Of a stretch of 64,000 nt of DNA, positions 1 to 64,000 are shown in pieces. Position numbers and translations under genes: made by a program. The stretch's first letter is position 1; every line of letters begins with the position of its first letter. The notes under the pieces were generated by a model. The model searched no databases and was not told where the DNA came from. It worked only from the letters and a program-made list of their open reading frames with translations. The stretch comes from Paludibacter sp. (GTDB lineage: Bacteria > Bacteroidota > Bacteroidia > Bacteroidales > Paludibacteraceae): contig NZ_WASO01000014.1 in NCBI RefSeq assembly GCF_009712605.1, positions 372,001 through 436,000 of the forward strand. Reading direction: 5' to 3'.

Positions 1-218
1 ATCTGAGTAAGGCCATTTTTAGATTGTAAATACTTAATCGTTCCTTTATTATCGACTACTCTGATAGCTCCAACTTTTGGAGTAGTTGCAATAACTACAG
101 ATGCTTGTTTGTCAATTGCGGTTGTTGTATTCTGAGCATTTGCCGATAAGGCAAGAGTACCGATGGCAAGCGAAAGGCCGGCCACCTTCATCCAATGTTT
201 TGTAGAATTTGTTTTCAT
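1..218 (-). CDS. Exported protein, N-terminal part only (cut by window edge)
   Basis: Only the first 72 codons are inside the window. The ATG at 218 starts a clear Sec signal peptide: lysine-rich start, hydrophobic core (AGLSLAIGTLALS) and a likely cleavage after ANA before QN. The mature part begins with Thr-rich sequence and then GAIRVVDNKGTIKYL. It lies 58 bases downstream of another exported protein on the same strand and probably shares its transcript. The phrase SKNGLTQ resembles NGLSKSG and NGLTYDP in that upstream neighbour, so the two may be related surface repeat proteins; this is inference from very little sequence. No function can be assigned. Confidence 0.8.
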   Translation of the reverse strand, partial: MKTNSTKHWMKVAGLSLAIGTLALSANAQNTTTAIDKQASVVIATTPKVGAIRVVDNKGTIKYLQSKNGLTQ

Positions 219-276
219 CTCTTCGAAATTTTAAATGTGAATAAAATAGGTAATTAATTATTGTTTTTTAATGTTT

Positions 277-1251
277 TTATCTCCATTGGTAAATTTTAAT
301 CTCATCTCCCGCAAAACAGCTTGTAACTGAGCCATCTCCGTTTTTGATAAAATCAAGGGTGATGGTATTGCTGCCTAATGAAGCCGCAAAATCTATTTCT
401 GTGCCATTGCGGTACACCTGTATTTTGTCGGCAGAGGTTATCGTGTAAGGAGTAGAAAACGAGATGTCGCCTTGATTGGCTTTATGTACCACTACCTTTC
501 GGCCGCTTGCAATGGCGGAGGAGGACACCGATTTGATAACACCGGTAGCGGGGTCGGCCACTAAGAAGTTGTCGGTATCGCTGCCCGTTTGCAATCCTGT
601 AATGGAAAGGGTATTGGTTGCATCGGTTTTGATAGTGGTGGGTTGAGTGAGTTTGCCCCCAAACGAGATTGTGTGAGTAGCCGGGTCGTAGGTAAGCCCA
701 TTCGTCACATTCAGATTTTGAATAAGTTCGTTGAAAGAAATTTTGCGCAGTACTCCCGAAGCATCAGAAACTATCAGACTGTCGGATTTTGACCCCGTTT
801 GCAGACCAGATAGAGAAAAAGTATTAACCGATGAAGCGGTAATTGTTGTGGGCTTGATAAGAGAGCCTCCGAGTTGCACGATGTTAGCACCGCTTTTCGA
901 AAGACCATTGTTGGCATTGGTAAGTGAAGAGGTGGAAGAAATGTCAATTATTTTAATCCATTGCGTTCCATCATTATAATAAATACCTTCGGAAACGTAG
1001 GGTAAATTATTACCATTCGTGGTTTTATTATACACCAGCATCCCCTTTACATGCGATGTTAATGGAACCGGGGATGTCGTTAGATTTAAGTTGACGCGGG
1101 GCAGCAGCAAACCCTTTTTCCCGTTGGCAGCATCTCCAAGTTCTAAATAGGCATTGGTATCAGAGGGACCTATGATTCCACCTATTTTGGTTTGAGAGTG
1201 AACATGGGAAAAAATAACGCAGATGAATATGGCTGCAATTACTTTTCTCAC
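277..1251 (-). CDS. Secreted repeat protein of unknown function, 324 aa
   Basis: Starts with GTG at 1251; an in-frame TAA lies only three codons upstream and no ATG would keep the signal peptide (residues 1-19, ending HVHS before QT). Residues 36-55 carry a LELGD...KGLLLPRV segment, a motif common at the N-terminus of Bacteroidota secreted proteins that resemble phage tail-fibre or adhesin stalks. Two copies of a roughly 68-residue repeat follow (about 115-180 and 184-245), each with NGL, a GG, a (K/Q)PTTI, a (S/I)(S/T)GLQTGS and a DxxTGV or DASGV element. The C-terminal 70 residues look like a small beta domain (VHKANQGDISFSTPY...). No catalytic motif. Probably a surface or envelope structural protein; the function is unknown. 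Confidence 0.8.
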   Translation of the reverse strand: MRKVIAAIFICVIFSHVHSQTKIGGIIGPSDTNAYLELGDAANGKKGLLLPRVNLNLTTSPVPLTSHVKGMLVYNKTTNGNNLPYVSEGIYYNDGTQWIKIIDISSTSSLTNANNGLSKSGANIVQLGGSLIKPTTITASSVNTFSLSGLQTGSKSDSLIVSDASGVLRKISFNELIQNLNVTNGLTYDPATHTISFGGKLTQPTTIKTDATNTLSITGLQTGSDTDNFLVADPATGVIKSVSSSAIASGRKVVVHKANQGDISFSTPYTITSADKIQVYRNGTEIDFAASLGSNTITLDFIKNGDGSVTSCFAGDEIKIYQWR

Positions 1252-1844
1252 AGATAATTATATTTTTCTCTTTAGATATTATTAATAATACTACCATTAA
1301 CTTTATTTATTTGGATAATAGTTAATTAAGTAGCTTTATTAACGTCAATAGTCAAAACATTCACGCTACATCAAGCAATAGCATTAGGTTTTGCTACATT
1401 TTAGCGCTACAAATGTATGGAATTTATTCATTTCGTTATTTATTAAACAAATATAATTATGTTAACAATAAACAAATAAATAGCCATAATTTATATAAAT
1501 AACATAAAATATATTGATTTGACATAAACGTAGTATAGCATTTATTATACTCAGTCAAAAAAGTTCAACCAGGAGCTTTAATCAGCTCTAGTTGGTTGGT
1601 AGAAAATCGATCGAAGCACACTCTAAACGCCAACAAGATGATGCGGAAAACTGTTTCTCGTTGCTTAAATTCTTCATCGTTTTATTTATATAATTCAATA
1701 GAAACATCATCTATAAAATTGCTGTTTTGTTTCAATTTTCAAAAACCTGATATAAAACATCCTTTACGCGAGGAGTTTTTTGCAATAAAAGGATATATTT
1801 GCCTTGGAAACATCGAAACAATCAATTCAAAATATTCAGATCAT
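1252..1844. other. AT-rich intergenic stretch between divergent genes
   Basis: No convincing gene. It is very AT-rich and separates the minus-strand secreted protein from the plus-strand SixA gene. An open frame runs from 1596 into the SixA frame, but its extra 83 residues have no resemblance to the phosphatase family and are best read as untranslated. A TACATTTG box on the minus strand at 1410-1417 could be a -7 element for the secreted protein, with a long leader. A short hairpin (GAGCT/AGCTC) lies near 1573-1587. No tRNA or other RNA gene was recognised. Confidence 0.5.
1794..1801 (+). promoter_or_regulatory. Putative -7 box (TATATTTG) for sixA
   Basis: A perfect match to the Bacteroidota -7 consensus TAnnTTTG lies 43 bases before the sixA ATG. 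No TTG is found at the expected -33 distance, so only half of the promoter is supported by sequence. It favours the ATG at 1845 over the longer open frame. Confidence 0.4.
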
Positions 1845-2330
1845 ATGAAAAAGCTTATACTTGTCCGCCATGCAAAAGCGGAAATTCTGCAACCCGGAAT
1901 CCCGGATGTTGATCGTATTCTATGCGAAAGAGGAAAAAATGATGCAGTTAAAATTGCCAATCAACTGTATAGTACCGAAATAACACCAAACGATGTGATT
2001 TGTAGTCCGGCAAAGCGAGCTGTAGAAACTGCTACCGTTTTTGCTGAACAATACGGCATCGAAAGGCTTATTAAAGAAGAATTTCTTTATGGAGATTACA
2101 ATTTTGCCGACATAAAACAGTTGCTAATTGAAGAAGTACCTTTGGCCGATACCGTTTTAATTGTAGGCCATAATCCGAATCTTTCATATATTATCGCCAA
2201 ACTTACTGGTAATTTTAACCAGCATCTTCCCACATCTGCTGTGGCAGTGCTTGATTTCGATGTTGAGAAATGGGACGATTTACAACCTTCGACGGGAGTT
2301 TTGGAAATGTTTTTCTATCCCGATAAATGA
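1845..2330 (+). CDS. Phosphohistidine phosphatase SixA-like (histidine phosphatase family)
   Basis: A 161-residue protein of the size usual for SixA. The phosphate-binding RH motif is at residues 8-9 (VRHAKAE), with H9 as the expected phospho-acceptor. SPAKRAVETA (about residue 50) supplies the second conserved arginine and GHNPN near residue 110 the second histidine of the histidine-phosphatase superfamily. SixA enzymes dephosphorylate phosphohistidine on signalling or PTS-type proteins; the substrate here cannot be read from sequence. The ATG at 1845 was chosen because the family begins right before the K(L/I)LVRHA strand. The stop overlaps the next start by ATGA, suggesting translational coupling. 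Confidence 0.85.
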   Translation: MKKLILVRHAKAEILQPGIPDVDRILCERGKNDAVKIANQLYSTEITPNDVICSPAKRAVETATVFAEQYGIERLIKEEFLYGDYNFADIKQLLIEEVPLADTVLIVGHNPNLSYIIAKLTGNFNQHLPTSAVAVLDFDVEKWDDLQPSTGVLEMFFYPDK

Positions 2331-2704
2331 ATAAAGATTCTGTCGCTAAAAATATTGACGAATACATTGCACGTTTCCCGGACGAAATAGCTATCAGGCT
2401 TCAAAAAGTACGGGAAACGATTCGCAGTGTGGCACCGGATGCGGAAGAAGGTATCAGTTATCAGATCCCGGTGTTCAAGTTGCACGGTGCGATGGTCTAT
2501 TTTGCCGGATACAAAAGCCATATTGGATTCTACCCTACCTCGTCAGGCATCGAGCGGTTCAAAGAAGAGTTGTCCGAATACCAAATCGGGCGTGGAACCG
2601 TCCGGTTCCCGCTGAACAAGGAGATTCCCTATGACTTGATAGCTCGCATAGCAGCTTTTAGATATGCTGAGAATATTGCGAAGAAAGAGGTTCTGAAGAA
2701 GTAA
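2327..2704 (+). CDS. DUF1801 (YdhG-like) domain protein, 125 aa
   Basis: Small cytosolic protein matching the DUF1801 pattern: an N-terminal helix with YIARFPDEI, then EGISYQIPVFKLHG and VYFAGYKSHIGFYP, and a C-terminal GRGTVRFPLNKEIPYDLI segment. The family is widespread; a related fold includes the Fe chaperone frataxin-like YdhG group, but no reaction is established for it. It starts within the sixA stop codon (ATGA overlap), so the two form an operon. It runs convergently into the next minus-strand gene with only five bases between. Confidence 0.8.
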   Translation: MNKDSVAKNIDEYIARFPDEIAIRLQKVRETIRSVAPDAEEGISYQIPVFKLHGAMVYFAGYKSHIGFYPTSSGIERFKEELSEYQIGRGTVRFPLNKEIPYDLIARIAAFRYAENIAKKEVLKK

Positions 2705-2709
2705 CAGTG

Positions 2710-3003
2710 TCAGTCTTTTTTGAAGAAGACAATATAAGCAATGCCTACCAGATTTGTGAAAATACCCACAGGTATCAACATTTTCACTCCGCCCATATTA
2801 CTGATGCCATGACTACTCAGTGCACTTATTTGCAGTAACATGGCTGCATACGTGACAACCAGCCCGATAGAAAAGAAAATAACCCCAATCGCCAGTTTCA
2901 ACATAAATGGTAATTGTGTATTCTTGGTGAATTTAGGATAAAAGAACCATAGGCCTGTAACGGGCATCAAAATAAGTACGAGACACAAAAACATTGTTAT
3001 CAT
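2710..3003 (-). CDS. Small membrane protein, 97 aa
   Basis: Three hydrophobic stretches are visible: about residues 1-22 (MITMFLCLVLILMPVTGLWF), 33-57, and 74-92 ending in a positively charged FFKKD tail. The first may act as a signal anchor. No domain family recognised and no conserved polar residues inside the membrane segments suggest a transporter. It is an isolated minus-strand gene convergent with the DUF1801 gene. Confidence 0.65.
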   Translation of the reverse strand: MITMFLCLVLILMPVTGLWFFYPKFTKNTQLPFMLKLAIGVIFFSIGLVVTYAAMLLQISALSSHGISNMGGVKMLIPVGIFTNLVGIAYIVFFKKD

Positions 3004-3091
3004 AAACTGCGTGGAATTATTCTATTGAGATTGTACAAAGATAATGATTTTGGATTGGTAATCGTAAAAGGTTAAAGAGGTGAGAAAAATG

Positions 3092-3616
3092 CTACTTCCG
3101 TCTCCATTGTCCTAACTGATTAAGAATCTGTTTTTCGAATATTGCCTTTAACTCCCGATTCTCTTTTTGAGTTAATTTTTTGGTATTGATTTCACGCCAG
3201 CGACCAAAATCTACTCCTTTTGACACCGCCTCAAGTCCAATTTGAGTAATCTTGGCGGTATCGCTTATATTTACGACACAATGTAACGTTTCGTTTCTGT
3301 CCTTCAAATAAAAGTAGACATGGCAAAAATGAGCCGTATAAGTGTTTTTAAGTTCCACTTTTTGCCCGCTTTGTAATGTAACTACCAACTGATAATCAGG
3401 ATTTCGGTCTTTGAAGGAGTTAATTTTGCTCAATAGAGCTTGTCTTGAAAACTGAAATGTATAATACTCTGCCCACGGATAATCATCAGTATTGAGATTG
3501 ATACACGAACACAAAAAAGAAAATCCCACAGCCAATCCAAAGAGCGTGGCAAATAGCTTATCTTTGAAAGCCTGAATGCCTTTATGGTTATGCGATTTCC
3601 TTATGGTTGTTTCCAT
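3092..3616 (-). CDS. Probable lipoprotein of unknown function, 174 aa
   Basis: An open frame reaches back to 3667, but the ATG at 3616 (METTIRK) is preferred since a full promoter (3634-3667) would lie inside the longer version. The N-terminus is polar for about 20 residues, then hydrophobic (LFATLFGLAVGFSFL) and ends CSC, so the second cysteine could be a lipidation site; the signal is unusually long and this is tentative. The mature part has a beta-rich middle (YQLVVTLQSGQKVEL, HFCHVYFYLKDRNETLH) and a basic C-terminus. No family recognised. Confidence 0.65.
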   Translation of the reverse strand: METTIRKSHNHKGIQAFKDKLFATLFGLAVGFSFLCSCINLNTDDYPWAEYYTFQFSRQALLSKINSFKDRNPDYQLVVTLQSGQKVELKNTYTAHFCHVYFYLKDRNETLHCVVNISDTAKITQIGLEAVSKGVDFGRWREINTKKLTQKENRELKAIFEKQILNQLGQWRRK

Positions 3617-3633
3617 GAACGCAGAATATACTT

Positions 3634-3667
3634 CAAATATAATGCATTTTGTGACACTTTGAATCAA
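3634..3667 (-). promoter_or_regulatory. Putative Bacteroidota-type promoter
   Basis: On the minus strand a TTG at 3667-3665 (in TTTTG) is followed after 23 bases by TATATTTG at 3641-3634. This fits TTG-N19-23-TAnnTTTG. It would give a very short leader before the ATG at 3616. Confidence 0.5.
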
Positions 3668-3735
3668 AATATTAAGCCAGAATATTCATTTGTCGCCAAT
3701 ATAGCAGACACTTATCCACAAACAAAATAATATTT

Positions 3736-4074
3736 ATGAACACACTAATTTCTTGCTGTGGCCTAGATTGCGCCGACTGCGGTGCACGTAAAGCCACATT
3801 ACTGGACGATGACGAATTGAGAAAACAAACCGCAGAAGAGTGGTCGAAACAATTTGGTGTTGATATTCCATACGAGATTATCAATTGCACCGGCTGCCGT
3901 GAAGAGGGAGTGAAATTCACCCATTGCGATGAATGCCAGGTGCGTAATTGCGTAAAAAGTAAAGGATACAATACGTGTGGTGACTGTGCGGAACTGGAAA
4001 ACTGTTCAATCGTAGGAGGCATCCACCAACATGCTCCGTTTGCGCTGGAAAACCTGAAGTCGCTAAAACAATGA
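3736..4074 (+). CDS. DUF3795 cysteine-rich protein, 112 aa
   Basis: Cysteine-rich small protein: CCGLDCADCG at residues 7-16, CTGC near 55, HCDEC near 67, then further C-x2-4-C pairs, in all about thirteen cysteines. This pattern fits DUF3795, a family thought to bind a metal or Fe-S cluster; the role is unknown. The N-terminal start MNTLISCCGLDC is typical of the family, which supports this start. It is convergent with uvrB, and a long inverted repeat separates the two. Confidence 0.85.
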   Translation: MNTLISCCGLDCADCGARKATLLDDDELRKQTAEEWSKQFGVDIPYEIINCTGCREEGVKFTHCDECQVRNCVKSKGYNTCGDCAELENCSIVGGIHQHAPFALENLKSLKQ

Positions 4075-4082
4075 AATCTGGG

Positions 4083-4151
4083 CACACGGAATACACTGAA
4101 TAAACGGAATGACACTGAAAGATAAGCAGTCTATTCTGTGTATTCCGTGTG
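4083..4151. repeat. Intergenic inverted repeat, 20-bp arms
   Basis: Arms at 4083-4102 and 4132-4151 pair over 20 positions with a single mismatch; the loop is 29 bases. Both are built from CACGGAATACAC-type words, the style of the palindromic 'ACACGGAATACACGG' repeats seen between genes in many bacterial genomes. It sits between the convergent ends of the DUF3795 gene and uvrB and may terminate transcription in both directions, though there is no U-tract directly after the stem. Confidence 0.75.
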
Positions 4152-4156
4152 GTGAA

Positions 4157-6172
4157 TTATTTTTTATTTTTCAACAACTCTTCCAGCTTGATAAGTTCGT
4201 CGCGGTATTGAGCAGCTTCAATGAACTCAAGTTTCTTGGCTGCATCGTGCATGGCTTTGCGGGTCTTCTCGATAGCTTTTTCAAGGGCAGGTCGGCTCAT
4301 ATACTGAACCACTGGGTCTGCAGCCACATTCACGGTTTCCGGTTCAACATAAGCCTTCATTGCTGCTTTTTCGGCAGCCTGTTTACCTAAAACTGAAGTG
4401 TGACCCTTGCGGATCGATTTTGGAGTGATGCCGTTTGCTTCGTTATATGCCAACTGTTTTTCGCGGCGACGGGCTGTTTCGTCAATGGTCTGACGCATAC
4501 TGTCGGTGATTTTATCGGCATACATAATCACTCGACCATTCAGGTTACGAGCAGCGCGACCGGCAGTCTGTGTAAGTGAACGGTGCGACCGGAGGAAGCC
4601 TTCTTTGTCTGCATCCAAAATAGCCACCAAAGAAACCTCTGGTAAATCGAGCCCTTCACGAAGCAGATTTACACCAACAAGAACATCAAAGAGTCCGTTA
4701 CGGAGATCTTCCATAATCTTCACCCGTTCCAGCGTATCAACATCGGAGTGGATATAGTTACAGCGGATACCCATTTTCATGAAATAGTCGGTCAGCTCTT
4801 CGGCCATACGCTTGGTGAGCGTGGTTACCAACACCCGTTCGTCTTTTTCGGTACGTTGGGCAATCTCTTCCATCAAGTCGTCTATCTGGTTCAGACTGGG
4901 CCGTAAGTCGATAATAGGATCGAGCAAGCCAGTAGGACGCACCACCTGTTCCACCACTACCCCATCCGACTGTTTTAATTCGTAGTCCGCCGGCGTGGCG
5001 CTTACGAATATCACTTGCGGTGTCAGCGTTTCAAATTCTTCAAATTTCAAAGGACGGTTATCCATCGCTGCCGGTAAACGAAATCCGTATTCTACAAGAT
5101 TCTGTTTACGTGAAGCATCGCCTCCGTACATCGCGCGGATTTGTGGTACCGTAACATGACTTTCGTCAATTACCATCAAAAAATCTTTCGGAAAATAGTC
5201 GAGCAGACAGAAAGGCCGGCTACCCGGAGCACGCCCGTCAAAATAGCGCGAATAGTTTTCTACCCCCGAACAATAACCCAATTCGCGTATCATTTCAAGA
5301 TCGTAAGTCACTCTCTCCTTGATTCTTTTGGCTTCATATGGTTTTCCTTCCGATTCGAAGAAAGCCACCTGCTTCATCATGTCGTCCTGAATCTCATTTA
5401 TGGCACGATTGATGCGTTCTTTCGTTGTAACGAAGATATTGGCTGGATAAATCTGATATTGGTCGAATATCTCAATAGTATTACCGTTAAACGGATCTAT
5501 GGTCTCTATTTCGTCAATTTCGTCACCCCAGAAAACAACTCTCAGAGCAACGTCTGAATATGCCAGAAATATATCAACCGTTTCTCCTTTTACCCGAAAA
5601 TTACCACGATTGAAATCAATTTCGTTTCGCGAATACAAACTATCCACCAAAGAACGGAGAAACGCATTTCTGGCTATTGTTTGGCCTTTGTGAATGGGAA
5701 TAGTATTGCTGTAAAAGTCTTCCGGATTTCCGATACCATACAGGCAGGATACGGAGGACACCACCAGCACATCTCTGCGTCCCGACAATAATGCCGAAGT
5801 CGCTGAAAGTCTGAGTTTTTCTATTTCATCGTTGATCGAAAGATCCTTTTCAATGTAGGTGTCGCTGGTCGGAAGATAAGCTTCTGGTTGATAGTAATCG
5901 TAGTAAGAAACGAAATACTCCACCGCATTATTAGGAAAGAAACTCTTGAACTCTCCGTAAAGCTGCGCAGCCAAAGTCTTATTGTGGCTCAAAACCAGTG
6001 TCGGACGATTCACCTCCTGCACCATATTGGCTATGGTAAAGGTTTTTCCGGAACCGGTCACGCCAAGCAATGTCTGAAACTTTGTTCCATTATTGAGCCC
6101 TTCGGCCAACTGACGAATTGCTTCAGGCTGATCGCCGGTAGGTTTGTATTCCGATATAATCTTGAAATCCAC
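4157..6172 (-). CDS. uvrB: Excinuclease ABC subunit B
   Basis: Full-length UvrB (671 aa), the damage-verification helicase of nucleotide excision repair; it is loaded by UvrA and positions UvrC for incision. Walker A is GVTGSGKT at residues 37-44, the beta-hairpin that threads the DNA strand contains YYDYYQPEAYLP at about 91-102, and the DEAD-type Walker B is seen as VIDESHVT near 336. Helicase motif V/VI follow (GVNLLREGLDLPEVSLV, QTAGRAARN). The C-terminal UVR motif that contacts UvrC is present (EKAIEKTRKAMHDAAKKLEF region). No partner uvr gene is nearby. Start and length are as usual for the family. Confidence 0.98.
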   Translation of the reverse strand: MDFKIISEYKPTGDQPEAIRQLAEGLNNGTKFQTLLGVTGSGKTFTIANMVQEVNRPTLVLSHNKTLAAQLYGEFKSFFPNNAVEYFVSYYDYYQPEAYLPTSDTYIEKDLSINDEIEKLRLSATSALLSGRRDVLVVSSVSCLYGIGNPEDFYSNTIPIHKGQTIARNAFLRSLVDSLYSRNEIDFNRGNFRVKGETVDIFLAYSDVALRVVFWGDEIDEIETIDPFNGNTIEIFDQYQIYPANIFVTTKERINRAINEIQDDMMKQVAFFESEGKPYEAKRIKERVTYDLEMIRELGYCSGVENYSRYFDGRAPGSRPFCLLDYFPKDFLMVIDESHVTVPQIRAMYGGDASRKQNLVEYGFRLPAAMDNRPLKFEEFETLTPQVIFVSATPADYELKQSDGVVVEQVVRPTGLLDPIIDLRPSLNQIDDLMEEIAQRTEKDERVLVTTLTKRMAEELTDYFMKMGIRCNYIHSDVDTLERVKIMEDLRNGLFDVLVGVNLLREGLDLPEVSLVAILDADKEGFLRSHRSLTQTAGRAARNLNGRVIMYADKITDSMRQTIDETARRREKQLAYNEANGITPKSIRKGHTSVLGKQAAEKAAMKAYVEPETVNVAADPVVQYMSRPALEKAIEKTRKAMHDAAKKLEFIEAAQYRDELIKLEELLKNKK

Positions 6173-6268
6173 TGTATCTAATTATTAATTTATAATGATA
6201 AAGATCTGCCTTAATACAACACTTCTTTGCAAAAGCACTTATGGTGCTGTAAATCAAATTGATAGATA

Positions 6269-6292
6269 AAAAAAACGATTTATCGTTTTTTT
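6269..6292. terminator. Bidirectional terminator-like hairpin
   Basis: A run of A, then CGA, a short TTTA loop, TCG and a run of seven T. It reads the same way on both strands and is preceded by A's and followed by T's, as in an intrinsic terminator. On the minus strand it could end the HAD phosphatase transcript. Confidence 0.5.
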
Positions 6293-6310
6293 CTGCGACT
6301 TATTTTTTCA

Positions 6311-6424
6311 CGCAAAGACGCAGAGGCGCAAAGTACTCATCAATAATTGATCTACATATATTTATGACTTAAGACGCTACAAAGAAAAACCGAAAGTTTT
6401 TCTTTGTGACTTTGCGGCTTTGCG
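6311..6424. repeat. CGCAAAG-type intergenic inverted repeat
   Basis: Left arm 6311-6333 is three imperfect copies of CGCAAAG (with one base between), and right arm 6402-6424 is its imperfect complement (five mismatches in 23). Inside the structure a perfect 11-bp hairpin, CAAAGAAAAAC/GTTTTTCTTTG with loop CGAAA, spans 6380-6406. The 'TTCACGCAAAGACGCAAAGGCGCAAAG' word is a recurring intergenic repeat in Bacteroidota and other genomes. Role unknown. Confidence 0.65.
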
Positions 6425-6490
6425 AGAGAAACATATTTTATAACGAACCATTGTTAGTATATATCCCGAAATACAGTCTGAAATTACTAA

Positions 6491-7207
6491 TCAGAATAAG
6501 TTGTCCCATTGATTGAAAAGCTCTTCCATACCGGGAAGAACGATATTTGCACCGGCATCAATCAGGACGTCATCTTCCAGAATACCGGTGTTGATGGCAA
6601 TAGTGAATATTCCGGCACCTTTGGCAGATTCCACTCCTAGGGGAGCATTCTCCACAACTACAGCCTCCCATGGTTTTACCCCCGCTTTTTGCAAGCCCAT
6701 CAGGTAAGGTTCCGGATTGGGTTTTCCATATTTTACGTCGAAAGCCGTAACCATTTTGTCCTGACGAAAAATTCCAGGATAGTAAACTTCCAAATTATCG
6801 AGCAGACTTGCCTGTCCCGAACCGGTTACTAAAACAATATCCAAACCTTTTGCTTTGATCTTGTTCAGTAAATTGTCGGCAAACGGCATAGGTATGGTTT
6901 CGCTAAGATCTCTGAATTCTTCGCTTTTGTGCTGATAAATGGCATCCAGCTCTTCCTTGGTAGCATTACGTCCCAGTTCGCGTTGAAAAATGCCGTTAAT
7001 AGTTCCCGATCCGGTTCGTCCCTCGTGCATATAAGCCTCATAATGCGTAAAAGGCATGCCAATGTTACGGATAGCTCTGACCCAGGCTTCGGCATGTGCC
7101 GGCATCGAATCGAAAAGAACGCCGTCCATGTCGAAAAATACTGCTTTTAATGAAAACTCGGGATATGAATGTTGTTGAACAAAATCGTTGACGGGTTGAA
7201 GTGTCAT
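6491..7207 (-). CDS. HAD-superfamily phosphatase, beta-phosphoglucomutase-like
   Basis: 238-residue HAD subfamily IA protein. Motif I is FDMDGVLFDS with the nucleophile D26 and acid D28; the helical cap follows; motif II is LVTGSG near residue 127; the motif III lysine is in KYGKPNPEPY; motif IV is VVVENAPLGVESA. This arrangement is that of the beta-phosphoglucomutase/phosphoglycolate phosphatase group, so it acts on a small phosphate ester, but residue patterns do not fix the substrate. A true mutase cannot be distinguished from a phosphatase here. Isolated minus-strand gene followed by terminator-like hairpins. Confidence 0.85.
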   Translation of the reverse strand: MTLQPVNDFVQQHSYPEFSLKAVFFDMDGVLFDSMPAHAEAWVRAIRNIGMPFTHYEAYMHEGRTGSGTINGIFQRELGRNATKEELDAIYQHKSEEFRDLSETIPMPFADNLLNKIKAKGLDIVLVTGSGQASLLDNLEVYYPGIFRQDKMVTAFDVKYGKPNPEPYLMGLQKAGVKPWEAVVVENAPLGVESAKGAGIFTIAINTGILEDDVLIDAGANIVLPGMEELFNQWDNLF

Positions 7208-7282
7208 GCCTTAAAACTATTTAGTTGATTCTTAAATTAATACTCGTAGCACGGTTTTTCAGGTATGAATAAAGTTCTTAAT

Positions 7283-7972
7283 TCAATTAGAAGTGGGCAT
7301 TTCTCCATTTACATCTATCAGTCTTTTGATATTGAAATAGAAGCCTCTAACGCCCAATCTGTTTTTTGCTACAGTGATAAAATCACAATCACTGTAAACA
7401 AAGCGCTGGTCGACGGGAAACAATCCCAGCAGATAAATCAGTTCATATTCATCCGAAACCGAAATTACGTGCCATGCTGTCATCTGGGTTCTCCCATCTC
7501 CTGTTGAAAAAATAGCTGCGGCTATTTGCTTTGCTTTCAGTGTATAAAGATGAGCTAAATCGTTTCTGCCAGTCATATGATAAGCATAGGCCAATTGATT
7601 GAGCTTATAAAGATCGAATGGAAAAGCACTCAACGATTGTCTGGTGAGTCGAATAATGGTATCGCAGTCTGCGGTTGTCTTGCTTACCTTTCGGGCATAC
7701 GAAAACAACAGCGAATCCTTTGTATTGTGATAATAAGGCTTGTATTCTTTTTGCAGCGTATATCCATAATACAGAGAACGTACCTGCTCCATCGTCATAG
7801 TTGTGTCATTTGCCAGAAAACGTTGCATCAGTTTCGGGTAATAGCAATCAAACTTTTCATCTACTATGATTCTTCTTAGCGAATTATAGTTGGGCGGCGT
7901 AGCAGGTTGTTTTTGTGCAACACATAAAGTAGTTACTGAAATAACAAGACACAATAATATATTTCTTAGCAT
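7283..7972 (-). CDS. Secreted DUF4919-like protein, 229 aa
   Basis: Signal peptide at residues 1-19 (LLCLVISVTTLCVA before QK). The mature protein has YYPKLMQRFLANDTTMTMEQVRSLYYGYTLQ, where a helix-rich segment with LYYGY recalls the DUF4919 family of Bacteroidota secreted proteins, followed by a helical repeat-like middle and DGRTQMTAWHVISVSDEYELIYLLG near the C-terminus. No catalytic motif and no described function. It stands alone on the minus strand between the HAD gene and the Gate-domain gene. Confidence 0.7.
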   Translation of the reverse strand: MLRNILLCLVISVTTLCVAQKQPATPPNYNSLRRIIVDEKFDCYYPKLMQRFLANDTTMTMEQVRSLYYGYTLQKEYKPYYHNTKDSLLFSYARKVSKTTADCDTIIRLTRQSLSAFPFDLYKLNQLAYAYHMTGRNDLAHLYTLKAKQIAAAIFSTGDGRTQMTAWHVISVSDEYELIYLLGLFPVDQRFVYSDCDFITVAKNRLGVRGFYFNIKRLIDVNGEMPTSN

Positions 7973-8033
7973 GTTATGTACAATTTGTAAATTAAAATAA
8001 CTCTATCAAAAAATACTTCACTAATGGAGATAA

Positions 8034-8960
8034 TTACAATTTTATCGACGGGATAATTCTTCGTATTGCATGAATGCCCCAAACGACCAGAAAAGCCAGT
8101 CCAATGCGGGGAACCACGATCCAGAACATCGATACACCAATTGAAACGAATAGTAACGTATCTTCCAGCAATGAGTGATTGACGGCAATATGATAGTTGA
8201 GCATATTGGCATCCCGCTTGTTTACTATACCTTTTTCCACCTGTTCGATCACCACAGCCGATCCGTATGCTAGCCCGAGTGTCTGTGCAACAAACCACAG
8301 AAATGAGACTTCTCTTGAGAGCCCGAAAAATCTCATAATTGGCGCGAAGAAGCTTGAAATCTTATCGAGCCACTTAAATTCGTTGAGTAGGTTTTGTAGA
8401 ATAAAGAGTCCGTAAAGAATTAATGAAACCTTAATAATCAACATTATGGAGCTCTTAGCCCACAAAAGCAGTACATCAGTAACAGATGAAAGGTGCGTTA
8501 CCTGTTCTGTAGAATGTGATACGGCAAATCCTGTTGTTGGCAAAAGCCAGTTCAATAACACTGCAGCCGTAAAACTCATGCCAATACGCACTACCAGCAT
8601 GTTCAGTACTGAAGAGCCCGTTCGTTTTTGTACCGCGGTTTCTATTATCAAACTATGCGAAATCAGGCACATTATAGCCAGAATTGTTATTTCTCGCATT
8701 CCCAATGTCATGGTTGCGATCACAGCCAAAACCGAATAGAGAGGCAAAAACAGGCTGGTAATAAAAACGATAGCAGAAGCACCTGGCAAGCCAATATGAA
8801 TAAACACCGGAGACAGATACTGTGCCATCCAGTCCATTACTCCCCAGTATTGCAGAAAACTGACGAACAAAGCCACCGGCAGCATCAGTTTCAGCAACCA
8901 GACGATAGTGTGTGTGGCTTTCGGCAAGGCCAGACGAATACAGGAAACGACTCTTTGCAT
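8034..8960 (-). CDS. Gate-domain (nucleoside-recognition) membrane protein
   Basis: 308-residue multi-pass membrane protein with about eight hydrophobic segments. The pattern of two similar halves, each with a GLP or G-rich loop and an (I/V)xLAIMCLISHSLIIETAV segment, fits the Gate domain found in nucleoside transporters and in spore-maturation SpmA/SpmB and YjiG/YjiH proteins. Substrate unknown. Its ATG overlaps the NUDIX stop codon by one base (TAATG), so the two are translated from one transcript, which might link transport to hydrolysis of a nucleotide-type compound; that link is inference. Confidence 0.8.
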   Translation of the reverse strand: MQRVVSCIRLALPKATHTIVWLLKLMLPVALFVSFLQYWGVMDWMAQYLSPVFIHIGLPGASAIVFITSLFLPLYSVLAVIATMTLGMREITILAIMCLISHSLIIETAVQKRTGSSVLNMLVVRIGMSFTAAVLLNWLLPTTGFAVSHSTEQVTHLSSVTDVLLLWAKSSIMLIIKVSLILYGLFILQNLLNEFKWLDKISSFFAPIMRFFGLSREVSFLWFVAQTLGLAYGSAVVIEQVEKGIVNKRDANMLNYHIAVNHSLLEDTLLFVSIGVSMFWIVVPRIGLAFLVVWGIHAIRRIIPSIKL

Positions 8961-9466
8961 TATTGTTCCTTGTTCAGGGATTTCATTACCAACATGAAAT
9001 CATGTTCAAAATTAGGCGTAAAAATACCTTTACCCAATGAGGCCGTTATTTCATCAATGGTCCAAAACCTACCTTCGTCCAGCTCATTGTAGTCGAGTTT
9101 GAACTTTCCGTCATAAACGGTTCGGAACGCATTTACCAATTCCTTTTCTACTGCCGACTGCCAAACATATCGTGCAACAACACTTGAAGTAAATCCTGTA
9201 ACGCCCAATTCTTCAAAAGCTTCACGTTTTAGTGCCGTTTCCACTTCTTCTCCGTAATCCACGTGACCGCCGACAGCAGTATCCCATTTACCGGGTTGTG
9301 TATCCTTAGTCATGGCTCGTTTTTGAAGAAAGAGTTCGCCTTTACTGTTAAAAATATGGAGATGAACCACAGGGTGCAACCAAAACGTTCCCCCGTGACA
9401 TTCTTTGCGGGTTGCTTTGCCGATTACGTTGCCCTGCTCATCTACCAACGGAAATATTTCGTCCAT
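8960..9466 (-). CDS. NUDIX hydrolase, 168 aa
   Basis: A complete Nudix box lies at residues 67-89: GHVDYGE, seven residues, then REAFEELGV, matching GX5EX7REUXEEXGU. It binds the metal and cleaves nucleoside diphosphates linked to another moiety. The N-terminal DEIFPLVDEQGNVIGKATR and HPVVHLHIFN segments resemble the YfcD/isopentenyl-diphosphate isomerase-like Nudix branch, whose substrates are largely unassigned. First gene of a two-gene operon with the Gate-domain membrane protein. Confidence 0.9.
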   Translation of the reverse strand: MDEIFPLVDEQGNVIGKATRKECHGGTFWLHPVVHLHIFNSKGELFLQKRAMTKDTQPGKWDTAVGGHVDYGEEVETALKREAFEELGVTGFTSSVVARYVWQSAVEKELVNAFRTVYDGKFKLDYNELDEGRFWTIDEITASLGKGIFTPNFEHDFMLVMKSLNKEQ

Positions 9467-9521
9467 AATTGTTTGATCTGAATTAAATTGCCTGCTGAAA
9501 ATCTTTCACAGAAAAACAGTG

Positions 9522-9529
9522 CAAAGGTA
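9522..9529 (-). promoter_or_regulatory. Putative -7 box (TACCTTTG) for the NUDIX/Gate operon
   Basis: Perfect TAnnTTTG match 56 bases upstream of the NUDIX start on the minus strand. No clear TTG at -33 distance, so support is partial. Confidence 0.35.
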
Positions 9530-9596
9530 CTATATTTTCAGGCATGAGAAGGTAAAAAAAACGAAACGGCAAGAATTGTATATTTAAGATTTTAGT

Positions 9597-9806
9597 AAGG
9601 GGTTTCCACCCCTATAACCCCGACTCCCTTTTTGCCTTGAAGCCAAAAGGAAGCAAAAAATTCAAGGCTATGCCCGCTTCGCTCAAAAAACCGGCGTTCG
9701 AAAGTGGTAATCACCCAAACTTGTTTTCTCCTTACGTCGCAAACTTCGAACAAGGGTGATTCTTACCACTTTCTCACTTGTTTTTTGGCTCACCGGTCAA
9801 GGCCGT
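9597..9806. repeat. Structured Bacteroidota-type intergenic repeat
   Basis: About 210 bases of locally higher GC with nested palindromes: GGGG/CCCC near 9600, GCCTTGAA (9634-9641) with TTCAAGGC (9661-9668), and AAAGTGGTAA-TCACCC (9701-9716) with GGGTGA plus TTACCACTTT (9754-9772). The words GGGTTTCCACCCC and CCAAAAGGAAGC are ones I associate with multicopy noncoding elements of Bacteroidota genomes. Whether it is multicopy here can only be told from the whole genome. Confidence 0.5.
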
Positions 9807-9877
9807 TCCAAATCTGACGCAGTATCATTGCAAGCTCATAACCAGTTCTTTTCTATATATTCTTCAAACATACAAAA

Positions 9878-9916
9878 AACGGCTTATAGCGTTTCATTAT
9901 CAAACTATAAGCCGTT
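9878..9916 (-). terminator. Intrinsic terminator of the HD-domain gene
   Basis: Perfect 12-bp stem AACGGCTTATAG (9878-9889) with CTATAAGCCGTT (9905-9916), loop 15 bases. On the minus strand the stem is followed by a T-run (TTTTTTG). It begins 32 bases after the HD gene stop. Confidence 0.8.
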
Positions 9917-9948
9917 GTCTTTTGTTTTGTATCTGGTCGTAAATCTTT

Positions 9949-10557
9949 TCATGATTTTTCAGATAGTTCTTTTTCCTGCATTGCTTTAATGGTCTCATCT
10001 ATCAGGTAGTCAAGCTCCCACCCGAGCATTTCAGCTCCATGCTGAATGACATCACGCGAACATCCGGCAGCAAATTTTTTGTCTTTGAATTTCTTTTTCA
10101 ACGAAGAAACTGTCATATCCAGTGTGCTTTTGCTTGGCCGCATAAGTATTGCCGCACCAATCAGGCCGGTCAGCTCGTCTACCGCATATAGCACTTTTTC
10201 CATTTCATGTTCCGGCTGTACATTTACTCTATGGCCATAACCATGAGAAACCACCGCTCGTTCAATCTCCGGATCAATATTCTCGGCTTCCATAATTTCC
10301 TGAACTTTAATGCAGTGTTCATCCGGAAATTGTTCAAAATCCAGATCGTGCAACAAGCCAACCAATCCCCAAAACTCCTGTTCTTGCGTATAACCTAAAG
10401 TTCGGGCGAAATAGCGCATGGTAGCTTCTACCGTTTCCGCATGCTGAATATGAAACTCCTCACAGTTGTATTGTTTTAAAAGTTCAAATGTACGGTTTCT
10501 GGATACTAACGGACTGATTCGTGCCGCATTATCCTCCGGTAAATGTTCAATTCTCAT
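9949..10557 (-). CDS. HD-domain phosphohydrolase-like protein, 202 aa
   Basis: Metal-binding HD signature: HIQHAE at residues 36-41, LLHD at 68-71 (H70, D71), a further histidine in VSHGYGH near 105, and YAVDE near 127. This is the H...HD...H...D order of HD phosphohydrolases. The group often acts on nucleotides or small phosphoesters, but the exact reaction is not known. It follows the DUF4249 gene with 11 bases between on the same strand, so it may be read through from the TonB operon; it ends at a strong terminator. Confidence 0.85.
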   Translation of the reverse strand: MRIEHLPEDNAARISPLVSRNRTFELLKQYNCEEFHIQHAETVEATMRYFARTLGYTQEQEFWGLVGLLHDLDFEQFPDEHCIKVQEIMEAENIDPEIERAVVSHGYGHRVNVQPEHEMEKVLYAVDELTGLIGAAILMRPSKSTLDMTVSSLKKKFKDKKFAAGCSRDVIQHGAEMLGWELDYLIDETIKAMQEKELSEKS

Positions 10558-10568
10558 TGTAATTAAAA

Positions 10569-11444
10569 TTATTTGTAAACCGTTCCTGCTCTCGAAATTG
10601 CATATGCAGCAAAATAACCTCTGGGATAGTTTGCTGCATTTTTCGGGGAAGTCTGTATAACATTCGTTCTGATATTGGCAGGCTGGCCTCCAAACAATGG
10701 ATTATGCCCCCGGAATTCGGCTTTTACTTCACCGATAAAACTATAATAATCCTTTGTTATACCGCATATTTCAAGCATCACCCGATCTCCGGAATGAATT
10801 TTTTCCGCTTTATTTTCTGTATGAATATACAACATGGTTCTACCACAAACCTCCGTACCATCAAATAAAGCATCGCTAACCAATCCCCATTCCGTAATTG
10901 TATCTGAAATACAGATATTATTTTTATAGGCTTTCGTCAGGTAATAGTTTGACACCCCTGATGGGTCTTTCATCCAAGCATTTACAGCCCACACGTTTTC
11001 ATAAAACAGTTCTTGCTTTTCCACTTGTATCATTTTAAGCGGAGGAACTGCATTGAGCGTACTTGAGGCCGTATATGTCTCAGGTATTCCATCTCCATTT
11101 ACGTCTATATCAGTTATGGTTAAAGTATAAGTACGCCCAACCACACCAAAGTAATTCGATGGTGTTTTGTATGCTCCCTTTTCTTGCTCATCTTCAAACA
11201 AGGCTATTGATTTTATGCCATCGCTGAGAGTGACGGAAGCACCAGAAACCACGTTTGCTGGTTGGTCGCAAAAATAATTTCCGGTCTTCTTCAGATGTAC
11301 CACATGTTCTGCAGTGTCTGTGCTAATAGCTCCGTCTACAACCAGTTCTGAAGGGATAGAATCAAGCTTTACATCTATATCTGTTGTACAGGACGCAAAT
11401 AATATTGTCACAAATATTGTAATGAAGAATAACTTGAATTTCAT
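10569..11444 (-). CDS. DUF4249 lipoprotein
   Basis: 291 residues from the ATG at 11444 (MKFKLFF). A lipobox ends the signal at LFASC, so it is an envelope lipoprotein. The N-terminal part (DVKLDSIPSELVVDGAISTDTAEHVVHLKKTGNYF) and the VVSGASVTLSDG and GRTYTLTITD elements match DUF4249, a family found right after TonB-dependent receptors of the carboxypeptidase-regulatory type in Bacteroidota. It begins four bases after the receptor gene ends. By context it may be the surface partner of the receptor, in the way SusD is for SusC; the ligand is unknown. The longer open frame from 11483 overlaps the receptor gene and was not used. Confidence 0.85.
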   Translation of the reverse strand: MKFKLFFITIFVTILFASCTTDIDVKLDSIPSELVVDGAISTDTAEHVVHLKKTGNYFCDQPANVVSGASVTLSDGIKSIALFEDEQEKGAYKTPSNYFGVVGRTYTLTITDIDVNGDGIPETYTASSTLNAVPPLKMIQVEKQELFYENVWAVNAWMKDPSGVSNYYLTKAYKNNICISDTITEWGLVSDALFDGTEVCGRTMLYIHTENKAEKIHSGDRVMLEICGITKDYYSFIGEVKAEFRGHNPLFGGQPANIRTNVIQTSPKNAANYPRGYFAAYAISRAGTVYK

Positions 11445-11448
11445 GGTG

Positions 11449-13788
11449 TTAAAATTTAAAGTTATACGTAATAGATGGCACAACCGAAAACAGATAAGTC
11501 ATTTCTGCTTTTGTTTTATACGGATTGTTTTGTTCCTGTACAAAATTGATAGCCCATGCGTTTTTATGTCCATAGACATTGTACAAAGAAAAATTCCATT
11601 CACTCTTCCATTTGCGGTTTTTGATACCGCGGGGCACCCACGTAAGAGAAACGTCCAACCTGTGATAGTCGGGCATACGATAAGCATTGCGTTTTGAATA
11701 AACAGGCAGAATTACACCGTCTATTTCCATTCTTCCCACAGGATACGTAATGGGCAGTCCGGTTGCATAAACAAATGTTGTTCCAAAATAAAGACTTCTA
11801 TTCAACTCATAATTTCCAGCTAAATAAATCGTATTAGGCCTATCATATGGCGATCTGTATGGTTGATTATCATTTATTCCGTTAATTGTAGATTGAGCAT
11901 GAGAATAGGTATAACTAACCCATCCTGTAAGTTTTCCCTGAGTCTTTTGCAACTGAAATTCAGCTCCATAAGCATAAGAACTACCAAAACGCAATTCTCC
12001 TTCTAGTTCACGATTCATAATCAACCGTGCGTGATCCTTGAAATCAATGGTATTAGACATCCTCTTATAAAACAACTCGACCGATGTTTCAATTGTATTG
12101 GTGAACAAGCTACGAAAATAACCGATTGCAAACTGATTACATCCTTGCGGTTGAATGTTTTTACCGGCTGTAAACCAAAGGTCAAGCGGTGTTCCGGCCG
12201 TGGAATTGGATGCCATTTGTAAATATTGATTAGTGCGGGCATAACTGGCTTTTAAAGACGAATGTTCATCAATAAGATAGTTGATGCCTAAACGAGGAGA
12301 AACCCGAAAAAAAGCCTTTATTATTTGTCCCGGCTTATAAACGGTTGAGTCCACCACATTATAATTTTGGTCATAATTGTAGACTGTTCCCTTGCCAATA
12401 TCAGCAAAACAGGTAGAACGCAAACCAGCTTTTACGAATAAGCGGTCCGACAATTTATACTCATCTGTTATGTACAATGCGTTTTCTATAGCATAAACAC
12501 TTGGCAATACAAAATCACTTGCTCCCGGTGCTTTATCTTCTGTGACAATTTTGCCCGGGTGAAGAATGTGATAAATACCGGTATAACCAAATTTCAGGGT
12601 ATGGCGAGGATTACTAACATACGTAAAATCGCTTCTGAAATTAAAGTCCCGCATGGCATATTGCCAGTCAAAATTATTATCTGTGCTATATTTTGATTGC
12701 AGATTGTATTTAAAACGACTATAATTCAAAGAAATATTACAGAAGAACTTTTGAGAAAACAGGTGATTCCATCGAGCTGTAACAGCCGCATTTCCAAAAC
12801 TGAACCCAACGTTACTGTTATTAAAAAAGTCGCTACCCAGATAGGCCGAAACAAAAACGCGGTTATTTTTATCAAACTTATGATTTATCTTAGCATTTAA
12901 ATCATAGAAATACAATTCATTATCTTTTATATCGGCATTATGAGACAACTTTAGAAACATATCAGCATACGTACGCCTTCCCGATACAATAAAAGTGGTT
13001 TTATCTGAATCCAAAGGACCTTCCAATGTCAGCCTGCTGGATATTAATCCAATACCACCACTGCCAGAGATCTTTTTCGAATTGCCATCTTTTGTTTGGA
13101 CTTCCAACAAAGAAGACAAGCGCCCTCCGTATGCCGCCGGTATGTCTCCTTTGTAAAGGGTCATATTCCGGATTGCATCGTTATTAAAAACTGAAAAGAA
13201 ACCCATCATGTGAGAAGCATGAAAAATAGGTGCATCATCTAACAGTATCAGATTCTGGTCAATGCCTCCTCCACGAACACTGAAACTTGATGATCCCTCG
13301 CCTGCCGATACGACACCGGGCAATAACTGAACTACCTTTAGCAAGTCAACTTCACCCATAAGAGCCGGCATTTTACGCATTGTATTAATAGATACCTGCT
13401 GTTTGCTCATGGTATTGGACGCTATCAGATCCGTTTTTGGGGAAGAAACCACCACTTCTTTCATCTCTTTAGGGGTCATCTGCATTTCCAGATCCAGATT
13501 TTTCGACTTTGTCAAATCTAAGTGTAAAATCTGCGTTTGATAGCCCAGATATGAGACTTCAATGGTATATTGACCTTTGGGTATGGTGATAGAATAGAAG
13601 CCGGACTGATTTGTCGGAGCTCCTGCTCTCAGTTCGCGAATGCTTACGGTTACGCCCATCAAAGCTTCTCCATTTGCATGGTCTTTGATGATCCCACTCA
13701 GACTGATTTTATCTGTCACCGGTACAATGGCAGATAAAGCGGAAACATAAATTAAAAAGGTTATTATGAGTAAAAATCGAAATATCAT
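11449..13788 (-). CDS. TonB-dependent receptor with carboxypeptidase-regulatory N-domain
   Basis: 779 residues from the ATG at 13788 (a TTG three codons earlier is less likely). Signal peptide, then a CarboxypepD_reg-like domain at about 30-110 (GIIKDHANGEALMGVTVSI ... VSYLGYQT), then the plug domain (GEVDLLKVVQLLPG, FSVRGG, LILLDDAPIF, GGRLSSLLEV), then a roughly 550-residue beta-barrel ending in an aromatic C-terminus (SITYNFKF). It is an outer-membrane active transporter powered by TonB-ExbB-ExbD. Paired with a DUF4249 lipoprotein rather than SusD, so its ligand need not be a glycan; no regulator sits beside it to hint further. Confidence 0.92.
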   Translation of the reverse strand: MIFRFLLIITFLIYVSALSAIVPVTDKISLSGIIKDHANGEALMGVTVSIRELRAGAPTNQSGFYSITIPKGQYTIEVSYLGYQTQILHLDLTKSKNLDLEMQMTPKEMKEVVVSSPKTDLIASNTMSKQQVSINTMRKMPALMGEVDLLKVVQLLPGVVSAGEGSSSFSVRGGGIDQNLILLDDAPIFHASHMMGFFSVFNNDAIRNMTLYKGDIPAAYGGRLSSLLEVQTKDGNSKKISGSGGIGLISSRLTLEGPLDSDKTTFIVSGRRTYADMFLKLSHNADIKDNELYFYDLNAKINHKFDKNNRVFVSAYLGSDFFNNSNVGFSFGNAAVTARWNHLFSQKFFCNISLNYSRFKYNLQSKYSTDNNFDWQYAMRDFNFRSDFTYVSNPRHTLKFGYTGIYHILHPGKIVTEDKAPGASDFVLPSVYAIENALYITDEYKLSDRLFVKAGLRSTCFADIGKGTVYNYDQNYNVVDSTVYKPGQIIKAFFRVSPRLGINYLIDEHSSLKASYARTNQYLQMASNSTAGTPLDLWFTAGKNIQPQGCNQFAIGYFRSLFTNTIETSVELFYKRMSNTIDFKDHARLIMNRELEGELRFGSSYAYGAEFQLQKTQGKLTGWVSYTYSHAQSTINGINDNQPYRSPYDRPNTIYLAGNYELNRSLYFGTTFVYATGLPITYPVGRMEIDGVILPVYSKRNAYRMPDYHRLDVSLTWVPRGIKNRKWKSEWNFSLYNVYGHKNAWAINFVQEQNNPYKTKAEMTYLFSVVPSITYNFKF

Positions 13789-14111
13789 ACACAACAAAAT
13801 CTGCTTAAGAGTTACAACTTATCACATGTACTTAAACACGTTAGAAAATCAAGCATTTAACCCTTTAGATTTTGTTAGTACGGTATTAATAATGTAGAAA
13901 GACAAATAATTGCTGGCGTTCCAGTGAAAAGAGAGATCAAAGATAATGCAAAATCTAGCATTTACACACCTTTTAGGATGCTTTTTATCACTATTAGACG
14001 GTTTGGTAAAATCCAAGACTAAATAAAACAACCAAAAAAGCTGCAAGAATTTTGCCGTTTTTCTGGTTGTTTTAAAATGATGACGCATCGCGTTATTAGC
14101 AATACGGTCCT
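13789..14111. other. Intergenic stretch upstream of the TonB receptor gene
   Basis: No supported gene; an 88-codon open frame across it lacks family resemblance and its sequence is mostly low-complexity. Two imperfect direct repeats of an AAAATCwAGCATTTA...CCTTTTAG word occur at 13845-13870 and 13950-13979, 105 bases apart. A terminator-like hairpin (14024-14074) lies at the right end. No full promoter was recognised for the receptor. Confidence 0.5.
14024..14074 (-). terminator. Terminator-like hairpin after the YbaK-type gene
   Basis: Perfect 11-bp arms TAAAACAACCA (14024-14034) and TGGTTGTTTTA (14064-14074). On the minus strand the stem ends in TTTTATTT. It starts 38 bases after the stop of the YbaK-type gene. 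Confidence 0.5.
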
Positions 14112-14567
14112 TCAAAAACGTACAATTTTAGGTTTAACCAAATTCTCGAAATCTTTGTACGACAGTCTGATGAGTTCGGTAAGAGTTCCTGCATTAAAAG
14201 CAATTTCCTTGTCTTCGGTCAGGGCTGTCGATACATAAACATCCATTCCGTAAAGGTTTCCGAACGGAGGCATAGCACCCAGTTCGCAGCCCGGGAACTT
14301 ATCCAGAAATTCACGTTCGTTACAAACAGATACCGTTTCAGCTCCGATGGCTTCTTTCAGCATGTCGGGATGAACCCGTCCCGAAGCCGGAAGCACAGCC
14401 AAAGCCATTTTCCCGTTTACCCGTATCACAACCGTTTTTGCCAGTTCCTGTCCATGGATATGTGCAGAATGGGCAATTTCATTGGCCGTGTAAGCTTTCG
14501 AATGGCGAATGGAGACAAATTTGATGTTATTGGCGTTGAGAAACTCAACTAACTTGGCAACTGGCAT
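14112..14567 (-). CDS. YbaK/EbsC-type aminoacyl-tRNA deacylase, 151 aa
   Basis: Starting at MPVAKLVEFLNAN the protein is a single YbaK domain: a helix, KFVSIRHSKAYTANEIA, the strand KTVVIRVNGKMALAVLPA, then LKEAIGAETVSV and GAMPPFGNLYGMDVYVS, the G-x-(M/V)-x-P-x-G motif that lines the editing pocket. Such proteins hydrolyse misacylated tRNAs (for example Cys- or Ala-tRNAPro) in trans. The tRNA specificity cannot be read here. The open frame continues upstream to 14690, but that part overlaps the preceding gene and has no family match. Confidence 0.85.
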   Translation of the reverse strand: MPVAKLVEFLNANNIKFVSIRHSKAYTANEIAHSAHIHGQELAKTVVIRVNGKMALAVLPASGRVHPDMLKEAIGAETVSVCNEREFLDKFPGCELGAMPPFGNLYGMDVYVSTALTEDKEIAFNAGTLTELIRLSYKDFENLVKPKIVRF

Positions 14568-14631
14568 AATAATCTGATTTAGAATATAGAAAATATACCA
14601 ATGTAAGGCCGGAGAGGCCCGGTGAGAGGTG

Positions 14632-14994
14632 TCAGCAGGTGACATGGAACAAGCCGATGGCAGCTTCTTCAATAGAGTTCCAGGTTTCAATCGCCTGGGG
14701 AGTGGGCATCAACAGCACATGACATCCATGCTGTTTGAAATATTCATTTGCCTGTTTTGAGAGTTCGACGTATCCGGTTTGTCCGGTACCGACTATCAGC
14801 AATGCAGCTCCGGCAGCATACACATCCTGTGCTTCATCCAAAGAAATGATGTGAGACGTGCCATATTGTGCGCTAGACAAACGTTTGTTGCGATTTCTTA
14901 CCATTCCGTCCAAGCCGATCACGACGTCGTGTGTATAGGTTTTTCCTTCAATGATAATCTCGCCGAAACGGGTGCTATCGATAGTGGGTTGCAT
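14632..14994 (-). CDS. Mth938-like (DUF498/NDUFAF3 family) protein, 120 aa
   Basis: Small single-domain protein matching the Mth938 fold: FGEIIIEGKTYTHDVVI at residues 10-26, then a charged loop, ALLIVGTGQTGYVELS at about 64-79, and a C-terminal HGCHVLLMPTPQAIETWN. The GTG-Q pattern is the conserved core of the family, which includes the human complex I assembly factor NDUFAF3. In bacteria the role is unknown. It precedes the YbaK-type gene by 64 bases on the same strand and may be co-transcribed. Confidence 0.8.
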   Translation of the reverse strand: MQPTIDSTRFGEIIIEGKTYTHDVVIGLDGMVRNRNKRLSSAQYGTSHIISLDEAQDVYAAGAALLIVGTGQTGYVELSKQANEYFKQHGCHVLLMPTPQAIETWNSIEEAAIGLFHVTC

Positions 14995-15343
14995 TGGCTG
15001 AATGTCTGATTAATTACTCTGTAAAGGTAGGCTTTTCGGAAGGAAGTTGTACTGCGGGGCAATAGAAAATGAAGGTGTGATTCACGCTATCTAAAAATCT
15101 ACTGACGATCTACGATGTCACGACCCCAAACCCCTGAAGGGGCTTTAATCTGCCAACTGGACTTGTTTCTTGTTCAAATGCTTCTGCTTGCACTGCTCCA
15201 AAGTCCCCTTCTGGGGATTTAGGGGTAAAACTCATCGCAATTTACTTTGTAATTAACCGCAAGAAATAAAAGCGAGCTGGCAACGTATCCTTTGAAAAAT
15301 TTGCAGAGAACCAACATCATCCTATACTCTATCATGTTTTACT
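14995..15343. other. Intergenic stretch holding a CCCC/GGGG inverted repeat
   Basis: Between two minus-strand genes. Apart from the repeat at 15123-15226 and a near-consensus -7 box (TACCTTTA, minus strand, 15022-15029) that could serve the Mth938-like gene, nothing was recognised. Confidence 0.5.
15123..15226. repeat. CCCCTAAA-type intergenic inverted repeat, copy 1
   Basis: Left arm 15123-15147 (ACCCC AAA CCCC TGAA GGGG CTTTA) and right arm 15199-15226 are imperfect complements of each other, about 50 bases apart; each also folds on itself (CCCC/GGGG). A second member of the same family is at 17615-17711. This 'CCCCTAAATCCCC...GGGGACTTTG' word is a common dispersed element in Bacteroidota genomes. 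Confidence 0.7.
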
Positions 15344-15940
15344 TTATTCATTTATAAATTTCAAAGTATGGAACAATGGATCCATATTAGCTGAAAAGTT
15401 TGCTTTTGTATTTGACAAATAGAAATAATAGGCATCTGCCACATTATCTTTGTGAATGGCAATAATCATGCAATATTTATAACCTTTTCCAAAACCTGAA
15501 TTGAGCTCCAGAAAAGAGGTTGCCCCCCAATCGGCATTAAATTCCATTTTTACCGATTTTTTATCAAATGCTTGACATTGATACTCCTTTCCTCCTGTAA
15601 TATTCAGAATAATAGTCTCCAGTACCGTTCCGTATGATGTATTTCGAAACGAACGCTGGCCTTCTATCTCTTTTCGAATTGTATCGTTGGCATAGCTTTT
15701 ATATAAAATAGGCCGAATTGCATACCTGAGTTCAAAATCGCGATCCGGATATTTGATAGCATAATCATATTCCATGTTATCATTCGGTATCACCTTTGTT
15801 TCTATAAAACCATCGGGTATGGTAATGTTCATTCCATAGTCTTTCAGCATTGCTCTAAATTCGGTTAAACTTTGTGCAGATCCATTTAGATATCCATAAA
15901 ATAAGAATATCATAACTAAAAAGGGGTGAATGTTTTTCAT
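15344..15940 (-). CDS. Secreted protein of unknown function, 198 aa
   Basis: Signal peptide with hydrophobic core FLVMIFLFYGYLNGSA before QS (cleavage near residue 22). The mature domain starts with a helix (LTEFRAMLKDYGM), an ITIPDGF strand and then alternating strands (YDYAIKYPDRDFELRYAIRPI) and ends with FHTLKF. The opening 'IPDGF' pattern is like small periplasmic proteins that bind membrane or surface partners, but I recognise no family. A TAGATTTG box at 15987-15994 on the minus strand may be its -7 element. Confidence 0.7.
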   Translation of the reverse strand: MKNIHPFLVMIFLFYGYLNGSAQSLTEFRAMLKDYGMNITIPDGFIETKVIPNDNMEYDYAIKYPDRDFELRYAIRPILYKSYANDTIRKEIEGQRSFRNTSYGTVLETIILNITGGKEYQCQAFDKKSVKMEFNADWGATSFLELNSGFGKGYKYCMIIAIHKDNVADAYYFYLSNTKANFSANMDPLFHTLKFINE

Positions 15941-15986
15941 CGGTTATTCTATTTTTGGTATTAGATTATTATATGTTTTTCCGCCC

Positions 15987-15994
15987 CAAATCTA
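15987..15994 (-). promoter_or_regulatory. Putative -7 box (TAGATTTG)
   Basis: Perfect TAnnTTTG match 46 bases upstream of the secreted-protein start at 15940; no TTG at -33 distance. Confidence 0.3.
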
Positions 15995-16070
15995 CAACTT
16001 TCTCTCCATAAAACACGTTTTTAGTTAATTTATTCTCTTAATGCTAAATCAAACACTGTTCTTTATCATT

Positions 16071-16301
16071 TTACTGACACAGCTTATTGAACAGATCCAA
16101 TAAACCCACAAATAATGACATTCGACTGCCTGATAAATCATTTTTATTGCTCAACAAATGAGTTTGATCGTCCAACAAATCATTTTGTTTAGGCAACAGA
16201 TGCTTTCGATCTCTCAACAAATGGTTTTGTTTTGAAATTAAATGAGTTTGATCGCTAAATAAATGACTTTGTTTTAAAATTAAATCGTTTTTATTGACCA
16301 T
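16071..16301 (-). CDS. Heptad-repeat small ORF, 76 aa (coding status uncertain)
   Basis: The ORF consists almost wholly of seven-residue repeats of the form x-H/D-L-L-x-K/D-Q, for example KQSHLFS, DQTHLIS, KQNHLLR, DRKHLLP. Heptads alternate between K-Q and D-Q starts, giving a 14-residue period. Such spacing would form a leucine-zipper-like coiled coil with basic and acidic turns alternating. The frame is open over the whole repeat and remains open upstream of the ATG into the tgt terminator. Synonymous leucine codons (TTA, TTG, CTG) vary between copies. No ribosome binding site is evident, so this may be a noncoding tandem repeat. It ends with a non-repeat tail of about 20 residues. Confidence 0.4.
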   Translation of the reverse strand: MVNKNDLILKQSHLFSDQTHLISKQNHLLRDRKHLLPKQNDLLDDQTHLLSNKNDLSGSRMSLFVGLLDLFNKLCQ

Positions 16302-16320
16302 TAATTGACTTTGTTTTAAA
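16131..16320. repeat. Degenerate 21-bp tandem repeat with 42-bp alternation
   Basis: About nine 21-bp units in a row on the plus strand, each with an AA(C/T)AAAT core followed by a T-rich part. Units end alternately in GATC and GTTT, so the higher-order unit is 42 bp. Copies differ at several positions each, so the array is old. On the minus strand the period keeps one frame open (the heptad ORF). Confidence 0.75.
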
Positions 16321-16325
16321 AAGAA

Positions 16326-16364
16326 ACGGAGTAATACGGCCTTTTTCGGGCTATATTACTCCGT
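16326..16364 (-). terminator. Intrinsic terminator of tgt
   Basis: Perfect 11-bp arms ACGGAGTAATA (16326-16336) and TATTACTCCGT (16354-16364), extended inward by GCC/GGC. On the minus strand the stem is followed by TTTCTTTTT. It starts 22 bases after the tgt stop. Confidence 0.75.
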
Positions 16365-16385
16365 CGATATGTTTGGATGCGCTGT

Positions 16386-17516
16386 TTACAGGCGTTGCGA
16401 TACCTGGCGCACCATTTGTGGCTTCCAGCTGCTGAAGTCGCCGGCAATGATATGTTTGCGCGCTTCGCCTGCCAGCCAAAGATAGAAGGCCAGGTTGTGA
16501 ATCGAGGCTATCTGCATGGCCAGAAACTCCTGGCTGTGGAACAGATGACGCAGGTATGCCTTGGAATAGAACGAGTCGACATAAGAAGTGCCCGCGGGAT
16601 CGATGGGCGAAAAGTCGTCTTTCCACTTCTCGTTCTTCATGTTCATTATACCCTGACTGGTAAACAACATTCCGTTGCGGCCATTGCGGGTGGGCATCAC
16701 GCAATCGAACATATCGACTCCCCGCTCAATTCCCTCCAAAATGTTGGCGGGCGTACCCACTCCCATCAGGTAGCGCGGACGGTCTTTGGGCAGAATTTCG
16801 TTCACCACCTCTATCATCTCGTACATTTTGTCGGTCGGTTCGCCCACGGCAAGGCCGCCAATGGCATTCCCTTCACGGTTTTGCGAGGCGATAAACTCGG
16901 CCGACTGCTTCCGCAGGTCAGGATAAACACAGCCCTGAACAATAGGAAAATAGGTTTGCGAATATCCGTACTTCGGTTCTGTTTCGTCGAAATGCGCAAG
17001 GCCGCGTGCCAGCCAGCGATGGGTGAGTTCCATCGATTGTTTGGCATAATCGTAATCGGCCGTTCCGGGCGTGCATTCGTCGAAGGCCATAATGATATCG
17101 GCCCCGATAGTACGCTGAATGTCCACCACATTTTCGGGAGTGAAAAGGTGTTTCGATCCGTCGATATGCGAACGGAAGTGTGCGCCATCCTCTTTCAGCT
17201 TGCGATTGTCGCTAAGCGAAAATACCTGATAACCTCCACTGTCGGTGAGTATAGGTCGATCCCATCCGTTGAACTTGTGCAGTCCGCCGGCCTTCTCTAT
17301 AATGTTCAAACCCGGACGCAGATAAAGATGGTAGGTGTTCCCCAGAATAATCTGCGCTTTAATATCCTCCTTCAGTTCGCGCTGATGCACCGCTTTCACC
17401 GAACCTGCCGTGCCCACCGGCATAAAAATAGGCGTTTCAATAGTTCCGTGATCGGTGGTTATTACTCCTGCACGTGCATTTGACTTCGAATCGGTATGTT
17501 GTAATTCAAAATTCAT
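16386..17516 (-). CDS. tgt: Queuine/preQ1 tRNA-guanine transglycosylase
   Basis: 376 residues, normal length. Tgt swaps guanine 34 of tRNAs with GUN anticodons for preQ1 on the way to queuosine. The general base aspartate is D92 in TDSGGYQVFS; the substrate pocket has AFDECTP (about 144-150) and GGLAVGE (220-226); the nucleophile is D271 in MFDCVMPTRNGRNG. Oddly, the zinc-binding cysteines usual near residue 302 (C-x-C-x2-C after DP) are absent: the segment reads DPAGTSYVDSFYSKAYLRHL, while the later histidine of the site (ASIHNLAFYL) remains. I recall the same in other Bacteroidota enzymes. A long open frame on the opposite strand is a shadow. Confidence 0.97.
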   Translation of the reverse strand: MNFELQHTDSKSNARAGVITTDHGTIETPIFMPVGTAGSVKAVHQRELKEDIKAQIILGNTYHLYLRPGLNIIEKAGGLHKFNGWDRPILTDSGGYQVFSLSDNRKLKEDGAHFRSHIDGSKHLFTPENVVDIQRTIGADIIMAFDECTPGTADYDYAKQSMELTHRWLARGLAHFDETEPKYGYSQTYFPIVQGCVYPDLRKQSAEFIASQNREGNAIGGLAVGEPTDKMYEMIEVVNEILPKDRPRYLMGVGTPANILEGIERGVDMFDCVMPTRNGRNGMLFTSQGIMNMKNEKWKDDFSPIDPAGTSYVDSFYSKAYLRHLFHSQEFLAMQIASIHNLAFYLWLAGEARKHIIAGDFSSWKPQMVRQVSQRL

Positions 17517-17614
17517 AAGAATATGTTATTCCAAAATTTATTTGTTCCGAGATTCCATAACGGAACACTTTTCTGCTTTTCTTTAATATTGATTTTTACT
17601 TCTTTGGTTATCAG

Positions 17615-17711
17615 CCCCTCCCAACCTCCCCTAAAGGGGAGGAATAAGACTGTGAAATGAGTTAATTGTGCTCATTTTGCATGGTTAGAGCCCCATTTAG
17701 GGGGTTGGGGG
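17615..17711. repeat. CCCCTAAA-type intergenic inverted repeat, copy 2
   Basis: Left arm at 17615-17642 contains a self-complementary CCCC TAAA GGGG core; right arm 17688-17711 (CCCCATTTAGGGGGTTGGGGG) is the imperfect complement of the left arm. Same family as the element at 15123-15226, about 2.4 kb away. It fills most of the mtaB-tgt gap. Confidence 0.7.
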
Positions 17712-17758
17712 TAAATCAAAGCATGCTTACAATTTTTATCCGCTATATTGAGTACTGT

Positions 17759-19099
17759 TTACTGCGCACTGTGTACTAACTCGCAGTCCAGACTCATCAT
17801 TCCATGATCTTCTTCGGGGTGAAATCCTTTCAGCACCACTTCTTCAATGGTGTTGATCTTCGATTTGTCATAGGGAGCCGACACACGCACGTAGTTATCC
17901 GTAAAACCGTGCATCCATTCGCCTTTCCGAGCTGATTCCCAAAGCACCTTCGCGCTCTTCCCTATCTGACTTTCGTAGAATGCCCTTGTTTTCCGTTCCG
18001 ACAGCTCGTGCAGCCGTTCGCTGCGCTGCTTGCGCACGTTTATTGGCACGGTGTAGTCTATTTCCAGTGCTTTGGTACCGGGACGTTCCGAATAGGTGAA
18101 AACATGCAGTTGCGAGATGGGCAGACTTTCGATAAAACGATAGGCATCTTCGAAATGTTCGTCCGTTTCGCCCCGCACGCCTACAATTACATCCACGCCG
18201 ATAAACGCATCAGGCATTACGCGCTTGATTTCCGTAATGCGTTCGGCAAAGAGTTCGCGTTTGTAGCGGCGACGCATCAAACCGAGTATCTCATTGTTGC
18301 CCGACTGCAAAGGAATATGATAGTGAGGCACAAAGTGTGATGATTTTGCTGCGAAGTCGATAATTTCGTTCGTGATCAGATTTGGTTCGATACTACTAAT
18401 ACGGTATCGTTCAACACCTTTTACATTGTCAAGCGCTTGTACCAGTTCAAAGAAGGTTTCTCCGGTCGATTTACCGAAATCACCAATATTGATGCCCGAC
18501 AAAACGATCTCTTTTGCCCCTTCGGCGACTGCCTGTTCGGCAATCTTTACCGTGTCGGCAATGGTTCCGTTGCGGCTCTTGCCCCGAGCAAAGGGAATGG
18601 TGCAATAACTGCACCGATAGTCACATCCGTCCTGCACTTTGAGGAAAAAGCGGGTACGGTCGTCGTGCGAAACCGAAGGATGAAACGCTTTCACGTCGTC
18701 GATAGCGGTAGAGTGTACCTCTCCCCGACCCTTTTTATGCAAATCCTCGATAAAGTTGAGCACGTCGAACTTTTCGTTGGCTCCGAGCACCAGATCCACG
18801 CCCTCTATTCCGGCAATCTCTTCGGGTTTTAACTGAGCATAGCAGCCCGTCACCACCACAAAAGCATCAGGATGGTTGCGTACCATCTTGTGGATGGCCT
18901 GACGGCATTTTTTGTCGGCAATATCGGTCACCGAGCAGGTATTAATTACGCAGATGTCGGCCTGTTCTCCGGCGCGCACCTTGCGAAACCCCGCATCGGA
19001 CAATGTTTTGCCAATGGCGGAGGTTTCCGAAAAATTGAGGCGGCATCCCAACGTGAGGTACGCCGCTTTTTTATCTGTAAATTGTGAAGTATCGATCAT
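17759..19099 (-). CDS. mtaB: tRNA t6A37 methylthiotransferase MtaB
   Basis: 446 residues, three-domain methylthiotransferase. N-terminal MTTase domain cluster cysteines C19, C55 and C86 (TLGCR, NTCSV, TGCYAQ); radical SAM cysteines C159, C163, C166 in GCDYRCSYC; C-terminal TRAM-like part. It converts t6A at position 37 of ANN-decoding tRNAs to ms2t6A. The TLGCRLN start and the ERYRISSIEP...IPLQSGNNEIL signature point to MtaB rather than MiaB or RimO. tsaB, needed to make t6A itself, is 6 kb away. Starts at the ATG at 19099. Confidence 0.93.
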   Translation of the reverse strand: MIDTSQFTDKKAAYLTLGCRLNFSETSAIGKTLSDAGFRKVRAGEQADICVINTCSVTDIADKKCRQAIHKMVRNHPDAFVVVTGCYAQLKPEEIAGIEGVDLVLGANEKFDVLNFIEDLHKKGRGEVHSTAIDDVKAFHPSVSHDDRTRFFLKVQDGCDYRCSYCTIPFARGKSRNGTIADTVKIAEQAVAEGAKEIVLSGINIGDFGKSTGETFFELVQALDNVKGVERYRISSIEPNLITNEIIDFAAKSSHFVPHYHIPLQSGNNEILGLMRRRYKRELFAERITEIKRVMPDAFIGVDVIVGVRGETDEHFEDAYRFIESLPISQLHVFTYSERPGTKALEIDYTVPINVRKQRSERLHELSERKTRAFYESQIGKSAKVLWESARKGEWMHGFTDNYVRVSAPYDKSKINTIEEVVLKGFHPEEDHGMMSLDCELVHSAQ

Positions 19100-19183
19100 A
19101 AATTAGTGGTTAGTGGTAAGGGATAAGTGGTAAGTGTATTTGTTGCATTCTCCAACATCCAAATATTATTCTACAAGATTATA

Positions 19184-19723
19184 TTATTCCTCATTGACAA
19201 CAATCCATTGATTATCATCCTGCCGCAATACAATCCTTTTAATTTTATCGCTTCGTTTATTTGTTTCTTTTCTTCCATATTGTACGATTGCATACCTTTT
19301 ATTTGCTGAAAACACAGGAATCCAGAAATAAAATGAATCAGCCTGAGTATATTTTTGATACGTTATTGCTTTGAGTGCTATTAGTGTATTTGTATTACGG
19401 AAATCCTCAAATTGCCGGATTATAGACAGAGAATCCTGTTTGGCATCATTGTTGGATTTGAATCTATCTAGTATTTCGCTAACCGAAAAACACAAAGGAG
19501 CCGGAGGTTGAAGTCGATTTGTATCAACAGGAAAGCAGCCTACCAATTGTTTTTTGATTAAACAGGAACTGATGGAATCGTGTTGGGAAACAGCATTTAT
19601 GACCGGAGTATACAAAGATGCGTAAGACCCCAATTGTTCCTTCTGCTGACGAACAGTATTTGTACAAGATGTACCTATTACCCATGTCGACAGTAAAATC
19701 ACAAACAATCTGATTTTCCACAT
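19184..19723 (-). CDS. Lipoprotein of unknown function, 179 aa
   Basis: The ATG at 19723 gives a clean lipoprotein signal (WKIRLFVILLSTWVIGTSC). The open frame extends to 19921, but the extra part overlaps the acyl-CoA ligase gene and lacks a signal. The mature part has a helical segment, then PLCFSVSEILDRFKSN and a strand-rich end with FYFWIPVFSANKRYAIVQYGRK and QWIVVNEE, which looks like a compact alpha/beta domain. No family recognised. It follows the ligase by 14 bases. Confidence 0.65.
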   Translation of the reverse strand: MWKIRLFVILLSTWVIGTSCTNTVRQQKEQLGSYASLYTPVINAVSQHDSISSCLIKKQLVGCFPVDTNRLQPPAPLCFSVSEILDRFKSNNDAKQDSLSIIRQFEDFRNTNTLIALKAITYQKYTQADSFYFWIPVFSANKRYAIVQYGRKETNKRSDKIKRIVLRQDDNQWIVVNEE

Positions 19724-19737
19724 AGACTTATCTTCTA

Positions 19738-21630
19738 TCAAAATACATTCTGCAAATTCCTTTCGTTCAGCATATTCTTTCCTTCGGCGGTGTAGAGGGA
19801 ATCGATGGTTTCGGCATAAACTTCTTCCACTTTTCCGCGCACTACCTTCATAGTGCTGTTTACCATGTGATTTTGTTCGGTAAACGGTTCGGGCAATACG
19901 GCAATTGTTGTAGGTAGCCATCGCTCAGGAAACATTCCGGCATGTACGCCTCCGGCTCTGAACTTGTTTATTTCGTTTATAAGCAGTTGCACAGCCTCTT
20001 TTCGACCTTCGGGTGAGTCGGATGCATGTTTGATATGGCGTTTGAGAGCCTCTTTATTAGGCACAATTAATGCCGTGGTATAGGCATCCTGATTATTGTG
20101 TAACACTACCTGATCGATATGGTGTGTCATCGAGACCAAGGCCTCTTCGATACCCTCGGGACTGTATTTTTCGCCGTCGCTACCGATCAGCAGACTCTTG
20201 AAACGCCCCAACACATAGAGATAGCCGTCGCTGCTCATATATCCCATATCGCCGGTGTAAAGCCAGCCCTCTTTTACCGTGTCGGCTGTCGATACGGGAT
20301 TCTTCCAGTAGCCGGCCATCACGTTTTCTCCACGGATAACGATCTCGCCTTTCTCTCCGGCAGGTAATTCTTTGCCATCGCTATCAAGAATTTTGATGTC
20401 AAGTGGTTGTACTAACACTCCCGACGATCCGAATTTATGGCTGACCGGAACATTGGAAGAGATAATCGGTGTCGCTTCCGATAGTCCATATCCTTGAAAC
20501 ATCGGTATGCCGATAGCATAGTAGAATTGCTGTAAATCTTTGTCGAGCAACGCACCGCCACCAACAAAAAACTGCAAATTGCCGCCAAAACTCTCTCGTA
20601 ACTTTGAAAAAAGAATATTATCGAACCAGGTAACCAATGGTTTGAGCATACATCTCCACCCTGCCCCTTTGTTCCATCCGTCCTGATTGTAGATATAAGC
20701 TACTTTCAGTGCGATGTGAAACAGTCGGTTGAGCGCTTTACCCTGCGCACGCACACCATTCTCGATATTTTTACGGAAATTCTTGGCCAATGCCGGAACA
20801 CTCAGGATCATGTGCGGCTTTATCTCCTTAATGTTGACCGGAATATTGCGCAATGTCTCCAGCGGTGATTTACCCACCTGCACGGTTGCCACTCCTGCAC
20901 CACATTTCATAAAAATGTAAAAGCCGGCCACATGTGCGAAGCAGTGATCGAGCGGCAGGATGACCAGCGTGCGCCATGTTTCCGGTATAATCAACAGGGT
21001 CAACGCCTGTTCGATATTGGCAGTATAATTGCGATGCGTCAGCATCACACCCTTGGGTTCGGCAGTTGTACCGGAGGTATAAGTAATGGTTGCCAAGTCA
21101 TCATTTTTCAACGATTTGGCTATTGATAGAAATTCCTCTTCCGAATGATCTTTCAGGTATTGATCGCCGGCCTGTAATACATCGTCAATGAATAGCTCTT
21201 TTGCGGCATATTCTTCCTGTCGATCAAATACAATCACTTTTTGCACAGCAGGTAACTGATCGAGAATAGTGCGTATCTTGGGCAACTGATTGCCTGAAAC
21301 CATAATATACTTTACATCGGCATGTTGCAGACGAAACAACAGATCGTTGCTCTCTTCCAGTTTGATAGAAAGCGGCACATTGATAGCCCCGGCGTAAAAC
21401 ATGGCCAATTCGCCCATAATCCACCAGTTGCGGCCTTCGGACAACAATGCCATCGCGTCGCCTTTGCGTACTCCGATGGCTTGTAAACCAGCTCCCAGGC
21501 GGTAAACCAGCTCACGGGTCTGCTTGTATGTAGTTTCCTGAAACTTATCAGTGATTTTTTCGAATAAAAAGGGACGCTCGGCATATTTCTTAACCGATTC
21601 CTCGAAAAGATTGATTAACGTTTTCTCCAT
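19738..21630 (-). CDS. AMP-forming long-chain acyl-CoA ligase family protein
   Basis: 630-residue adenylate-forming enzyme. The P-loop-like A3 motif TITYTSGTTAEPKGVM is at about 181-196; A5 is GYGLSEATP; A7 is (Y)TGDMGYMSSDGYLYVLGR; the catalytic C-terminal lysine region is less clear (LIVPNKEALKRH). It activates a fatty acid as acyl-AMP and transfers it to CoA. The N-terminus (LFEESVKKYAERPFLF) and length fit the FadD15-like long-chain branch. It precedes a lipoprotein and follows a patatin on the same strand; a patatin could release the fatty acids that this enzyme activates, which is inference. Confidence 0.9.
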   Translation of the reverse strand: MEKTLINLFEESVKKYAERPFLFEKITDKFQETTYKQTRELVYRLGAGLQAIGVRKGDAMALLSEGRNWWIMGELAMFYAGAINVPLSIKLEESNDLLFRLQHADVKYIMVSGNQLPKIRTILDQLPAVQKVIVFDRQEEYAAKELFIDDVLQAGDQYLKDHSEEEFLSIAKSLKNDDLATITYTSGTTAEPKGVMLTHRNYTANIEQALTLLIIPETWRTLVILPLDHCFAHVAGFYIFMKCGAGVATVQVGKSPLETLRNIPVNIKEIKPHMILSVPALAKNFRKNIENGVRAQGKALNRLFHIALKVAYIYNQDGWNKGAGWRCMLKPLVTWFDNILFSKLRESFGGNLQFFVGGGALLDKDLQQFYYAIGIPMFQGYGLSEATPIISSNVPVSHKFGSSGVLVQPLDIKILDSDGKELPAGEKGEIVIRGENVMAGYWKNPVSTADTVKEGWLYTGDMGYMSSDGYLYVLGRFKSLLIGSDGEKYSPEGIEEALVSMTHHIDQVVLHNNQDAYTTALIVPNKEALKRHIKHASDSPEGRKEAVQLLINEINKFRAGGVHAGMFPERWLPTTIAVLPEPFTEQNHMVNSTMKVVRGKVEEVYAETIDSLYTAEGKNMLNERNLQNVF

Positions 21631-21651
21631 GTACGGTTGATTCGTGTAATT

Positions 21652-22551
21652 TTAGTTTTGCGGCAGAGAAATAACTGGTATTTCAGCAGGTACAGATGGT
21701 TTCTTATCGGCATACTTCAACATTTCGGGATGCTCTGCGAGATATTTCTTCACGATAATGTAGCCGTTCATATAAATATCTTTGTAACGCCCATAACTAA
21801 AAGAGCTTATCTTTTTACTGTGCGGAATATTAATCAAAAAGTCGCACATATCGGCACCCTGTTTTGAATTATGGGCAAGCATCACCTTCACTGTCTTATT
21901 TAATACACTGATAGGACCTGTCAACTTCATATCGTGATCGTATGTATCTACATTTATGCCGATTACAACATCACAAAGAGGACGGATAGGTTGTGTAGGA
22001 ATATTGTTTAACGCCCCTCCATCCACATAACTAACAGAATCAATCATAATCGCATCAAACACGCCCGGAATAGAAGCCGAAGCCACCACATATTCACTCA
22101 ACCGTTTTCCGTGCCCAAAATAGGCCGCCTGACCGTTAGTAAGATCAGTTGCACAACAGAAAAACCGTTTGGGCAGGCTATCAAAATCATCACTCGGAAT
22201 ATATTTCTTCAATACGGTTCGCAAGGCATTGTGAGTCGACAGACCAGTAGCATCGCTGTGTGGCAATACTTTAATAAGTTTGCTCTTTTTGTACATTTTT
22301 TCGTTCTGCGTCATTATCAGAATCTGGTGCGGCGAGTATCCTGCCGCATAAAAAGAGCCAACAACAGCACCCATGCTGGTTCCGGAAACAAACTGCGGAT
22401 GAAATCCGGCTTCCTCAAGTGCCTGCAATGCCCCGATATGAGCAAAGCCAAGCGCTCCACCACCACTCAGCGTTACGCCAAGACGCATTTGTTGTGCAAA
22501 CGAGGCCACAACAAAGCTTGATAGTAAAATAAAAAGATAAAATTTCTTCAT
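21652..22551 (-). CDS. Secreted patatin-like phospholipase (RssA-type)
   Basis: 299 residues from the ATG at 22551, with a signal peptide (FYLFILLSSFVVASFA before QQ). The catalytic Ser-Asp dyad is visible: oxyanion loop SGGGALGFAHIG at 29-40, nucleophile S59 in GTSMG, and aspartate in DGGALNN near 185. These enzymes hydrolyse acyl esters of lipids. The signal peptide places it in the periplasm or outer membrane. Shorter than the PlpD-type proteins, with no barrel. Ends 21 bases before the acyl-CoA ligase start. Confidence 0.88.
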   Translation of the reverse strand: MKKFYLFILLSSFVVASFAQQMRLGVTLSGGGALGFAHIGALQALEEAGFHPQFVSGTSMGAVVGSFYAAGYSPHQILIMTQNEKMYKKSKLIKVLPHSDATGLSTHNALRTVLKKYIPSDDFDSLPKRFFCCATDLTNGQAAYFGHGKRLSEYVVASASIPGVFDAIMIDSVSYVDGGALNNIPTQPIRPLCDVVIGINVDTYDHDMKLTGPISVLNKTVKVMLAHNSKQGADMCDFLINIPHSKKISSFSYGRYKDIYMNGYIIVKKYLAEHPEMLKYADKKPSVPAEIPVISLPQN

Positions 22552-22606
22552 CTTCAGACGTTTAATTTGTGATATGGAATACAAAACAACGTGAGTTTCG
22601 TGGTTT

Positions 22607-25039
22607 TTAGGGTCGGTTCAAATAGCTGAGTACATACTTCAATTCTCCGTACGATAACGCCCCCTGAAGCGCTTCATAAGCCGGTGTGAGCCCCACGGTT
22701 TCTGCCGATTTGAAGTAATCCAACGCTTTCCGAAGCTTGTCATCCGGCAGCAACACCGCAATATCGATCTTTTCTTCTTTCACAAAGCGTGCCAAGTGTC
22801 CTTCAATGGTAGTAAGTGTCAATCCCCGCTCTTTGGCAATAGCTGCGGCATTCAAGCCGCTGGTAAATAGATTATATGTAACATCGAAGGTGCTGACTTT
22901 TCCTTCCGGCTCTTTTTCGTCGGTCTCCACCACAATGGCAAGCCCCTTTTCCTGCATGTACCCGGTAATAATATCAATCAATTCGTCGCCATATTCACGG
23001 ATTCGTTTTGCACCAAAACCTTTTATCGACTTGAGCAACTTCTTATTTGTCGGAAGTTTGGCAATCAATTCGTCCATCGACTTCTGCCGCAATACATCGT
23101 AAGGCTGCACGTTTTGTTGGTCGGCAGTAGCATTACGCCAGGCTCGCAACTTCAGTAACAGATCGGGATGAGCCGAAGATTTCAATGAGGCCGGTTTATA
23201 CTTTTCAGTTTCAGGCTTATCTCCTTTCAGGATAGCTTTGGCTCTTGCCGAAAGATATTCGCTCAGTCGAAAACCATCAGCACAACTCTTCAGTGCCTGT
23301 TTTTTGCCAACGATTTGTTCTTTCAGTTTATCCAATGCATCAGAAATACTCTTTCGAATCGCTTTGTTGTCCGTCTCAAACTCCAACGCATCCACGTCGG
23401 CCATACAACGATCGATTTTCTCCCCGAAAAAGAAAGTTGCTTTTCTGATTCGCTCCTGCAACAGGGGATTATTTTCCACATCTCCGTTCTGTGCAATCAA
23501 TTCGTTGATCTGAGAATGAAATTTTATGCCAATTTCAACAATCTCCTGATTAACAAATTCTTTTGTGTTGCGAATAGTCACATGAATGTTTCCACTTACA
23601 ACCTGTTCGTTTTCTCGCAAACGGTATATCAGGTTGATAATCTCTTTTTGCAACGGAGTAAAGTCGAACAGATCGATTAATAACTCCTGCATGTAATATT
23701 GCTGCGCCGTCCGCAATGATTCCTGCGATGGAGCATTCGCTTTTTGCTGACGGGTAAATTGTTCTATTTCCGAATTGCTTACCAAACTATTCTGGTGCAC
23801 CGGTGTGCTGAGCACCAATCCATCCAGCGAACGACAACGGCTCAGAGCAACATACACCTGTCCGTGAGCAAAAGCAGCCCGTGCGTCTATCACTACTTTA
23901 TCGAAAGTCAGACCCTGGCTTTTGTGAATGGTAATGGCCCAGGCCAGTTTGAGCGGATATTGCTCAAAAGTGCCGATCACTGTCTCAACAATCTCTTGCG
24001 TTGCATCGTCGATGGTGTACTGCATGTTGTTCCACTCCATCGGATGCACAGCAATAATGCGCTCTTCTCCTTCGCTCTGCACATAAATCGTTTCATCGTC
24101 GATGGAGGTTATTACCCCGATTTTTCCATTAAAATAGGCTTTTTCGGGCGACGAATCGTTTTTGAGGAACATTACACGGGCTCCCGGCTTCAGTTCCAGC
24201 TCGAAATCGGTTGGATACGAACTTTCGGGAAAATCACCGGTGACCTTTGCTTTGAAGAACCACGAGGCATTTTTCAGCTCCTTCAGGCGTTGATCGTTGA
24301 TGCGCTGTGCCTGATGGTTATGCGTGGTCAGCATTATATAGTCGTCGGCCTGAAAGCCCGGAATCGTACGCTGACGCAACAAATCGATCACTTCCGGCGA
24401 CAGTTGATTGTCTCGTACGGCATTGAGCAGTCCGATAAATTTTGCCTCGCTTTGACGGTAGATATGTTGTAGTTCTATAGTGACAAAACGGGTTTTACTT
24501 AAAGCTCTGCTTCCGTAAAAGAAATTGGTATCGTAATAGCGCTTCAGCACTTCCGAATCGGCATCGGTCACCACGGGAGGCAATTGTTGCAGGTCGCCGA
24601 TCATCAGCAGCTGAACACCACCAAAGGGCTTGTTCTTGTTTTTATAGCGGCGCAACACTTCGTCGATAGCATCGAGAATGTCGGCCCGAACCATACTGAT
24701 CTCGTCGATCACCAACAGATCCAGGCTCCGCAAAATATCAATTTTGATGTGTGAGAAACGGTATTGACGCTCGCTTTCGTTCTCTACCCTCGCCTCTTTC
24801 GGAATAAACGGCGTAAAGGGCAACGAAAAAAAGGAGTGGATAGTAACACCTTCGGCATTAATGGCAGCAACACCCGTCGGGGCCACCACAATCATGCGTT
24901 TCGGAGAAATCTCGCGCAACCGTTTCAAGAAAGTGGTCTTGCCCGTTCCTGCCTTCCCGGTCAGAAACAGGTGCTGATCGGTGCATTGAATGTATTGCAA
25001 TGCCAAATCTGCCTGTTCATTGTTTTGAAACGTAGTCAA
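22607..25039 (-). CDS. Pif1-like helicase with HRDC and HTH_40 C-terminal domains
   Basis: 810 residues. N-terminal superfamily 1B helicase core: Walker A GKAGTGKTT at 28-36, Walker B VIDEISMV near 112, GDLQQLPPV, and late motifs AWAITIHKSQGLTFDKV and YVALSRC. A central helical linker is followed by an HRDC-like domain (LRAWRNATADQQNVQPYDVL ... IKGFGAKRIREYG) and a C-terminal winged-helix HTH_40 (TYNLFTSGLNAAAIAKERGL). This build is common in Bacteroidota; Pif1 proteins unwind DNA, including G-quadruplexes, in replication and repair. The start is a TTG at 25039, as no in-frame ATG precedes the conserved FQNNEQADLAL. Confidence 0.88.
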   Translation of the reverse strand: MTTFQNNEQADLALQYIQCTDQHLFLTGKAGTGKTTFLKRLREISPKRMIVVAPTGVAAINAEGVTIHSFFSLPFTPFIPKEARVENESERQYRFSHIKIDILRSLDLLVIDEISMVRADILDAIDEVLRRYKNKNKPFGGVQLLMIGDLQQLPPVVTDADSEVLKRYYDTNFFYGSRALSKTRFVTIELQHIYRQSEAKFIGLLNAVRDNQLSPEVIDLLRQRTIPGFQADDYIMLTTHNHQAQRINDQRLKELKNASWFFKAKVTGDFPESSYPTDFELELKPGARVMFLKNDSSPEKAYFNGKIGVITSIDDETIYVQSEGEERIIAVHPMEWNNMQYTIDDATQEIVETVIGTFEQYPLKLAWAITIHKSQGLTFDKVVIDARAAFAHGQVYVALSRCRSLDGLVLSTPVHQNSLVSNSEIEQFTRQQKANAPSQESLRTAQQYYMQELLIDLFDFTPLQKEIINLIYRLRENEQVVSGNIHVTIRNTKEFVNQEIVEIGIKFHSQINELIAQNGDVENNPLLQERIRKATFFFGEKIDRCMADVDALEFETDNKAIRKSISDALDKLKEQIVGKKQALKSCADGFRLSEYLSARAKAILKGDKPETEKYKPASLKSSAHPDLLLKLRAWRNATADQQNVQPYDVLRQKSMDELIAKLPTNKKLLKSIKGFGAKRIREYGDELIDIITGYMQEKGLAIVVETDEKEPEGKVSTFDVTYNLFTSGLNAAAIAKERGLTLTTIEGHLARFVKEEKIDIAVLLPDDKLRKALDYFKSAETVGLTPAYEALQGALSYGELKYVLSYLNRP

Positions 25040-25088
25040 ATTTTTTGTAGTTCTAATTCTCTTTGAGATTTTACAACCGTAGCTATCT

Positions 25089-25802
25089 TTATTCTTTGCT
25101 ATTTACTCCTTGTTCTACATTCAGCACCCTATTTTTGGGTACTGTTGCAACAAACTCTTTGAGATAGAACGGTTCGAAGTAAGCAACATCCACAAATTCC
25201 CCGGCAGCAAACGCTTTCTCTGCCAACGGAATCATATTGGAGGCTTTGGGTTGGATGTCGTCTATAAATTCGGCATTAGGGTGCGTAATGCTGCTACGGC
25301 ATTTATCGGCTCCGTTTCCAAAGAAGAGCACTTTATGACTGGCCAAAATATCGAGATAGGAATTTTCGTCCACAATATCGGCTGCAATTTCGCGAAACAG
25401 ATGGAGATCTTTGTCATAAAAAGCCGAGAATACCTCCATGCGACGCGCATCGATCATCGGACAGAAAAGCGTATTTTCGTCTACCGGTGTTTCGGTAGCA
25501 ACCGTCGAAGCAAGCAACTGAAGCGTATTTACTGCAATAAGAGGAACATTCCAGCCATAGCAAAGTCCTTTGGCGGTAGAAACGCCGATGCGCAGGCCTG
25601 TGTACGAACCAGGACCGCAACTAACAGCAACTGCATCGGGATGCGCCTTGGTTTCCTGAAGTATTTCCTGCACAAAAACACCGAGTAAGGAAGCATGTGA
25701 CGGGCCGGTAAGAGAAATTCGTTCCGAAACAACCTTACCGTTCTCCGATAAAACCACGGAACAAACAGTAGTGGATGTTTCGATATGAAGTATTGATGAC
25801 AT
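25089..25802 (-). CDS. tsaB: tRNA threonylcarbamoyladenosine biosynthesis protein TsaB
   Basis: 237 residues with an ASKHA fold: ILHIETSTTVCSVVLSENG at 4-22, then PSHASLLGVFVQEIL and VSCGPGSYTGLRIGVSTAKGL at about 59-80, the signature of TsaB. TsaB is the scaffold of the TsaBDE complex that, with TsaC, puts threonylcarbamoyl on A37 of ANN-reading tRNAs. It is divergent from yicC with a shared promoter region. Confidence 0.95.
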   Translation of the reverse strand: MSSILHIETSTTVCSVVLSENGKVVSERISLTGPSHASLLGVFVQEILQETKAHPDAVAVSCGPGSYTGLRIGVSTAKGLCYGWNVPLIAVNTLQLLASTVATETPVDENTLFCPMIDARRMEVFSAFYDKDLHLFREIAADIVDENSYLDILASHKVLFFGNGADKCRSSITHPNAEFIDDIQPKASNMIPLAEKAFAAGEFVDVAYFEPFYLKEFVATVPKNRVLNVEQGVNSKE

Positions 25803-25856
25803 AATTAAGTATTTAGATGCAAAAGCGCCATAATATTACAGCGCTAATTTGTGGCA

Positions 25857-25864
25857 CAAAAGTA
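25857..25864 (-). promoter_or_regulatory. Putative -7 box (TACTTTTG) for tsaB
   Basis: TAnnTTTG match 55 bases upstream of the tsaB ATG on the minus strand. No TTG at the expected distance. It lies back to back with the yicC box 23 bases away. Confidence 0.35.
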
Positions 25865-25886
25865 CGATTTTTAACTCAAAAAAGCG

Positions 25887-25894
25887 TACATTTG
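25887..25894 (+). promoter_or_regulatory. Putative -7 box (TACATTTG) for yicC
   Basis: TAnnTTTG match 25 bases upstream of the yicC ATG. No -33 TTG seen. Confidence 0.35.
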
Positions 25895-25918
25895 CGCTCT
25901 AATTTTAGAATCAACATT

Positions 25919-26788
25919 ATGCTCCAATCCATGACCGGATATGGCAAAGCCACCGGCACCTACAACGACAAACAAATCAGAATCGAAATTAAATCTCTGA
26001 ATAGTAAACAAATGGATATTTCGACACGGATGCCCGGGCAATACCGTGAAAAAGATCTCGATTTACGTCGCATGGTGACACAACAACTCGAACGGGGAAA
26101 AGTAGACCTGAGCATCAATGTTTCCACGACCAACGTGGTTGCTTCTACTCAAATCAACGGAGCTATTCTGAAAGATTACTACAACCAGATAAAACAACTC
26201 TCCGACTCGGAAAATATTCCATTACCTGCCGATTGGTTTTCCACGCTGCTTCGTTTACCCGAAGTACTGAAAAACGAAGATCAACAACTCGAAGAAAACG
26301 AATGGTTGGAAGTGGCAAAAATAACGCAGGAAGCAATTGACCAGCTGGTAAAATTCCGTGTACAGGAAGGCGATTCGCTTGCAAAGGTATTCACCACAAA
26401 AGTGGATAACATTGAGAGATTACTGGGTACTGTCGGCCAATATGAATCCGAACGCATCGAACGCATCAAAACACGCCTGCGCGATGGTCTGCAAAACGTG
26501 AGCGAAAACTACAATGCCGATCGTTTTGAGCAGGAACTGATTTTCTACATCGAGAAACTGGATGTGAACGAAGAAAAATCTCGCTTGCAAAACCACTTGA
26601 ATTATTTCCGCGAAACAATGAAAAAAGAGCATAATCCCGGCAAAAAACTTGGTTTTATCGCTCAGGAAATGGGTCGCGAAATCAATACGCTCGGTTCAAA
26701 AGCCAACCATGCCGAACTGCAAAAAATCGTCGTTTTGATGAAAGACGAACTGGAACAGATCAAAGAGCAGGTACTGAACGTACTTTAA
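25919..26788 (+). CDS. yicC: YicC family endoribonuclease-like protein
   Basis: 289 residues from the ATG at 25919. The family starts exactly with (M)QSMTGYGKA as here, so the longer frame to 25817 is not used. Conserved parts: EIKSLNSKQMDISTRMP near 25-40, LERGKVDLSI, and the C-terminal DVNEEKSRLQNHLNYF ... GFIAQEMGREINTLGSKA, the DUF1732 region. Escherichia coli YicC has been described as an endoribonuclease. It is followed by gmk on the same strand (46 bases), an arrangement kept in many bacteria. Confidence 0.93.
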   Translation: MLQSMTGYGKATGTYNDKQIRIEIKSLNSKQMDISTRMPGQYREKDLDLRRMVTQQLERGKVDLSINVSTTNVVASTQINGAILKDYYNQIKQLSDSENIPLPADWFSTLLRLPEVLKNEDQQLEENEWLEVAKITQEAIDQLVKFRVQEGDSLAKVFTTKVDNIERLLGTVGQYESERIERIKTRLRDGLQNVSENYNADRFEQELIFYIEKLDVNEEKSRLQNHLNYFRETMKKEHNPGKKLGFIAQEMGREINTLGSKANHAELQKIVVLMKDELEQIKEQVLNVL

Positions 26789-26834
26789 CAGGCTGTCATT
26801 TTGGAACTTTGAACTTGAAACTTGAAATTAACGT

Positions 26835-27401
26835 ATGTCCGGTAAAGTAATTATTTTTTCAGCTCCGTCCGGTTCGGGAAAGAGCACACTGATACAACAT
26901 CTTCTTCAACAGAATTTTAACCTGAGTTTTTCAATTTCAGCAACCAGTCGGGCTCCTCGTGGAGAGGAAAAAGACGGCGTGGAATACTTCTTTCTGACTC
27001 CTGAAATATTTCGTCAGAAGATTGCTAATGACGAATTTATTGAATTTGAGGAGGTTTACCCCGATAAGTTCTATGGGACTTTGAAAAGCGAAGTGGAACG
27101 CTGCCTGGCAGAAGGAAAAAACCTCATTTTCGATGTGGACGTAGTGGGCGGAGTAAATATCAAAAAATATTTCGGTGACAGAGCGTTGGCTGTGTTTGTT
27201 CAACCTCCATCGGTGGAAGAACTTCGTAAACGACTGCACGGACGTGGAACGGATGCTCCCGAAGTGATCGAACAGCGCATCAATAAAGCGGAATGGGAAC
27301 TTGAGTTTGCTCCGAAATTTGACGTTGTGATTATCAACGATCAACTGGAAGACGCGATTGCTAAAACAGAAGAAACTATCGGAAAATTTTTGTCAGCTTA
27401 A
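26835..27401 (+). CDS. gmk: Guanylate kinase
   Basis: 188 residues, normal length. Walker A APSGSGKST at 10-18, then the GMP-binding SRAPRGEEKDGVEYFF segment (residues about 39-54), VDVVGGVNIKKYF, and the LID region with RLHGRGTDAPEVIEQR. Phosphorylates GMP to GDP with ATP. Second gene of the yicC-gmk pair. It is convergent with porT, with two bases between the stop codons. Confidence 0.97.
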   Translation: MSGKVIIFSAPSGSGKSTLIQHLLQQNFNLSFSISATSRAPRGEEKDGVEYFFLTPEIFRQKIANDEFIEFEEVYPDKFYGTLKSEVERCLAEGKNLIFDVDVVGGVNIKKYFGDRALAVFVQPPSVEELRKRLHGRGTDAPEVIEQRINKAEWELEFAPKFDVVIINDQLEDAIAKTEETIGKFLSA

Positions 27402-27403
27402 GA

Positions 27404-28093
27404 TCATTCAAAGTTGAATGTCAACACAAATGCTTTTGAAGTCAGACGCGAAATAACATCCGTATAGCGTTTTTGGTCAGAAGTAAATGTGCCTGTATCT
27501 CTCGAAGACAGAGGAGTCAGCACATCACTCATTCCGAGACAAAATTTAAACTCCGGCGACAAGCGGAAGAAATCAAAATAGATGTCACAGCCCATTCCAA
27601 AAGCAATAAAAGGGCTATAAGTTTTCAGGTAAACATTTACGTCTTTTCCGCGTTGCAAATCACAGTCAATACCTCCTCCTGCAATTAAATAAGGGCGAGA
27701 GCGCTTATACCAGACTGCACGATACTTGATATATAGGGGCAAAGTGACGAACGTCGACTGCACATACTGACCCTCCCAGTTACTTGTTGTCGAAGTAAAA
27801 TCGTGATACAATAAAGTACGTTGAGTAAAATTGAGAGAAGGAGTAAATCGCAAATTGAAAAAGTTATTCAATCTCAAATCGCCAATAATACCAACCGTAA
27901 ACCCGGGAGTAAAAGACGAGACCTGCACACCTACTAATTTCGGATCCCTTGGAGTTACTGCAAAACCATACGAATTCATTCCCAACGTAAAGCCATAATG
28001 CCAGGTTCGTTGATCTGCCTCATGAAAATCTTCTTCGGCAAACACACTACCCACTAACAGCCAACAGCTTATTATTAACAGAATTCGCTTCAT
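27404..28093 (-). CDS. porT: PorT-like outer-membrane beta-barrel protein
   Basis: 229 residues: signal peptide (LLIISCWLLVGSVFA before EE), then an eight-strand-type barrel with alternating aromatic strands and a C-terminal FVLTFNFE. The segment WHYGFTLGMNSYGFAV, the SFTPGFTVGIIGDLRL strand and LRFTPSLNFTQRTLLY follow the pattern of PorT, a protein required for the type IX secretion system of Porphyromonas and gliding bacteria. I base the call on this pattern from memory, so a more general PorT-family barrel remains possible. No other T9SS gene is in the window. Confidence 0.75.
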   Translation of the reverse strand: MKRILLIISCWLLVGSVFAEEDFHEADQRTWHYGFTLGMNSYGFAVTPRDPKLVGVQVSSFTPGFTVGIIGDLRLNNFFNLRFTPSLNFTQRTLLYHDFTSTTSNWEGQYVQSTFVTLPLYIKYRAVWYKRSRPYLIAGGGIDCDLQRGKDVNVYLKTYSPFIAFGMGCDIYFDFFRLSPEFKFCLGMSDVLTPLSSRDTGTFTSDQKRYTDVISRLTSKAFVLTFNFE

Positions 28094-28149
28094 TCGTAAA
28101 TCTCTTTGATATTATAACGCAATTATACAAGAAAAATTGCAATAAAAAA

Positions 28150-28180
28150 CTCCCTTCCCTGAAAATATCAAAGAAGGGAG
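28150..28180 (-). terminator. Intrinsic terminator of gpmI
   Basis: CTCCCTTC (28150-28157) pairs with GAAGGGAG (28173-28180). On the minus strand the stem is followed by TTTTTTATT. It lies 17 bases after the gpmI stop. Confidence 0.75.
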
Positions 28181-28197
28181 CAATATATCGGATCAAA

Positions 28198-29721
28198 TTA
28201 ATGAATCAGGTTCTTTCCTGTCATCTCTGTAGGTTGAGCAATGCCAAGCAAACCACAAAGCGAAGGAGCAACGTCAGCAAGAATACCGTTTTCAACTTTT
28301 GCATCTTTCTTTTCTGTTACATATACAAAAGGAACCGGATTCAACGAGTGAGCTGTATTGGCCGAACCATCATTATTCACAGCGTTATCTGCATTTCCGT
28401 GGTCGGCAATGATGATCACCTCGTAACCATTCTTTTTTGCCGCTTCAACCACCTGATTCAGACATTTGTCAACAGCTTTCACGGCAGTTTCGATTGCTTC
28501 GTAAATACCTGTATGACCAACCATATCGCCATTGGCAAAATTTACAGCAATAAAGTCGAACTTCTGAGTATTGATGGCTTCTTCCAATGCGTCGGCCACT
28601 TTGAATGCGCTCATTTCAGGTTGTAAATCGTATGTTGCCACCTTCGGAGAAGGAATCAGGATACGTTCTTCACCATCAAATTCAGCTTCGCGACCACCTG
28701 AGAAGAAGAAAGTAACGTGCGCATATTTTTCAGTTTCTGCAATACGCAACTGCTTCAAACCTTCTTTCGCTACGATTTCGCCCAGAGTGTTTTGTACATT
28801 GTCTTTATCAAACAAAATGTGCAAGCCCTGGAATTTTGCATCGTACGGAGTCATTGTATAATAGTGCAAAGGAATAGTATGCATTCCTGCTTCAGGCATA
28901 TCCTGTTGAGTCAATACAATAGTCAACTCTTTGGCACGGTCGTTACGGAAATTGAAGAAAATCACCACGTCGCCGCTTTCGATTTTTGCCAACGGAGCAC
29001 CCGCAGCATCAGTCATCACGATCGGTTTGATAAATTCGTCGGTAACGCCATTATCGTATGAAGCTTGTACGGCAGCAACCGCATCGGTAGCTGGAGTACC
29101 CTTGCCTTCAACCATCAGGTCGTATGATTCTTTCACACGTTCCCAACGTTTGTCGCGATCCATTGCATAGTAACGGCCAATGATCGAAGCGATTTTACCG
29201 GTCGAAGTTTTCAGATGGTTATCAAGCGCTTCGATAAAACCTTTACCACTGCGTGGGTCAGTATCGCGACCGTCCATAAAGCAGTGAACATAGGTTTTAT
29301 CCACACCGTAGTGTTTCGAAATTTCTGTCAGTTTGAAAAGATGATCCAACGAGCTGTGTACACCGCCATCAGATACCAAACCCAATAAATGAATTTTCTT
29401 GTCGTTAGCTTTAGCATATTCGTATGCTTCCACAATGCCCGGATTTTTCAAAATTGAATTGTCGCGGCAGGCAATATTGATTTTCACCAAATCCTGGTAC
29501 ACCACGCGGCCGGCGCCAATATTCAAGTGACCCACTTCGGAGTTACCCATCTGACCGTCAGGCAAACCAACGTTTTCACCTGATGCCTGCAATTGCGAGT
29601 TAGGATAGGTTGATACTAAATAGTCCCAGTATGGAGTCGGCGTTTCAGAGATAACGTCGGCTTTCGATTTGTTGCCGATTCCCCAGCCATCGAGGATCAT
29701 CAGCATAGCTTTCTTACTCAT
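28198..29721 (-). CDS. gpmI: 2,3-bisphosphoglycerate-independent phosphoglycerate mutase
   Basis: 507 residues, alkaline-phosphatase superfamily. Metal ligand D11 in MILDGWGIG, phospho-acceptor S61 in [14 protein letters not shown], then [15 protein letters not shown], and the second metal site in [13 protein letters not shown] and [11 protein letters not shown]. It interconverts 3- and 2-phosphoglycerate in glycolysis using two Mn ions. Monocistronic by appearance, with its own terminator. Confidence 0.97.
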
Positions 29722-29777
29722 AATACCTATTTTATTTACGATTTAATAATTTACAATTTACTTTGACCCATTGGAGA

Positions 29778-30888
29778 CTATTCTCCTCCGAATTCCATCA
29801 GGTAGGCTTTGATGAATGCATCGATATCACCATCCATCACGGCACCTACGTTAGAGGTCTGATAGTTTGTTCGGTGATCTTTTACACGACGGTCGTCGAA
29901 TACATAGCTTCGGATCTGCGATCCCCACTCTATCTTCTTCTTTCCGGCTTCCACCTTGGCCGATTCGGCACGGCGTTTCTCGAGTTCCAGTTCATACAAC
30001 TGCGATTTCAACAAACGCATTGCATTGTCCTTGTTCCCAAACTGCGAACGGCTTTCGGTATTTTCGATCACAATTTCGTCCATTTCTCCGGTAACCGGAT
30101 TCTTGAACTTATAGTGCAAACGCACACCGGTTTCCACCTTGTTTACGTTCTGTCCACCAGCACCACTCGAACGGAAAGTATCCCAGCTAAGGTTTGCCGG
30201 ATTAACCTCAATTTCGATGGTATCGTCCACCAAAGGAACCACAAAAACCGAAGTAAATGAGGTCATACGTTTTCCCTGAGCATTGAATGGAGAAACACGT
30301 ACCAGACGGTGAACCCCATTTTCACTTTTCAGATAACCATATGCCATATCACCGTCGACCTGCATGGTAACGGTTTTGAGACCGGCTTCGTCACCTTCCT
30401 GAAAATTGGTGATTTCGCACTTGTAATTCTGGCGTTCGCACCAGCGTTGGTACATACGGAAAAGCATATCGGCCCAGTCCTGCGCTTCGGTACCACCGGC
30501 ACCGGCTACAATTTTAATAACCGCACCAAATTTATCTTCCTCGCGACGCAACATATTGCGCATCTCCAGATCTTCAACCAGTTGCACTGCTTTTGCATAA
30601 GCAGCATCTACTTCATTTTCGTCGGCGACGCCTTCTTTGAAAAAATCAAATGCAAGCTCCAGTTCTCCGATTGCATTATGCACCTCGTTGTAACCTTCAA
30701 CCCACACTTTTATTTCGCGGATTTTCTTCATTTGCGCTTCCGCCGATTTCTGATCTTCCCAGAAATTTTCGGCATGAGTGCGCATTTCTTCTTCTTCGAG
30801 CTGTATTATCTTGTTGTCGACGTCAAAGGTACCTCCTCAACGCGTCCTCGCGTTCTGACACTGCTTTCAGTTGTTCAGTCGTAATCAT
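29778..30888 (-). CDS. prfB: Peptide chain release factor 2 with programmed +1 frameshift
   Basis: Two frames joined by the known RF2 autoregulatory frameshift. The first frame starts at the ATG at 30888 and reads 21 codons to CTT followed by in-frame TGA (30825-30823); the next base is C, as in the classical CUU-UGA-C site, and an AGGAGG Shine-Dalgarno-like stimulator lies three bases before CTT. Slipping one base at CTT continues as D-V-D-N-K and on to the main frame, giving about 369 residues, normal for RF2. The codon-recognition SPF motif is in LVRVSPFNAQG and the catalytic GGQ in SSGAGGQNVNK. Low RF2 raises frameshifting and so its own synthesis. Confidence 0.96.
30823..30840 (-). promoter_or_regulatory. 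RF2 programmed frameshift site
   Basis: Minus-strand order: TTG AGG AGG TAC CTT TGA C. The AGGAGG, three-base spacer, CTT slippery codon, TGA stop and following C all match the established RF2 frameshift signal. Confidence 0.95.
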
Positions 30889-30937
30889 TTGTTAATTAAT
30901 ATTTTATATTTTGTTTTTATTACTTCAAATCAAAGTG

Positions 30938-30968
30938 CAAAGTTAAGCAAAAATTAAGGCAATAGCAA
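30938..30968 (-). promoter_or_regulatory. Promoter of prfB
   Basis: TTG (30968-30966) followed after exactly 20 bases by TAACTTTG (30945-30938) on the minus strand, a full match to the Bacteroidota consensus. The leader to the ATG at 30888 would be about 40 bases. Confidence 0.7.
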
Positions 30969-31024
30969 GGCAACAAGCCATATTCAGAAAGTTAGAGCGA
31001 CTTAATTCACAGTTTCTTATTGCA

Positions 31025-32662
31025 TCAATTTTTCTTCTCCAATTCTCTCAGGTTTTCCATTTTTTTCTTTTCAAGAAAACCTTTAATGTCTCCCAAGTGC
31101 TCAGTTACTTTTTTATTACCAAATTCATACACCTTACTCGCAAGCCCATCCAGAAAATCACGGTCGTGCGATACCAGAATCAACGTTCCGTCGTAGTCTT
31201 GCAAGGCGCTTTTCAGAATGTCTTTTGTTTTCATATCCAGGTGATTCGTCGGCTCATCGAGAATTAGCAGGTTGACCGGCTCGAGAAGAAGCTTAATCAT
31301 TGCCAAGCGGGTACGTTCCCCACCCGACAATACCTTCACTTTCTTATTGATGTCGTCGCCACCAAACATAAACGCACCGAGGAAATCCTTGATCTTTGTT
31401 CGTACATCTCCTTTGGCAATATCGTCGATAGTCTGAAAAACGGTAATGTTCTCGTCTAGCATAGAAGCTTCATTCTGTGCAAAATAACCAATCATGGTAT
31501 TGTGTCCTAGTGTCAGTTTACCATCATGCTCAATTTCATTCATGATACACTTGACCATGGTCGATTTACCTTCACCGTTTTTACCCACAAATGCAACTTT
31601 CTCTCCTCTCTCAATAGTGAAATTGGCATTTGAAAAGACCACATGTTCGTCGTAACTTTTGCCAACGCCATCGCAAATTACCGGATAGCTTCCGGAGCGT
31701 GGTGAAGGCGGGAAACGCAAACGCAAAGCTGATGTATCTTCCTCGTCCACCTCGACAAGTTCCAGCTTTTCAAGCATTTTTACACGCGATTGTACCTGAA
31801 GTGTTTTGGAATAAGTTCCCTTGAAACGTTCGATAAACTCCTGGTTTTCGGCAATCATTTTCTGTTGCTCTTCCCATTGCTTTTGCTGCTGTTCCCGGCG
31901 TTCCCTTCTTAAGACGAGATACTTGGAGTAATTTACATTGTAATCGTAAATACGACCCATCGTCACTTCAATGGTACGGGTAGTAATGTTATCCACAAAA
32001 GCACGGTCGTGCGAAATGACAATTACTGCTTTGGCATTGTTCACCAGAAAATCCTCTAACCACTGAATAGACTCAATGTCAAGGTGATTGGTAGGCTCAT
32101 CGAGCAGAATCAAATCTGGTTTTTGCAGCAAAATTTTAGCCAGCTCAATACGCATCCGCCAACCACCGCTAAACTCACTCGTCGGACGGGTAAAATCCTC
32201 ACGCAGAAAACCCAGACCCAACAAGGTCTTTTCCACTTCTGCATCGTAGTTTATTTCTTCGATCGAATAAAACCGTTCACTAAGCGTCGAAACTTCTTCT
32301 ATTAACTGATAATAGCTTTCCGACTCGTAATCGGTCCTTGTCGCCAGTTGCTCGTTAATTTCATTGATACGGCTTTCCATGTCAAAAATGGAAGCAAATG
32401 CCCGGGCGGCTTCCTCGAAAACCGTTCGGTTGTTATCCGTCATCAAATGTTGGGGTAAATAAGCAATGACAGTATCTTTTGGGGCTGATACTTTACCACG
32501 GGTTGGTTTCTGAGCTCCGGCAAGAATCTTTAGAAGAGTAGATTTTCCAGCCCCGTTTTTACCCATAAGGGCTATTCGGTCTTTTTCGTTGATAGAGAAA
32601 GAAATATCTTTAAACAGCGTTGCACCGCTGAATTCTACGGTTAATCCGTCAACAGTAATCAT
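31025..32662 (-). CDS. ABC-F family ATPase
   Basis: 545 residues from the ATG at 32662 (MITVDGLTVEF), where the family starts. Two ABC domains in tandem with no membrane part: Walker A GKNGAGKSTLLKIL in the first and GKNGEGKSTMVKCI in the second, signature motifs (S)EFSGGWRMR and LSGGERTRLAM, Walker B LILLDEPTNHLD and LLILDEPTNHLD. The linker between them is long and charged (YLVLRRERREQQQKQWEEQQ). ABC-F proteins act on ribosomes as translation factors or in antibiotic protection; housekeeping paralogs like this one (Uup/YdiF-like) lack a known antibiotic link. Confidence 0.92.
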   Translation of the reverse strand: MITVDGLTVEFSGATLFKDISFSINEKDRIALMGKNGAGKSTLLKILAGAQKPTRGKVSAPKDTVIAYLPQHLMTDNNRTVFEEAARAFASIFDMESRINEINEQLATRTDYESESYYQLIEEVSTLSERFYSIEEINYDAEVEKTLLGLGFLREDFTRPTSEFSGGWRMRIELAKILLQKPDLILLDEPTNHLDIESIQWLEDFLVNNAKAVIVISHDRAFVDNITTRTIEVTMGRIYDYNVNYSKYLVLRRERREQQQKQWEEQQKMIAENQEFIERFKGTYSKTLQVQSRVKMLEKLELVEVDEEDTSALRLRFPPSPRSGSYPVICDGVGKSYDEHVVFSNANFTIERGEKVAFVGKNGEGKSTMVKCIMNEIEHDGKLTLGHNTMIGYFAQNEASMLDENITVFQTIDDIAKGDVRTKIKDFLGAFMFGGDDINKKVKVLSGGERTRLAMIKLLLEPVNLLILDEPTNHLDMKTKDILKSALQDYDGTLILVSHDRDFLDGLASKVYEFGNKKVTEHLGDIKGFLEKKKMENLRELEKKN

Positions 32663-32689
32663 AAAATTAAAGGTCTTTTTTTGAAGGCG

Positions 32690-32697
32690 CAAAGATA
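32690..32697 (-). promoter_or_regulatory. Putative -7 box (TATCTTTG) for the ABC-F gene
   Basis: Consensus TAnnTTTG match 28 bases upstream of the ABC-F ATG on the minus strand; -33 not clear. Confidence 0.4.
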
Positions 32698-32784
32698 TGA
32701 CTTTAACCCCATATTTTTGCATAAGAAGCCCTAATCCGTTTTGTAAATTCTTAATTAAACCGGATAGTTTTTCAAAATAATCTT

Positions 32785-32792
32785 TATCTTTG
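32785..32792 (+). promoter_or_regulatory. Putative -7 box (TATCTTTG) for the amphipathic repeat gene
   Basis: Consensus TAnnTTTG match 31 bases upstream of the ATG at 32823. The -33 region has a T-run (GTTTTTC) but no TTG. Confidence 0.45.
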
Positions 32793-32822
32793 TGTTATCA
32801 CAAATATCTAAAACTAACAATT

Positions 32823-33512
32823 ATGGGACTCCAAGATTTTCTTAAGAAGTTATTCGGCAGCTCAAAAGAAGCAGCTGAAAAAGTAAGCGAAACTGCTGAA
32901 ACTACATGGGAGAAAGCCAAAGAAAAAGCACCTGAAGTAAAAGACAAAGTGCATGAAGCGAAAGAATGGGCTGAAGAAAAAATTGAAGAAATTAAAGCGA
33001 ATCCCAATGTAAATAAAGCCGTTGACACTGCAAAAGAAGTCATTGAAACGGCAAAGGAGAAGATCTCTCACCTGCCCGAAAATCCGACAGTTGTGAAAGC
33101 TGTGGATTCTGCCAAAGAAATCATAGAGACGGCCAAAGAAAAGATAGCCGAAATTCCGGAAAACCCTAAAGTTGTCAAAGCTGTCGAGACGGCCAAAGAG
33201 TATATTGAAACAGCGAAAGAAAAGATTGCTGAAATACCCGAAAATCCCACGGTAGTCAAGGCTGTAGATACGGCGAAAGAATACGTTGAAACAGCTAAGG
33301 GAAAAGTTGAAGAATTCAAAGCAAAACATCCGGAAGTGGATAAAGCGATGGATTCTGCCAAAGAAGCAGTTGCAACAGCAAAAGAAAAAGTGGAAGAAGT
33401 GGTTGAAACAATAAAGACAAAGACAGCGAAAAAAGAGGAACATACCCCCGAAGAAAATCCTTCCAAACCTACAGAACCAACAGTAGAAGGCGAACAACCA
33501 AGAGAAGCATAA
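32823..33512 (+). CDS. Amphipathic-helix repeat protein (apolipoprotein/LEA-like), 229 aa
   Basis: No signal peptide. Highly charged, almost wholly helical, rich in Ala, Glu, Lys and Val. From residue 60 to about 195 there are five copies of a 27-residue unit: NP-x-V-x-KAV(D/E)xAKE-x-(I/V)-ETAKEKI-x-E-x-PE. NP breaks each helix, so the chain would be a string of about 22-residue amphipathic helices, as in apolipoproteins, LEA proteins and YtxH-like stress proteins. The C-terminal 30 residues are Pro/Glu/Thr-rich and disordered. Function unknown; membrane-surface binding or stress protection is a guess. The ATG at 32823 was preferred over 32790 because of the promoter box. Confidence 0.8.
   Translation: MGLQDFLKKLFGSSKEAAEKVSETAETTWEKAKEKAPEVKDKVHEAKEWAEEKIEEIKANPNVNKAVDTAKEVIETAKEKISHLPENPTVVKAVDSAKEIIETAKEKIAEIPENPKVVKAVETAKEYIETAKEKIAEIPENPTVVKAVDTAKEYVETAKGKVEEFKAKHPEVDKAMDSAKEAVATAKEKVEEVVETIKTKTAKKEEHTPEENPSKPTEPTVEGEQPREA
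33000..33407 (+). repeat. 81-bp coding tandem repeat (five copies)
   Basis: DNA-level counterpart of the 27-residue units in the amphipathic repeat protein. Copies 2, 3 and 4 are the most alike (AAAGCTGT(A/C/G)GA and GCCAAAGA blocks); copies 1 and 5 are more diverged. Confidence 0.8.
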
Positions 33513-33530
33513 TACTGAGCCCGATAATTA

Positions 33531-33569
33531 AAAATGGCTTCCCGAATATTTTCAGGAAGCCATTTTTTT
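33531..33569. terminator. Bidirectional intrinsic terminator
   Basis: AAAATGGCTTCC (33531-33542) pairs with GGAAGCCATTTT (33555-33566), loop 12 bases, followed by T's on the plus strand and by T's on the minus strand. It separates the convergent amphipathic repeat gene and the secA operon. Confidence 0.85.
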
Positions 33570-33576
33570 ATTGGTT

Positions 33577-33798
33577 TCAATCAAAAAGCGTGGGGTGATC
33601 TTCGTCAAGACGTTTAAGAATTGTACGGATCACGGCTTCTCTCATGAACTTAGATGTGTTGCTGATTTGATATTTGTCGATAAATCTATTTACGGCCTTA
33701 AACTCCTCTTCGTTCAGCATAAATGCAACCCGGTGCGTCCTTTTCATCGTAGGATGATAAGGTTGCGTAGGGGTTGAGGAGTTTTTCTTTTTTGCCAT
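33577..33798 (-). CDS. Ribbon-helix-helix-like small protein, 73 aa
   Basis: Basic N-terminal tail (MAKKKNSSTPTQPYHP), then TMKRTHRVAFMLNEEEFKAVNRFIDKYQISNTSKFMREAVIRTILKRL: a strand followed by two helices, the layout of MetJ/Arc-type (CopG-like) DNA-binding proteins. Such proteins dimerise and read DNA with the strand; an RNA-binding or plasmid-mobilisation (MbpB-like) relative is also possible because the S-(K/R)-F-x-R-E-A pattern occurs there. Last gene of the secA operon, 27 bases after the nucleotidyltransferase-kinase gene. Target unknown. Confidence 0.7.
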   Translation of the reverse strand: MAKKKNSSTPTQPYHPTMKRTHRVAFMLNEEEFKAVNRFIDKYQISNTSKFMREAVIRTILKRLDEDHPTLFD

Positions 33799-33825
33799 AA
33801 ATAACGGACAAATGATTTAATTCTA

Positions 33826-34980
33826 TTACATATTAAAGCTTTGGCGACGCACTGATATGCTGATCGTATCATCCAACGGCTGATCGGTAACTAAGATCAT
33901 ATAACCACCACCACCGGCGCCGGCCAGTTTGCGGGCCAGAGAACAATCCTTGTATTGTTCCATCACCTCTTTTACGTCAGTTGGCATCATTGCCGGAAAC
34001 ATCCGAATCTGCGCTTCAAATGATTTCTTGACAAAATGAGCGAATTTCTCCAAATCCTTCTGTTGAATGGCATTCCAACAACCTTCAGCCGCTTCAGTCA
34101 GAGCTTTTACATTTTCTGTATTGATATACGTTTCTTTCAAAAGATCAAGACCTGCCGGACGGGGCCATAACAGGCGTAATGAAATATGTTGTTCCAGCCA
34201 GTCAAGGATAGAATCATCCAAACACGATTCCAATTTTTGAGGCCAATAGCAGTTGTCGTAATAATGACGCACCAAACCTGGCATACAGATGCCAATAGAA
34301 TCCTGAGCCCCTGAGATTTCAGAACGTCCAGGTTCATTTTCATTGCGGAAAGCCAGTTGAGCAAGTTTTTCCGGATGCATCGCCGGTAATTCATATGGCC
34401 ATATTTTCCGCAACGCGTTACGGGTTGATGTGCTCATTCCGCAACGTTCGTTGAATTCGATCGTTGGTTCAAGTGAAAGCGTAATTGCCCAACCGGGATT
34501 GAATTTCGATACGTAAGGCTGATCTATCCATGTGCCGGCCAGATCAATTCTGTAAGGAAGATGGCTCTGAACTCCGGTACGAATGGACGTTGTGCTACGT
34601 GTAGGCAATCCGGCATCAGGAATTCTTTTCAGGATTTGGTATTCAATACCCAGCTCATTACAAAGAACCTCTTTGGCCGGAGAGTGCCCGTCTTCATTCA
34701 CAACAAAGACATCAGGCACATTCTTGCGAATATCTTTCTCAAAATCCATAATTCCGCTACCGGAATTAATCCATGCATCTTTCACATACCGGATGGATTT
34801 GACCATATAGAGACGTTCCTGATCGCTATTTACGGTGTCTCTACCTTTCAACTCCCGAATGGTTCTATCAGAGCCTAAACCAACATACAGATCCCCGAAT
34901 TCTGCGGCTTCCTTAAAAAAAGCGACATGTCCGCTATGTAGCAGGTCATAACAACCGGTAACAAATACTTTCTTCGCCAT
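33826..34980 (-). CDS. Cytidylyltransferase-like + GHMP kinase-like fusion protein, 384 aa
   Basis: The N-terminal half is a nucleotidyltransferase: VFVTGCYDLLHSGH with the HxGH motif at 15-18 and RSTTSI at 128-133 (the xSTTxI end of the domain). The C-terminal half resembles GHMP sugar kinases: LPYRIDLAGTWIDQP at 141-155 (motif 1), a short GMSTST at 181-186 (motif 2), GAQDS near 225 like the G-x-QD of heptose kinases, and KLAGAGGGGY at 351-360 (motif 3). Only about 30 residues separate motifs 1 and 2, fewer than usual. A sugar kinase joined to a nucleotidyltransferase could turn a sugar into NDP-sugar, as Fkp does for fucose; the substrate is unknown. It starts 7 bases after secA. Confidence 0.75.
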   Translation of the reverse strand: MAKKVFVTGCYDLLHSGHVAFFKEAAEFGDLYVGLGSDRTIRELKGRDTVNSDQERLYMVKSIRYVKDAWINSGSGIMDFEKDIRKNVPDVFVVNEDGHSPAKEVLCNELGIEYQILKRIPDAGLPTRSTTSIRTGVQSHLPYRIDLAGTWIDQPYVSKFNPGWAITLSLEPTIEFNERCGMSTSTRNALRKIWPYELPAMHPEKLAQLAFRNENEPGRSEISGAQDSIGICMPGLVRHYYDNCYWPQKLESCLDDSILDWLEQHISLRLLWPRPAGLDLLKETYINTENVKALTEAAEGCWNAIQQKDLEKFAHFVKKSFEAQIRMFPAMMPTDVKEVMEQYKDCSLARKLAGAGGGGYMILVTDQPLDDTISISVRRQSFNM

Positions 34981-34987
34981 TCTTCTT

Positions 34988-37900
34988 CTATTCTTCGTGT
35001 CCGTGACAGTTTTTGTATTTTTTGCCGCTACCACAAGGACATGGATCATTACGACCTACCTTTTTTTCAACACGAATCGGTTGTTGTTTGGGTTGCGGTT
35101 CGCGGGTATCATGGTGAGCAGGATCTCCCTCCGGGCGGCTTGTTTCCGGTTTTGAGGTCTGATAACGGCTGTAGTCAGAACGACGTTCTTCATCTGCTTT
35201 GTGCACCTGTTCCGGTTCACGTACCGGAATCTGACCACGCATCAATACGCTGGTAGCACGGCGATTCATCATCTCTACCATTTTCTTAAACATGGTAAAT
35301 GATTCCAGTTTATAGATCAAAAGCGGATCTTTTTGTTCGTAGCTGGCGTTCTGAACTGAATCGCGAAGATCATCCATTTCACGAAGATGCTCTTTCCATT
35401 CGTCGTCGATAACTAACAATAGGACAGCTTTTTCAAACGCTTTGATTACTTCCTTACCCTCTGTTTCATACGCTTTCTTGAGGTTGACCGGAATATTGTA
35501 CATACGCTTGCCATCCGTCAAAGGAATCAGGATATTTTCGTAGGCATCTCCATGAGTTTCGAGTACCTGTTTGATAACCGGGTAAGCCACCGAAGCCAGT
35601 TTGTCCATTTTGCGTTTGAAAGATGCCAGTGCATTTTCAAAAATCGTATCAACAGCTTCGTCCAATTTCATTGAACGAAATTCTGCTTCATCAAATGGCA
35701 GGTCAATTGCAAATACGCTCATTACTTCCAGCGATAAGCCTTCGTAGTCGAGCATAGAGTGATACTGTTCTACAATTGCCTGAGCCGTATCATACAGTAC
35801 ATTCACAATATCCATTCCGATACGTTCGCCCATGAGCGCATGGTGACGACGGGTATAGATTACTGTACGTTGTGAATTCATCACGTCGTCGTATTCCAGC
35901 AAACGTTTACGGATACCGAAGTTATTTTCTTCAACTTTTTTCTGCGCACGTTCAATTGATTTTGAAATCATGGAGTGTTCAATCATTTCTCCATCTTCAA
36001 AACCAAGTCGGTCCATAATGCCTGAAATACGTTCCGATCCAAACAAACGCATCAGTTCGTCTTCCAATGACACATAAAATACGGAAGATCCCGGATCCCC
36101 CTGACGTCCGGCACGACCACGCAACTGACGGTCGACGCGGCGGCTTTCGTGACGTTCGGTACCTACGATGGCCAAACCACCGGCATCCTTAACAGCTTTC
36201 GAAAGCTTGATGTCGGTACCACGACCAGCCATGTTGGTTGCTATGGTTACCGTTCCGCTCTGACCGGCCTGAGCTACAATGTCAGCTTCACGCTGGTGTA
36301 ACTTCGCATTCAATACGTTGTGAGGAATTTTCCGCAGCGTAAGCATACGACTCAACAATTCGGAGATTTCCACGGAAGTTGTTCCCACCAAAACAGGACG
36401 TCCTGCATTGACGAGGTTCACTATTTCCTCAATAACAGCATTATATTTTTCTCGTTTTGTCTTATAAACGCGATCGTTCATATCATCACGAACTATTGGT
36501 CTGTTGGTAGGAATTACCATCACATCCAACTTGTAGATGTCCCACAATTCACCAGCTTCCGTTTCTGCAGTACCAGTCATACCTGCAAGCTTGTGGTACA
36601 TACGGAAGTAATTCTGTAAGGTAATGGTAGCGAAAGTCTGAGTGGCTGCTTCTACAGCTACACGCTCTTTGGCTTCGAGTGCCTGGTGCAAACCATCAGA
36701 ATAACGACGACCTTCCATGATACGACCGGTTTGTTCATCCACAATTTTCACCTGACCGTTGATAACCACATACTCGTCATCTTTTTCAAACAACGTATAA
36801 GCTTTCAACAACTGATGAATAGTGTGAACTCGTTCCTGTTTTACCGAATAGTTCTGTATGATTTCATCTTTTTCAGCCTGTTTGTCTTCAGGAGAAAGAT
36901 TTTTGCGTTCGAGGTCTGAAAGTTGTTCCGCAATATTGGGCAATACAAAGAATTTCGGGTCATCCGAATCGCCTGTTATCAGGTCGAGACCTTTATCAGT
37001 CAACTCGACACTGTTGTTTTTTTCGTCGATAACAAAATAAAGAGGATCAGTTACCACGTGCATTTCGCGGTTATTATCCTGCATGTAGAATGCCTCAGTT
37101 TTCAGCATTTCAGCCTTAACACCCTGTTCGCTCAGGAATTTGATCAAAGCTTTATTTTTCGGCAAACCCTTTTGAACACGGAAAAGAAGTAAAGCTCCTT
37201 CTTTGCGTTGTTTGTCGTCATTTGACTTCATCAGGTTACGAGCTTCAGCCAAAAGTTTTGTAGTCAATGTCTTCTGAACATTGTACAAACGCTCTACTTT
37301 CGGCAACAACTCTTCAAACATCTGATCATCTCCCTTGGGAACCGGACCGGATATAATAAGAGGAGTACGGGCATCGTCAATCAACACGGAGTCAACTTCA
37401 TCGACAATCGCATAATGGTGTACACGTTGTACAAGATCAAGCGGGCTATTTGCCATATTATCACGCAGATAATCGAAGCCGAATTCGTTGTTGGTACCGA
37501 AAGTAATATCCGCCAGATATGCGTTGCGACGGTCATCGGAGTTTGGTTCGTGTTTATCAATACAGTCAACACTAAGACCATGATACATATAAATCGGGCC
37601 CATCCATTCCGAGTCACGTTTGGCAAGATAATCGTTCACTGTTACCACGTGAACGCCACGTCCGGCCAGCGCATTCAAAAATACAGGAAGTGTAGCCACA
37701 AGAGTTTTACCTTCACCGGTAGCCATTTCGGCAATTTTACCTTTATGAAGAGCGACACCACCAATGAGCTGTACATCGTAGTGAACCATGTCCCATTTCA
37801 TCTTGTTGCCGCCTGCCATCCATTCGTTGGCAAAATAAGCTTTATCGCCTTCAATACGTACAAAATCGGTTTTTGTAGCCAATTGACGATCAAAATCATT

Positions 37901-38293
37901 GGCAGTAACCTCTATTTCTGTATTTTCGTTGAAGCGACGAGCCGTATCTTTCATGATGGCGAATGCTTCGGGAAGTACCTCCAATAAAACTTCTTCCAGC
38001 TTTTCCAGTGCTTTCTTTTCGAGCTTATCTACTTCTTCATAGATTTTCTCACGATTTTCGAGTGGCTCGTTTTCGATGTTATCTTTTAATTCAGCAATAC
38101 GATTGGTTTCATTAGCTATGTAGTCTGCAATCTTTTGCTTGATAGCCTCTGTATGTTGACGTACCTGATCGTTGCTTAATTTGGATATTTCTTCGTAAGC
38201 TGATTTGATTTTTTCTACGTACGGCATTACTTCGCGCAAATCGCGTTGCGACTTATTGCCGAACATTTTACTTAAGATTTCATTAAATCCCAT
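34988..38293 (-). CDS. secA: Protein translocase subunit SecA
   Basis: 1101 residues, the long form seen in Bacteroidota. Nucleotide-binding domain 1 with [33 protein letters not shown] (DEAD-type motif II); the long insertion after it; NBD2 with [13 protein letters not shown] and [14 protein letters not shown]; and the C-terminal zinc motif [17 protein letters not shown] that binds SecB or ribosomes. It drives preproteins through SecYEG with ATP. First gene of an operon with the nucleotidyltransferase-kinase and the small RHH-like gene. The linker before the zinc motif is proline- and charge-rich ([16 protein letters not shown]). Confidence 0.98.
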
Positions 38294-38408
38294 GATTTAT
38301 TGGAGGTTTATGTGTTTTTATATGTTCATGTTAATTACAAATGGCGTGCCAAGCATTGTCTATATGAAATAGTTCTCTTGGAATGAGGCCATTTTGAAAT
38401 TTTAGCCA

Positions 38409-38416
38409 CAAAGATA
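38409..38416 (-). promoter_or_regulatory. Putative -7 box (TATCTTTG) for secA
   Basis: TAnnTTTG match on the minus strand 116 bases upstream of the secA ATG; no TTG at -33. It implies a leader of about 110 bases, so an unseen second promoter is possible. Confidence 0.4.
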
Positions 38417-38489
38417 CTCTTTTTTCAGGAAGCGGGAGACATTTTAGTTAAAAAACAACCCTCTTCAGAACAATGAAAAGACATTCAAA

Positions 38490-41378
38490 TCATTTAAGTT
38501 CTATCATAAATTCAGTCAGGTTTTTCTCGGCACTAATATTCAGTTTTTTACGCAATCGATAACGTCCGGCTTCCACGCCTTTAAGCGAGATATTCATCAG
38601 GTTGGCAATATCTTTGGACGATAAATTCAGGCGCAGGTAGGCGCATAAGCGTAAGTCGTTGGATGTTAGCTCAGGATAACGGCTATGCAGATTCCGGAAG
38701 AAGTTCTCATGGATACGATCGAAATTAGATTGAAAAACGGCCCAATCATCTTCCGACGATAGATTCTCATCAATAATATGAACTATCTTATCGTAATACT
38801 TTTTCGGATACTGGCTTCCCAGATGCTCTTTCTGAAGAGTCAGTTCTTCTTTTATACGAACCAGAATATCGTTTTTCTTGATAATAGACATGGTGGATCC
38901 AGCCAGCTCTTTGCTCTTCAACATCACCTCGGTTTCCAATTTCTCCTTTTCCAGTTTCATGATTTGTTGCTCGCTTTTCTCTTTTTCCTGACGGCGGAGT
39001 TCTATGTGCTTTTGCTCGATTTTATCTCGTTTTTTTGCCTGCTCTTTTTTGATTAACAGATAAATAGCCCTTACAGCAACCACGAGTAACAGAAAATAAA
39101 TGATTTTGGCCCACACGCTCAGATAAAACGGAGGTAAGATTTCCAGATCGTATGCCAATCTGTCTATCACTTCGCCGGTAGAAGCAACAACTTCGGCTCT
39201 GAAACAATACTTTCCGTATGGCAGACGAACGTATTCCTGTACAACCGAATTTTTAAGATCCGTCCATTTTTTATCCCAACCATCTAATTTGTAACGGAAT
39301 CGAACATTTTCAATTTTGCCGTAATTGGGATACGCTATGGTAAACTGAAGACTATTGAATGCAAACGGCAAAGCTTCCGGTTCATTTAATGCAACTGATT
39401 GTACTGCCGAATTGTCAGCACGATAAGCCGTAACGCTTTTCAAACACAATTTGAAAGGGATTCCGCATTTGGACTGGTGTTCGTTAAGGTTGTAGAATGC
39501 GAGTCCGTTTTCAAGGCAAATCATGCACTGCGAATCCGAAAACGGGACAATGCACTGGTTTTTATCCACATTTTCATTAGGAAAAGAACTGTAATTTACC
39601 ACGTCCAATATTTTCACCTTTTCATTTTCCACCTGTACCAAAGCCGCCATATCGTCACGGATAAACCAATAGGTATTATCGCGGAAAGGCTCAATACGGT
39701 ACGAAGAAGCAAAACTACGCAAGCCAGCATTCAATGCCCGGAACGGGATGATTTCTTTGGTCAGGTCATTGAAGGTATAAAATCTGTCTCCATTTGTAAA
39801 AACCACTCTGTTAGCTACTTTGAATACATTAATTGAAGTGTGGGTTCTACCTCCGAGTGAGGTGTAATTCTTCATCTCCCGGATATGCCGTAAGTCACGA
39901 TCGAGCACAATGCGATACAAGCCTTCATGGAAATGGGCAGCCCAGATGGTTCCCTGATAATCGATCTCCAGATAACGGATCGGATTGATGAAGTTATCCA
40001 CTACATTGCTAAACACCCATTGTCCTCTGGCATCTTTCCGGTAGATACAAAGTTGCGTGTAAGTGCCCTGTACCAACACTTCCTGCCCGTTGATAACTCC
40101 CTGTTTAATGCAAACTCCACCATGCACCGGAGCTGCAATACTAATGCTATTGCCAGTCAAGCAATAAGTCTCTTCATTATTGCAACAAAAGAGCTGATTG
40201 CCAAAACGTTTCAAATCCCACACCTGACCTTTGATGCGGGGAACGAGCGAAACATTCACATTCTTATCGTCTTCACGCAAGCTGCCGATTTTCCCTGTAT
40301 AAAGCCCCTGATTGGTACCGATGTAAATATCCGGGCCATACTTATCAAGTCCGTAAATGGCTCCGATAGAAGGTTGAAACGATGTAACATATTTCACCCT
40401 GCTACCTGTACGTACAAACGCGATCCCCTTATCCAATGCCAGCCATATGTTATTGGCTCTATCGCAATACATTCCAAGAATCGTATTGTTTTGTAAAAAG
40501 TTGGTACTATTGAGTTTCCACAATATTTTGCCCGCTTTGTTGACCGCCACTACCCCATCCAGAATCGTACCGATAACAAATACCGAATCTTTGGTGACAA
40601 TCGCCCTGTTGGCATTGGCTTTGATCAGGAATTCATTAGCCTGGCTTTCAAACTTTTTACATCTACTTCCCTCCAGAATAAAAAGTCCGTCATGAGTTGT
40701 TACCAACAGTGTTTTTGTGGCATCGTAAGGCAATACCGCCGTTATTGACGACTTCGGCCGTTCTCCTTCTATTACAGGATGAAATTTGTTTTTCGCCGGA
40801 TCATAGCGGCAAAGACTACTCCCATCGACATGCGAATATATGTGATTACGATACTGATTGAAAAACAGGAAGGTACCTGACATATGATGGCCTGTTACCT
40901 GTTTGCCATCAAAAACAAAAAAAGAAGCAAACGATTGAAAATAGATTTTACCCTGACACGAGATAATTGTCCATATTTCATCATTTTGCATTTTGTAATT
41001 GCGAAGTTGTTGCGATAAGGAATGGTAACGCAATTCGCCTGTAGCAAGCGGCTGAAAATACCCAAACTCTTCAAACGAACCCACATAAATACGCCCGTCG
41101 GCAGCAGGCAATACGGAGCGAACCACACGATTGCCGGGCACCTGAAAAAGTTCCCAAGAGGCACCGTCGTAACGCAGTAAACCATTATTGTTGCCGAAAT
41201 AGAGAAACCCGTGAGCATCCTGTGCCACAGTCCAGTTCTGATTGGCCGCTTTGTACTCCTTTTTAGTAAAATTGGTGACTACCGGGGCAAATTCTGCACC
41301 GTCTGCGGAGAGCGGAAGAAAGATAAGACATAGAAAACAGAGTGCGGTGATTTGTTTGCACAATGGAATATAACGCAT
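38490..41378 (-). CDS. Membrane-spanning propeller / Y_Y_Y / LuxR-type HTH regulator
   Basis: 962 residues. Signal peptide 1-27; then a large periplasmic sensor of propeller-type repeats (YFGNNNGLLRYDG, GRIYVGSFEEFGYF, IYIGTNQGLY, TIWAAHFHEGLYRI); then a Y_Y_Y beta domain at about 680-750 (RFRYKLDGWDKKW, LPYGKYCFRAEV); one transmembrane helix near 757-777 (IIYFLLLVVAVRAIYLLI); a charged coiled coil; and a C-terminal LuxR-like helix-turn-helix (LTSNDLRLCAYLRLNLSSKDIANLMNIS). There is no histidine kinase or receiver domain, so it is not a hybrid two-component system; it should bind a glycan outside and DNA inside, in the manner of SusR. It probably controls the neighbouring glucan locus. Confidence 0.88.
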   Translation of the reverse strand: MRYIPLCKQITALCFLCLIFLPLSADGAEFAPVVTNFTKKEYKAANQNWTVAQDAHGFLYFGNNNGLLRYDGASWELFQVPGNRVVRSVLPAADGRIYVGSFEEFGYFQPLATGELRYHSLSQQLRNYKMQNDEIWTIISCQGKIYFQSFASFFVFDGKQVTGHHMSGTFLFFNQYRNHIYSHVDGSSLCRYDPAKNKFHPVIEGERPKSSITAVLPYDATKTLLVTTHDGLFILEGSRCKKFESQANEFLIKANANRAIVTKDSVFVIGTILDGVVAVNKAGKILWKLNSTNFLQNNTILGMYCDRANNIWLALDKGIAFVRTGSRVKYVTSFQPSIGAIYGLDKYGPDIYIGTNQGLYTGKIGSLREDDKNVNVSLVPRIKGQVWDLKRFGNQLFCCNNEETYCLTGNSISIAAPVHGGVCIKQGVINGQEVLVQGTYTQLCIYRKDARGQWVFSNVVDNFINPIRYLEIDYQGTIWAAHFHEGLYRIVLDRDLRHIREMKNYTSLGGRTHTSINVFKVANRVVFTNGDRFYTFNDLTKEIIPFRALNAGLRSFASSYRIEPFRDNTYWFIRDDMAALVQVENEKVKILDVVNYSSFPNENVDKNQCIVPFSDSQCMICLENGLAFYNLNEHQSKCGIPFKLCLKSVTAYRADNSAVQSVALNEPEALPFAFNSLQFTIAYPNYGKIENVRFRYKLDGWDKKWTDLKNSVVQEYVRLPYGKYCFRAEVVASTGEVIDRLAYDLEILPPFYLSVWAKIIYFLLLVVAVRAIYLLIKKEQAKKRDKIEQKHIELRRQEKEKSEQQIMKLEKEKLETEVMLKSKELAGSTMSIIKKNDILVRIKEELTLQKEHLGSQYPKKYYDKIVHIIDENLSSEDDWAVFQSNFDRIHENFFRNLHSRYPELTSNDLRLCAYLRLNLSSKDIANLMNISLKGVEAGRYRLRKKLNISAEKNLTEFMIELK

Positions 41379-41449
41379 GGTGATTAAGGTTGAAATATTG
41401 CCTGATTTTTTCTTTCGACACCATTATTGATCAGGACTAAATAATGATA

Positions 41450-41457
41450 CAAATATA
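41450..41457 (-). promoter_or_regulatory. Putative -7 box (TATATTTG) for the propeller regulator
   Basis: Perfect consensus match 72 bases upstream of the regulator ATG on the minus strand; -33 not clear. Confidence 0.4.
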
Positions 41458-41547
41458 AATCATTTTGGTAATTTGGAGCCATCCGGTTCTAAATTAAAAA
41501 AACGCTAATTATATTCTTGTTCAATAACACTCTGTTCATAAGACCTG

Positions 41548-41555
41548 TAACTTTG
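41548..41555 (+). promoter_or_regulatory. Putative -7 box (TAACTTTG) for the MFS transporter
   Basis: TAnnTTTG match 27 bases before the MFS ATG. The same octamer is used in the prfB and glucan-locus promoters; no clear -33 TTG here. Confidence 0.4.
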
Positions 41556-41581
41556 CAAACTCAGATTAAGAAGCAAAAAAG

Positions 41582-42757
41582 ATGTATAAAACATTATGGA
41601 ACAGGGACTTCATTTTGTTGACCCTGTCGAATTTCCTGCTGTGTATTACTTATTATTCGCTCATTTCCACCCTTCCGGTTTATTTAGCCGACAGTCTTCA
41701 TGCCGACAAAAGCGCCATAGGACTTGTGCTGGCTGCCTATACCATCGCTTCGGTAACGGTTCGTCCCGTGTCTGGCTTTGCTCTTGATAAATTCGGGAGA
41801 AAGATGATACTCGTTAGTGCATTAACGCTCTATTCAGCACTGTTTATCGGCTACATGTTTGCTCTTTCCATTGCATTGATCACGGTGCTTCGCTTCATGC
41901 AAGGGCTCGGTTGGGGAATTTCCACCATTTCCGGGTCAACCGTCGCCGTTGACATTATTCCCAATGAAAAAAGAGGCGAAGGTATCGGCTTTTATACGCT
42001 TTCTACTACCCTCGGCATGTCCGTAGGACCGGTAATCGGATTGTTGCTGGTACATCACGGAAGTTACCTGATTATGTTTGCCGGAATGCTTGTCATATCA
42101 ATTATCGCAATTGTTTGTGCCGGCATTGTCAAAATACCACAAAATATACCTCATGCGGCCAATATGAGCTTTAACCTGCACAATCTCTTTGAACCGAGAG
42201 CGGTATTACCTTCAATTAATTTATTGATTATCATGACTGCTTACGGAGGTTTATTATCGTTTGTGGCCCTTTACGGTAAGGAAATCGGGGTACAGGATAC
42301 CTCTCTGTTTTTTCTGGTTTTTGCTGCCGGAATAGCCATTTCGCGAATTACCGTTGGCAAGACGTTTGACAAAAGCGGACCTGCCGTTATTCTTACATTT
42401 TGCCTTCTGCTTGATATTCTCGGATTTGCAGTATTGGCATTACTAAAAAATCCGTTCGGATATTTCATATCGGCCATTCTGATCGGCTTTGGTAACGGAG
42501 TGGTTTTCCCGGTTTTTCAAACGATGGTAAATAATGTTGCCGAACCGGCTCACCGCGGAGCAGCTAACTCAACACTTTACACGGCGCTCGACCTCGGAAT
42601 GGGTGCCGGTATGATCCTGATAGGCTTCATATCCGAGCACACATCCTTGTCGCTTGCATTTCTTTGTTGCGCCGTAATTTGTTTTGTTGGCCTTGCTTTT
42701 TTCCGCTTCAGGGTATTGAGCGATTATCTGTCAAAAACACTACAAACCAAACATTAA
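41582..42757 (+). CDS. MFS transporter, 12-TM
   Basis: 391 residues with about twelve hydrophobic helices. The MFS A-motif is seen as GFALDKFGRKMI between helices 2 and 3, and GEGIGFYTLSTTLGMSVGPVIG is the motif C-like region. FMQGLGWGISTISG and a second loop GKTFDKSGP near residue 255 mark the duplicated half. Substrate unknown; this small DHA1-like branch contains efflux pumps and sugar exporters/importers. It is divergent from the propeller regulator and convergent with the glucan locus, overlapping its last gene's stop by four bases. It may move glucose or small glucans, but the position alone supports that. Confidence 0.85.
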   Translation: MYKTLWNRDFILLTLSNFLLCITYYSLISTLPVYLADSLHADKSAIGLVLAAYTIASVTVRPVSGFALDKFGRKMILVSALTLYSALFIGYMFALSIALITVLRFMQGLGWGISTISGSTVAVDIIPNEKRGEGIGFYTLSTTLGMSVGPVIGLLLVHHGSYLIMFAGMLVISIIAIVCAGIVKIPQNIPHAANMSFNLHNLFEPRAVLPSINLLIIMTAYGGLLSFVALYGKEIGVQDTSLFFLVFAAGIAISRITVGKTFDKSGPAVILTFCLLLDILGFAVLALLKNPFGYFISAILIGFGNGVVFPVFQTMVNNVAEPAHRGAANSTLYTALDLGMGAGMILIGFISEHTSLSLAFLCCAVICFVGLAFFRFRVLSDYLSKTLQTKH

Positions 42758-44406
42758 TACGTAAAGCCCAGCTTTGTTAAGCCTTGCTGAATATCACTAT
42801 TTTGCATGAAAAGGTGCCACAGTAACTGAGTACGATAATTTTCTATCATCACAACAATAGGTCCTTCGTCGATTGCCAGATATGAGTTTGAAAACCACGG
42901 AGTATTGAGCGAAAATGCATCATAAAAGCCGTAATTGCTCCAGAGTTTGTCGCCCAACATATAATAGAAAAAACGTGCTGCACGAAGGCTTTCGTTAGGC
43001 GTGTAAGGCATGGACGAAAGGGCTGCTGTTGGTGCAACCACACCCAGGTCATTGGTGGGCGAACTTGCCGAATATCCGTTTGGAATATCACTTGCCGTCA
43101 ATCCCCAAGAATCTGCGCTATAGCCGTAATAGCCTCCCGGATTACGAATGCAATACAAATTATTAATTTTGGCATGAGCCGTATTTTGCTGCCAGTAAGA
43201 GGCATATTGGTCTCTCAGGTTCCGCGGATCGAGCCCTAAAAAAGAGTACTGAGCAAAGAACAACGGGCCTCCGTAGTCGCTTCCCAGCGGTAAAGTCACC
43301 CCTTCGAATGTTTTACCGTTCACAATTCCGCCATTTTTAGCCCAACCGTTGGTATAAACCTCTTTAGTTATTGAATGAGTAGGAGACGAAGCTGCTAAAA
43401 CATATACTATCAAAGCCTCATTATAGCCTGCAATCGGCATATTCATGGCCCAACCGTAATCGGGCGACCAGTGCCAGTAAAGAACGTTCTGCCCGTTTTG
43501 GCGATACCAGTCCCATTCCACATTTTGCCACAGTTTCTGAATGGTATCGCACATGTTTTGTTCGCCCGGACTACCGTTTTTGAAATACTCCCGAACAGTC
43601 AACAATCCCTGCATCATAAACGCGGTTTCTACCAAGTCTCCCCCATCATCTTTCGTACTGAACGGAATTACCTTTCCGGTCGTTCCGTTCATCCAATGCG
43701 GAAACGCGCCATGGAATTTATCGGCCTGTGTATTGAGAAAATTAACCACTTTATTGATGCGGGAAAAACCATCGGAACGGGTAAGAAAACCTCTCTCGAT
43801 ACCCACCAGTATTGCCATTAATCCGAACCCGGAACCGCCGGTGGTCACAGTTTCACCCGAACCAAGCCGCTCACGTGCCATACCCGACACCGGATGAGCA
43901 TAATCGGTAAAATAACTCAAGGTTTTTTGCTGTATCAATGTCAACAAATCATTATCCGAAAGGGTTGGAAATTTTGCAGTACTATCAATGGCAGTCATGT
44001 ATTGAGACGAGAAACCGGTTACGATCTTGCCCCCAAGATTAACACCTGTATTTATTGAAAATGTAAACGAAGTCAATGGTGTTGCCGAAGCAGTCGATGT
44101 TAATACAATAGTCTGTTTATTATCACCTTGCGTAGCCTTATAATTTGAACCAATTGTACCTCCAAACGACAAGCCAGAGGTAACGATGGAACCGGGATCG
44201 ACTGTATTGTTGAATACAATCTTTGCAACCTGAACACCAGCTGCAACGCCATGGAAATTTCCGTTATTGGTTAGTGCTGTGCCGTTTACCTGCACACTAA
44301 CAACAGACAAAGAGGTAACATCCGGCACAACAGGTTCATTATTTTTGCCACATGATGCAACAATAATGATAATGGCTAATAAAAAGCTCAATTTTCTCAT
44401 ATTCAT
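42754..44406 (-). CDS. GH144 lipoprotein, probable endo-beta-1,2-glucanase (surface form)
   Basis: 550 residues. Start chosen at the ATG at 44406, which overlaps the upstream stop as ATGA (a second ATG at 44400 is equally near). The signal ends in a lipobox (IIIIVASC). Residues about 30-140 form an Ig-like SbsA/BIG-type domain (VQVNGTALTNNG...). The rest is the Glycoamylase (PF10091) domain = GH144: ARERLGSGETVTTGGSGFGLMA, DDGGDLVETAFMMQGLL, YWHWSPDYGWAMNMPIAGYNE, GGPLFFAQYSFLG, and LAIDEGPIVVMIENYRTQLLW. GH144 enzymes cut beta-1,2-glucans internally by an inverting mechanism. As a lipoprotein it likely acts at the cell surface, making pieces for SusC. The old name 'glucoamylase' is misleading. 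Confidence 0.88.
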   Translation of the reverse strand: MNMRKLSFLLAIIIIVASCGKNNEPVVPDVTSLSVVSVQVNGTALTNNGNFHGVAAGVQVAKIVFNNTVDPGSIVTSGLSFGGTIGSNYKATQGDNKQTIVLTSTASATPLTSFTFSINTGVNLGGKIVTGFSSQYMTAIDSTAKFPTLSDNDLLTLIQQKTLSYFTDYAHPVSGMARERLGSGETVTTGGSGFGLMAILVGIERGFLTRSDGFSRINKVVNFLNTQADKFHGAFPHWMNGTTGKVIPFSTKDDGGDLVETAFMMQGLLTVREYFKNGSPGEQNMCDTIQKLWQNVEWDWYRQNGQNVLYWHWSPDYGWAMNMPIAGYNEALIVYVLAASSPTHSITKEVYTNGWAKNGGIVNGKTFEGVTLPLGSDYGGPLFFAQYSFLGLDPRNLRDQYASYWQQNTAHAKINNLYCIRNPGGYYGYSADSWGLTASDIPNGYSASSPTNDLGVVAPTAALSSMPYTPNESLRAARFFYYMLGDKLWSNYGFYDAFSLNTPWFSNSYLAIDEGPIVVMIENYRTQLLWHLFMQNSDIQQGLTKLGFTY

Positions 44407-46499
44407 TGGCATTTAACCGGTTTTGACAACGGTGATACCCCACTCTCGCCTAACGCTTCAATTGCGCACCAATAGGTTGTATTTTTATCCAGGCCTCTCA
44501 TGTCGTAAGACGTTGCATCATAAACTGTAATGCAATTGTAAAGCTTGTCGGGAGCTGTTCCGAAACGAATATTGTAACCGTATGCTTCGGCTACAGCTTG
44601 CCACGTTATCGCTGCATTACGGGCATCTTTCTTGTCTCTTACAACTACAAATTTACTGACTCCGGCAGGTGTTTGTCCTTCCGATTTGCCGAATACCCGG
44701 AAATCCATCAACGCAAAATTGCCGCTTGCCGAATGGACGTTTTCAATTTTCAGGTAACGTGTTGTCAAGGGCTGCTTTAGCTCCGCATAGTCATGAGGAA
44801 CGTCAAGATCATTATTGCTTTTGTCCACAACCAATTGCCAATCCTTACCATCAAGCGATGCATAGATTTTGTACTGATGATACACATCCATTGCTTTACC
44901 ACATTGGTTTGCTTTGTGTTCATAATAATTCACCTGAATGGCATTAACCTGTTTTTCAGCGCCTAAATCCATAGCAAACCACTCTCCTGGGTTGCCGGTG
45001 GCGGCAGCCCAATACGTCCGCATGTTCTCATCAGCTGCGTTTTCGGGCAGGTAAATACTGTCCGAAGACGATGCCCACACCTTTTTGTGCAACGAAAGCA
45101 ACATCCAACCGGTAAAGTTGCCTTTCGCATGATCTTCGGAAGCAAGTGGAATCGTGGTCGGATAATCGCCGAACGCCGTATTGGCAAATAAAGTACCTTC
45201 CTTATCGAAACCTGCCGGATAGAGTCCGATACGACGTTCAAAAGTTTCTCTAAGTGATAACATGCAGGTAGCTATGTGCCAGTAGTTTCCGTAATTATCT
45301 TTGAAAGTGCCACCGTGCCCGGCTCCCAACACAAAACCTCCGGGCTTGTATGAAAACGGATTGTGCTGCTGGTACACGAATGGCCCTAATGGTTTATCCG
45401 ACACATAAACACCATCGGCATACACTTTGAATTCGGTACCGGGAGCTCCATACTGAAGATAATATTTCCCATCGTGTTTTGTCATAAACGAACCTTCAAC
45501 AAAGGGTTTCAACGTTAGAGAATCGTCATTGTTCATTCCGAAACGCTCCCATCCGTGAAGCTCGGGATGCAACAGTATCAAATCGTGAATGACACTTTTG
45601 GGACGAAATGATGCACGATCGTATTCAACACCTTTCGTTGGGAATTCGTTGCTCGAACCGTAATAAAGATACAGCCGACCATCATCGTCGAGAAAAAGAT
45701 CAGGATCCCAGTGAGGCAAAAGAGCCGTTTCTGCCAGATGCTTCCACCGGCCGTCGTCAGGATGAGTGGTGTACCAAACCGGCAAATCTTTGTACGTAGA
45801 ACCAAGCATAATCAATGTATCACCAAAGACCTCCACCGCGGGAGCGCACTGATCATCGTCATTGGGTTTGCATTGAAAACCGGCAAAGATATATTTCCAT
45901 TTTGTCAAATCATCCGAAATGTAATAACCTGACTGGTTGGTTGAAAAAAGATAATATTTTCCTTTGTACGGCACAATCATCGGATCGGCGGTAGATCGGC
46001 ACGAAATGCCTTTATTGTTGCTGTGATTGAAATATTCGAAGTTATAGTCGATATTTACCGGGTTGCAATACGTTTTCGGACGATCGTTATTCGGGTCGAA
46101 CCAAAGAGTTGCCTGTGATTGCTGACGCGTGATAGAATGATTTTGGTTATCAGGCAACATGCGAACGGTGATCGTTTTGGTAGTCGGTGAGATGGGAGCC
46201 TCTGTAAATTTCATTCCCGGAAAATAGCAAATCAGCGCCTTGTCATCCGGGCTGACCATCATTGTGAAACGGCCTTGGGCATCACTGGAAGCGGAAACTA
46301 CCCCGTGTTTAACCATAATCTGTGCTCCGGACAATGGAGCGCCTGTGCTGTCTGTCACTACACCTTTTATTTGATATGTCTTGACAACGGGTATTTTATA
46401 CTCGGTTATCTGCCCTTTGACTGTTTTGGTTTGAGCTTCTGAGTGCATTCCCCAAATTGCAACAATACCAATGAATATGAAAAGTTTCAAACACTTCAT
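44403..46499 (-). CDS. GH43-family glycosidase with N-terminal CarboxypepD_reg, discoidin and FN3 domains
   Basis: 698 residues. Signal peptide (LFIFIGIVAIWGMHSEA before QT); a carboxypeptidase-regulatory-like domain at about 42-115; a five-bladed GH43 domain at about 140-450; an F5/8 type C (discoidin, CBM32-like) domain at about 470-605; and a C-terminal FN3 domain. All three GH43 catalytic acids appear present: D172 (general base, STADPM), D265 (HWDPDLFLDDDG) and E335 (general acid, FVEGSF). GH43 enzymes usually remove arabinofuranosyl, xylosyl or galactosyl units. In a glucan locus its substrate is unexpected: perhaps a side-group on the polymer. Stop codon overlaps the next gene start. 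Confidence 0.82.
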   Translation of the reverse strand: MKCLKLFIFIGIVAIWGMHSEAQTKTVKGQITEYKIPVVKTYQIKGVVTDSTGAPLSGAQIMVKHGVVSASSDAQGRFTMMVSPDDKALICYFPGMKFTEAPISPTTKTITVRMLPDNQNHSITRQQSQATLWFDPNNDRPKTYCNPVNIDYNFEYFNHSNNKGISCRSTADPMIVPYKGKYYLFSTNQSGYYISDDLTKWKYIFAGFQCKPNDDDQCAPAVEVFGDTLIMLGSTYKDLPVWYTTHPDDGRWKHLAETALLPHWDPDLFLDDDGRLYLYYGSSNEFPTKGVEYDRASFRPKSVIHDLILLHPELHGWERFGMNNDDSLTLKPFVEGSFMTKHDGKYYLQYGAPGTEFKVYADGVYVSDKPLGPFVYQQHNPFSYKPGGFVLGAGHGGTFKDNYGNYWHIATCMLSLRETFERRIGLYPAGFDKEGTLFANTAFGDYPTTIPLASEDHAKGNFTGWMLLSLHKKVWASSSDSIYLPENAADENMRTYWAAATGNPGEWFAMDLGAEKQVNAIQVNYYEHKANQCGKAMDVYHQYKIYASLDGKDWQLVVDKSNNDLDVPHDYAELKQPLTTRYLKIENVHSASGNFALMDFRVFGKSEGQTPAGVSKFVVVRDKKDARNAAITWQAVAEAYGYNIRFGTAPDKLYNCITVYDATSYDMRGLDKNTTYWCAIEALGESGVSPLSKPVKCQ

Positions 46500-46638
46500 T
46501 TTTTAGGTTTTTAATGCCGGATAGCCGTTAAATTGCTACCGGGTATTACGAAAATTGTCAAAATCATATTGAAGAAACAAGAAATGGGTACAAACTTTAT
46601 GTACCCATTTCTCATTCTAAAACCATATTAATCAAAAA

Positions 46639-47748
46639 CTACAAACCATATTTTTCCAAACCTGCAAGAGCCTGTAGTTCTAACACACTTAATGCTTTAT
46701 TGTAGATTCTTACCTGATCCAATTTGCCCGTTAAGTAGCTTGCCCAACCTTGAGGACCGCCTGCTGTACCCAAACTTGGTGTACACTGAAATTGTTCAGT
46801 TCCAAAAATGATGTTTGTCGCTGTTGCTGGAAATACCAAATTACCCAAACCAGAGGCAATAGTAGTAGCAACAGAGACTCCATTCTGATACAGAGTAAAT
46901 GTCGAAGTTGCGGCATCGTAGGTTAATTCAATAGGCACCCAGGTATCCCATGGATTCGTAATCCATCCATTAGTAAACCAAGCCTCGCTTTGAGCATTAA
47001 CGTGTACCTTTAAGTTGGCGGTGGTGGCTGTTCTTCCTCCATTTTCATAGAACATTTCAAATGCTCCCCAGAACTGATCAGAACGTGAAAAACATATTGG
47101 GGTAATCAATCCATTGTTTGTATTGCTGGTATACAACCAGAATGAGATCGTGAAACTCTGTAGATTTTTCACAGCGGTAGTCATATTGGAAATCATATAT
47201 CCGTTAGCACCACCTTGCATCGCTTTGCCTTTCACTCCGGGCACAAAAGTTGTGTTTACTCCCGTACCAACAGTATTGGAAACGCTATCAATATAACTAT
47301 TTTCAAATGCCCAATAGCCAACAAGATTTGAGGGTGCTACCTGAGAAGATTTTGTGAAACCATTAATTGCTATAGGAACATAAATCGACATTTCAGACCC
47401 ATAGGTTGTGCCGATTGCATTAGTAGCATAAGCTCTATAATAGTACGTTTTACCCATTTTAGCTTTATCCAGTACAGCAGAAAAAGGACCTCCAAATGTA
47501 TGAGCAACAACAGTTTTGTTTTTAGCTATTGTAACATTCGAGATAGTATCGTAGCAAATGCCGGCTTCAGTAATAATAGAGCCTCCATCCGTTGGAATAT
47601 TTCCTCCGGCACTCACCTGTCCGGCAGTTATTGTTGCAGCTACGGTAGTTATAGATGGCATATTAAGTTCTCTATTGTTCGTTGTAGTACAACTTGTTGC
47701 CAATATAAAACCAGCCGCAATGAAACATATAAATAATAGATTTTTCAT
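46639..47748 (-). CDS. LamG-domain surface lipoprotein (probable glycan-binding protein)
   Basis: 369 residues; lipobox ends at C20 (GFILATSC). Residues about 30-130 are an FN3-like or BACON-like beta domain (ITTVAATITAGQVSAGGNI ... GKTYYYRAYATNAIGTTYGSEM); residues about 145-360 are a LamG/concanavalin-like jelly roll (LVGYWAFENSYIDS, SFTISFWLYTS, IELTYDAATSTFTLYQNG, GKLDQVRIYNKAL). It stands directly after susD, the place where SusE/SusF-type glycan-binding lipoproteins are encoded, so a binding role at the surface is likely. No catalytic residues seen. Confidence 0.85.
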   Translation of the reverse strand: MKNLLFICFIAAGFILATSCTTTNNRELNMPSITTVAATITAGQVSAGGNIPTDGGSIITEAGICYDTISNVTIAKNKTVVAHTFGGPFSAVLDKAKMGKTYYYRAYATNAIGTTYGSEMSIYVPIAINGFTKSSQVAPSNLVGYWAFENSYIDSVSNTVGTGVNTTFVPGVKGKAMQGGANGYMISNMTTAVKNLQSFTISFWLYTSNTNNGLITPICFSRSDQFWGAFEMFYENGGRTATTANLKVHVNAQSEAWFTNGWITNPWDTWVPIELTYDAATSTFTLYQNGVSVATTIASGLGNLVFPATATNIIFGTEQFQCTPSLGTAGGPQGWASYLTGKLDQVRIYNKALSVLELQALAGLEKYGL

Positions 47749-47830
47749 GTTGTTACATTATAAAATTAAGGTTTGTTTCATGGCCGTCAACCTTCGTGAT
47801 AATAAGAGTTGACGGCAATAAAAACAGCAT

Positions 47831-49354
47831 TTATTTAAGATTCTGGTCAAGGTCGATCTGCGTCTGTGGAATTGGAATATAATCACTTGTTCCTGACGTA
47901 AATCCAAATGCAGAGAGTGCCGTAGCAGCTTGTCCGGTGCGAAGCAAATCGTTATAACGTTCGCCCCACCATTCGCAGGCAAATTCAGCACGACGTTCAT
48001 CCAAAACGTTTTGCAACGTAGCATTTGTAATGGATGCCAGCTTTGCACGATTTCTTACCAAATTCAATGGCACATCTCCATTTTGTCCTTTACGAATTTT
48101 AGCTTCCGCATTCAACAACAGAGCATCGGCATAACGCAAAACTCTTACATTGTTGTTGGAACCATAATCGGTTCTTCCTGCATTCATTTGTGAACTTGGC
48201 AGATATGCCTTCCCGTTGAAATACTTCAGACCATCGGAATTTCCCCATATCTTGTCACCGCTTGGAGTCATAACGTACGAGTTTCCATCAGCGCCACAGG
48301 ACATGATGGTAGTTTTACTACGAATGCTATCTTGGCGGGTATTAAAGAAATCAACAATTGCCTGTGATGGTGTCATAAATCCCCAACCTGATATTGCACT
48401 ACCTCTCTGATCTCCGCGAGGACCCTGGAATGCCCAGAAAGCTCCGGGTTCAACATTGGTTCCTGATCCGGTTCCGAAATCGCTGAATTGCAGTTCAAAG
48501 AGCGATTCGTTGCATAATTTACCCGGCTTCTTGAATAATTGGTAGAAATCGGAATACAAGGAAAATTTTGAGCTATTGATAATCTGATTGGTACAATCCA
48601 GCACAATATCCCAGTTTGCATTGGCATTATCGCTGCCTGCAAGGTCTGCAGCGGCTTTGGCCTTCAGCAATAAAGCGGAATACTTGGTAACAGCACCAAC
48701 ATGAGCAGATTGATTAGGACGTGCATCCTCCAGATTGGCAATACAAAAATCCATTTCACTCATAATGAACTTGCGAACATCGGCAAACGAACTCTTACCA
48801 ATGCCCGACAAGGTAGAGTTATCCGTCAAGATGGGCACATTCCCAAAAATTCTTGAAATAGTCAAATGGGCAAACGCACGAATAAACCGAACTTCAGCCT
48901 GATATTGATTGTACAATTTTAGGTTCGTTGCATCGCTAGTCGAAATATTTGCTGCAAATTTTGCCAATTCGGCCAATGCATTATTGGTATAGATAACAAG
49001 CCCATAATAGTCATTCCAACAATTGTTTGTACCCCAGAATGTCTGTACGGATGCATAGGAATTGTGGAAATATTTAATATCGGTTAGTGTAGACTGATCG
49101 CTGGCCGACGAGCCTTTATCCAAATCATCGCCTCTCACGCCGCGAATACCGAAGTCCATCCAGTGCACCAGCCCGGGATTTTCTCCACATGCCGTTCTGT
49201 AAACGCCAGAAACCGGTTCGTACATATTCGACAGGTTGGTGTAGTCTATGTTCATGTTATTATACTTGTTCTCGGGCAGTTTATCCAGATAATTGGAACA
49301 GCTACTTGCAATTACTCCCACCAGAAGTAAAAAAAGATATATTAATCGTTTCAT
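47831..49354 (-). CDS. SusD/RagB family outer-membrane lipoprotein
   Basis: 507 residues; lipobox ends at C19 (VIASSC). The N-terminal part (SNYLDKLPENKYNNMNI) and the TPR-like helices (VRFIRAFAHLTISRIFGNVPI, ADALLLNAEAKIRK) are typical of SusD, as is the C-terminal LDERRAEFACEWWGERYNDLLRTG signature. It caps the SusC barrel and delivers oligosaccharide; the pair forms a pedal-bin transporter. It follows susC by 21 bases. Confidence 0.95.
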   Translation of the reverse strand: MKRLIYLFLLLVGVIASSCSNYLDKLPENKYNNMNIDYTNLSNMYEPVSGVYRTACGENPGLVHWMDFGIRGVRGDDLDKGSSASDQSTLTDIKYFHNSYASVQTFWGTNNCWNDYYGLVIYTNNALAELAKFAANISTSDATNLKLYNQYQAEVRFIRAFAHLTISRIFGNVPILTDNSTLSGIGKSSFADVRKFIMSEMDFCIANLEDARPNQSAHVGAVTKYSALLLKAKAAADLAGSDNANANWDIVLDCTNQIINSSKFSLYSDFYQLFKKPGKLCNESLFELQFSDFGTGSGTNVEPGAFWAFQGPRGDQRGSAISGWGFMTPSQAIVDFFNTRQDSIRSKTTIMSCGADGNSYVMTPSGDKIWGNSDGLKYFNGKAYLPSSQMNAGRTDYGSNNNVRVLRYADALLLNAEAKIRKGQNGDVPLNLVRNRAKLASITNATLQNVLDERRAEFACEWWGERYNDLLRTGQAATALSAFGFTSGTSDYIPIPQTQIDLDQNLK

Positions 49355-49375
49355 AATAATTTAGATTTTAATGGT

Positions 49376-52300
49376 TTAGAAAATAAGTCTCCATCCAATA
49401 CTATAAGTAGCTGATGCAGGATAAACCTGATTATCATAACCTAAATTTCTCAGATCATTAATTGCTCCGGTAATTTCGGGTGTAAATCCGCTATATTTTG
49501 TGAATATTAAAGGTCTGTCAGCCGTAAGTGACAAACGCATTTGCGGAGCTCCCTGTTGGTTCGAAAGCTTGAAGGTATAGGCCAGTTGGATATTCTGAAT
49601 ACGCAGATATGATCCGTTTTCAACAAAGAATGAACTGGCGGCATTGTTCCATGCCTTGGTAGTTCCGTATGCCGAAGGATAACTGTTGGTAGAACCATCG
49701 CCCGACCATAAATTAGTCACCAATTTGGCATCGCCATTCATATCGCTGTACCAAAGACGACGAGCACGGTTCATGTTCAGAATTTTATTTCCGGCCTGTC
49801 CCTGTAGCATCACATTCACCTCAAAGTTCTTGTAGTTACATCCTAAATTGGCACCATAAGTCACTTTAGGCAGATAATTACCAAGATTTACACGATCACT
49901 CGCATCAAGCACTCCGTCGCCATTCTGGTCTTTGTATTTGAAATCACCGGGAGTCAGACCATTTGCTTTAGCAATTGGATCAGCATCAATTTGAGATTGA
50001 TTTTGGTATACACCAATCACCTGGTATCCGTAGAAATAATTGATAGGCTTTCCGACTTCCATGCGGGTAGGAAATTCAGCAACACCGGTCATCATGTATG
50101 CCAATCCGCCTAAATCCTGCACACTATTTTTAACAGTAGTAAGGTTAGCACCAATATGATAGCCGAAATTACCAATCTTATCTGCCCAGTTCAACGTTAC
50201 TTCAACCCCCTGATTCAACACTTTACCCCAGTTACCATACACTTGTTTGTTGGTCATCGGCAATTGTTTGTTGAATGCCAGATTGTCGGTAACACGGTGA
50301 TAATAATCCAAAGTTCCTGTTAATCTCTGACCCAAAGTTGAAAAATCGATTCCGGCATCCAACTCTTTTACCACTTCCCATTTCATATATTTGCTGAAAA
50401 TGGCATCAATAATATATCCAGGAACATATGCACCATCGGCAGTTGCAGTACTTCCATAAACACCGTTATTGGTAGTTGTTGTAGCGAAGTTAATATTGTT
50501 GGGAACTCCATCATTTCCGAGCATACCCCAGCTTACACGGGCTTTCAGATAATCCAGAAAATGTTGTTGTTTCATAAAGCTCTCTTCGGAAATAATCCAG
50601 CCTGCACCTACTGACGGAAAATATCCCCAATGCTGCTGGAACTTAGAGCTTCCGTCGGCTCGGAAAGTTGCCGAAAGCAGATATTTGGAAGCATAATCGT
50701 AAGTTGCCCGGCCAAACCATGAAAAACCATGAAAATCAGAGCCGTTATCTGTAACTGTAGCACTTGTAGCAGCGGCTTGGCTCAATGCGAGATAGAGGTA
50801 TTCTTCCTGCGGACCCGGTACATCAGGAGCAGTTCCTTTGAGTTGTCTCCAACGTTCATCTCTGATAGATTGTCCCACCATTGCAGTAATATGGTGTTGA
50901 TTGAAAGCCTCCTTGTAAGTCAACAGGTTATCTACAATATAATTATTCCAGTTGTCCTTTGTTTCGGCAAGCAAGGAGAGCTTACTATCCGATGATTTCT
51001 GATAATTATCAACGAAATAGGCAGGTGTATAATTCAATTCAAGATTCGATGTGTATTTTTCGCTCAGTTGTGTTTTGAAAGTCAATTTGTCTTTAATCAG
51101 CGAAACTTCAGCATACACTGTAGGCATTACCTGCCAGCTGGTAGTTTTGTCGTAATAATAGTTGGCAGCAGCAACCGCATTCGAAAATGCACCATTGGCA
51201 AAGCCAATGCTTGTTGAAGAAGCATAAGCGGTGGGAGTTGCTGTGGTGTTAGCCGGATCATATACCGGAAATAAAGGTGATGAATAATAAGCATACGAGA
51301 ATGCAGCATTATTAGGCGAGAACAACGTAGAATTCGATAAAATTACCTTATACCCTACTTTCAACCAGTTATAAGCCTGAAAATCGGTCTGAGCTAAAAT
51401 ATTGAAGCGCTTGTAGTTGTTCTTTGAAATCATAACTCCATCCTGATCCAAATAACTCATTCCGACATTATAGGTAGCCTTTTCACTGCCCCCGGCTATG
51501 CTAACATTATGACTATGTGTCAGAGCTGATTTTTTCAAGATTTCATTATACCAGTCTGTATTAGTTGTTGGATTAGTACCACTACCTCCAAATTTTTGTG
51601 CAGACAATGTAACATGCGCCAGATCGGAAGAAGTTTGTTTGGCTATTTCCATAGCAGCATACTCGCTTCCGTTTGCCATTTTCAGCATATGAACCGGCGT
51701 TTGTAATCCCACATATCCGTCATAAGTGATTTTGGTAGGTGTATTCAGTTTTCCTTTTTTGGTCGTGATCAATACCACACCGTTTGCGGCCTTAACACCA
51801 TAAATGGCTGCTGCTGAGGCATCTTTCAAGATAGACATATCTTCAATATCGTTGCTACTCAAAAAGTCGATATTGTCAAAGAACATGCCGTCAACAACAT
51901 ACAACGGACCTTCATTGTTCAGAGAACCGACACCACGGATACGAACCGTAGGAGACGATCCCGGAGAGCCTACAGTTACTACCTGCACACCGGCTGCACT
52001 ACCCTGCAACGCATTCATGGGCGAAGAGGTAGTCCGCTTTATCAAATCCTCTGATTTTACAACCGCAATTGGGGCTGTCAGGTCTTTTGCTTTACTTGTA
52101 CCGTAACCTATTACTACTACTTCGTTCAGTTTTTGGGATGCTGATTTCAAATTAATAGTATAACTTCCACCTTTTACAATAACTTCCTGAGATTCATACC
52201 CAATATATGAGAGAACTAATGTTTTCCCTTGTGCAACCGACAAGGAAAATTTCCCATCAATATCGGTAATGGTGCCCGAAGTAGTGCCTTTAACAACAAC

Positions 52301-52426
52301 ACTAACTCCAATTAGTGCTTCCTTTGTATCGGCATCTTTCACAATTCCAGACACATTGGTCTGTGCCATCAGATACGTGGTAAACGATCCGAATAGCATC
52401 AAAAAGAGATAAATCTTCTTTTTCAT
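49376..52426 (-). CDS. SusC/RagA family TonB-linked outer-membrane protein
   Basis: 1016 residues. Signal peptide ending before QTNVSG; CarboxypepD_reg-like domain (GIVKDADTKEALIGVSVVVKG ... VLSYIGYESQEV) at about 25-95; plug with VVIGYGTSKAKDL, GVQVVTVGSPGSSPTVRIRGVGSL and LYVVDGMFFDNI; then the barrel of about 22 strands ending PASATYSIGWRLIF. It lacks the extended N-terminal signalling domain of receptors that work with an anti-sigma factor, which agrees with control by the membrane regulator nearby. It imports glycan fragments with SusD. Confidence 0.96.
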   Translation of the reverse strand: MKKKIYLFLMLFGSFTTYLMAQTNVSGIVKDADTKEALIGVSVVVKGTTSGTITDIDGKFSLSVAQGKTLVLSYIGYESQEVIVKGGSYTINLKSASQKLNEVVVIGYGTSKAKDLTAPIAVVKSEDLIKRTTSSPMNALQGSAAGVQVVTVGSPGSSPTVRIRGVGSLNNEGPLYVVDGMFFDNIDFLSSNDIEDMSILKDASAAAIYGVKAANGVVLITTKKGKLNTPTKITYDGYVGLQTPVHMLKMANGSEYAAMEIAKQTSSDLAHVTLSAQKFGGSGTNPTTNTDWYNEILKKSALTHSHNVSIAGGSEKATYNVGMSYLDQDGVMISKNNYKRFNILAQTDFQAYNWLKVGYKVILSNSTLFSPNNAAFSYAYYSSPLFPVYDPANTTATPTAYASSTSIGFANGAFSNAVAAANYYYDKTTSWQVMPTVYAEVSLIKDKLTFKTQLSEKYTSNLELNYTPAYFVDNYQKSSDSKLSLLAETKDNWNNYIVDNLLTYKEAFNQHHITAMVGQSIRDERWRQLKGTAPDVPGPQEEYLYLALSQAAATSATVTDNGSDFHGFSWFGRATYDYASKYLLSATFRADGSSKFQQHWGYFPSVGAGWIISEESFMKQQHFLDYLKARVSWGMLGNDGVPNNINFATTTTNNGVYGSTATADGAYVPGYIIDAIFSKYMKWEVVKELDAGIDFSTLGQRLTGTLDYYHRVTDNLAFNKQLPMTNKQVYGNWGKVLNQGVEVTLNWADKIGNFGYHIGANLTTVKNSVQDLGGLAYMMTGVAEFPTRMEVGKPINYFYGYQVIGVYQNQSQIDADPIAKANGLTPGDFKYKDQNGDGVLDASDRVNLGNYLPKVTYGANLGCNYKNFEVNVMLQGQAGNKILNMNRARRLWYSDMNGDAKLVTNLWSGDGSTNSYPSAYGTTKAWNNAASSFFVENGSYLRIQNIQLAYTFKLSNQQGAPQMRLSLTADRPLIFTKYSGFTPEITGAINDLRNLGYDNQVYPASATYSIGWRLIF

Positions 52427-52497
52427 AGGTTTGATTTTGTGTTAATTAATACATAAATATCTATCTTCTTAACTTATGACATCTCAGTATCAATCCT

Positions 52498-54060
52498 TCA
52501 TTTGTACTGAAATCCCAATTTCATTAGTCCGTTACCAATCTCTTCATTTTGCATAAAGAGAGTCCAGAGTAAGCCGCTTCTGTAGTTCTCTATCATCACA
52601 GCAATCGGTCCCTGATCGATTGCCAGATAAGAACGAACTACCTGTTGGCCTGTTACCATGTTCAGGTTAAAAGCATCATAAAATCCATATTTGCCTAATA
52701 ATTGGTTACCTAAATCGTAATAGAAATGACGGAATACAGGCAGCACTTCCTGTGGAGCATAAGGCAAGGACGAAAGCGCTGCTGTTGGCGAAACAGTGCC
52801 ATTTTCATCAGGTGTGCCCGGATGATGCGAAGTATACCCAACCAACGGATCGTCAGAAGAAGTAAATCCCCAACTATCGGCTTCGTAGCCTTTGTATTTC
52901 TTCGGGTTTGCTAATGCATAAGCACGGTGAATCAAAACATGATTTCTGTTTCGTTCCCAGATATTGGCATCCTGATTGTATAGCCCTTTGGGATTAAGTC
53001 CAAGGAAAGAGTAATGGGTAAAAAACAATGGGCCTCCGTATTCCATGCCCAACGACAGCGGTATTCCAAAATAGCTTTTGCCATTTTGATAATATGGCGA
53101 GGTTCTCCAGCAATTAAACACTTCGGAACGAATCGGGTGTGAAGGTGAAGATGCAGCCAATACATACGTAATCAGGGTTTCATCGAAGCCCTTGATCCGA
53201 TGACGCATTTTGAAGCCATAATTTTTTGACCAGTGCCAGTAAAGCGAGTCTGTGCCGTCCGTATACCAATTCCAGTCTATTTCTTCCCACAGTTTTGTGA
53301 TACGCGACGATAGTGCTTTTTCCTGATCATTTCCGTTTTTGAAATATTGACGTGCAGTAAGCAAGCCCTGTGTTAGGAAGGCTGTCTCGACGAGATCTCC
53401 TCCATCGTCATACTGGCTAAAATTGAACACCTTACCTGTGTTGCCATTGTACCAGTGCGCCCAAGCTCCATGAAAACGATCGACTCTTTCGAGGAAAGAA
53501 ACAATCTGATCGATTTTATTTAGGGCTTGTTCCCGTGGAAAATAATTACGCTGAGCGCCTGCCACCAATGCCATAATCCCGAAACCGGTACCACCTGTCG
53601 TCACTATATCTCCATGATTATCATTGCTTCGCTCACGCGCTAATCCGCAATCCGGATGAGCCAGATCGAAGAAATAGCGAGTGGTATAGCGTTGTACCAT
53701 ATCAATCAGCTGGTCATCAGTAAATTTATGGGTCGTTGCCTTGCATTGGAACTTTGCAGCAGCTTTGTCCATCAAGTTCATTCCTTTGGGAACAATTCTG
53801 TACACCAAATTTCTTTCTCCGACAGATTTACCCAGAAAATCGAGGTAAAATCCAGCGTTAGTTTCTGCCCGTTTCTGAAAATGAGACCCATTATCCGTCG
53901 AAAGATAAATTTCGTAAGTAAAACCGGGCAGATTGGCATACGTTATTTCAACGTGCGCATCATAACCTGTAGCCTGCAGCGATTCCGGAACAACATATTG
54001 CTGAGCAGATAACAACGGCATACAGGCAGTTGCTAATAAAAGAATTAATAACCGAATCAT
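52498..54060 (-). CDS. GH144 family glycosidase, probable endo-beta-1,2-glucanase (periplasmic form)
   Basis: 520 residues with a plain Sec signal (ILLLATACMPLLSA before QQ), no lipobox. An N-terminal beta domain (about 25-95, HVEITYANLPGFTYEIYLSTDNG) precedes the Glycoamylase/GH144 domain: CGLARERSNDN, TTGGTGFGIMALVAG, YDDGGDLVETAFLTQGLL, YWHWSKNYGFKMRHRIKGFDE, GGPLFFTHYSFLG and DQGPIAVMIENYRSGLLW. These match the second copy in the locus segment for segment, including the acidic residues, so both should be active. Lack of lipidation suggests it trims imported fragments in the periplasm. It is 12 bases downstream of the GH3 gene. Confidence 0.88.
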   Translation of the reverse strand: MIRLLILLLATACMPLLSAQQYVVPESLQATGYDAHVEITYANLPGFTYEIYLSTDNGSHFQKRAETNAGFYLDFLGKSVGERNLVYRIVPKGMNLMDKAAAKFQCKATTHKFTDDQLIDMVQRYTTRYFFDLAHPDCGLARERSNDNHGDIVTTGGTGFGIMALVAGAQRNYFPREQALNKIDQIVSFLERVDRFHGAWAHWYNGNTGKVFNFSQYDDGGDLVETAFLTQGLLTARQYFKNGNDQEKALSSRITKLWEEIDWNWYTDGTDSLYWHWSKNYGFKMRHRIKGFDETLITYVLAASSPSHPIRSEVFNCWRTSPYYQNGKSYFGIPLSLGMEYGGPLFFTHYSFLGLNPKGLYNQDANIWERNRNHVLIHRAYALANPKKYKGYEADSWGFTSSDDPLVGYTSHHPGTPDENGTVSPTAALSSLPYAPQEVLPVFRHFYYDLGNQLLGKYGFYDAFNLNMVTGQQVVRSYLAIDQGPIAVMIENYRSGLLWTLFMQNEEIGNGLMKLGFQYK

Positions 54061-54072
54061 AGCAATAAGCTT

Positions 54073-56361
54073 TTACTGTTCAAGTGTAAACATCGTTTTC
54101 TTTACATCTCTGGAGTTTCCGCCTACATACACCTCAAATTCTCCGGGTTCCGTGCCAAAAGTCATATCTGCACGATAGAAGGCTAGCATTTCCGGTTTTA
54201 TGGTAAAATTGACGGTTTTGGTTTCTCCTGCTTTCAGGAAGATCTTTTCAAAACCTTTCAGCTCTTTTACCGGCCGTGTAACGCTGCCTGCTAAATCGTG
54301 CAAATACATTTGAACTACTTCTGCACCGTCTTTTTTGCCTGTATTTGTAACCTGACAGCTAACGGTGATGCTGCCATTTGCGTGTAATTTTGATGATGAA
54401 AGCACCGGAGTGGAATAATCGAACGTAGTGTAACTAAGTCCGTATCCAAAAGGATAGAGTGGCGAATTGGGAACATCCAAATAAACAGAACGGAATTTTT
54501 CAAATTGGTCTTCTTCATGTTCCGGTCTGCCGGTCGGTTTATGTGCGTAATAAATAGGAATTTGACCCACATTGCGTGGAAATGTGGCAGTCAGTTTTCC
54601 GCTCGGATTAACGTCTCCGAACAAGACATCAGAAATGGCATCGGCGGCCATTGTTCCTCCAAACCAAACATTCAGTATGGCCGGAATATTTTCATTTTCC
54701 CAACCCAATGTGAGCGGGCGTCCGGTAAACAGCACCAATACAACCGGCTTACCCGTTTGAGCCAAAGCTTTGAGAAGCTCTTTCTGTGTGTCCGGAATAG
54801 AAATATCAGACCGGCTTGCACACTCGCCGCTCATTTCAGACGATTCACCTATAGCTGCCACTACAACATCGGCTTGTGAAGCTACTTTCAGCGCTTCATC
54901 CAAAATTTCTTTAACCGGGCGGCTATCACGATTCGTTGTTTTGCCAAACACGCTGACTCTTTTTTCCATTTCTTCGTCGGCAAAAATATTGGATCCTCGT
55001 GCATACACGATTTTAGCTTTATCACCTACTGCCGCCTTCATTGTTTCATAAAGGGTTGCAGGCTTGGAAAAATCGGCAGCGACAGACCATGTGCCGCACA
55101 TATTTTCTCTGTTATTGCCCAACGGACCGATTAAAGCAATAGTTCCGTTCTTCTTTAAAGGCAATAAATTGGCCTGATTCTTTAGCAAGACGAAGCTTTC
55201 TGCGGCTGTTTTGCGGGCAAAATCCAAATTAGTCGGCGTGAAAATCTCCGTTTTAGCACGATTTTCATTACAATATTTATAGGGATCTTCAAACAGTCCC
55301 AGCTTTAATTTTGCTATCAATACTGATTTACACGCGTCGTCAATCTCTTTTTGTGTTATTTTTCCTTCACGAAGTGATTGTTTCAATGTTTTCAGGAAGC
55401 CTTCACTTACCATATCCATGTCAACTCCGGCCTTCAAAGCCAAAGCAGATACCGCCTGCAAATCTCCCATTCCATGAGCTGTCATTTCGGAAATACCTGT
55501 ATAATCTGTAACTACAAAACCTTTAAAGCCCCATTGTTTGCGCAACACGTCTGTCAGTAACCATTTGTTGCCTGTAGCGGGAATCCCGTCAATTTCGTTG
55601 AAAGAAACCATTACAGATCCGCAACCGGCATCAATAGCGGCTTTGTAAGGAGGTAAATAATCTTCGTACATTCTGCGTTTGCTCATATCCACCGTGTTGT
55701 AATCGCGTCCGGCTTCGGCTGCACCATACAACGCATAATGTTTTACGCATGCCATTATGTTATTGTTATGAGAGAGATCTCCCTGATATCCATTTACCAT
55801 TGCTTTTGCAATCAAAGAGCCGAGATAGGGATCTTCTCCGGAACCTTCGGCAATACGTCCCCAGCGAGGATCACGGGCAATATCCACCATTGGAGAAAAA
55901 GTCCAGCATATACCATCTGCACTGGCTTCAATTGCTGCAATGCGTGCCGTTTTTTCTATCATCGGCAGGTTCCATGTGCAGGATAATGCGAGAGGAATAG
56001 GAAATGTGGTTTCGTAACCGTGGATAACATCCATCCCGAAAATAAGAGGAATATGCAAACGGCTTTGTTCTACGGCTACTTTTTGCATAGCTTTAATCTT
56101 AGCAACCGATTTGATGTTGAACAATCCGCCAACTAATCCTTGTTTAACTTTACCACCAATATCAGAATTTTGTGCCTGACCTGTTACAAAATCCCCGGCT
56201 CCCGGCAAATTGAGTTGTCCTATCTTTTCGTCCAGCGTCATTAGTTTCATAATTGAATCTGCTCGATGTTCAATTCTTGAAACAGTTCTGGCTGGTGTAT
56301 TTTTAAAAGAGGAGAATAAGACAAATAAGAAGAGTAAAAGAAGAGAAGTAGCTTTTTTCAT
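54073..56361 (-). CDS. GH3 family beta-glucosidase (BglX-type, probably acts on beta-1,2-glucooligosaccharides)
   Basis: 762 residues from the ATG at 56361 (a TTG at 56400 lies under the promoter and is rejected). Signal peptide, then the GH3 barrel with DPRWGRIAEGSGEDPYLGS, KHYALYGAAEAGRDYN, and the nucleophile D286 in GFVVTDYTG; the alpha/beta sandwich with AIGESSEMSGECASRSD, which carries the acid/base glutamate; and a C-terminal FN3-like domain (VSCQVTNTGKKDGAEVVQMYLHD). Retaining enzyme that removes terminal glucose. Bacteroidota loci for beta-1,2-glucan carry a GH3 of this kind together with GH144. First gene of the locus, right behind its promoter. Confidence 0.9.
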   Translation of the reverse strand: MKKATSLLLLFLFVLFSSFKNTPARTVSRIEHRADSIMKLMTLDEKIGQLNLPGAGDFVTGQAQNSDIGGKVKQGLVGGLFNIKSVAKIKAMQKVAVEQSRLHIPLIFGMDVIHGYETTFPIPLALSCTWNLPMIEKTARIAAIEASADGICWTFSPMVDIARDPRWGRIAEGSGEDPYLGSLIAKAMVNGYQGDLSHNNNIMACVKHYALYGAAEAGRDYNTVDMSKRRMYEDYLPPYKAAIDAGCGSVMVSFNEIDGIPATGNKWLLTDVLRKQWGFKGFVVTDYTGISEMTAHGMGDLQAVSALALKAGVDMDMVSEGFLKTLKQSLREGKITQKEIDDACKSVLIAKLKLGLFEDPYKYCNENRAKTEIFTPTNLDFARKTAAESFVLLKNQANLLPLKKNGTIALIGPLGNNRENMCGTWSVAADFSKPATLYETMKAAVGDKAKIVYARGSNIFADEEMEKRVSVFGKTTNRDSRPVKEILDEALKVASQADVVVAAIGESSEMSGECASRSDISIPDTQKELLKALAQTGKPVVLVLFTGRPLTLGWENENIPAILNVWFGGTMAADAISDVLFGDVNPSGKLTATFPRNVGQIPIYYAHKPTGRPEHEEDQFEKFRSVYLDVPNSPLYPFGYGLSYTTFDYSTPVLSSSKLHANGSITVSCQVTNTGKKDGAEVVQMYLHDLAGSVTRPVKELKGFEKIFLKAGETKTVNFTIKPEMLAFYRADMTFGTEPGEFEVYVGGNSRDVKKTMFTLEQ

Positions 56362-56397
56362 ATAGATGATTTTAGGGTAATTTTTACAAATACAATG

Positions 56398-56428
56398 CAA
56401 AGTTATTGCGCCAAAATTGAGTTGTCAA
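56398..56428 (-). promoter_or_regulatory. Promoter of the glucan utilization operon
   Basis: On the minus strand TTG (56428-56426) is followed after exactly 20 bases by TAACTTTG (56405-56398). This is a full Bacteroidota consensus promoter; transcription would start near 56391, about 30 bases before the GH3 ATG. Confidence 0.75.
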
Positions 56429-56618
56429 GTATTTGAACCCGAGATTAATACTACAATAAATAATACAAAATAAAGGCACCCCTACTTTAACCCCACAAGC
56501 AAAACAAAATAGTACTTATATAATTGTATATTAACTTTTTATACAATATAATTATTTAATATTTCATTGCTTTATAATCCCCTCTACCATGTGTAATAAA
56601 TGATAAATAAATACAAAA

Positions 56619-56648
56619 AGCCCCTGATAATATAAATTATCAGGGGCT
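56619..56648 (-). terminator. Intrinsic terminator of rubrerythrin
   Basis: Perfect 12-bp arms AGCCCCTGATAA (56619-56630) and TTATCAGGGGCT (56637-56648), loop six bases. The minus strand continues with TTTTTGTATT. It starts 38 bases after the rubrerythrin stop. Confidence 0.85.
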
Positions 56649-56685
56649 AAGATGTAAAATTTTAAATTTTAAACAACGATAAGCT

Positions 56686-57267
56686 TTAGTAATTTTCTTT
56701 TATCACTTCAAAATAAGCTTGCGGATGGAGACATGCAGGACAAATTTCAGGAGGTGTTGTACCCGTATGAACATAACCACAGTTCCGGCATTGCCAGGTT
56801 ACTTCATCCGTTTTTTCAAAAACTTCATTAGCTTCAATGTTATGCAAAAAGGCAAGATAACGTTCTTCATGACCCTTTTCCGCAACGCTAATCATCCGAT
56901 ACATGGCTGCAATCTGAGGAAATCCTTCCTCATCTGCAATCTGGGCAAAGAAAGGATAAAGTTCGCTCCATTCTTCGTGTTCGCCTCCGGCTGCTTCTTT
57001 CAGGTTTTCGGCAGTAGTACTGATTACACCGGCAGGATAAGTCGCAGTTATCTCAACCATTCCACCTTCAAGGAACTTAAACATACGTTTTGCATGTTCT
57101 TTTTCCTGATTTGCTGTCTCTTCAAAAATGGCAGCAATTTGCTCGTATCCCTCTTTCTTTGCCACGCTTGCAAAGTAAGTGTAACGATTACGGGCTTGCG
57201 ATTCACCTGCAAATGATTTCAGCAGGTTTTGTTCTGTACGTGTTCCTTTAATACTTTTCATAGCCAA
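56686..57267 (-). CDS. rbr: Rubrerythrin
   Basis: 193 residues. N-terminal ferritin-like four-helix domain with the di-iron ligands E-x-x-H type motifs (FAGESQARNRY, FEETANQEKEHAKRM, MISVAEKGHEERY) and a C-terminal rubredoxin-like domain with two Cys pairs (CRNCG and CPACLHPQAYF) near residues 159-180. It reduces hydrogen peroxide with electrons from the rubredoxin site; typical of anaerobes. It heads a terminator on its far side, so the gene group nitroreductase-YhcH-GNAT lies upstream on the same strand. Confidence 0.96.
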   Translation of the reverse strand: MAMKSIKGTRTEQNLLKSFAGESQARNRYTYFASVAKKEGYEQIAAIFEETANQEKEHAKRMFKFLEGGMVEITATYPAGVISTTAENLKEAAGGEHEEWSELYPFFAQIADEEGFPQIAAMYRMISVAEKGHEERYLAFLHNIEANEVFEKTDEVTWQCRNCGYVHTGTTPPEICPACLHPQAYFEVIKENY

Positions 57268-57333
57268 TCATTATTAATTGAAAATTAAACAATTGAACAT
57301 TATATTAACCGACATATTTTCATGTCCACTTCA

Positions 57334-57876
57334 TCAATATATATTATACGAAACAATGTCTGTGATGGATTTTCGTATTTTTTCCCGATGAGCCGCCTTT
57401 GGATAACCTAACAATATCAACAAGGCAACTCTTCTGGATGCGGGAATTTTCAATAATTTCCGAACTTTCTTTTCGTTAAGCCAGCCTATGACACATGATC
57501 CCAAACCTTCATCAGTCGCTGCTAAGGTAATGTGGCTTGCCAGAATACCCAGATCCGTATCCGGATAATGTCTGCGCTTTATCAATCCTCCTATCTTGGA
57601 TGAAAAGTTGGTGCTTTCTTCTACGATTACCAAATGGATCGGTGCCTGTTTTGTAAAATGATTAAATCCTAACGCTTTGCTGGATGTAGCATCAGCAATT
57701 TTGTTTTTTAGTTCGAAATTGTCAACTACTATAATTTTCCACGGTTGTCCGTTACATGCAGACGGAGATAACCTTGCCGCCTCTAAAATGCGTTCAAGCT
57801 TTTCCTTTTCAACAGGCTGATCATTATACATTCTGTCGCTCTGTCGCTTTTCGGCCAACTCCAGGAAACTTTGCAC
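57334..57876 (-). CDS. Nitroreductase family flavoprotein, 180 aa
   Basis: Single nitroreductase domain. The start RQSDRMYNDQPVEKEKLERILEAARLSPSACNGQPWKIIVV has the R-x-S-x-R FMN-phosphate motif (normally R-R-S-x-R) and the SPSACNGQPW loop. The C-terminal LLILLGYPK and a basic tail end the fold. Such enzymes use FMN to reduce quinones, nitro groups or other electrophiles with NAD(P)H; the substrate is unknown. Its stop lies 66 bases from rubrerythrin, and it begins 2 bases after the YhcH-type gene, so both are probably in one operon. Confidence 0.87.
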   Translation of the reverse strand: MQSFLELAEKRQSDRMYNDQPVEKEKLERILEAARLSPSACNGQPWKIIVVDNFELKNKIADATSSKALGFNHFTKQAPIHLVIVEESTNFSSKIGGLIKRRHYPDTDLGILASHITLAATDEGLGSCVIGWLNEKKVRKLLKIPASRRVALLILLGYPKAAHREKIRKSITDIVSYNIY

Positions 57877-57878
57877 GT

Positions 57879-58487
57879 TTAATCCACTTTAATTTTAAAA
57901 ACAATTTTTCGTACCGGAGCTTTATCACCCACTTGCAGGTTTGTAAGATGTACCTGTTGCGGGAAGAAGATAAAGAAATAGCCTGAATTTGCTACATAAT
58001 ACGGTAAAATCGGCAAGTTGTAGCCACCCCAGTCTTTCTTTTCGTTGAAAGGAGATACCTCTTTGGCTTCTGATAATTTGCCACAACCCATAAACTCACA
58101 TCCGGTAATGACATACTGAAAATCAATATATTTCCGATGCACTTCTAAAACCTGATTGCCAAATTCATGCGTGGTATATTCCTGAACTTTCACTATAATA
58201 TTGTCATCAAGATTGCTATTTCCCAAAGGCAACTTCATCAGGTCATTATTGTTTAGGTAGTCAAATACCTTTTGCCAACGTTCGGGATGTTTTTTGTAAT
58301 GATCGTAAAGCAAGGCTTTATCAACCGATGGTGCTGGCTGTGCCTTGAATCCGCCTTTCCAGTCGCCTTTGTTGAACCATTCAGTGATGACTTTATCTGA
58401 TACCGTCGCTTTTGCCGTCTTTGCTTTTTGAGCATTAACGATTGAGCTTAAAGCAACAATACTTATCAACAACAATATTTTTTTCAT
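57879..58487 (-). CDS. YhcH/YjgK/YiaL family protein with signal peptide
   Basis: 202 residues. The DUF386 core is clear: HRKYIDFQYVITGCEFMGCG (the H-x-x-x-(I/V)-D-x-(Q/H) metal-site strand) and FFIFFPQQVHLTN, with the histidine of the cupin site; the C-terminal VRKIVFKIKV strand ends the fold. Escherichia coli members act on sugars or sialic-acid derivatives, and most are cytosolic. This one has an N-terminal Sec signal (ILLLISIVALSSIVNA before QK) and a long helical lead-in, so it should be exported. Two bases separate it from the nitroreductase gene. Confidence 0.82.
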   Translation of the reverse strand: MKKILLLISIVALSSIVNAQKAKTAKATVSDKVITEWFNKGDWKGGFKAQPAPSVDKALLYDHYKKHPERWQKVFDYLNNNDLMKLPLGNSNLDDNIIVKVQEYTTHEFGNQVLEVHRKYIDFQYVITGCEFMGCGKLSEAKEVSPFNEKKDWGGYNLPILPYYVANSGYFFIFFPQQVHLTNLQVGDKAPVRKIVFKIKVD

Positions 58488-58502
58488 ACTGCTTTGTACC
58501 TC

Positions 58503-59327
58503 TTAATAATTCAACCTGTAAAATGGTAAGGTGAGCGTTGGTTCAAATCCAAGCCTGCAAGCCAACCGATACGAACCAATATTATCCTTTTTACAAGACC
58601 AAATCGGTTCATAATTATTTTCAATACAATAGTTTATCAAAGCAGAACAAGCTGCAAAAGCATAACCCTTTCCTTTATACGGTTGGGTGGTTTCAATTCC
58701 GATTTCAAGTGTATCGTCGAAAATAAATGAAGAAAAAGCCGTAGATGCCACTTCATTATCGGATAATGACGTAAAGCCTACTCCATTTTGAAAGAAGTCG
58801 TCACTGGTATTCCAAAAATTTTCCGGTATTACAGCTCCATGAATGGCATCATAATGCGCTGTTTCGGTTCTAACCACCTGCTTATCAATAGGAGTCATTG
58901 CACTAATGGCATCAAATTTCGCTTTATTGAATTTGAAATTTACCCGAGTGGTGATTTCAATTTTATCATTGACAGCTCCACGATTTTCCTCCACTGCAAT
59001 AAAACGATCTCCAAAAGTTTCCGAAAGGAATGCCTGCCATTTCGTTTCTGGTGCCTGAAGCCATTCATACCTTTGCCTTTGTTTATTCGTATTCAACAGG
59101 TAATCGACAAGGTTTTTGTTGAACTCTTTATTATCCACATTTCCAAACAATAATGACATGGAATAGGGATGCAGAATGTAGAACGATGTAGGATTTTCGG
59201 GATTATCCACAAAGACCTTTCCATCAACTTTTTGCTCTATAATAAATCGTGCAAAAAGATGGTTTACAGCTATCTGTTGAAGATGCTCTGTAACTTTATA
59301 ATAATCTTGTTTCTGTAATAATATCAT
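58503..59327 (-). CDS. GNAT acetyltransferase family protein, 274 aa
   Basis: The GNAT fold is in the C-terminal half: an acceptor-side strand (GVGFTSLSDNEVASTAFSSFIFD), a substrate strand with LEIGIETTQPYKGKGYAFAACSALINY (the acetyl-CoA P-loop is Q-x-x-G/K-G-x-A/G form) and PIWSCKKDNIGSYRLACRLGFEP (the motif B helix with N...S.RLA..LGF). The N-terminal 150 residues are unlike usual GNATs and match the PF12746-type two-part family. The acyl acceptor is unknown. Lies between ugd and the YhcH-type gene with about 15 bases on each side. Confidence 0.8.
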   Translation of the reverse strand: MILLQKQDYYKVTEHLQQIAVNHLFARFIIEQKVDGKVFVDNPENPTSFYILHPYSMSLLFGNVDNKEFNKNLVDYLLNTNKQRQRYEWLQAPETKWQAFLSETFGDRFIAVEENRGAVNDKIEITTRVNFKFNKAKFDAISAMTPIDKQVVRTETAHYDAIHGAVIPENFWNTSDDFFQNGVGFTSLSDNEVASTAFSSFIFDDTLEIGIETTQPYKGKGYAFAACSALINYCIENNYEPIWSCKKDNIGSYRLACRLGFEPTLTLPFYRLNY

Positions 59328-59342
59328 GTTGAAAGGACGAAA

Positions 59343-60686
59343 TTAAACCCCTACTCCCATATACGTAAATCCCAGTTCCGACATCTCTTTTTTGTCATAG
59401 ATATTACGGCCATCAAGCACTATATGGTTCTTCATCAGTTTCTTAACAATATCCCAATTGGGCATTCTGAATTCTTTCCATTCGGTAACCAGCATAAGAG
59501 CGTCTGCATCATTGACCGTATCGTAAATATCAGCAGCAAAGTAAATTCGTTCTTTCAAAACCGGATCAATATTGCTCCTTTCAATGGCCTTTTGCGCTTC
59601 TTCGACAGCCACAGGGTCAAATGCACGAATATTGCATCCTGCATTCAATAGTTTACGGATCAATACCAACGATGGCGCTTCACGCATATCATCGGTATTT
59701 GGTTTGAACGACAATCCCCATAAAGCAACGGTTTTCCCTTTCAATGACCCATTAGGAATGAGCGTATGAAGTTTGGTGTATAATACCTCTTTCTGCAGTT
59801 CATTTACTTCATCAACAGATTGCAACACCCGCATTGTATACCCTTCTTTTTCAGCTATTTTTATCAAAGCTCTCACATCTTTAGGAAAACACGAACCCCC
59901 ATATCCGATACCGGAATAAAGAAACTTCGTACCAATGCGATTGTCCGAGCTGATTCCTTTTCGAACCATGTTCACGTCCGCTCCTACTCTTTCGCAGAGA
60001 TTGGCTATATCGTTCATAAAGCTGATACGTGTTGCCAACATAGCATTTGCAGCGTATTTTGTCATCTCTGCAGAAGGAATGTCCATGAAAATAACCCGGA
60101 AATTATTCAGTAAGAACGGACGATACAACTGGGTCATAAGCTTTTGCGTACGGTCGGATTCAATACCTACCACTACCCTGTCCGGACTCATAAAGTCGTT
60201 TATAGCATCACCTTCCTTCAAAAATTCAGGATTAGAGGCTACATCAAACGGAATATTAACTCCACGTTTGTCTAATTCTTCCTGAATAATGGCTTTCACC
60301 TGATAAGCAGTACCTACAGGAACCGTACTTTTGGTAACGACACAAACATATTTATTCATGTTGCAGCCAATTGTGCGCGCTACCTCATAAACGTATTGTA
60401 AATCAGCGCTTCCATCTTTATCCGGAGGCGTTCCTACAGCGCTAAAAACAACTTCAACATCGTTCAGAACCTCCGGCAACGATGTCGAAAACTGCAATCG
60501 CCCCGCCTTGATATTCCGAATGACCATTTCGTCCAGCCCCGGTTCATATATCGGAATAATCCCTTTTTTGAGATTCTCAATTTTCTGTATATCAATATCC
60601 ACACAGGTTACCTCTACGCCCATTTCGGCAAAACAGGCTCCTGAAACCAACCCCACATATCCGGTTCCTACAATTGCTATTTGCAT
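59343..60686 (-). CDS. ugd: UDP-glucose 6-dehydrogenase
   Basis: 447 residues. NAD-binding GTGYVGLVSGACFAE at residues 7-21, a second-domain helix that links subunits, and the catalytic cysteine in YGGSCFPKD (about residue 262). It oxidises UDP-glucose to UDP-glucuronate in two NAD steps. The G-x-G-x-x-G motif with following acidic residue (CVDID) is for NAD. Together with the following gene it supplies acidic nucleotide sugars to the capsule or exopolysaccharide made by the locus to its right. Gap to tviB-like gene is 33 bases. Confidence 0.94.
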   Translation of the reverse strand: MQIAIVGTGYVGLVSGACFAEMGVEVTCVDIDIQKIENLKKGIIPIYEPGLDEMVIRNIKAGRLQFSTSLPEVLNDVEVVFSAVGTPPDKDGSADLQYVYEVARTIGCNMNKYVCVVTKSTVPVGTAYQVKAIIQEELDKRGVNIPFDVASNPEFLKEGDAINDFMSPDRVVVGIESDRTQKLMTQLYRPFLLNNFRVIFMDIPSAEMTKYAANAMLATRISFMNDIANLCERVGADVNMVRKGISSDNRIGTKFLYSGIGYGGSCFPKDVRALIKIAEKEGYTMRVLQSVDEVNELQKEVLYTKLHTLIPNGSLKGKTVALWGLSFKPNTDDMREAPSLVLIRKLLNAGCNIRAFDPVAVEEAQKAIERSNIDPVLKERIYFAADIYDTVNDADALMLVTEWKEFRMPNWDIVKKLMKNHIVLDGRNIYDKKEMSELGFTYMGVGV

Positions 60687-60719
60687 GTTCTGATCTTGTA
60701 TTGTTACAAATTGCGTTTA

Positions 60720-62021
60720 TTACAAACGGGCATCAACTAAGCTCCTGTCCACGAAACCTTTGACATCAAAAATGACAGCTCCCGAATCTTTGTATTTTTT
60801 ATAATCTATGTCCTTGAATTCGCGGTGCTCTACAGCAACTACAATTGCCTCGTAAGGTATTGACGGGTCTAACTCTGGCAACAAATCCAAATCATATTCC
60901 CGTTTAACTTCTTCCGCATTCGCCCAGGGATCATAAACATCTACTATTAAACCGAATTCCTTCAGCTCTTTGTAAATATCAATTACTTTGGTATTTCTCA
61001 CGTCAGGACAATTTTCCTTAAACGTAAAACCAAGAATCAATGCCTTGGAATGCTTAATCTTATGATCTTTTTGAATCATCAGTTTGAGCACTTTATTTGC
61101 TATAAAATCGGCAATGCTATTGTTCACACGGCGACCTGATAAAATAACCTGAGGATCATACCCGAGCGCTTTTGATTTATGTGCAAGGTAGTACGGATCA
61201 ACTCCGATACAATGACCTCCTACCAATCCCGGTTTGTATTTCAGAAAGTTCCATTTTGTGCCTGCTGCTTCAATCACGTCGGCAGTATCAATGCCAACAC
61301 GGTCAAAAATCAAAGCCAATTCATTTACAAATGAGATGTTTACATCTCGCTGTGCATTTTCAATTGCTTTAGCAGCCTCTGCCACTTTCAGATTGGGAGC
61401 CTTATGAGTGCCGGCTTCAATAATAGAGGCATAAAGGGCATCCACAAAGTCGCCTACCTCAGGAGTAGAGCCCGAAGTTATCTTTTTTATCTTGGTAAGC
61501 GTATTAACTTTATCGCCCGGATTAATTCTCTCGGGAGAATAGCCGCAAAAGAAATCAACATTGAATTTCAGTCCCGATTGTTTTTCTAATACCGGCACAC
61601 AATCTTCTTCTGTGCATCCGGGATATACTGTTGATTCATAAATAACCACATCGCCTTTTTTCAGTACACTTCCCACCGTACCACTTGCTTTAATCAATGG
61701 CGTTAAGTCCGGGTTATTAAACGCATCAATGGGAGTCGGAACTGTCACTATGAATACAGTAGCACCCCTGAGATCGTTAATATTCGAACTGAAAGATAAT
61801 CCAATGGCACTTCCTGCCTTTTTCAATTCTGATGCTTGCTTAAGATCCTCAATATTGGCTTCCCGTGTATGATCTTCACATCTGCTAAGCTCATCAACCC
61901 GGCTTGTATTGATGTCAAATCCGATAACATCATATTTTTTGCCAAATTCTATTGCCAATGGCAACCCCACATATCCCAGGCCAATAACAGCAATATGCGT
62001 TTTCTCCAAGTTTAATTTCAT
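60720..62021 (-). CDS. Nucleotide-sugar dehydrogenase, TviB/WbpO-like (probably UDP-N-acetylhexosamine)
   Basis: 433 residues of the UDP-glucose/GDP-mannose dehydrogenase superfamily. NAD motif VIGLGYVGLPLAIEFG at 13-28; the catalytic cysteine in VGGHCIGVDPYYLA near 256. The overall pattern (FIVTVPTPID, VYPGCTEEDCVPVLE, CGYSPERINPGD) is that of the UDP-N-acetylgalactosamine/glucosamine dehydrogenases (TviB, WbpO, WbpA), which make UDP-HexNAcA for acidic capsules; it differs from the ugd neighbour, which has shorter loops. Which epimer it uses cannot be told. It lies between the Wzc-like kinase gene and ugd. Confidence 0.9.
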   Translation of the reverse strand: MKLNLEKTHIAVIGLGYVGLPLAIEFGKKYDVIGFDINTSRVDELSRCEDHTREANIEDLKQASELKKAGSAIGLSFSSNINDLRGATVFIVTVPTPIDAFNNPDLTPLIKASGTVGSVLKKGDVVIYESTVYPGCTEEDCVPVLEKQSGLKFNVDFFCGYSPERINPGDKVNTLTKIKKITSGSTPEVGDFVDALYASIIEAGTHKAPNLKVAEAAKAIENAQRDVNISFVNELALIFDRVGIDTADVIEAAGTKWNFLKYKPGLVGGHCIGVDPYYLAHKSKALGYDPQVILSGRRVNNSIADFIANKVLKLMIQKDHKIKHSKALILGFTFKENCPDVRNTKVIDIYKELKEFGLIVDVYDPWANAEEVKREYDLDLLPELDPSIPYEAIVVAVEHREFKDIDYKKYKDSGAVIFDVKGFVDRSLVDARL

Positions 62022-62131
62022 ACTATAATTATTATTTCATCTAAGGATGTATGGAACTTCATGTTACTGGAAATTATCACATTAGTTTTGGACATTGTGA
62101 AGCAACATGTTCGTTTCATTTTAATTCCTTA

Positions 62132-64000
62132 TTATTCTTCTTCGTAATAGTCTTTAATATAATCTTTTGTAACCGGATTATTACCGTAAGTGCCATAACC
62201 GTAACGTTGGTAGCTATAATTGTATCCGTACCCTCCGGTTTTAGCATCGATATCATTCAACACAACTCCGACATGTTGCATCCTGTCCGTTTTTAATTGA
62301 TTAATAACCGACTTGAAGAATTTTTTATTTGTTTTTCTGCTTCTGGTAATATAAATCACACAATCTGAAATGGGCGCCAGCGGATATGCATCCGAAACAA
62401 TCCCTACAGGACTGGTATCAATAATCACGTAATGGTAACGACTTTTCAACTCTTTAATCAATTCAAGCATTTTTGGCGAACGTATCATTTCGCCCGGATT
62501 TGGAGGTATAGTGCCGGCCAGCAGCAAATCGAAATTGATTTCCGGTGATTTCTTTATAATTGCCTCGTCCAATGTCACCTGCCCCAGCATACAATTTGTG
62601 ATGCCTGTCTCATTTTCAAGTGATAACCGTTTGGATACTGACGGTTTACGTAAGTCCATATCAACCAAAATAGTAGGTTCTCCCGTCATGGCGCACATAC
62701 TGGCGTAATTAAGACAAAAATGAGTTTTACCATCACCTGATTCGGTTGAAGTAACAATTACACATGAAGCATCCATTTGCCTTGAAACGAACTTAATTCT
62801 GGTTCGAACCATTCTATATGCTTCAGCAATGGCTGATTTGGGCCTTTTAAGCACCGTAATAGTAGCGTCATCATGAGTAGCATGTGGCAAACTACCAATA
62901 TACGGGAACGGAGACAACTTTTCAATGTCCCGCTTATCCATTACTTTGGTTTTCAGATATTCCTTCAGAATGATGATCAATAAAGGAATGATTAGCCCCA
63001 AAGCCAAGGCCATCATCATGCTTTTCTTTTTGTCACCCCCATTGGTGATAGATATCATTCTGGCACGTTCCAGTATGGTATTATCAGGCACATTAGAAGC
63101 ACGTTGAATCTGAGCTTCGGCACGCTTTTGCAGTAAATACGTGTAATATGTATCGTTCATCTTGAACTGACGCTCAAAACTATTCATCTGCGTTTCGATG
63201 TCAGGCAAAGTCGCAAGTTGCCCTGATGCTTTACGCGATTGTGTGTCAATATCTTTTTTCTCTATAGAAAAAGCCGCACGTACATTGCGCAATGCATCCG
63301 TGAGAGAACCTTTCAGTTTATTTAGTTCCTCCTGATATTTGGCGTAAAAAGGATTTTGAGGTGTGGTTTGAAGTAATTTCCGAATCGTTTCATTATACTG
63401 CGTCAGTAAGCCTGTAAGCACCGGATCCACAATACCAAGACTTGACGGCGTTAACAACTCCTGATTATTGACATTCTTCTTTATGTAGTCTGTCAGATAG
63501 TTTAAGTACGACTCTTTCAAGTTGTATTGCAATCGTTTTTCATCATACGATGTCAGGTGACCTAAAATAGTTGAACCGTATGCATTCAGATCAAGAATCT
63601 GATTAGCTTTCCTGAAATGTTGCAGATGACTCTCCGAGGTTTTCAATGAATCTGAAATATCGCTTAATTGTTTATCAATAAACGAGATAGTTCTGTTTGC
63701 TTCTTCATTTTTACGATTCAGGTTATCCAATAAAAATTCGTCACACAAAGCATTCAGAAAATCAATATCCCGTTGATAAACAGTACCAACAAGAGATACG
63801 GCCAAAACCGTAGAATTCTGAGTAACAAAACTTAAGGAAATACGTGGTGTGAAATAATCAATTAGATAGGCATTGGAAAGAAACGCAAAATTGATTTTCT
63901 TCCGCGGTTCAAAATTATCCGTCTTGTTGACAACAACAGAGAAATAAGGAGTATTCAAAAGTGAACCATATCGTCCGGTATAGCGCAACTCTCCAAGTTG
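62132..64000 (-). CDS. Wzc-type polysaccharide co-polymerase / bacterial tyrosine kinase (N-terminus beyond window)
   Basis: The frame is open to the window's right edge and the apparent start near 63988 is only a TTG inside the protein. What is seen: a long coiled-coil periplasmic part of a chain-length-determinant protein (VAVSLVGTVYQRDIDFLNALCDEF...), a transmembrane helix (MMMALALGLIIPLLIIIL), and the cytosolic BY-kinase domain with Walker A STESGDGKTHFC, Walker A' ILVDMDLRKPS and Walker B DLLLAG/VIIDTSP, ended by a tyrosine-rich tail (YGYNYSYQRYGYGTYG) that is autophosphorylated in this family. It controls capsule or exopolysaccharide chain length and export. Upstream genes outside the window likely include the Wza-type exporter. 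Confidence 0.93.
   Translation of the reverse strand, partial: QLGELRYTGRYGSLLNTPYFSVVVNKTDNFEPRKKINFAFLSNAYLIDYFTPRISLSFVTQNSTVLAVSLVGTVYQRDIDFLNALCDEFLLDNLNRKNEEANRTISFIDKQLSDISDSLKTSESHLQHFRKANQILDLNAYGSTILGHLTSYDEKRLQYNLKESYLNYLTDYIKKNVNNQELLTPSSLGIVDPVLTGLLTQYNETIRKLLQTTPQNPFYAKYQEELNKLKGSLTDALRNVRAAFSIEKKDIDTQSRKASGQLATLPDIETQMNSFERQFKMNDTYYTYLLQKRAEAQIQRASNVPDNTILERARMISITNGGDKKKSMMMALALGLIIPLLIIILKEYLKTKVMDKRDIEKLSPFPYIGSLPHATHDDATITVLKRPKSAIAEAYRMVRTRIKFVSRQMDASCVIVTSTESGDGKTHFCLNYASMCAMTGEPTILVDMDLRKPSVSKRLSLENETGITNCMLGQVTLDEAIIKKSPEINFDLLLAGTIPPNPGEMIRSPKMLELIKELKSRYHYVIIDTSPVGIVSDAYPLAPISDCVIYITRSRKTNKKFFKSVINQLKTDRMQHVGVVLNDIDAKTGGYGYNYSYQRYGYGTYGNNPVTKDYIKDYYEEE

What the first reader, a model, noticed from the sequence alone, without database searches (positions are those of the whole stretch)
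42754..56428. Seven-gene locus for a beta-1,2-glucan with two GH144 enzymes at different cell sites
Seen: two GH144 genes (52498-54060 and 42754-44406) with matching motifs, one with a plain signal peptide and one with a lipobox, in one operon with GH3, SusC, SusD and a LamG lipoprotein. Known: GH144 enzymes cleave beta-1,2-glucan, and GH3 enzymes act on the oligosaccharides. Inference: a surface enzyme, import by SusC/D, and a periplasmic enzyme split the work. Two GH144 copies separated by site in one locus is less usual than one.
Basis: partly seen in the sequence, partly recalled or inferred. Interest (0 to 1): 0.6.

Follow-up and report, generated by a model that had tools for sequence, protein, structure and literature searches.

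The report
Ordinary beta-1,2-glucan uptake locus, variable importer
This is a common type of bacterial gene cluster for eating beta-1,2-glucan, and having two GH144 enzymes in it is normal rather than unusual; the more notable point is that a sister species carries the same enzymes but completely different sugar-import proteins in the middle of the operon.

Summary
In detail: seven same-strand genes lie at 42754-56361 with one Bacteroidetes-type promoter. Both GH144 proteins match solved beta-1,2-glucanases and keep all seven checked CpSGL residues. A regulator (38490-41378) and an MFS gene (41582-42757) adjoin. The claim that two copies are less usual is wrong: 52 of 80 Bacteroidota genomes with GH144 have two or more within 20 kb, and a two-GH144, two-site model is already published. 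The two copies belong to separate clades, one of signal-peptide-I proteins and one of lipoproteins, so the division of labour is conserved; surface display of the window's lipoprotein remains inference. Extra findings: (i) a congeneric genome keeps the enzymes at about 90% DNA identity but has an unrelated SusC-SusD-LamG block (46436-52412), as in the published B. thetaiotaomicron fructan case; (ii) the GH43 gene recurs with GH144 across the phylum with its catalytic triad intact, yet I found no function for it. Verdict: new member of a known kind, modest interest.

The parts
54073..56361 (-). GH3 beta-glucosidase, predicted secreted; first gene of the operon
   Evidence: PF00933/PF01915/Fn3-like; PDB matches include 5xxl-5xxo 'periplasmic beta-glucosidase' at about 1069 bits and 3u48 at 1156 bits
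52498..54060 (-). GH144a: signal peptide I, FN3-like domain, GH144 catalytic domain; likely periplasmic
   Evidence: CpSGL D135, D139, E142, E211, F268, Y330, D400 equivalents all conserved (alignment, residues)
49376..52426 (-). SusC-like TonB-dependent transporter
   Evidence: TIGR04056, 835 bits
47831..49354 (-). SusD-like lipoprotein
   Evidence: PF07980 and PF14322
46639..47748 (-). LamG (Laminin_G_3) lipoprotein, probable surface glycan-binding protein
   Evidence: PF13385; lipobox ATSC
44403..46499 (-). GH43 with N-terminal CarboxypepD_reg, F5/8 type C and an FN3-like C-terminus; function unassigned
   Evidence: (D172, D265, E335 invariant in 30 sequences)
42754..44412 (-). GH144b: lipoprotein with about 110-residue N-terminal region before the catalytic domain; likely outer-membrane, possibly surface
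   Evidence: catalytic residues conserved (alignment)
41582..42757 (+). MFS transporter, convergent with the operon; role unproven
   Evidence: PF07690; seen next to the locus only in the congeneric G002 and G005
38490..41378 (-). One-component regulator: Reg_prop propeller, Y_Y_Y, C-terminal HTH
   Evidence: PF07494/PF07495; C-terminus matches the EsrB DNA-binding domain, E 0.005; homologues flank GH144 loci in relatives
56398..56428 (-). Promoter-like TTGACAACTCAATTTTGGCGCAATAACTTTG (-33/-7 Bacteroidetes type)
   Evidence: conserved in G005
46436..52412 (-). Exchangeable block (SusC, SusD, LamG) that is non-homologous at DNA level in the congeneric genome G005 (G002 carries the G005 type)

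Best explanation
A polysaccharide utilization locus for beta-1,2-glucan (linear or opened cyclic). The regulator senses oligosaccharide and turns on one operon. The lipoprotein GH144b cuts the polymer at the outer membrane, the LamG protein and SusD hold the fragments, SusC imports them, the secreted GH144a shortens them in the periplasm, and GH3 releases glucose. The GH43 enzyme, catalytically intact by its residues, acts on a feature of the natural glycan that is not yet known. The import trio is the changeable part and can be replaced as a block while enzymes and regulator stay. Shown: gene content, conserved catalytic residues, conserved locus, block exchange. Inferred: substrate, locations, regulation, order of steps, the GH43 role.
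For: Family matches; seven mutagenised or clan-defining CpSGL residues conserved in both GH144 proteins (against residues); predicted GH144a structure matches beta-1,2-glucanases best (pLDDT 90); locus composition recurs across Bacteroidota; same-family locus G040 adds SOGP, GH35 and a sugar transporter; two GH144 clades with constant signal type; conserved promoter; block exchange against 90% identical flanks, with SusC and SusD data rejecting the grouping that both GH144 genes support.
Against: No activity, expression or localisation data. Another GH144-containing PUL includes a beta-1,2-galactosidase that does not cut beta-1,2-glucooligosaccharides (PMC11739564), so GH144 context alone does not prove the substrate. 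GH43 is not expected for an undecorated glucan. The GH144b surface signal is weak. GH144a is closest over full length to the exo-acting BDI_3064 (5z06), so endo versus exo is open.
Confidence: 0.82

Rival explanations
1. The locus targets a different or heteropolymeric 1,2-linked glycan (for example one with pentose or galactose decoration), with GH43 acting on the side groups and GH144 on a glucan or galactan backbone.
For: GH43 is linked to GH144 in 54 of 80 homologous loci and in 34 of 38 with the long form; a GH144-containing PUL in B. xylanisolvens carries a beta-1,2-galactosidase; marine GH144 PULs carry a sulfatase (PMC6499787).
Against: All tested beta-1,2-glucanase residues are conserved, the GH3 relatives are beta-glucosidases, and SOGP occurs in a related locus. 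No other side-chain enzymes in the window locus.
Confidence: 0.2
2. Both GH144 proteins face the periplasm (GH144b anchored to the inner leaflet of the outer membrane); there is no surface cut and SusCD imports intact cyclic or short glucan.
For: GKNNEP after the GH144b cysteine lacks the K-(D/E)2 or S-D-D pattern shown to drive surface export (PMC5080379).
Against: Orthologues in the same part of the tree carry CKVEEP, CKTDDP and CKEEE, and SusD, a surface protein by family, has equally weak charge after its cysteine (CSNYLDK).
Confidence: 0.25
3. The SusC-SusD-LamG difference between window and sister species is an assembly or binning artefact.
For: Some relatives are fragmented assemblies.
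Against: Break points fall at gene starts, ORFs on both sides are intact, G005 is in 4 contigs and G002 independently shows the same alternative block at 98-100% protein identity; neither genome holds the other's SusD elsewhere.
Confidence: 0.03

Closest known systems
GH144/GH3 beta-1,2-glucan PULs of Bacteroidetes (PMC6499787; B. thetaiotaomicron SGL cluster with its GH3 beta-glucosidase; fosmid PULs in PMC6550366)
   Same: SusC/SusD with GH144, with GH3 in PMC6550366; reported among the abundant PUL kinds in PMC6499787
   Different: Here two GH144 proteins of two signal types plus a GH43; the papers' full gene lists were not available to compare
Ignavibacterium album IALB_1177-1187 cluster (PMC8861115)
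   Same: Two GH144 proteins with a proposed outside/periplasm split and TonB-dependent uptake
   Different: ABC transporter, GH94 SOGP-like and GH35 genes; no SusD or GH43 is described there
B. thetaiotaomicron Bt-8736 versus VPI-5482 fructan PUL (PMC5967196)
   Same: Same locus with strongly diverged SusC/SusD between close relatives (49% and 39% identity there; 35% and 30% here)
   Different: There the Bt-8736 pair was shown to confer inulin use; here a glucan locus, the block includes the LamG protein, effect untested
CpSGL (5GZH) and BDI_3064 (5Z06) GH144 enzymes
   Same: Fold, catalytic residues, 51% and 38% identity to GH144a
   Different: BDI_3064 has a further N-terminal region that GH144a lacks; endo or exo mode untested here

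Membership tests
GH144 (both proteins) | Family-level sequence match (PF10091) and match to characterised members | tested here: met
   247 and 234 bits, cut-off 27; E 1e-150 and 1e-135 to CpSGL
GH144 (both proteins) | Catalytic and clan residues equivalent to CpSGL D135, D139, E142, E211, F268, Y330, D400 | tested here: met
   Read by counting along the alignments against residues named
GH144 (both proteins) | (alpha/alpha)6 fold of beta-1,2-glucanases | tested here: met
   GH144a model pLDDT 90; top hits 5z06, 4gl3, 5gzk. GH144b was not folded
GH144 (both proteins) | Hydrolysis of beta-1,2-glucan | not testable with these tools
   Needs an enzyme assay
Bacteroidota PUL (Sus-like) | Adjacent SusC and SusD with CAZymes | tested here: met
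Bacteroidota PUL (Sus-like) | Linked regulator | tested here: met
   Reg_prop/Y_Y_Y protein at 38490-41378, homologues at GH144 loci of relatives
GH43 | Five-bladed propeller with Asp, Asp, Glu triad | tested here: met
   PF04616 E 3e-19; D172, D265, E335 invariant; Z 27 to 4qqs
GH43 | Subfamily with known activity | tested here: inconclusive
   Best solved relatives only about 18-26% identical
Surface lipoprotein with a known export signal (LES), for GH144b | K-(D/E)2 or S-D-D type signal after the cysteine | tested here: not met
   CGKNNEP; consensus from PMC5080379, which was defined in other genera

The most novel reading that the evidence does not exclude
The GH43 protein that travels with GH144 across Bacteroidota is an undescribed enzyme of beta-1,2-glucan metabolism, so natural beta-1,2-glucans carry a sugar decoration (or linkage) not yet recognised, and block exchange of SusC-SusD-LamG retunes which form of the glucan each species imports.
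Probability: 0.25. Interest if true: 0.55.

Novelty: new member of a known kind. Interest (0 to 1): 0.28.

Why it matters
As given, the finding adds one more example of a common locus and corrects the idea that two GH144 genes are special. What could matter is the conserved, uncharacterised GH43 partner, which gives a specific candidate for a missing step in beta-1,2-glucan breakdown, and a clean natural pair of sister species that share enzymes and regulator but differ in the importer, which would let one test what SusC, SusD and the binding protein contribute to substrate choice.

Tried and rejected
Two GH144 copies as a recent duplication: rejected, the clades are old and separate. Whole-locus horizontal transfer between window and G005: not needed, identity stays near 90% through the locus ends into the neighbouring genes. 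Donor of the alternative block: searched 150 relatives, best outside the genus about 43% identity, none found. Direction of the exchange: allele A is also in congeneric G004 and G007, which favours replacement in the G002/G005 lineage, but the SusC tree puts the window with another genus, so left open. GC content shows no trace. GH43 subfamily assignment by PDB sequence and fold: no close characterised relative. The Abe 2017 paper on CpSGL is not held, so residues were taken from a later paper. A first literature search for SusC cassette exchange gave nothing useful.

Full report
What is there. The window lies in a Bacteroidota genome (3.7 Mb, 15 contigs); the closest named GH43 relative found is a Paludibacter MAG at 69%. 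Seven - strand genes run from 56361 to 42754 with gaps of -10 to 139 bp: GH3, GH144a, SusC, SusD, LamG lipoprotein, GH43, GH144b. A TTG-N20-TAACTTTG promoter begins at 56428 and is conserved in a sister species.

GH144 membership. Both proteins score far above the PF10091 cut-off and match CpSGL, other solved GH144 proteins and BDI_3064. By counting along the printed alignments, the equivalents of CpSGL D135, D139, E142, E211, F268, Y330 and D400, named in PMC12102758, are conserved in both. The GH144a model (pLDDT 90) best matches BDI_3064 over its full length, FN3-like domain included (TM 0.87), and the CpSGL catalytic domain at 51% identity. Whether it is endo or exo is open.

Is two unusual? 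No. In 101 relatives, 21 have PF10091, and nearly all of these have exactly two. In 247 genomes across the phylum, 80 have strong hits; 52 of the 80 have at least two, and in all 52 two of them lie within 20 kb. PMC6499787 lists GH144 PULs among the abundant kinds, and PMC8861115 already proposes an outside GH144 and a periplasmic GH144 in one cluster.

Two clades. A tree of 36 proteins places the window's GH144a in a clade of eight whose N-termini look like signal peptide I, and GH144b in a clade of nine lipoproteins; both have SH-aLRT 100. One clade-A member (G007) was flagged as lipobox-like by a loose pattern, but its FLTFC context is not a plausible lipobox. The window's own GH144a has a cysteine (ATAC) after only 12 residues, also judged not to be a lipobox, by eye. 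The division by signal type is therefore conserved across related loci. Surface display of GH144b is inference: its CGKNNEP lacks the export pattern of PMC5080379, while relatives have better matches.

GH43. It has CarboxypepD_reg, GH43, F5/8C and an FN3-like end. Catalytic D172, D265 and E335 are invariant in 30 relatives, and the fold is a GH43 propeller (Z 27), but solved relatives are only about 18-26% identical. Of 80 homologous loci, 54 carry GH144 in the stretch fetched (up to 10 kb each side), and 34 of 38 among those with the long form (short contigs included, so these are lower bounds). I found no paper assigning it a function; the search with GH144, GH43, GH3 and SusD gave four papers, of which I opened two at their GH144 passages.

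Substrate. Locus G040 of the same family combines GH144b, GH3, GH43 and related SusCD with SOGP, GH35 and a sugar transporter; SOGP acts on beta-1,2-glucooligosaccharides (PMC8861115). This supports beta-1,2-glucan. The caution is PMC11739564, where a GH144-linked GH35 is a beta-1,2-galactosidase and does not cut beta-1,2-glucooligosaccharides.

Block exchange. Congeneric G005 shows 90.3% DNA identity over 37378-46435 and 90.2% over 52413-57735, but no blastn match over 46436-52412. Proteins: GH3 97%, GH144b 95%, GH144a 93%, GH43 91%, against SusC 35%, SusD 30%, LamG 28%. The ends of similarity fall at the GH43 signal-peptide junction and within the first codons of susC. G002 carries the G005 type. 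Neither SusD type occurs at high identity elsewhere in the other genome. SusC and SusD data reject a window+G005+G002 clade (AU 3e-83 and 2e-6), a clade that both GH144 genes support at 100. G008 and G040, of another genus, also differ (GH43 85%, SusC 38%, SusD 30%), though their gene order differs too. The precedent is the B. thetaiotaomicron fructan PUL, where SusC/SusD at 49% and 39% identity changed substrate use (PMC5967196); allelic ragAB in P. gingivalis is another (abstracts). The mechanism, probably homologous recombination in flanking genes, is inferred; the direction is unresolved.

Verdict. Ordinary locus, correctly seen, with one wrong claim of rarity; two side findings deserve follow-up.

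Noticed in passing
window 46436-52412; L042 (G005:C4:463500-483400), L062 and L063 (G002): SusC-SusD-LamG block replaced between congeneric species while enzymes, regulator and promoter stay at about 90% DNA identity.
   Followed up: yes
window 44403-46499: GH43 fused to a CarboxypepD_reg domain, conserved next to GH144 across Bacteroidota, no known activity found; shorter forms without that domain occur in Chitinophaga, Mucilaginibacter, Rufibacter and Hymenobacter.
   Followed up: partly
L045, L046 (G040:C37), L050, L052: Related loci carry a third, divergent GH144 (about 30% identical); in G040 it stands with SOGP, GH35 and MFS_2 genes, and similar-looking genes occur in L050 and L052.
   Followed up: partly
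L043 (G007) 8866-12258: In a congeneric genome the place between SusD and GH43 holds a NAGLU-type alpha-N-acetylglucosaminidase and a protein with a weak DUF5009 match instead of LamG.
   Followed up: partly
L066 (Paludibacter sp. STB_57): One locus seems to hold two SusD types, one related to the window's (71%) and one to that of G031 (77%), side by side with GH144 genes.
   Followed up: no
window 41582-42757: MFS gene overlaps the end of GH144b by 4 bases, convergent; retained beside the locus in sister species.
   Followed up: no
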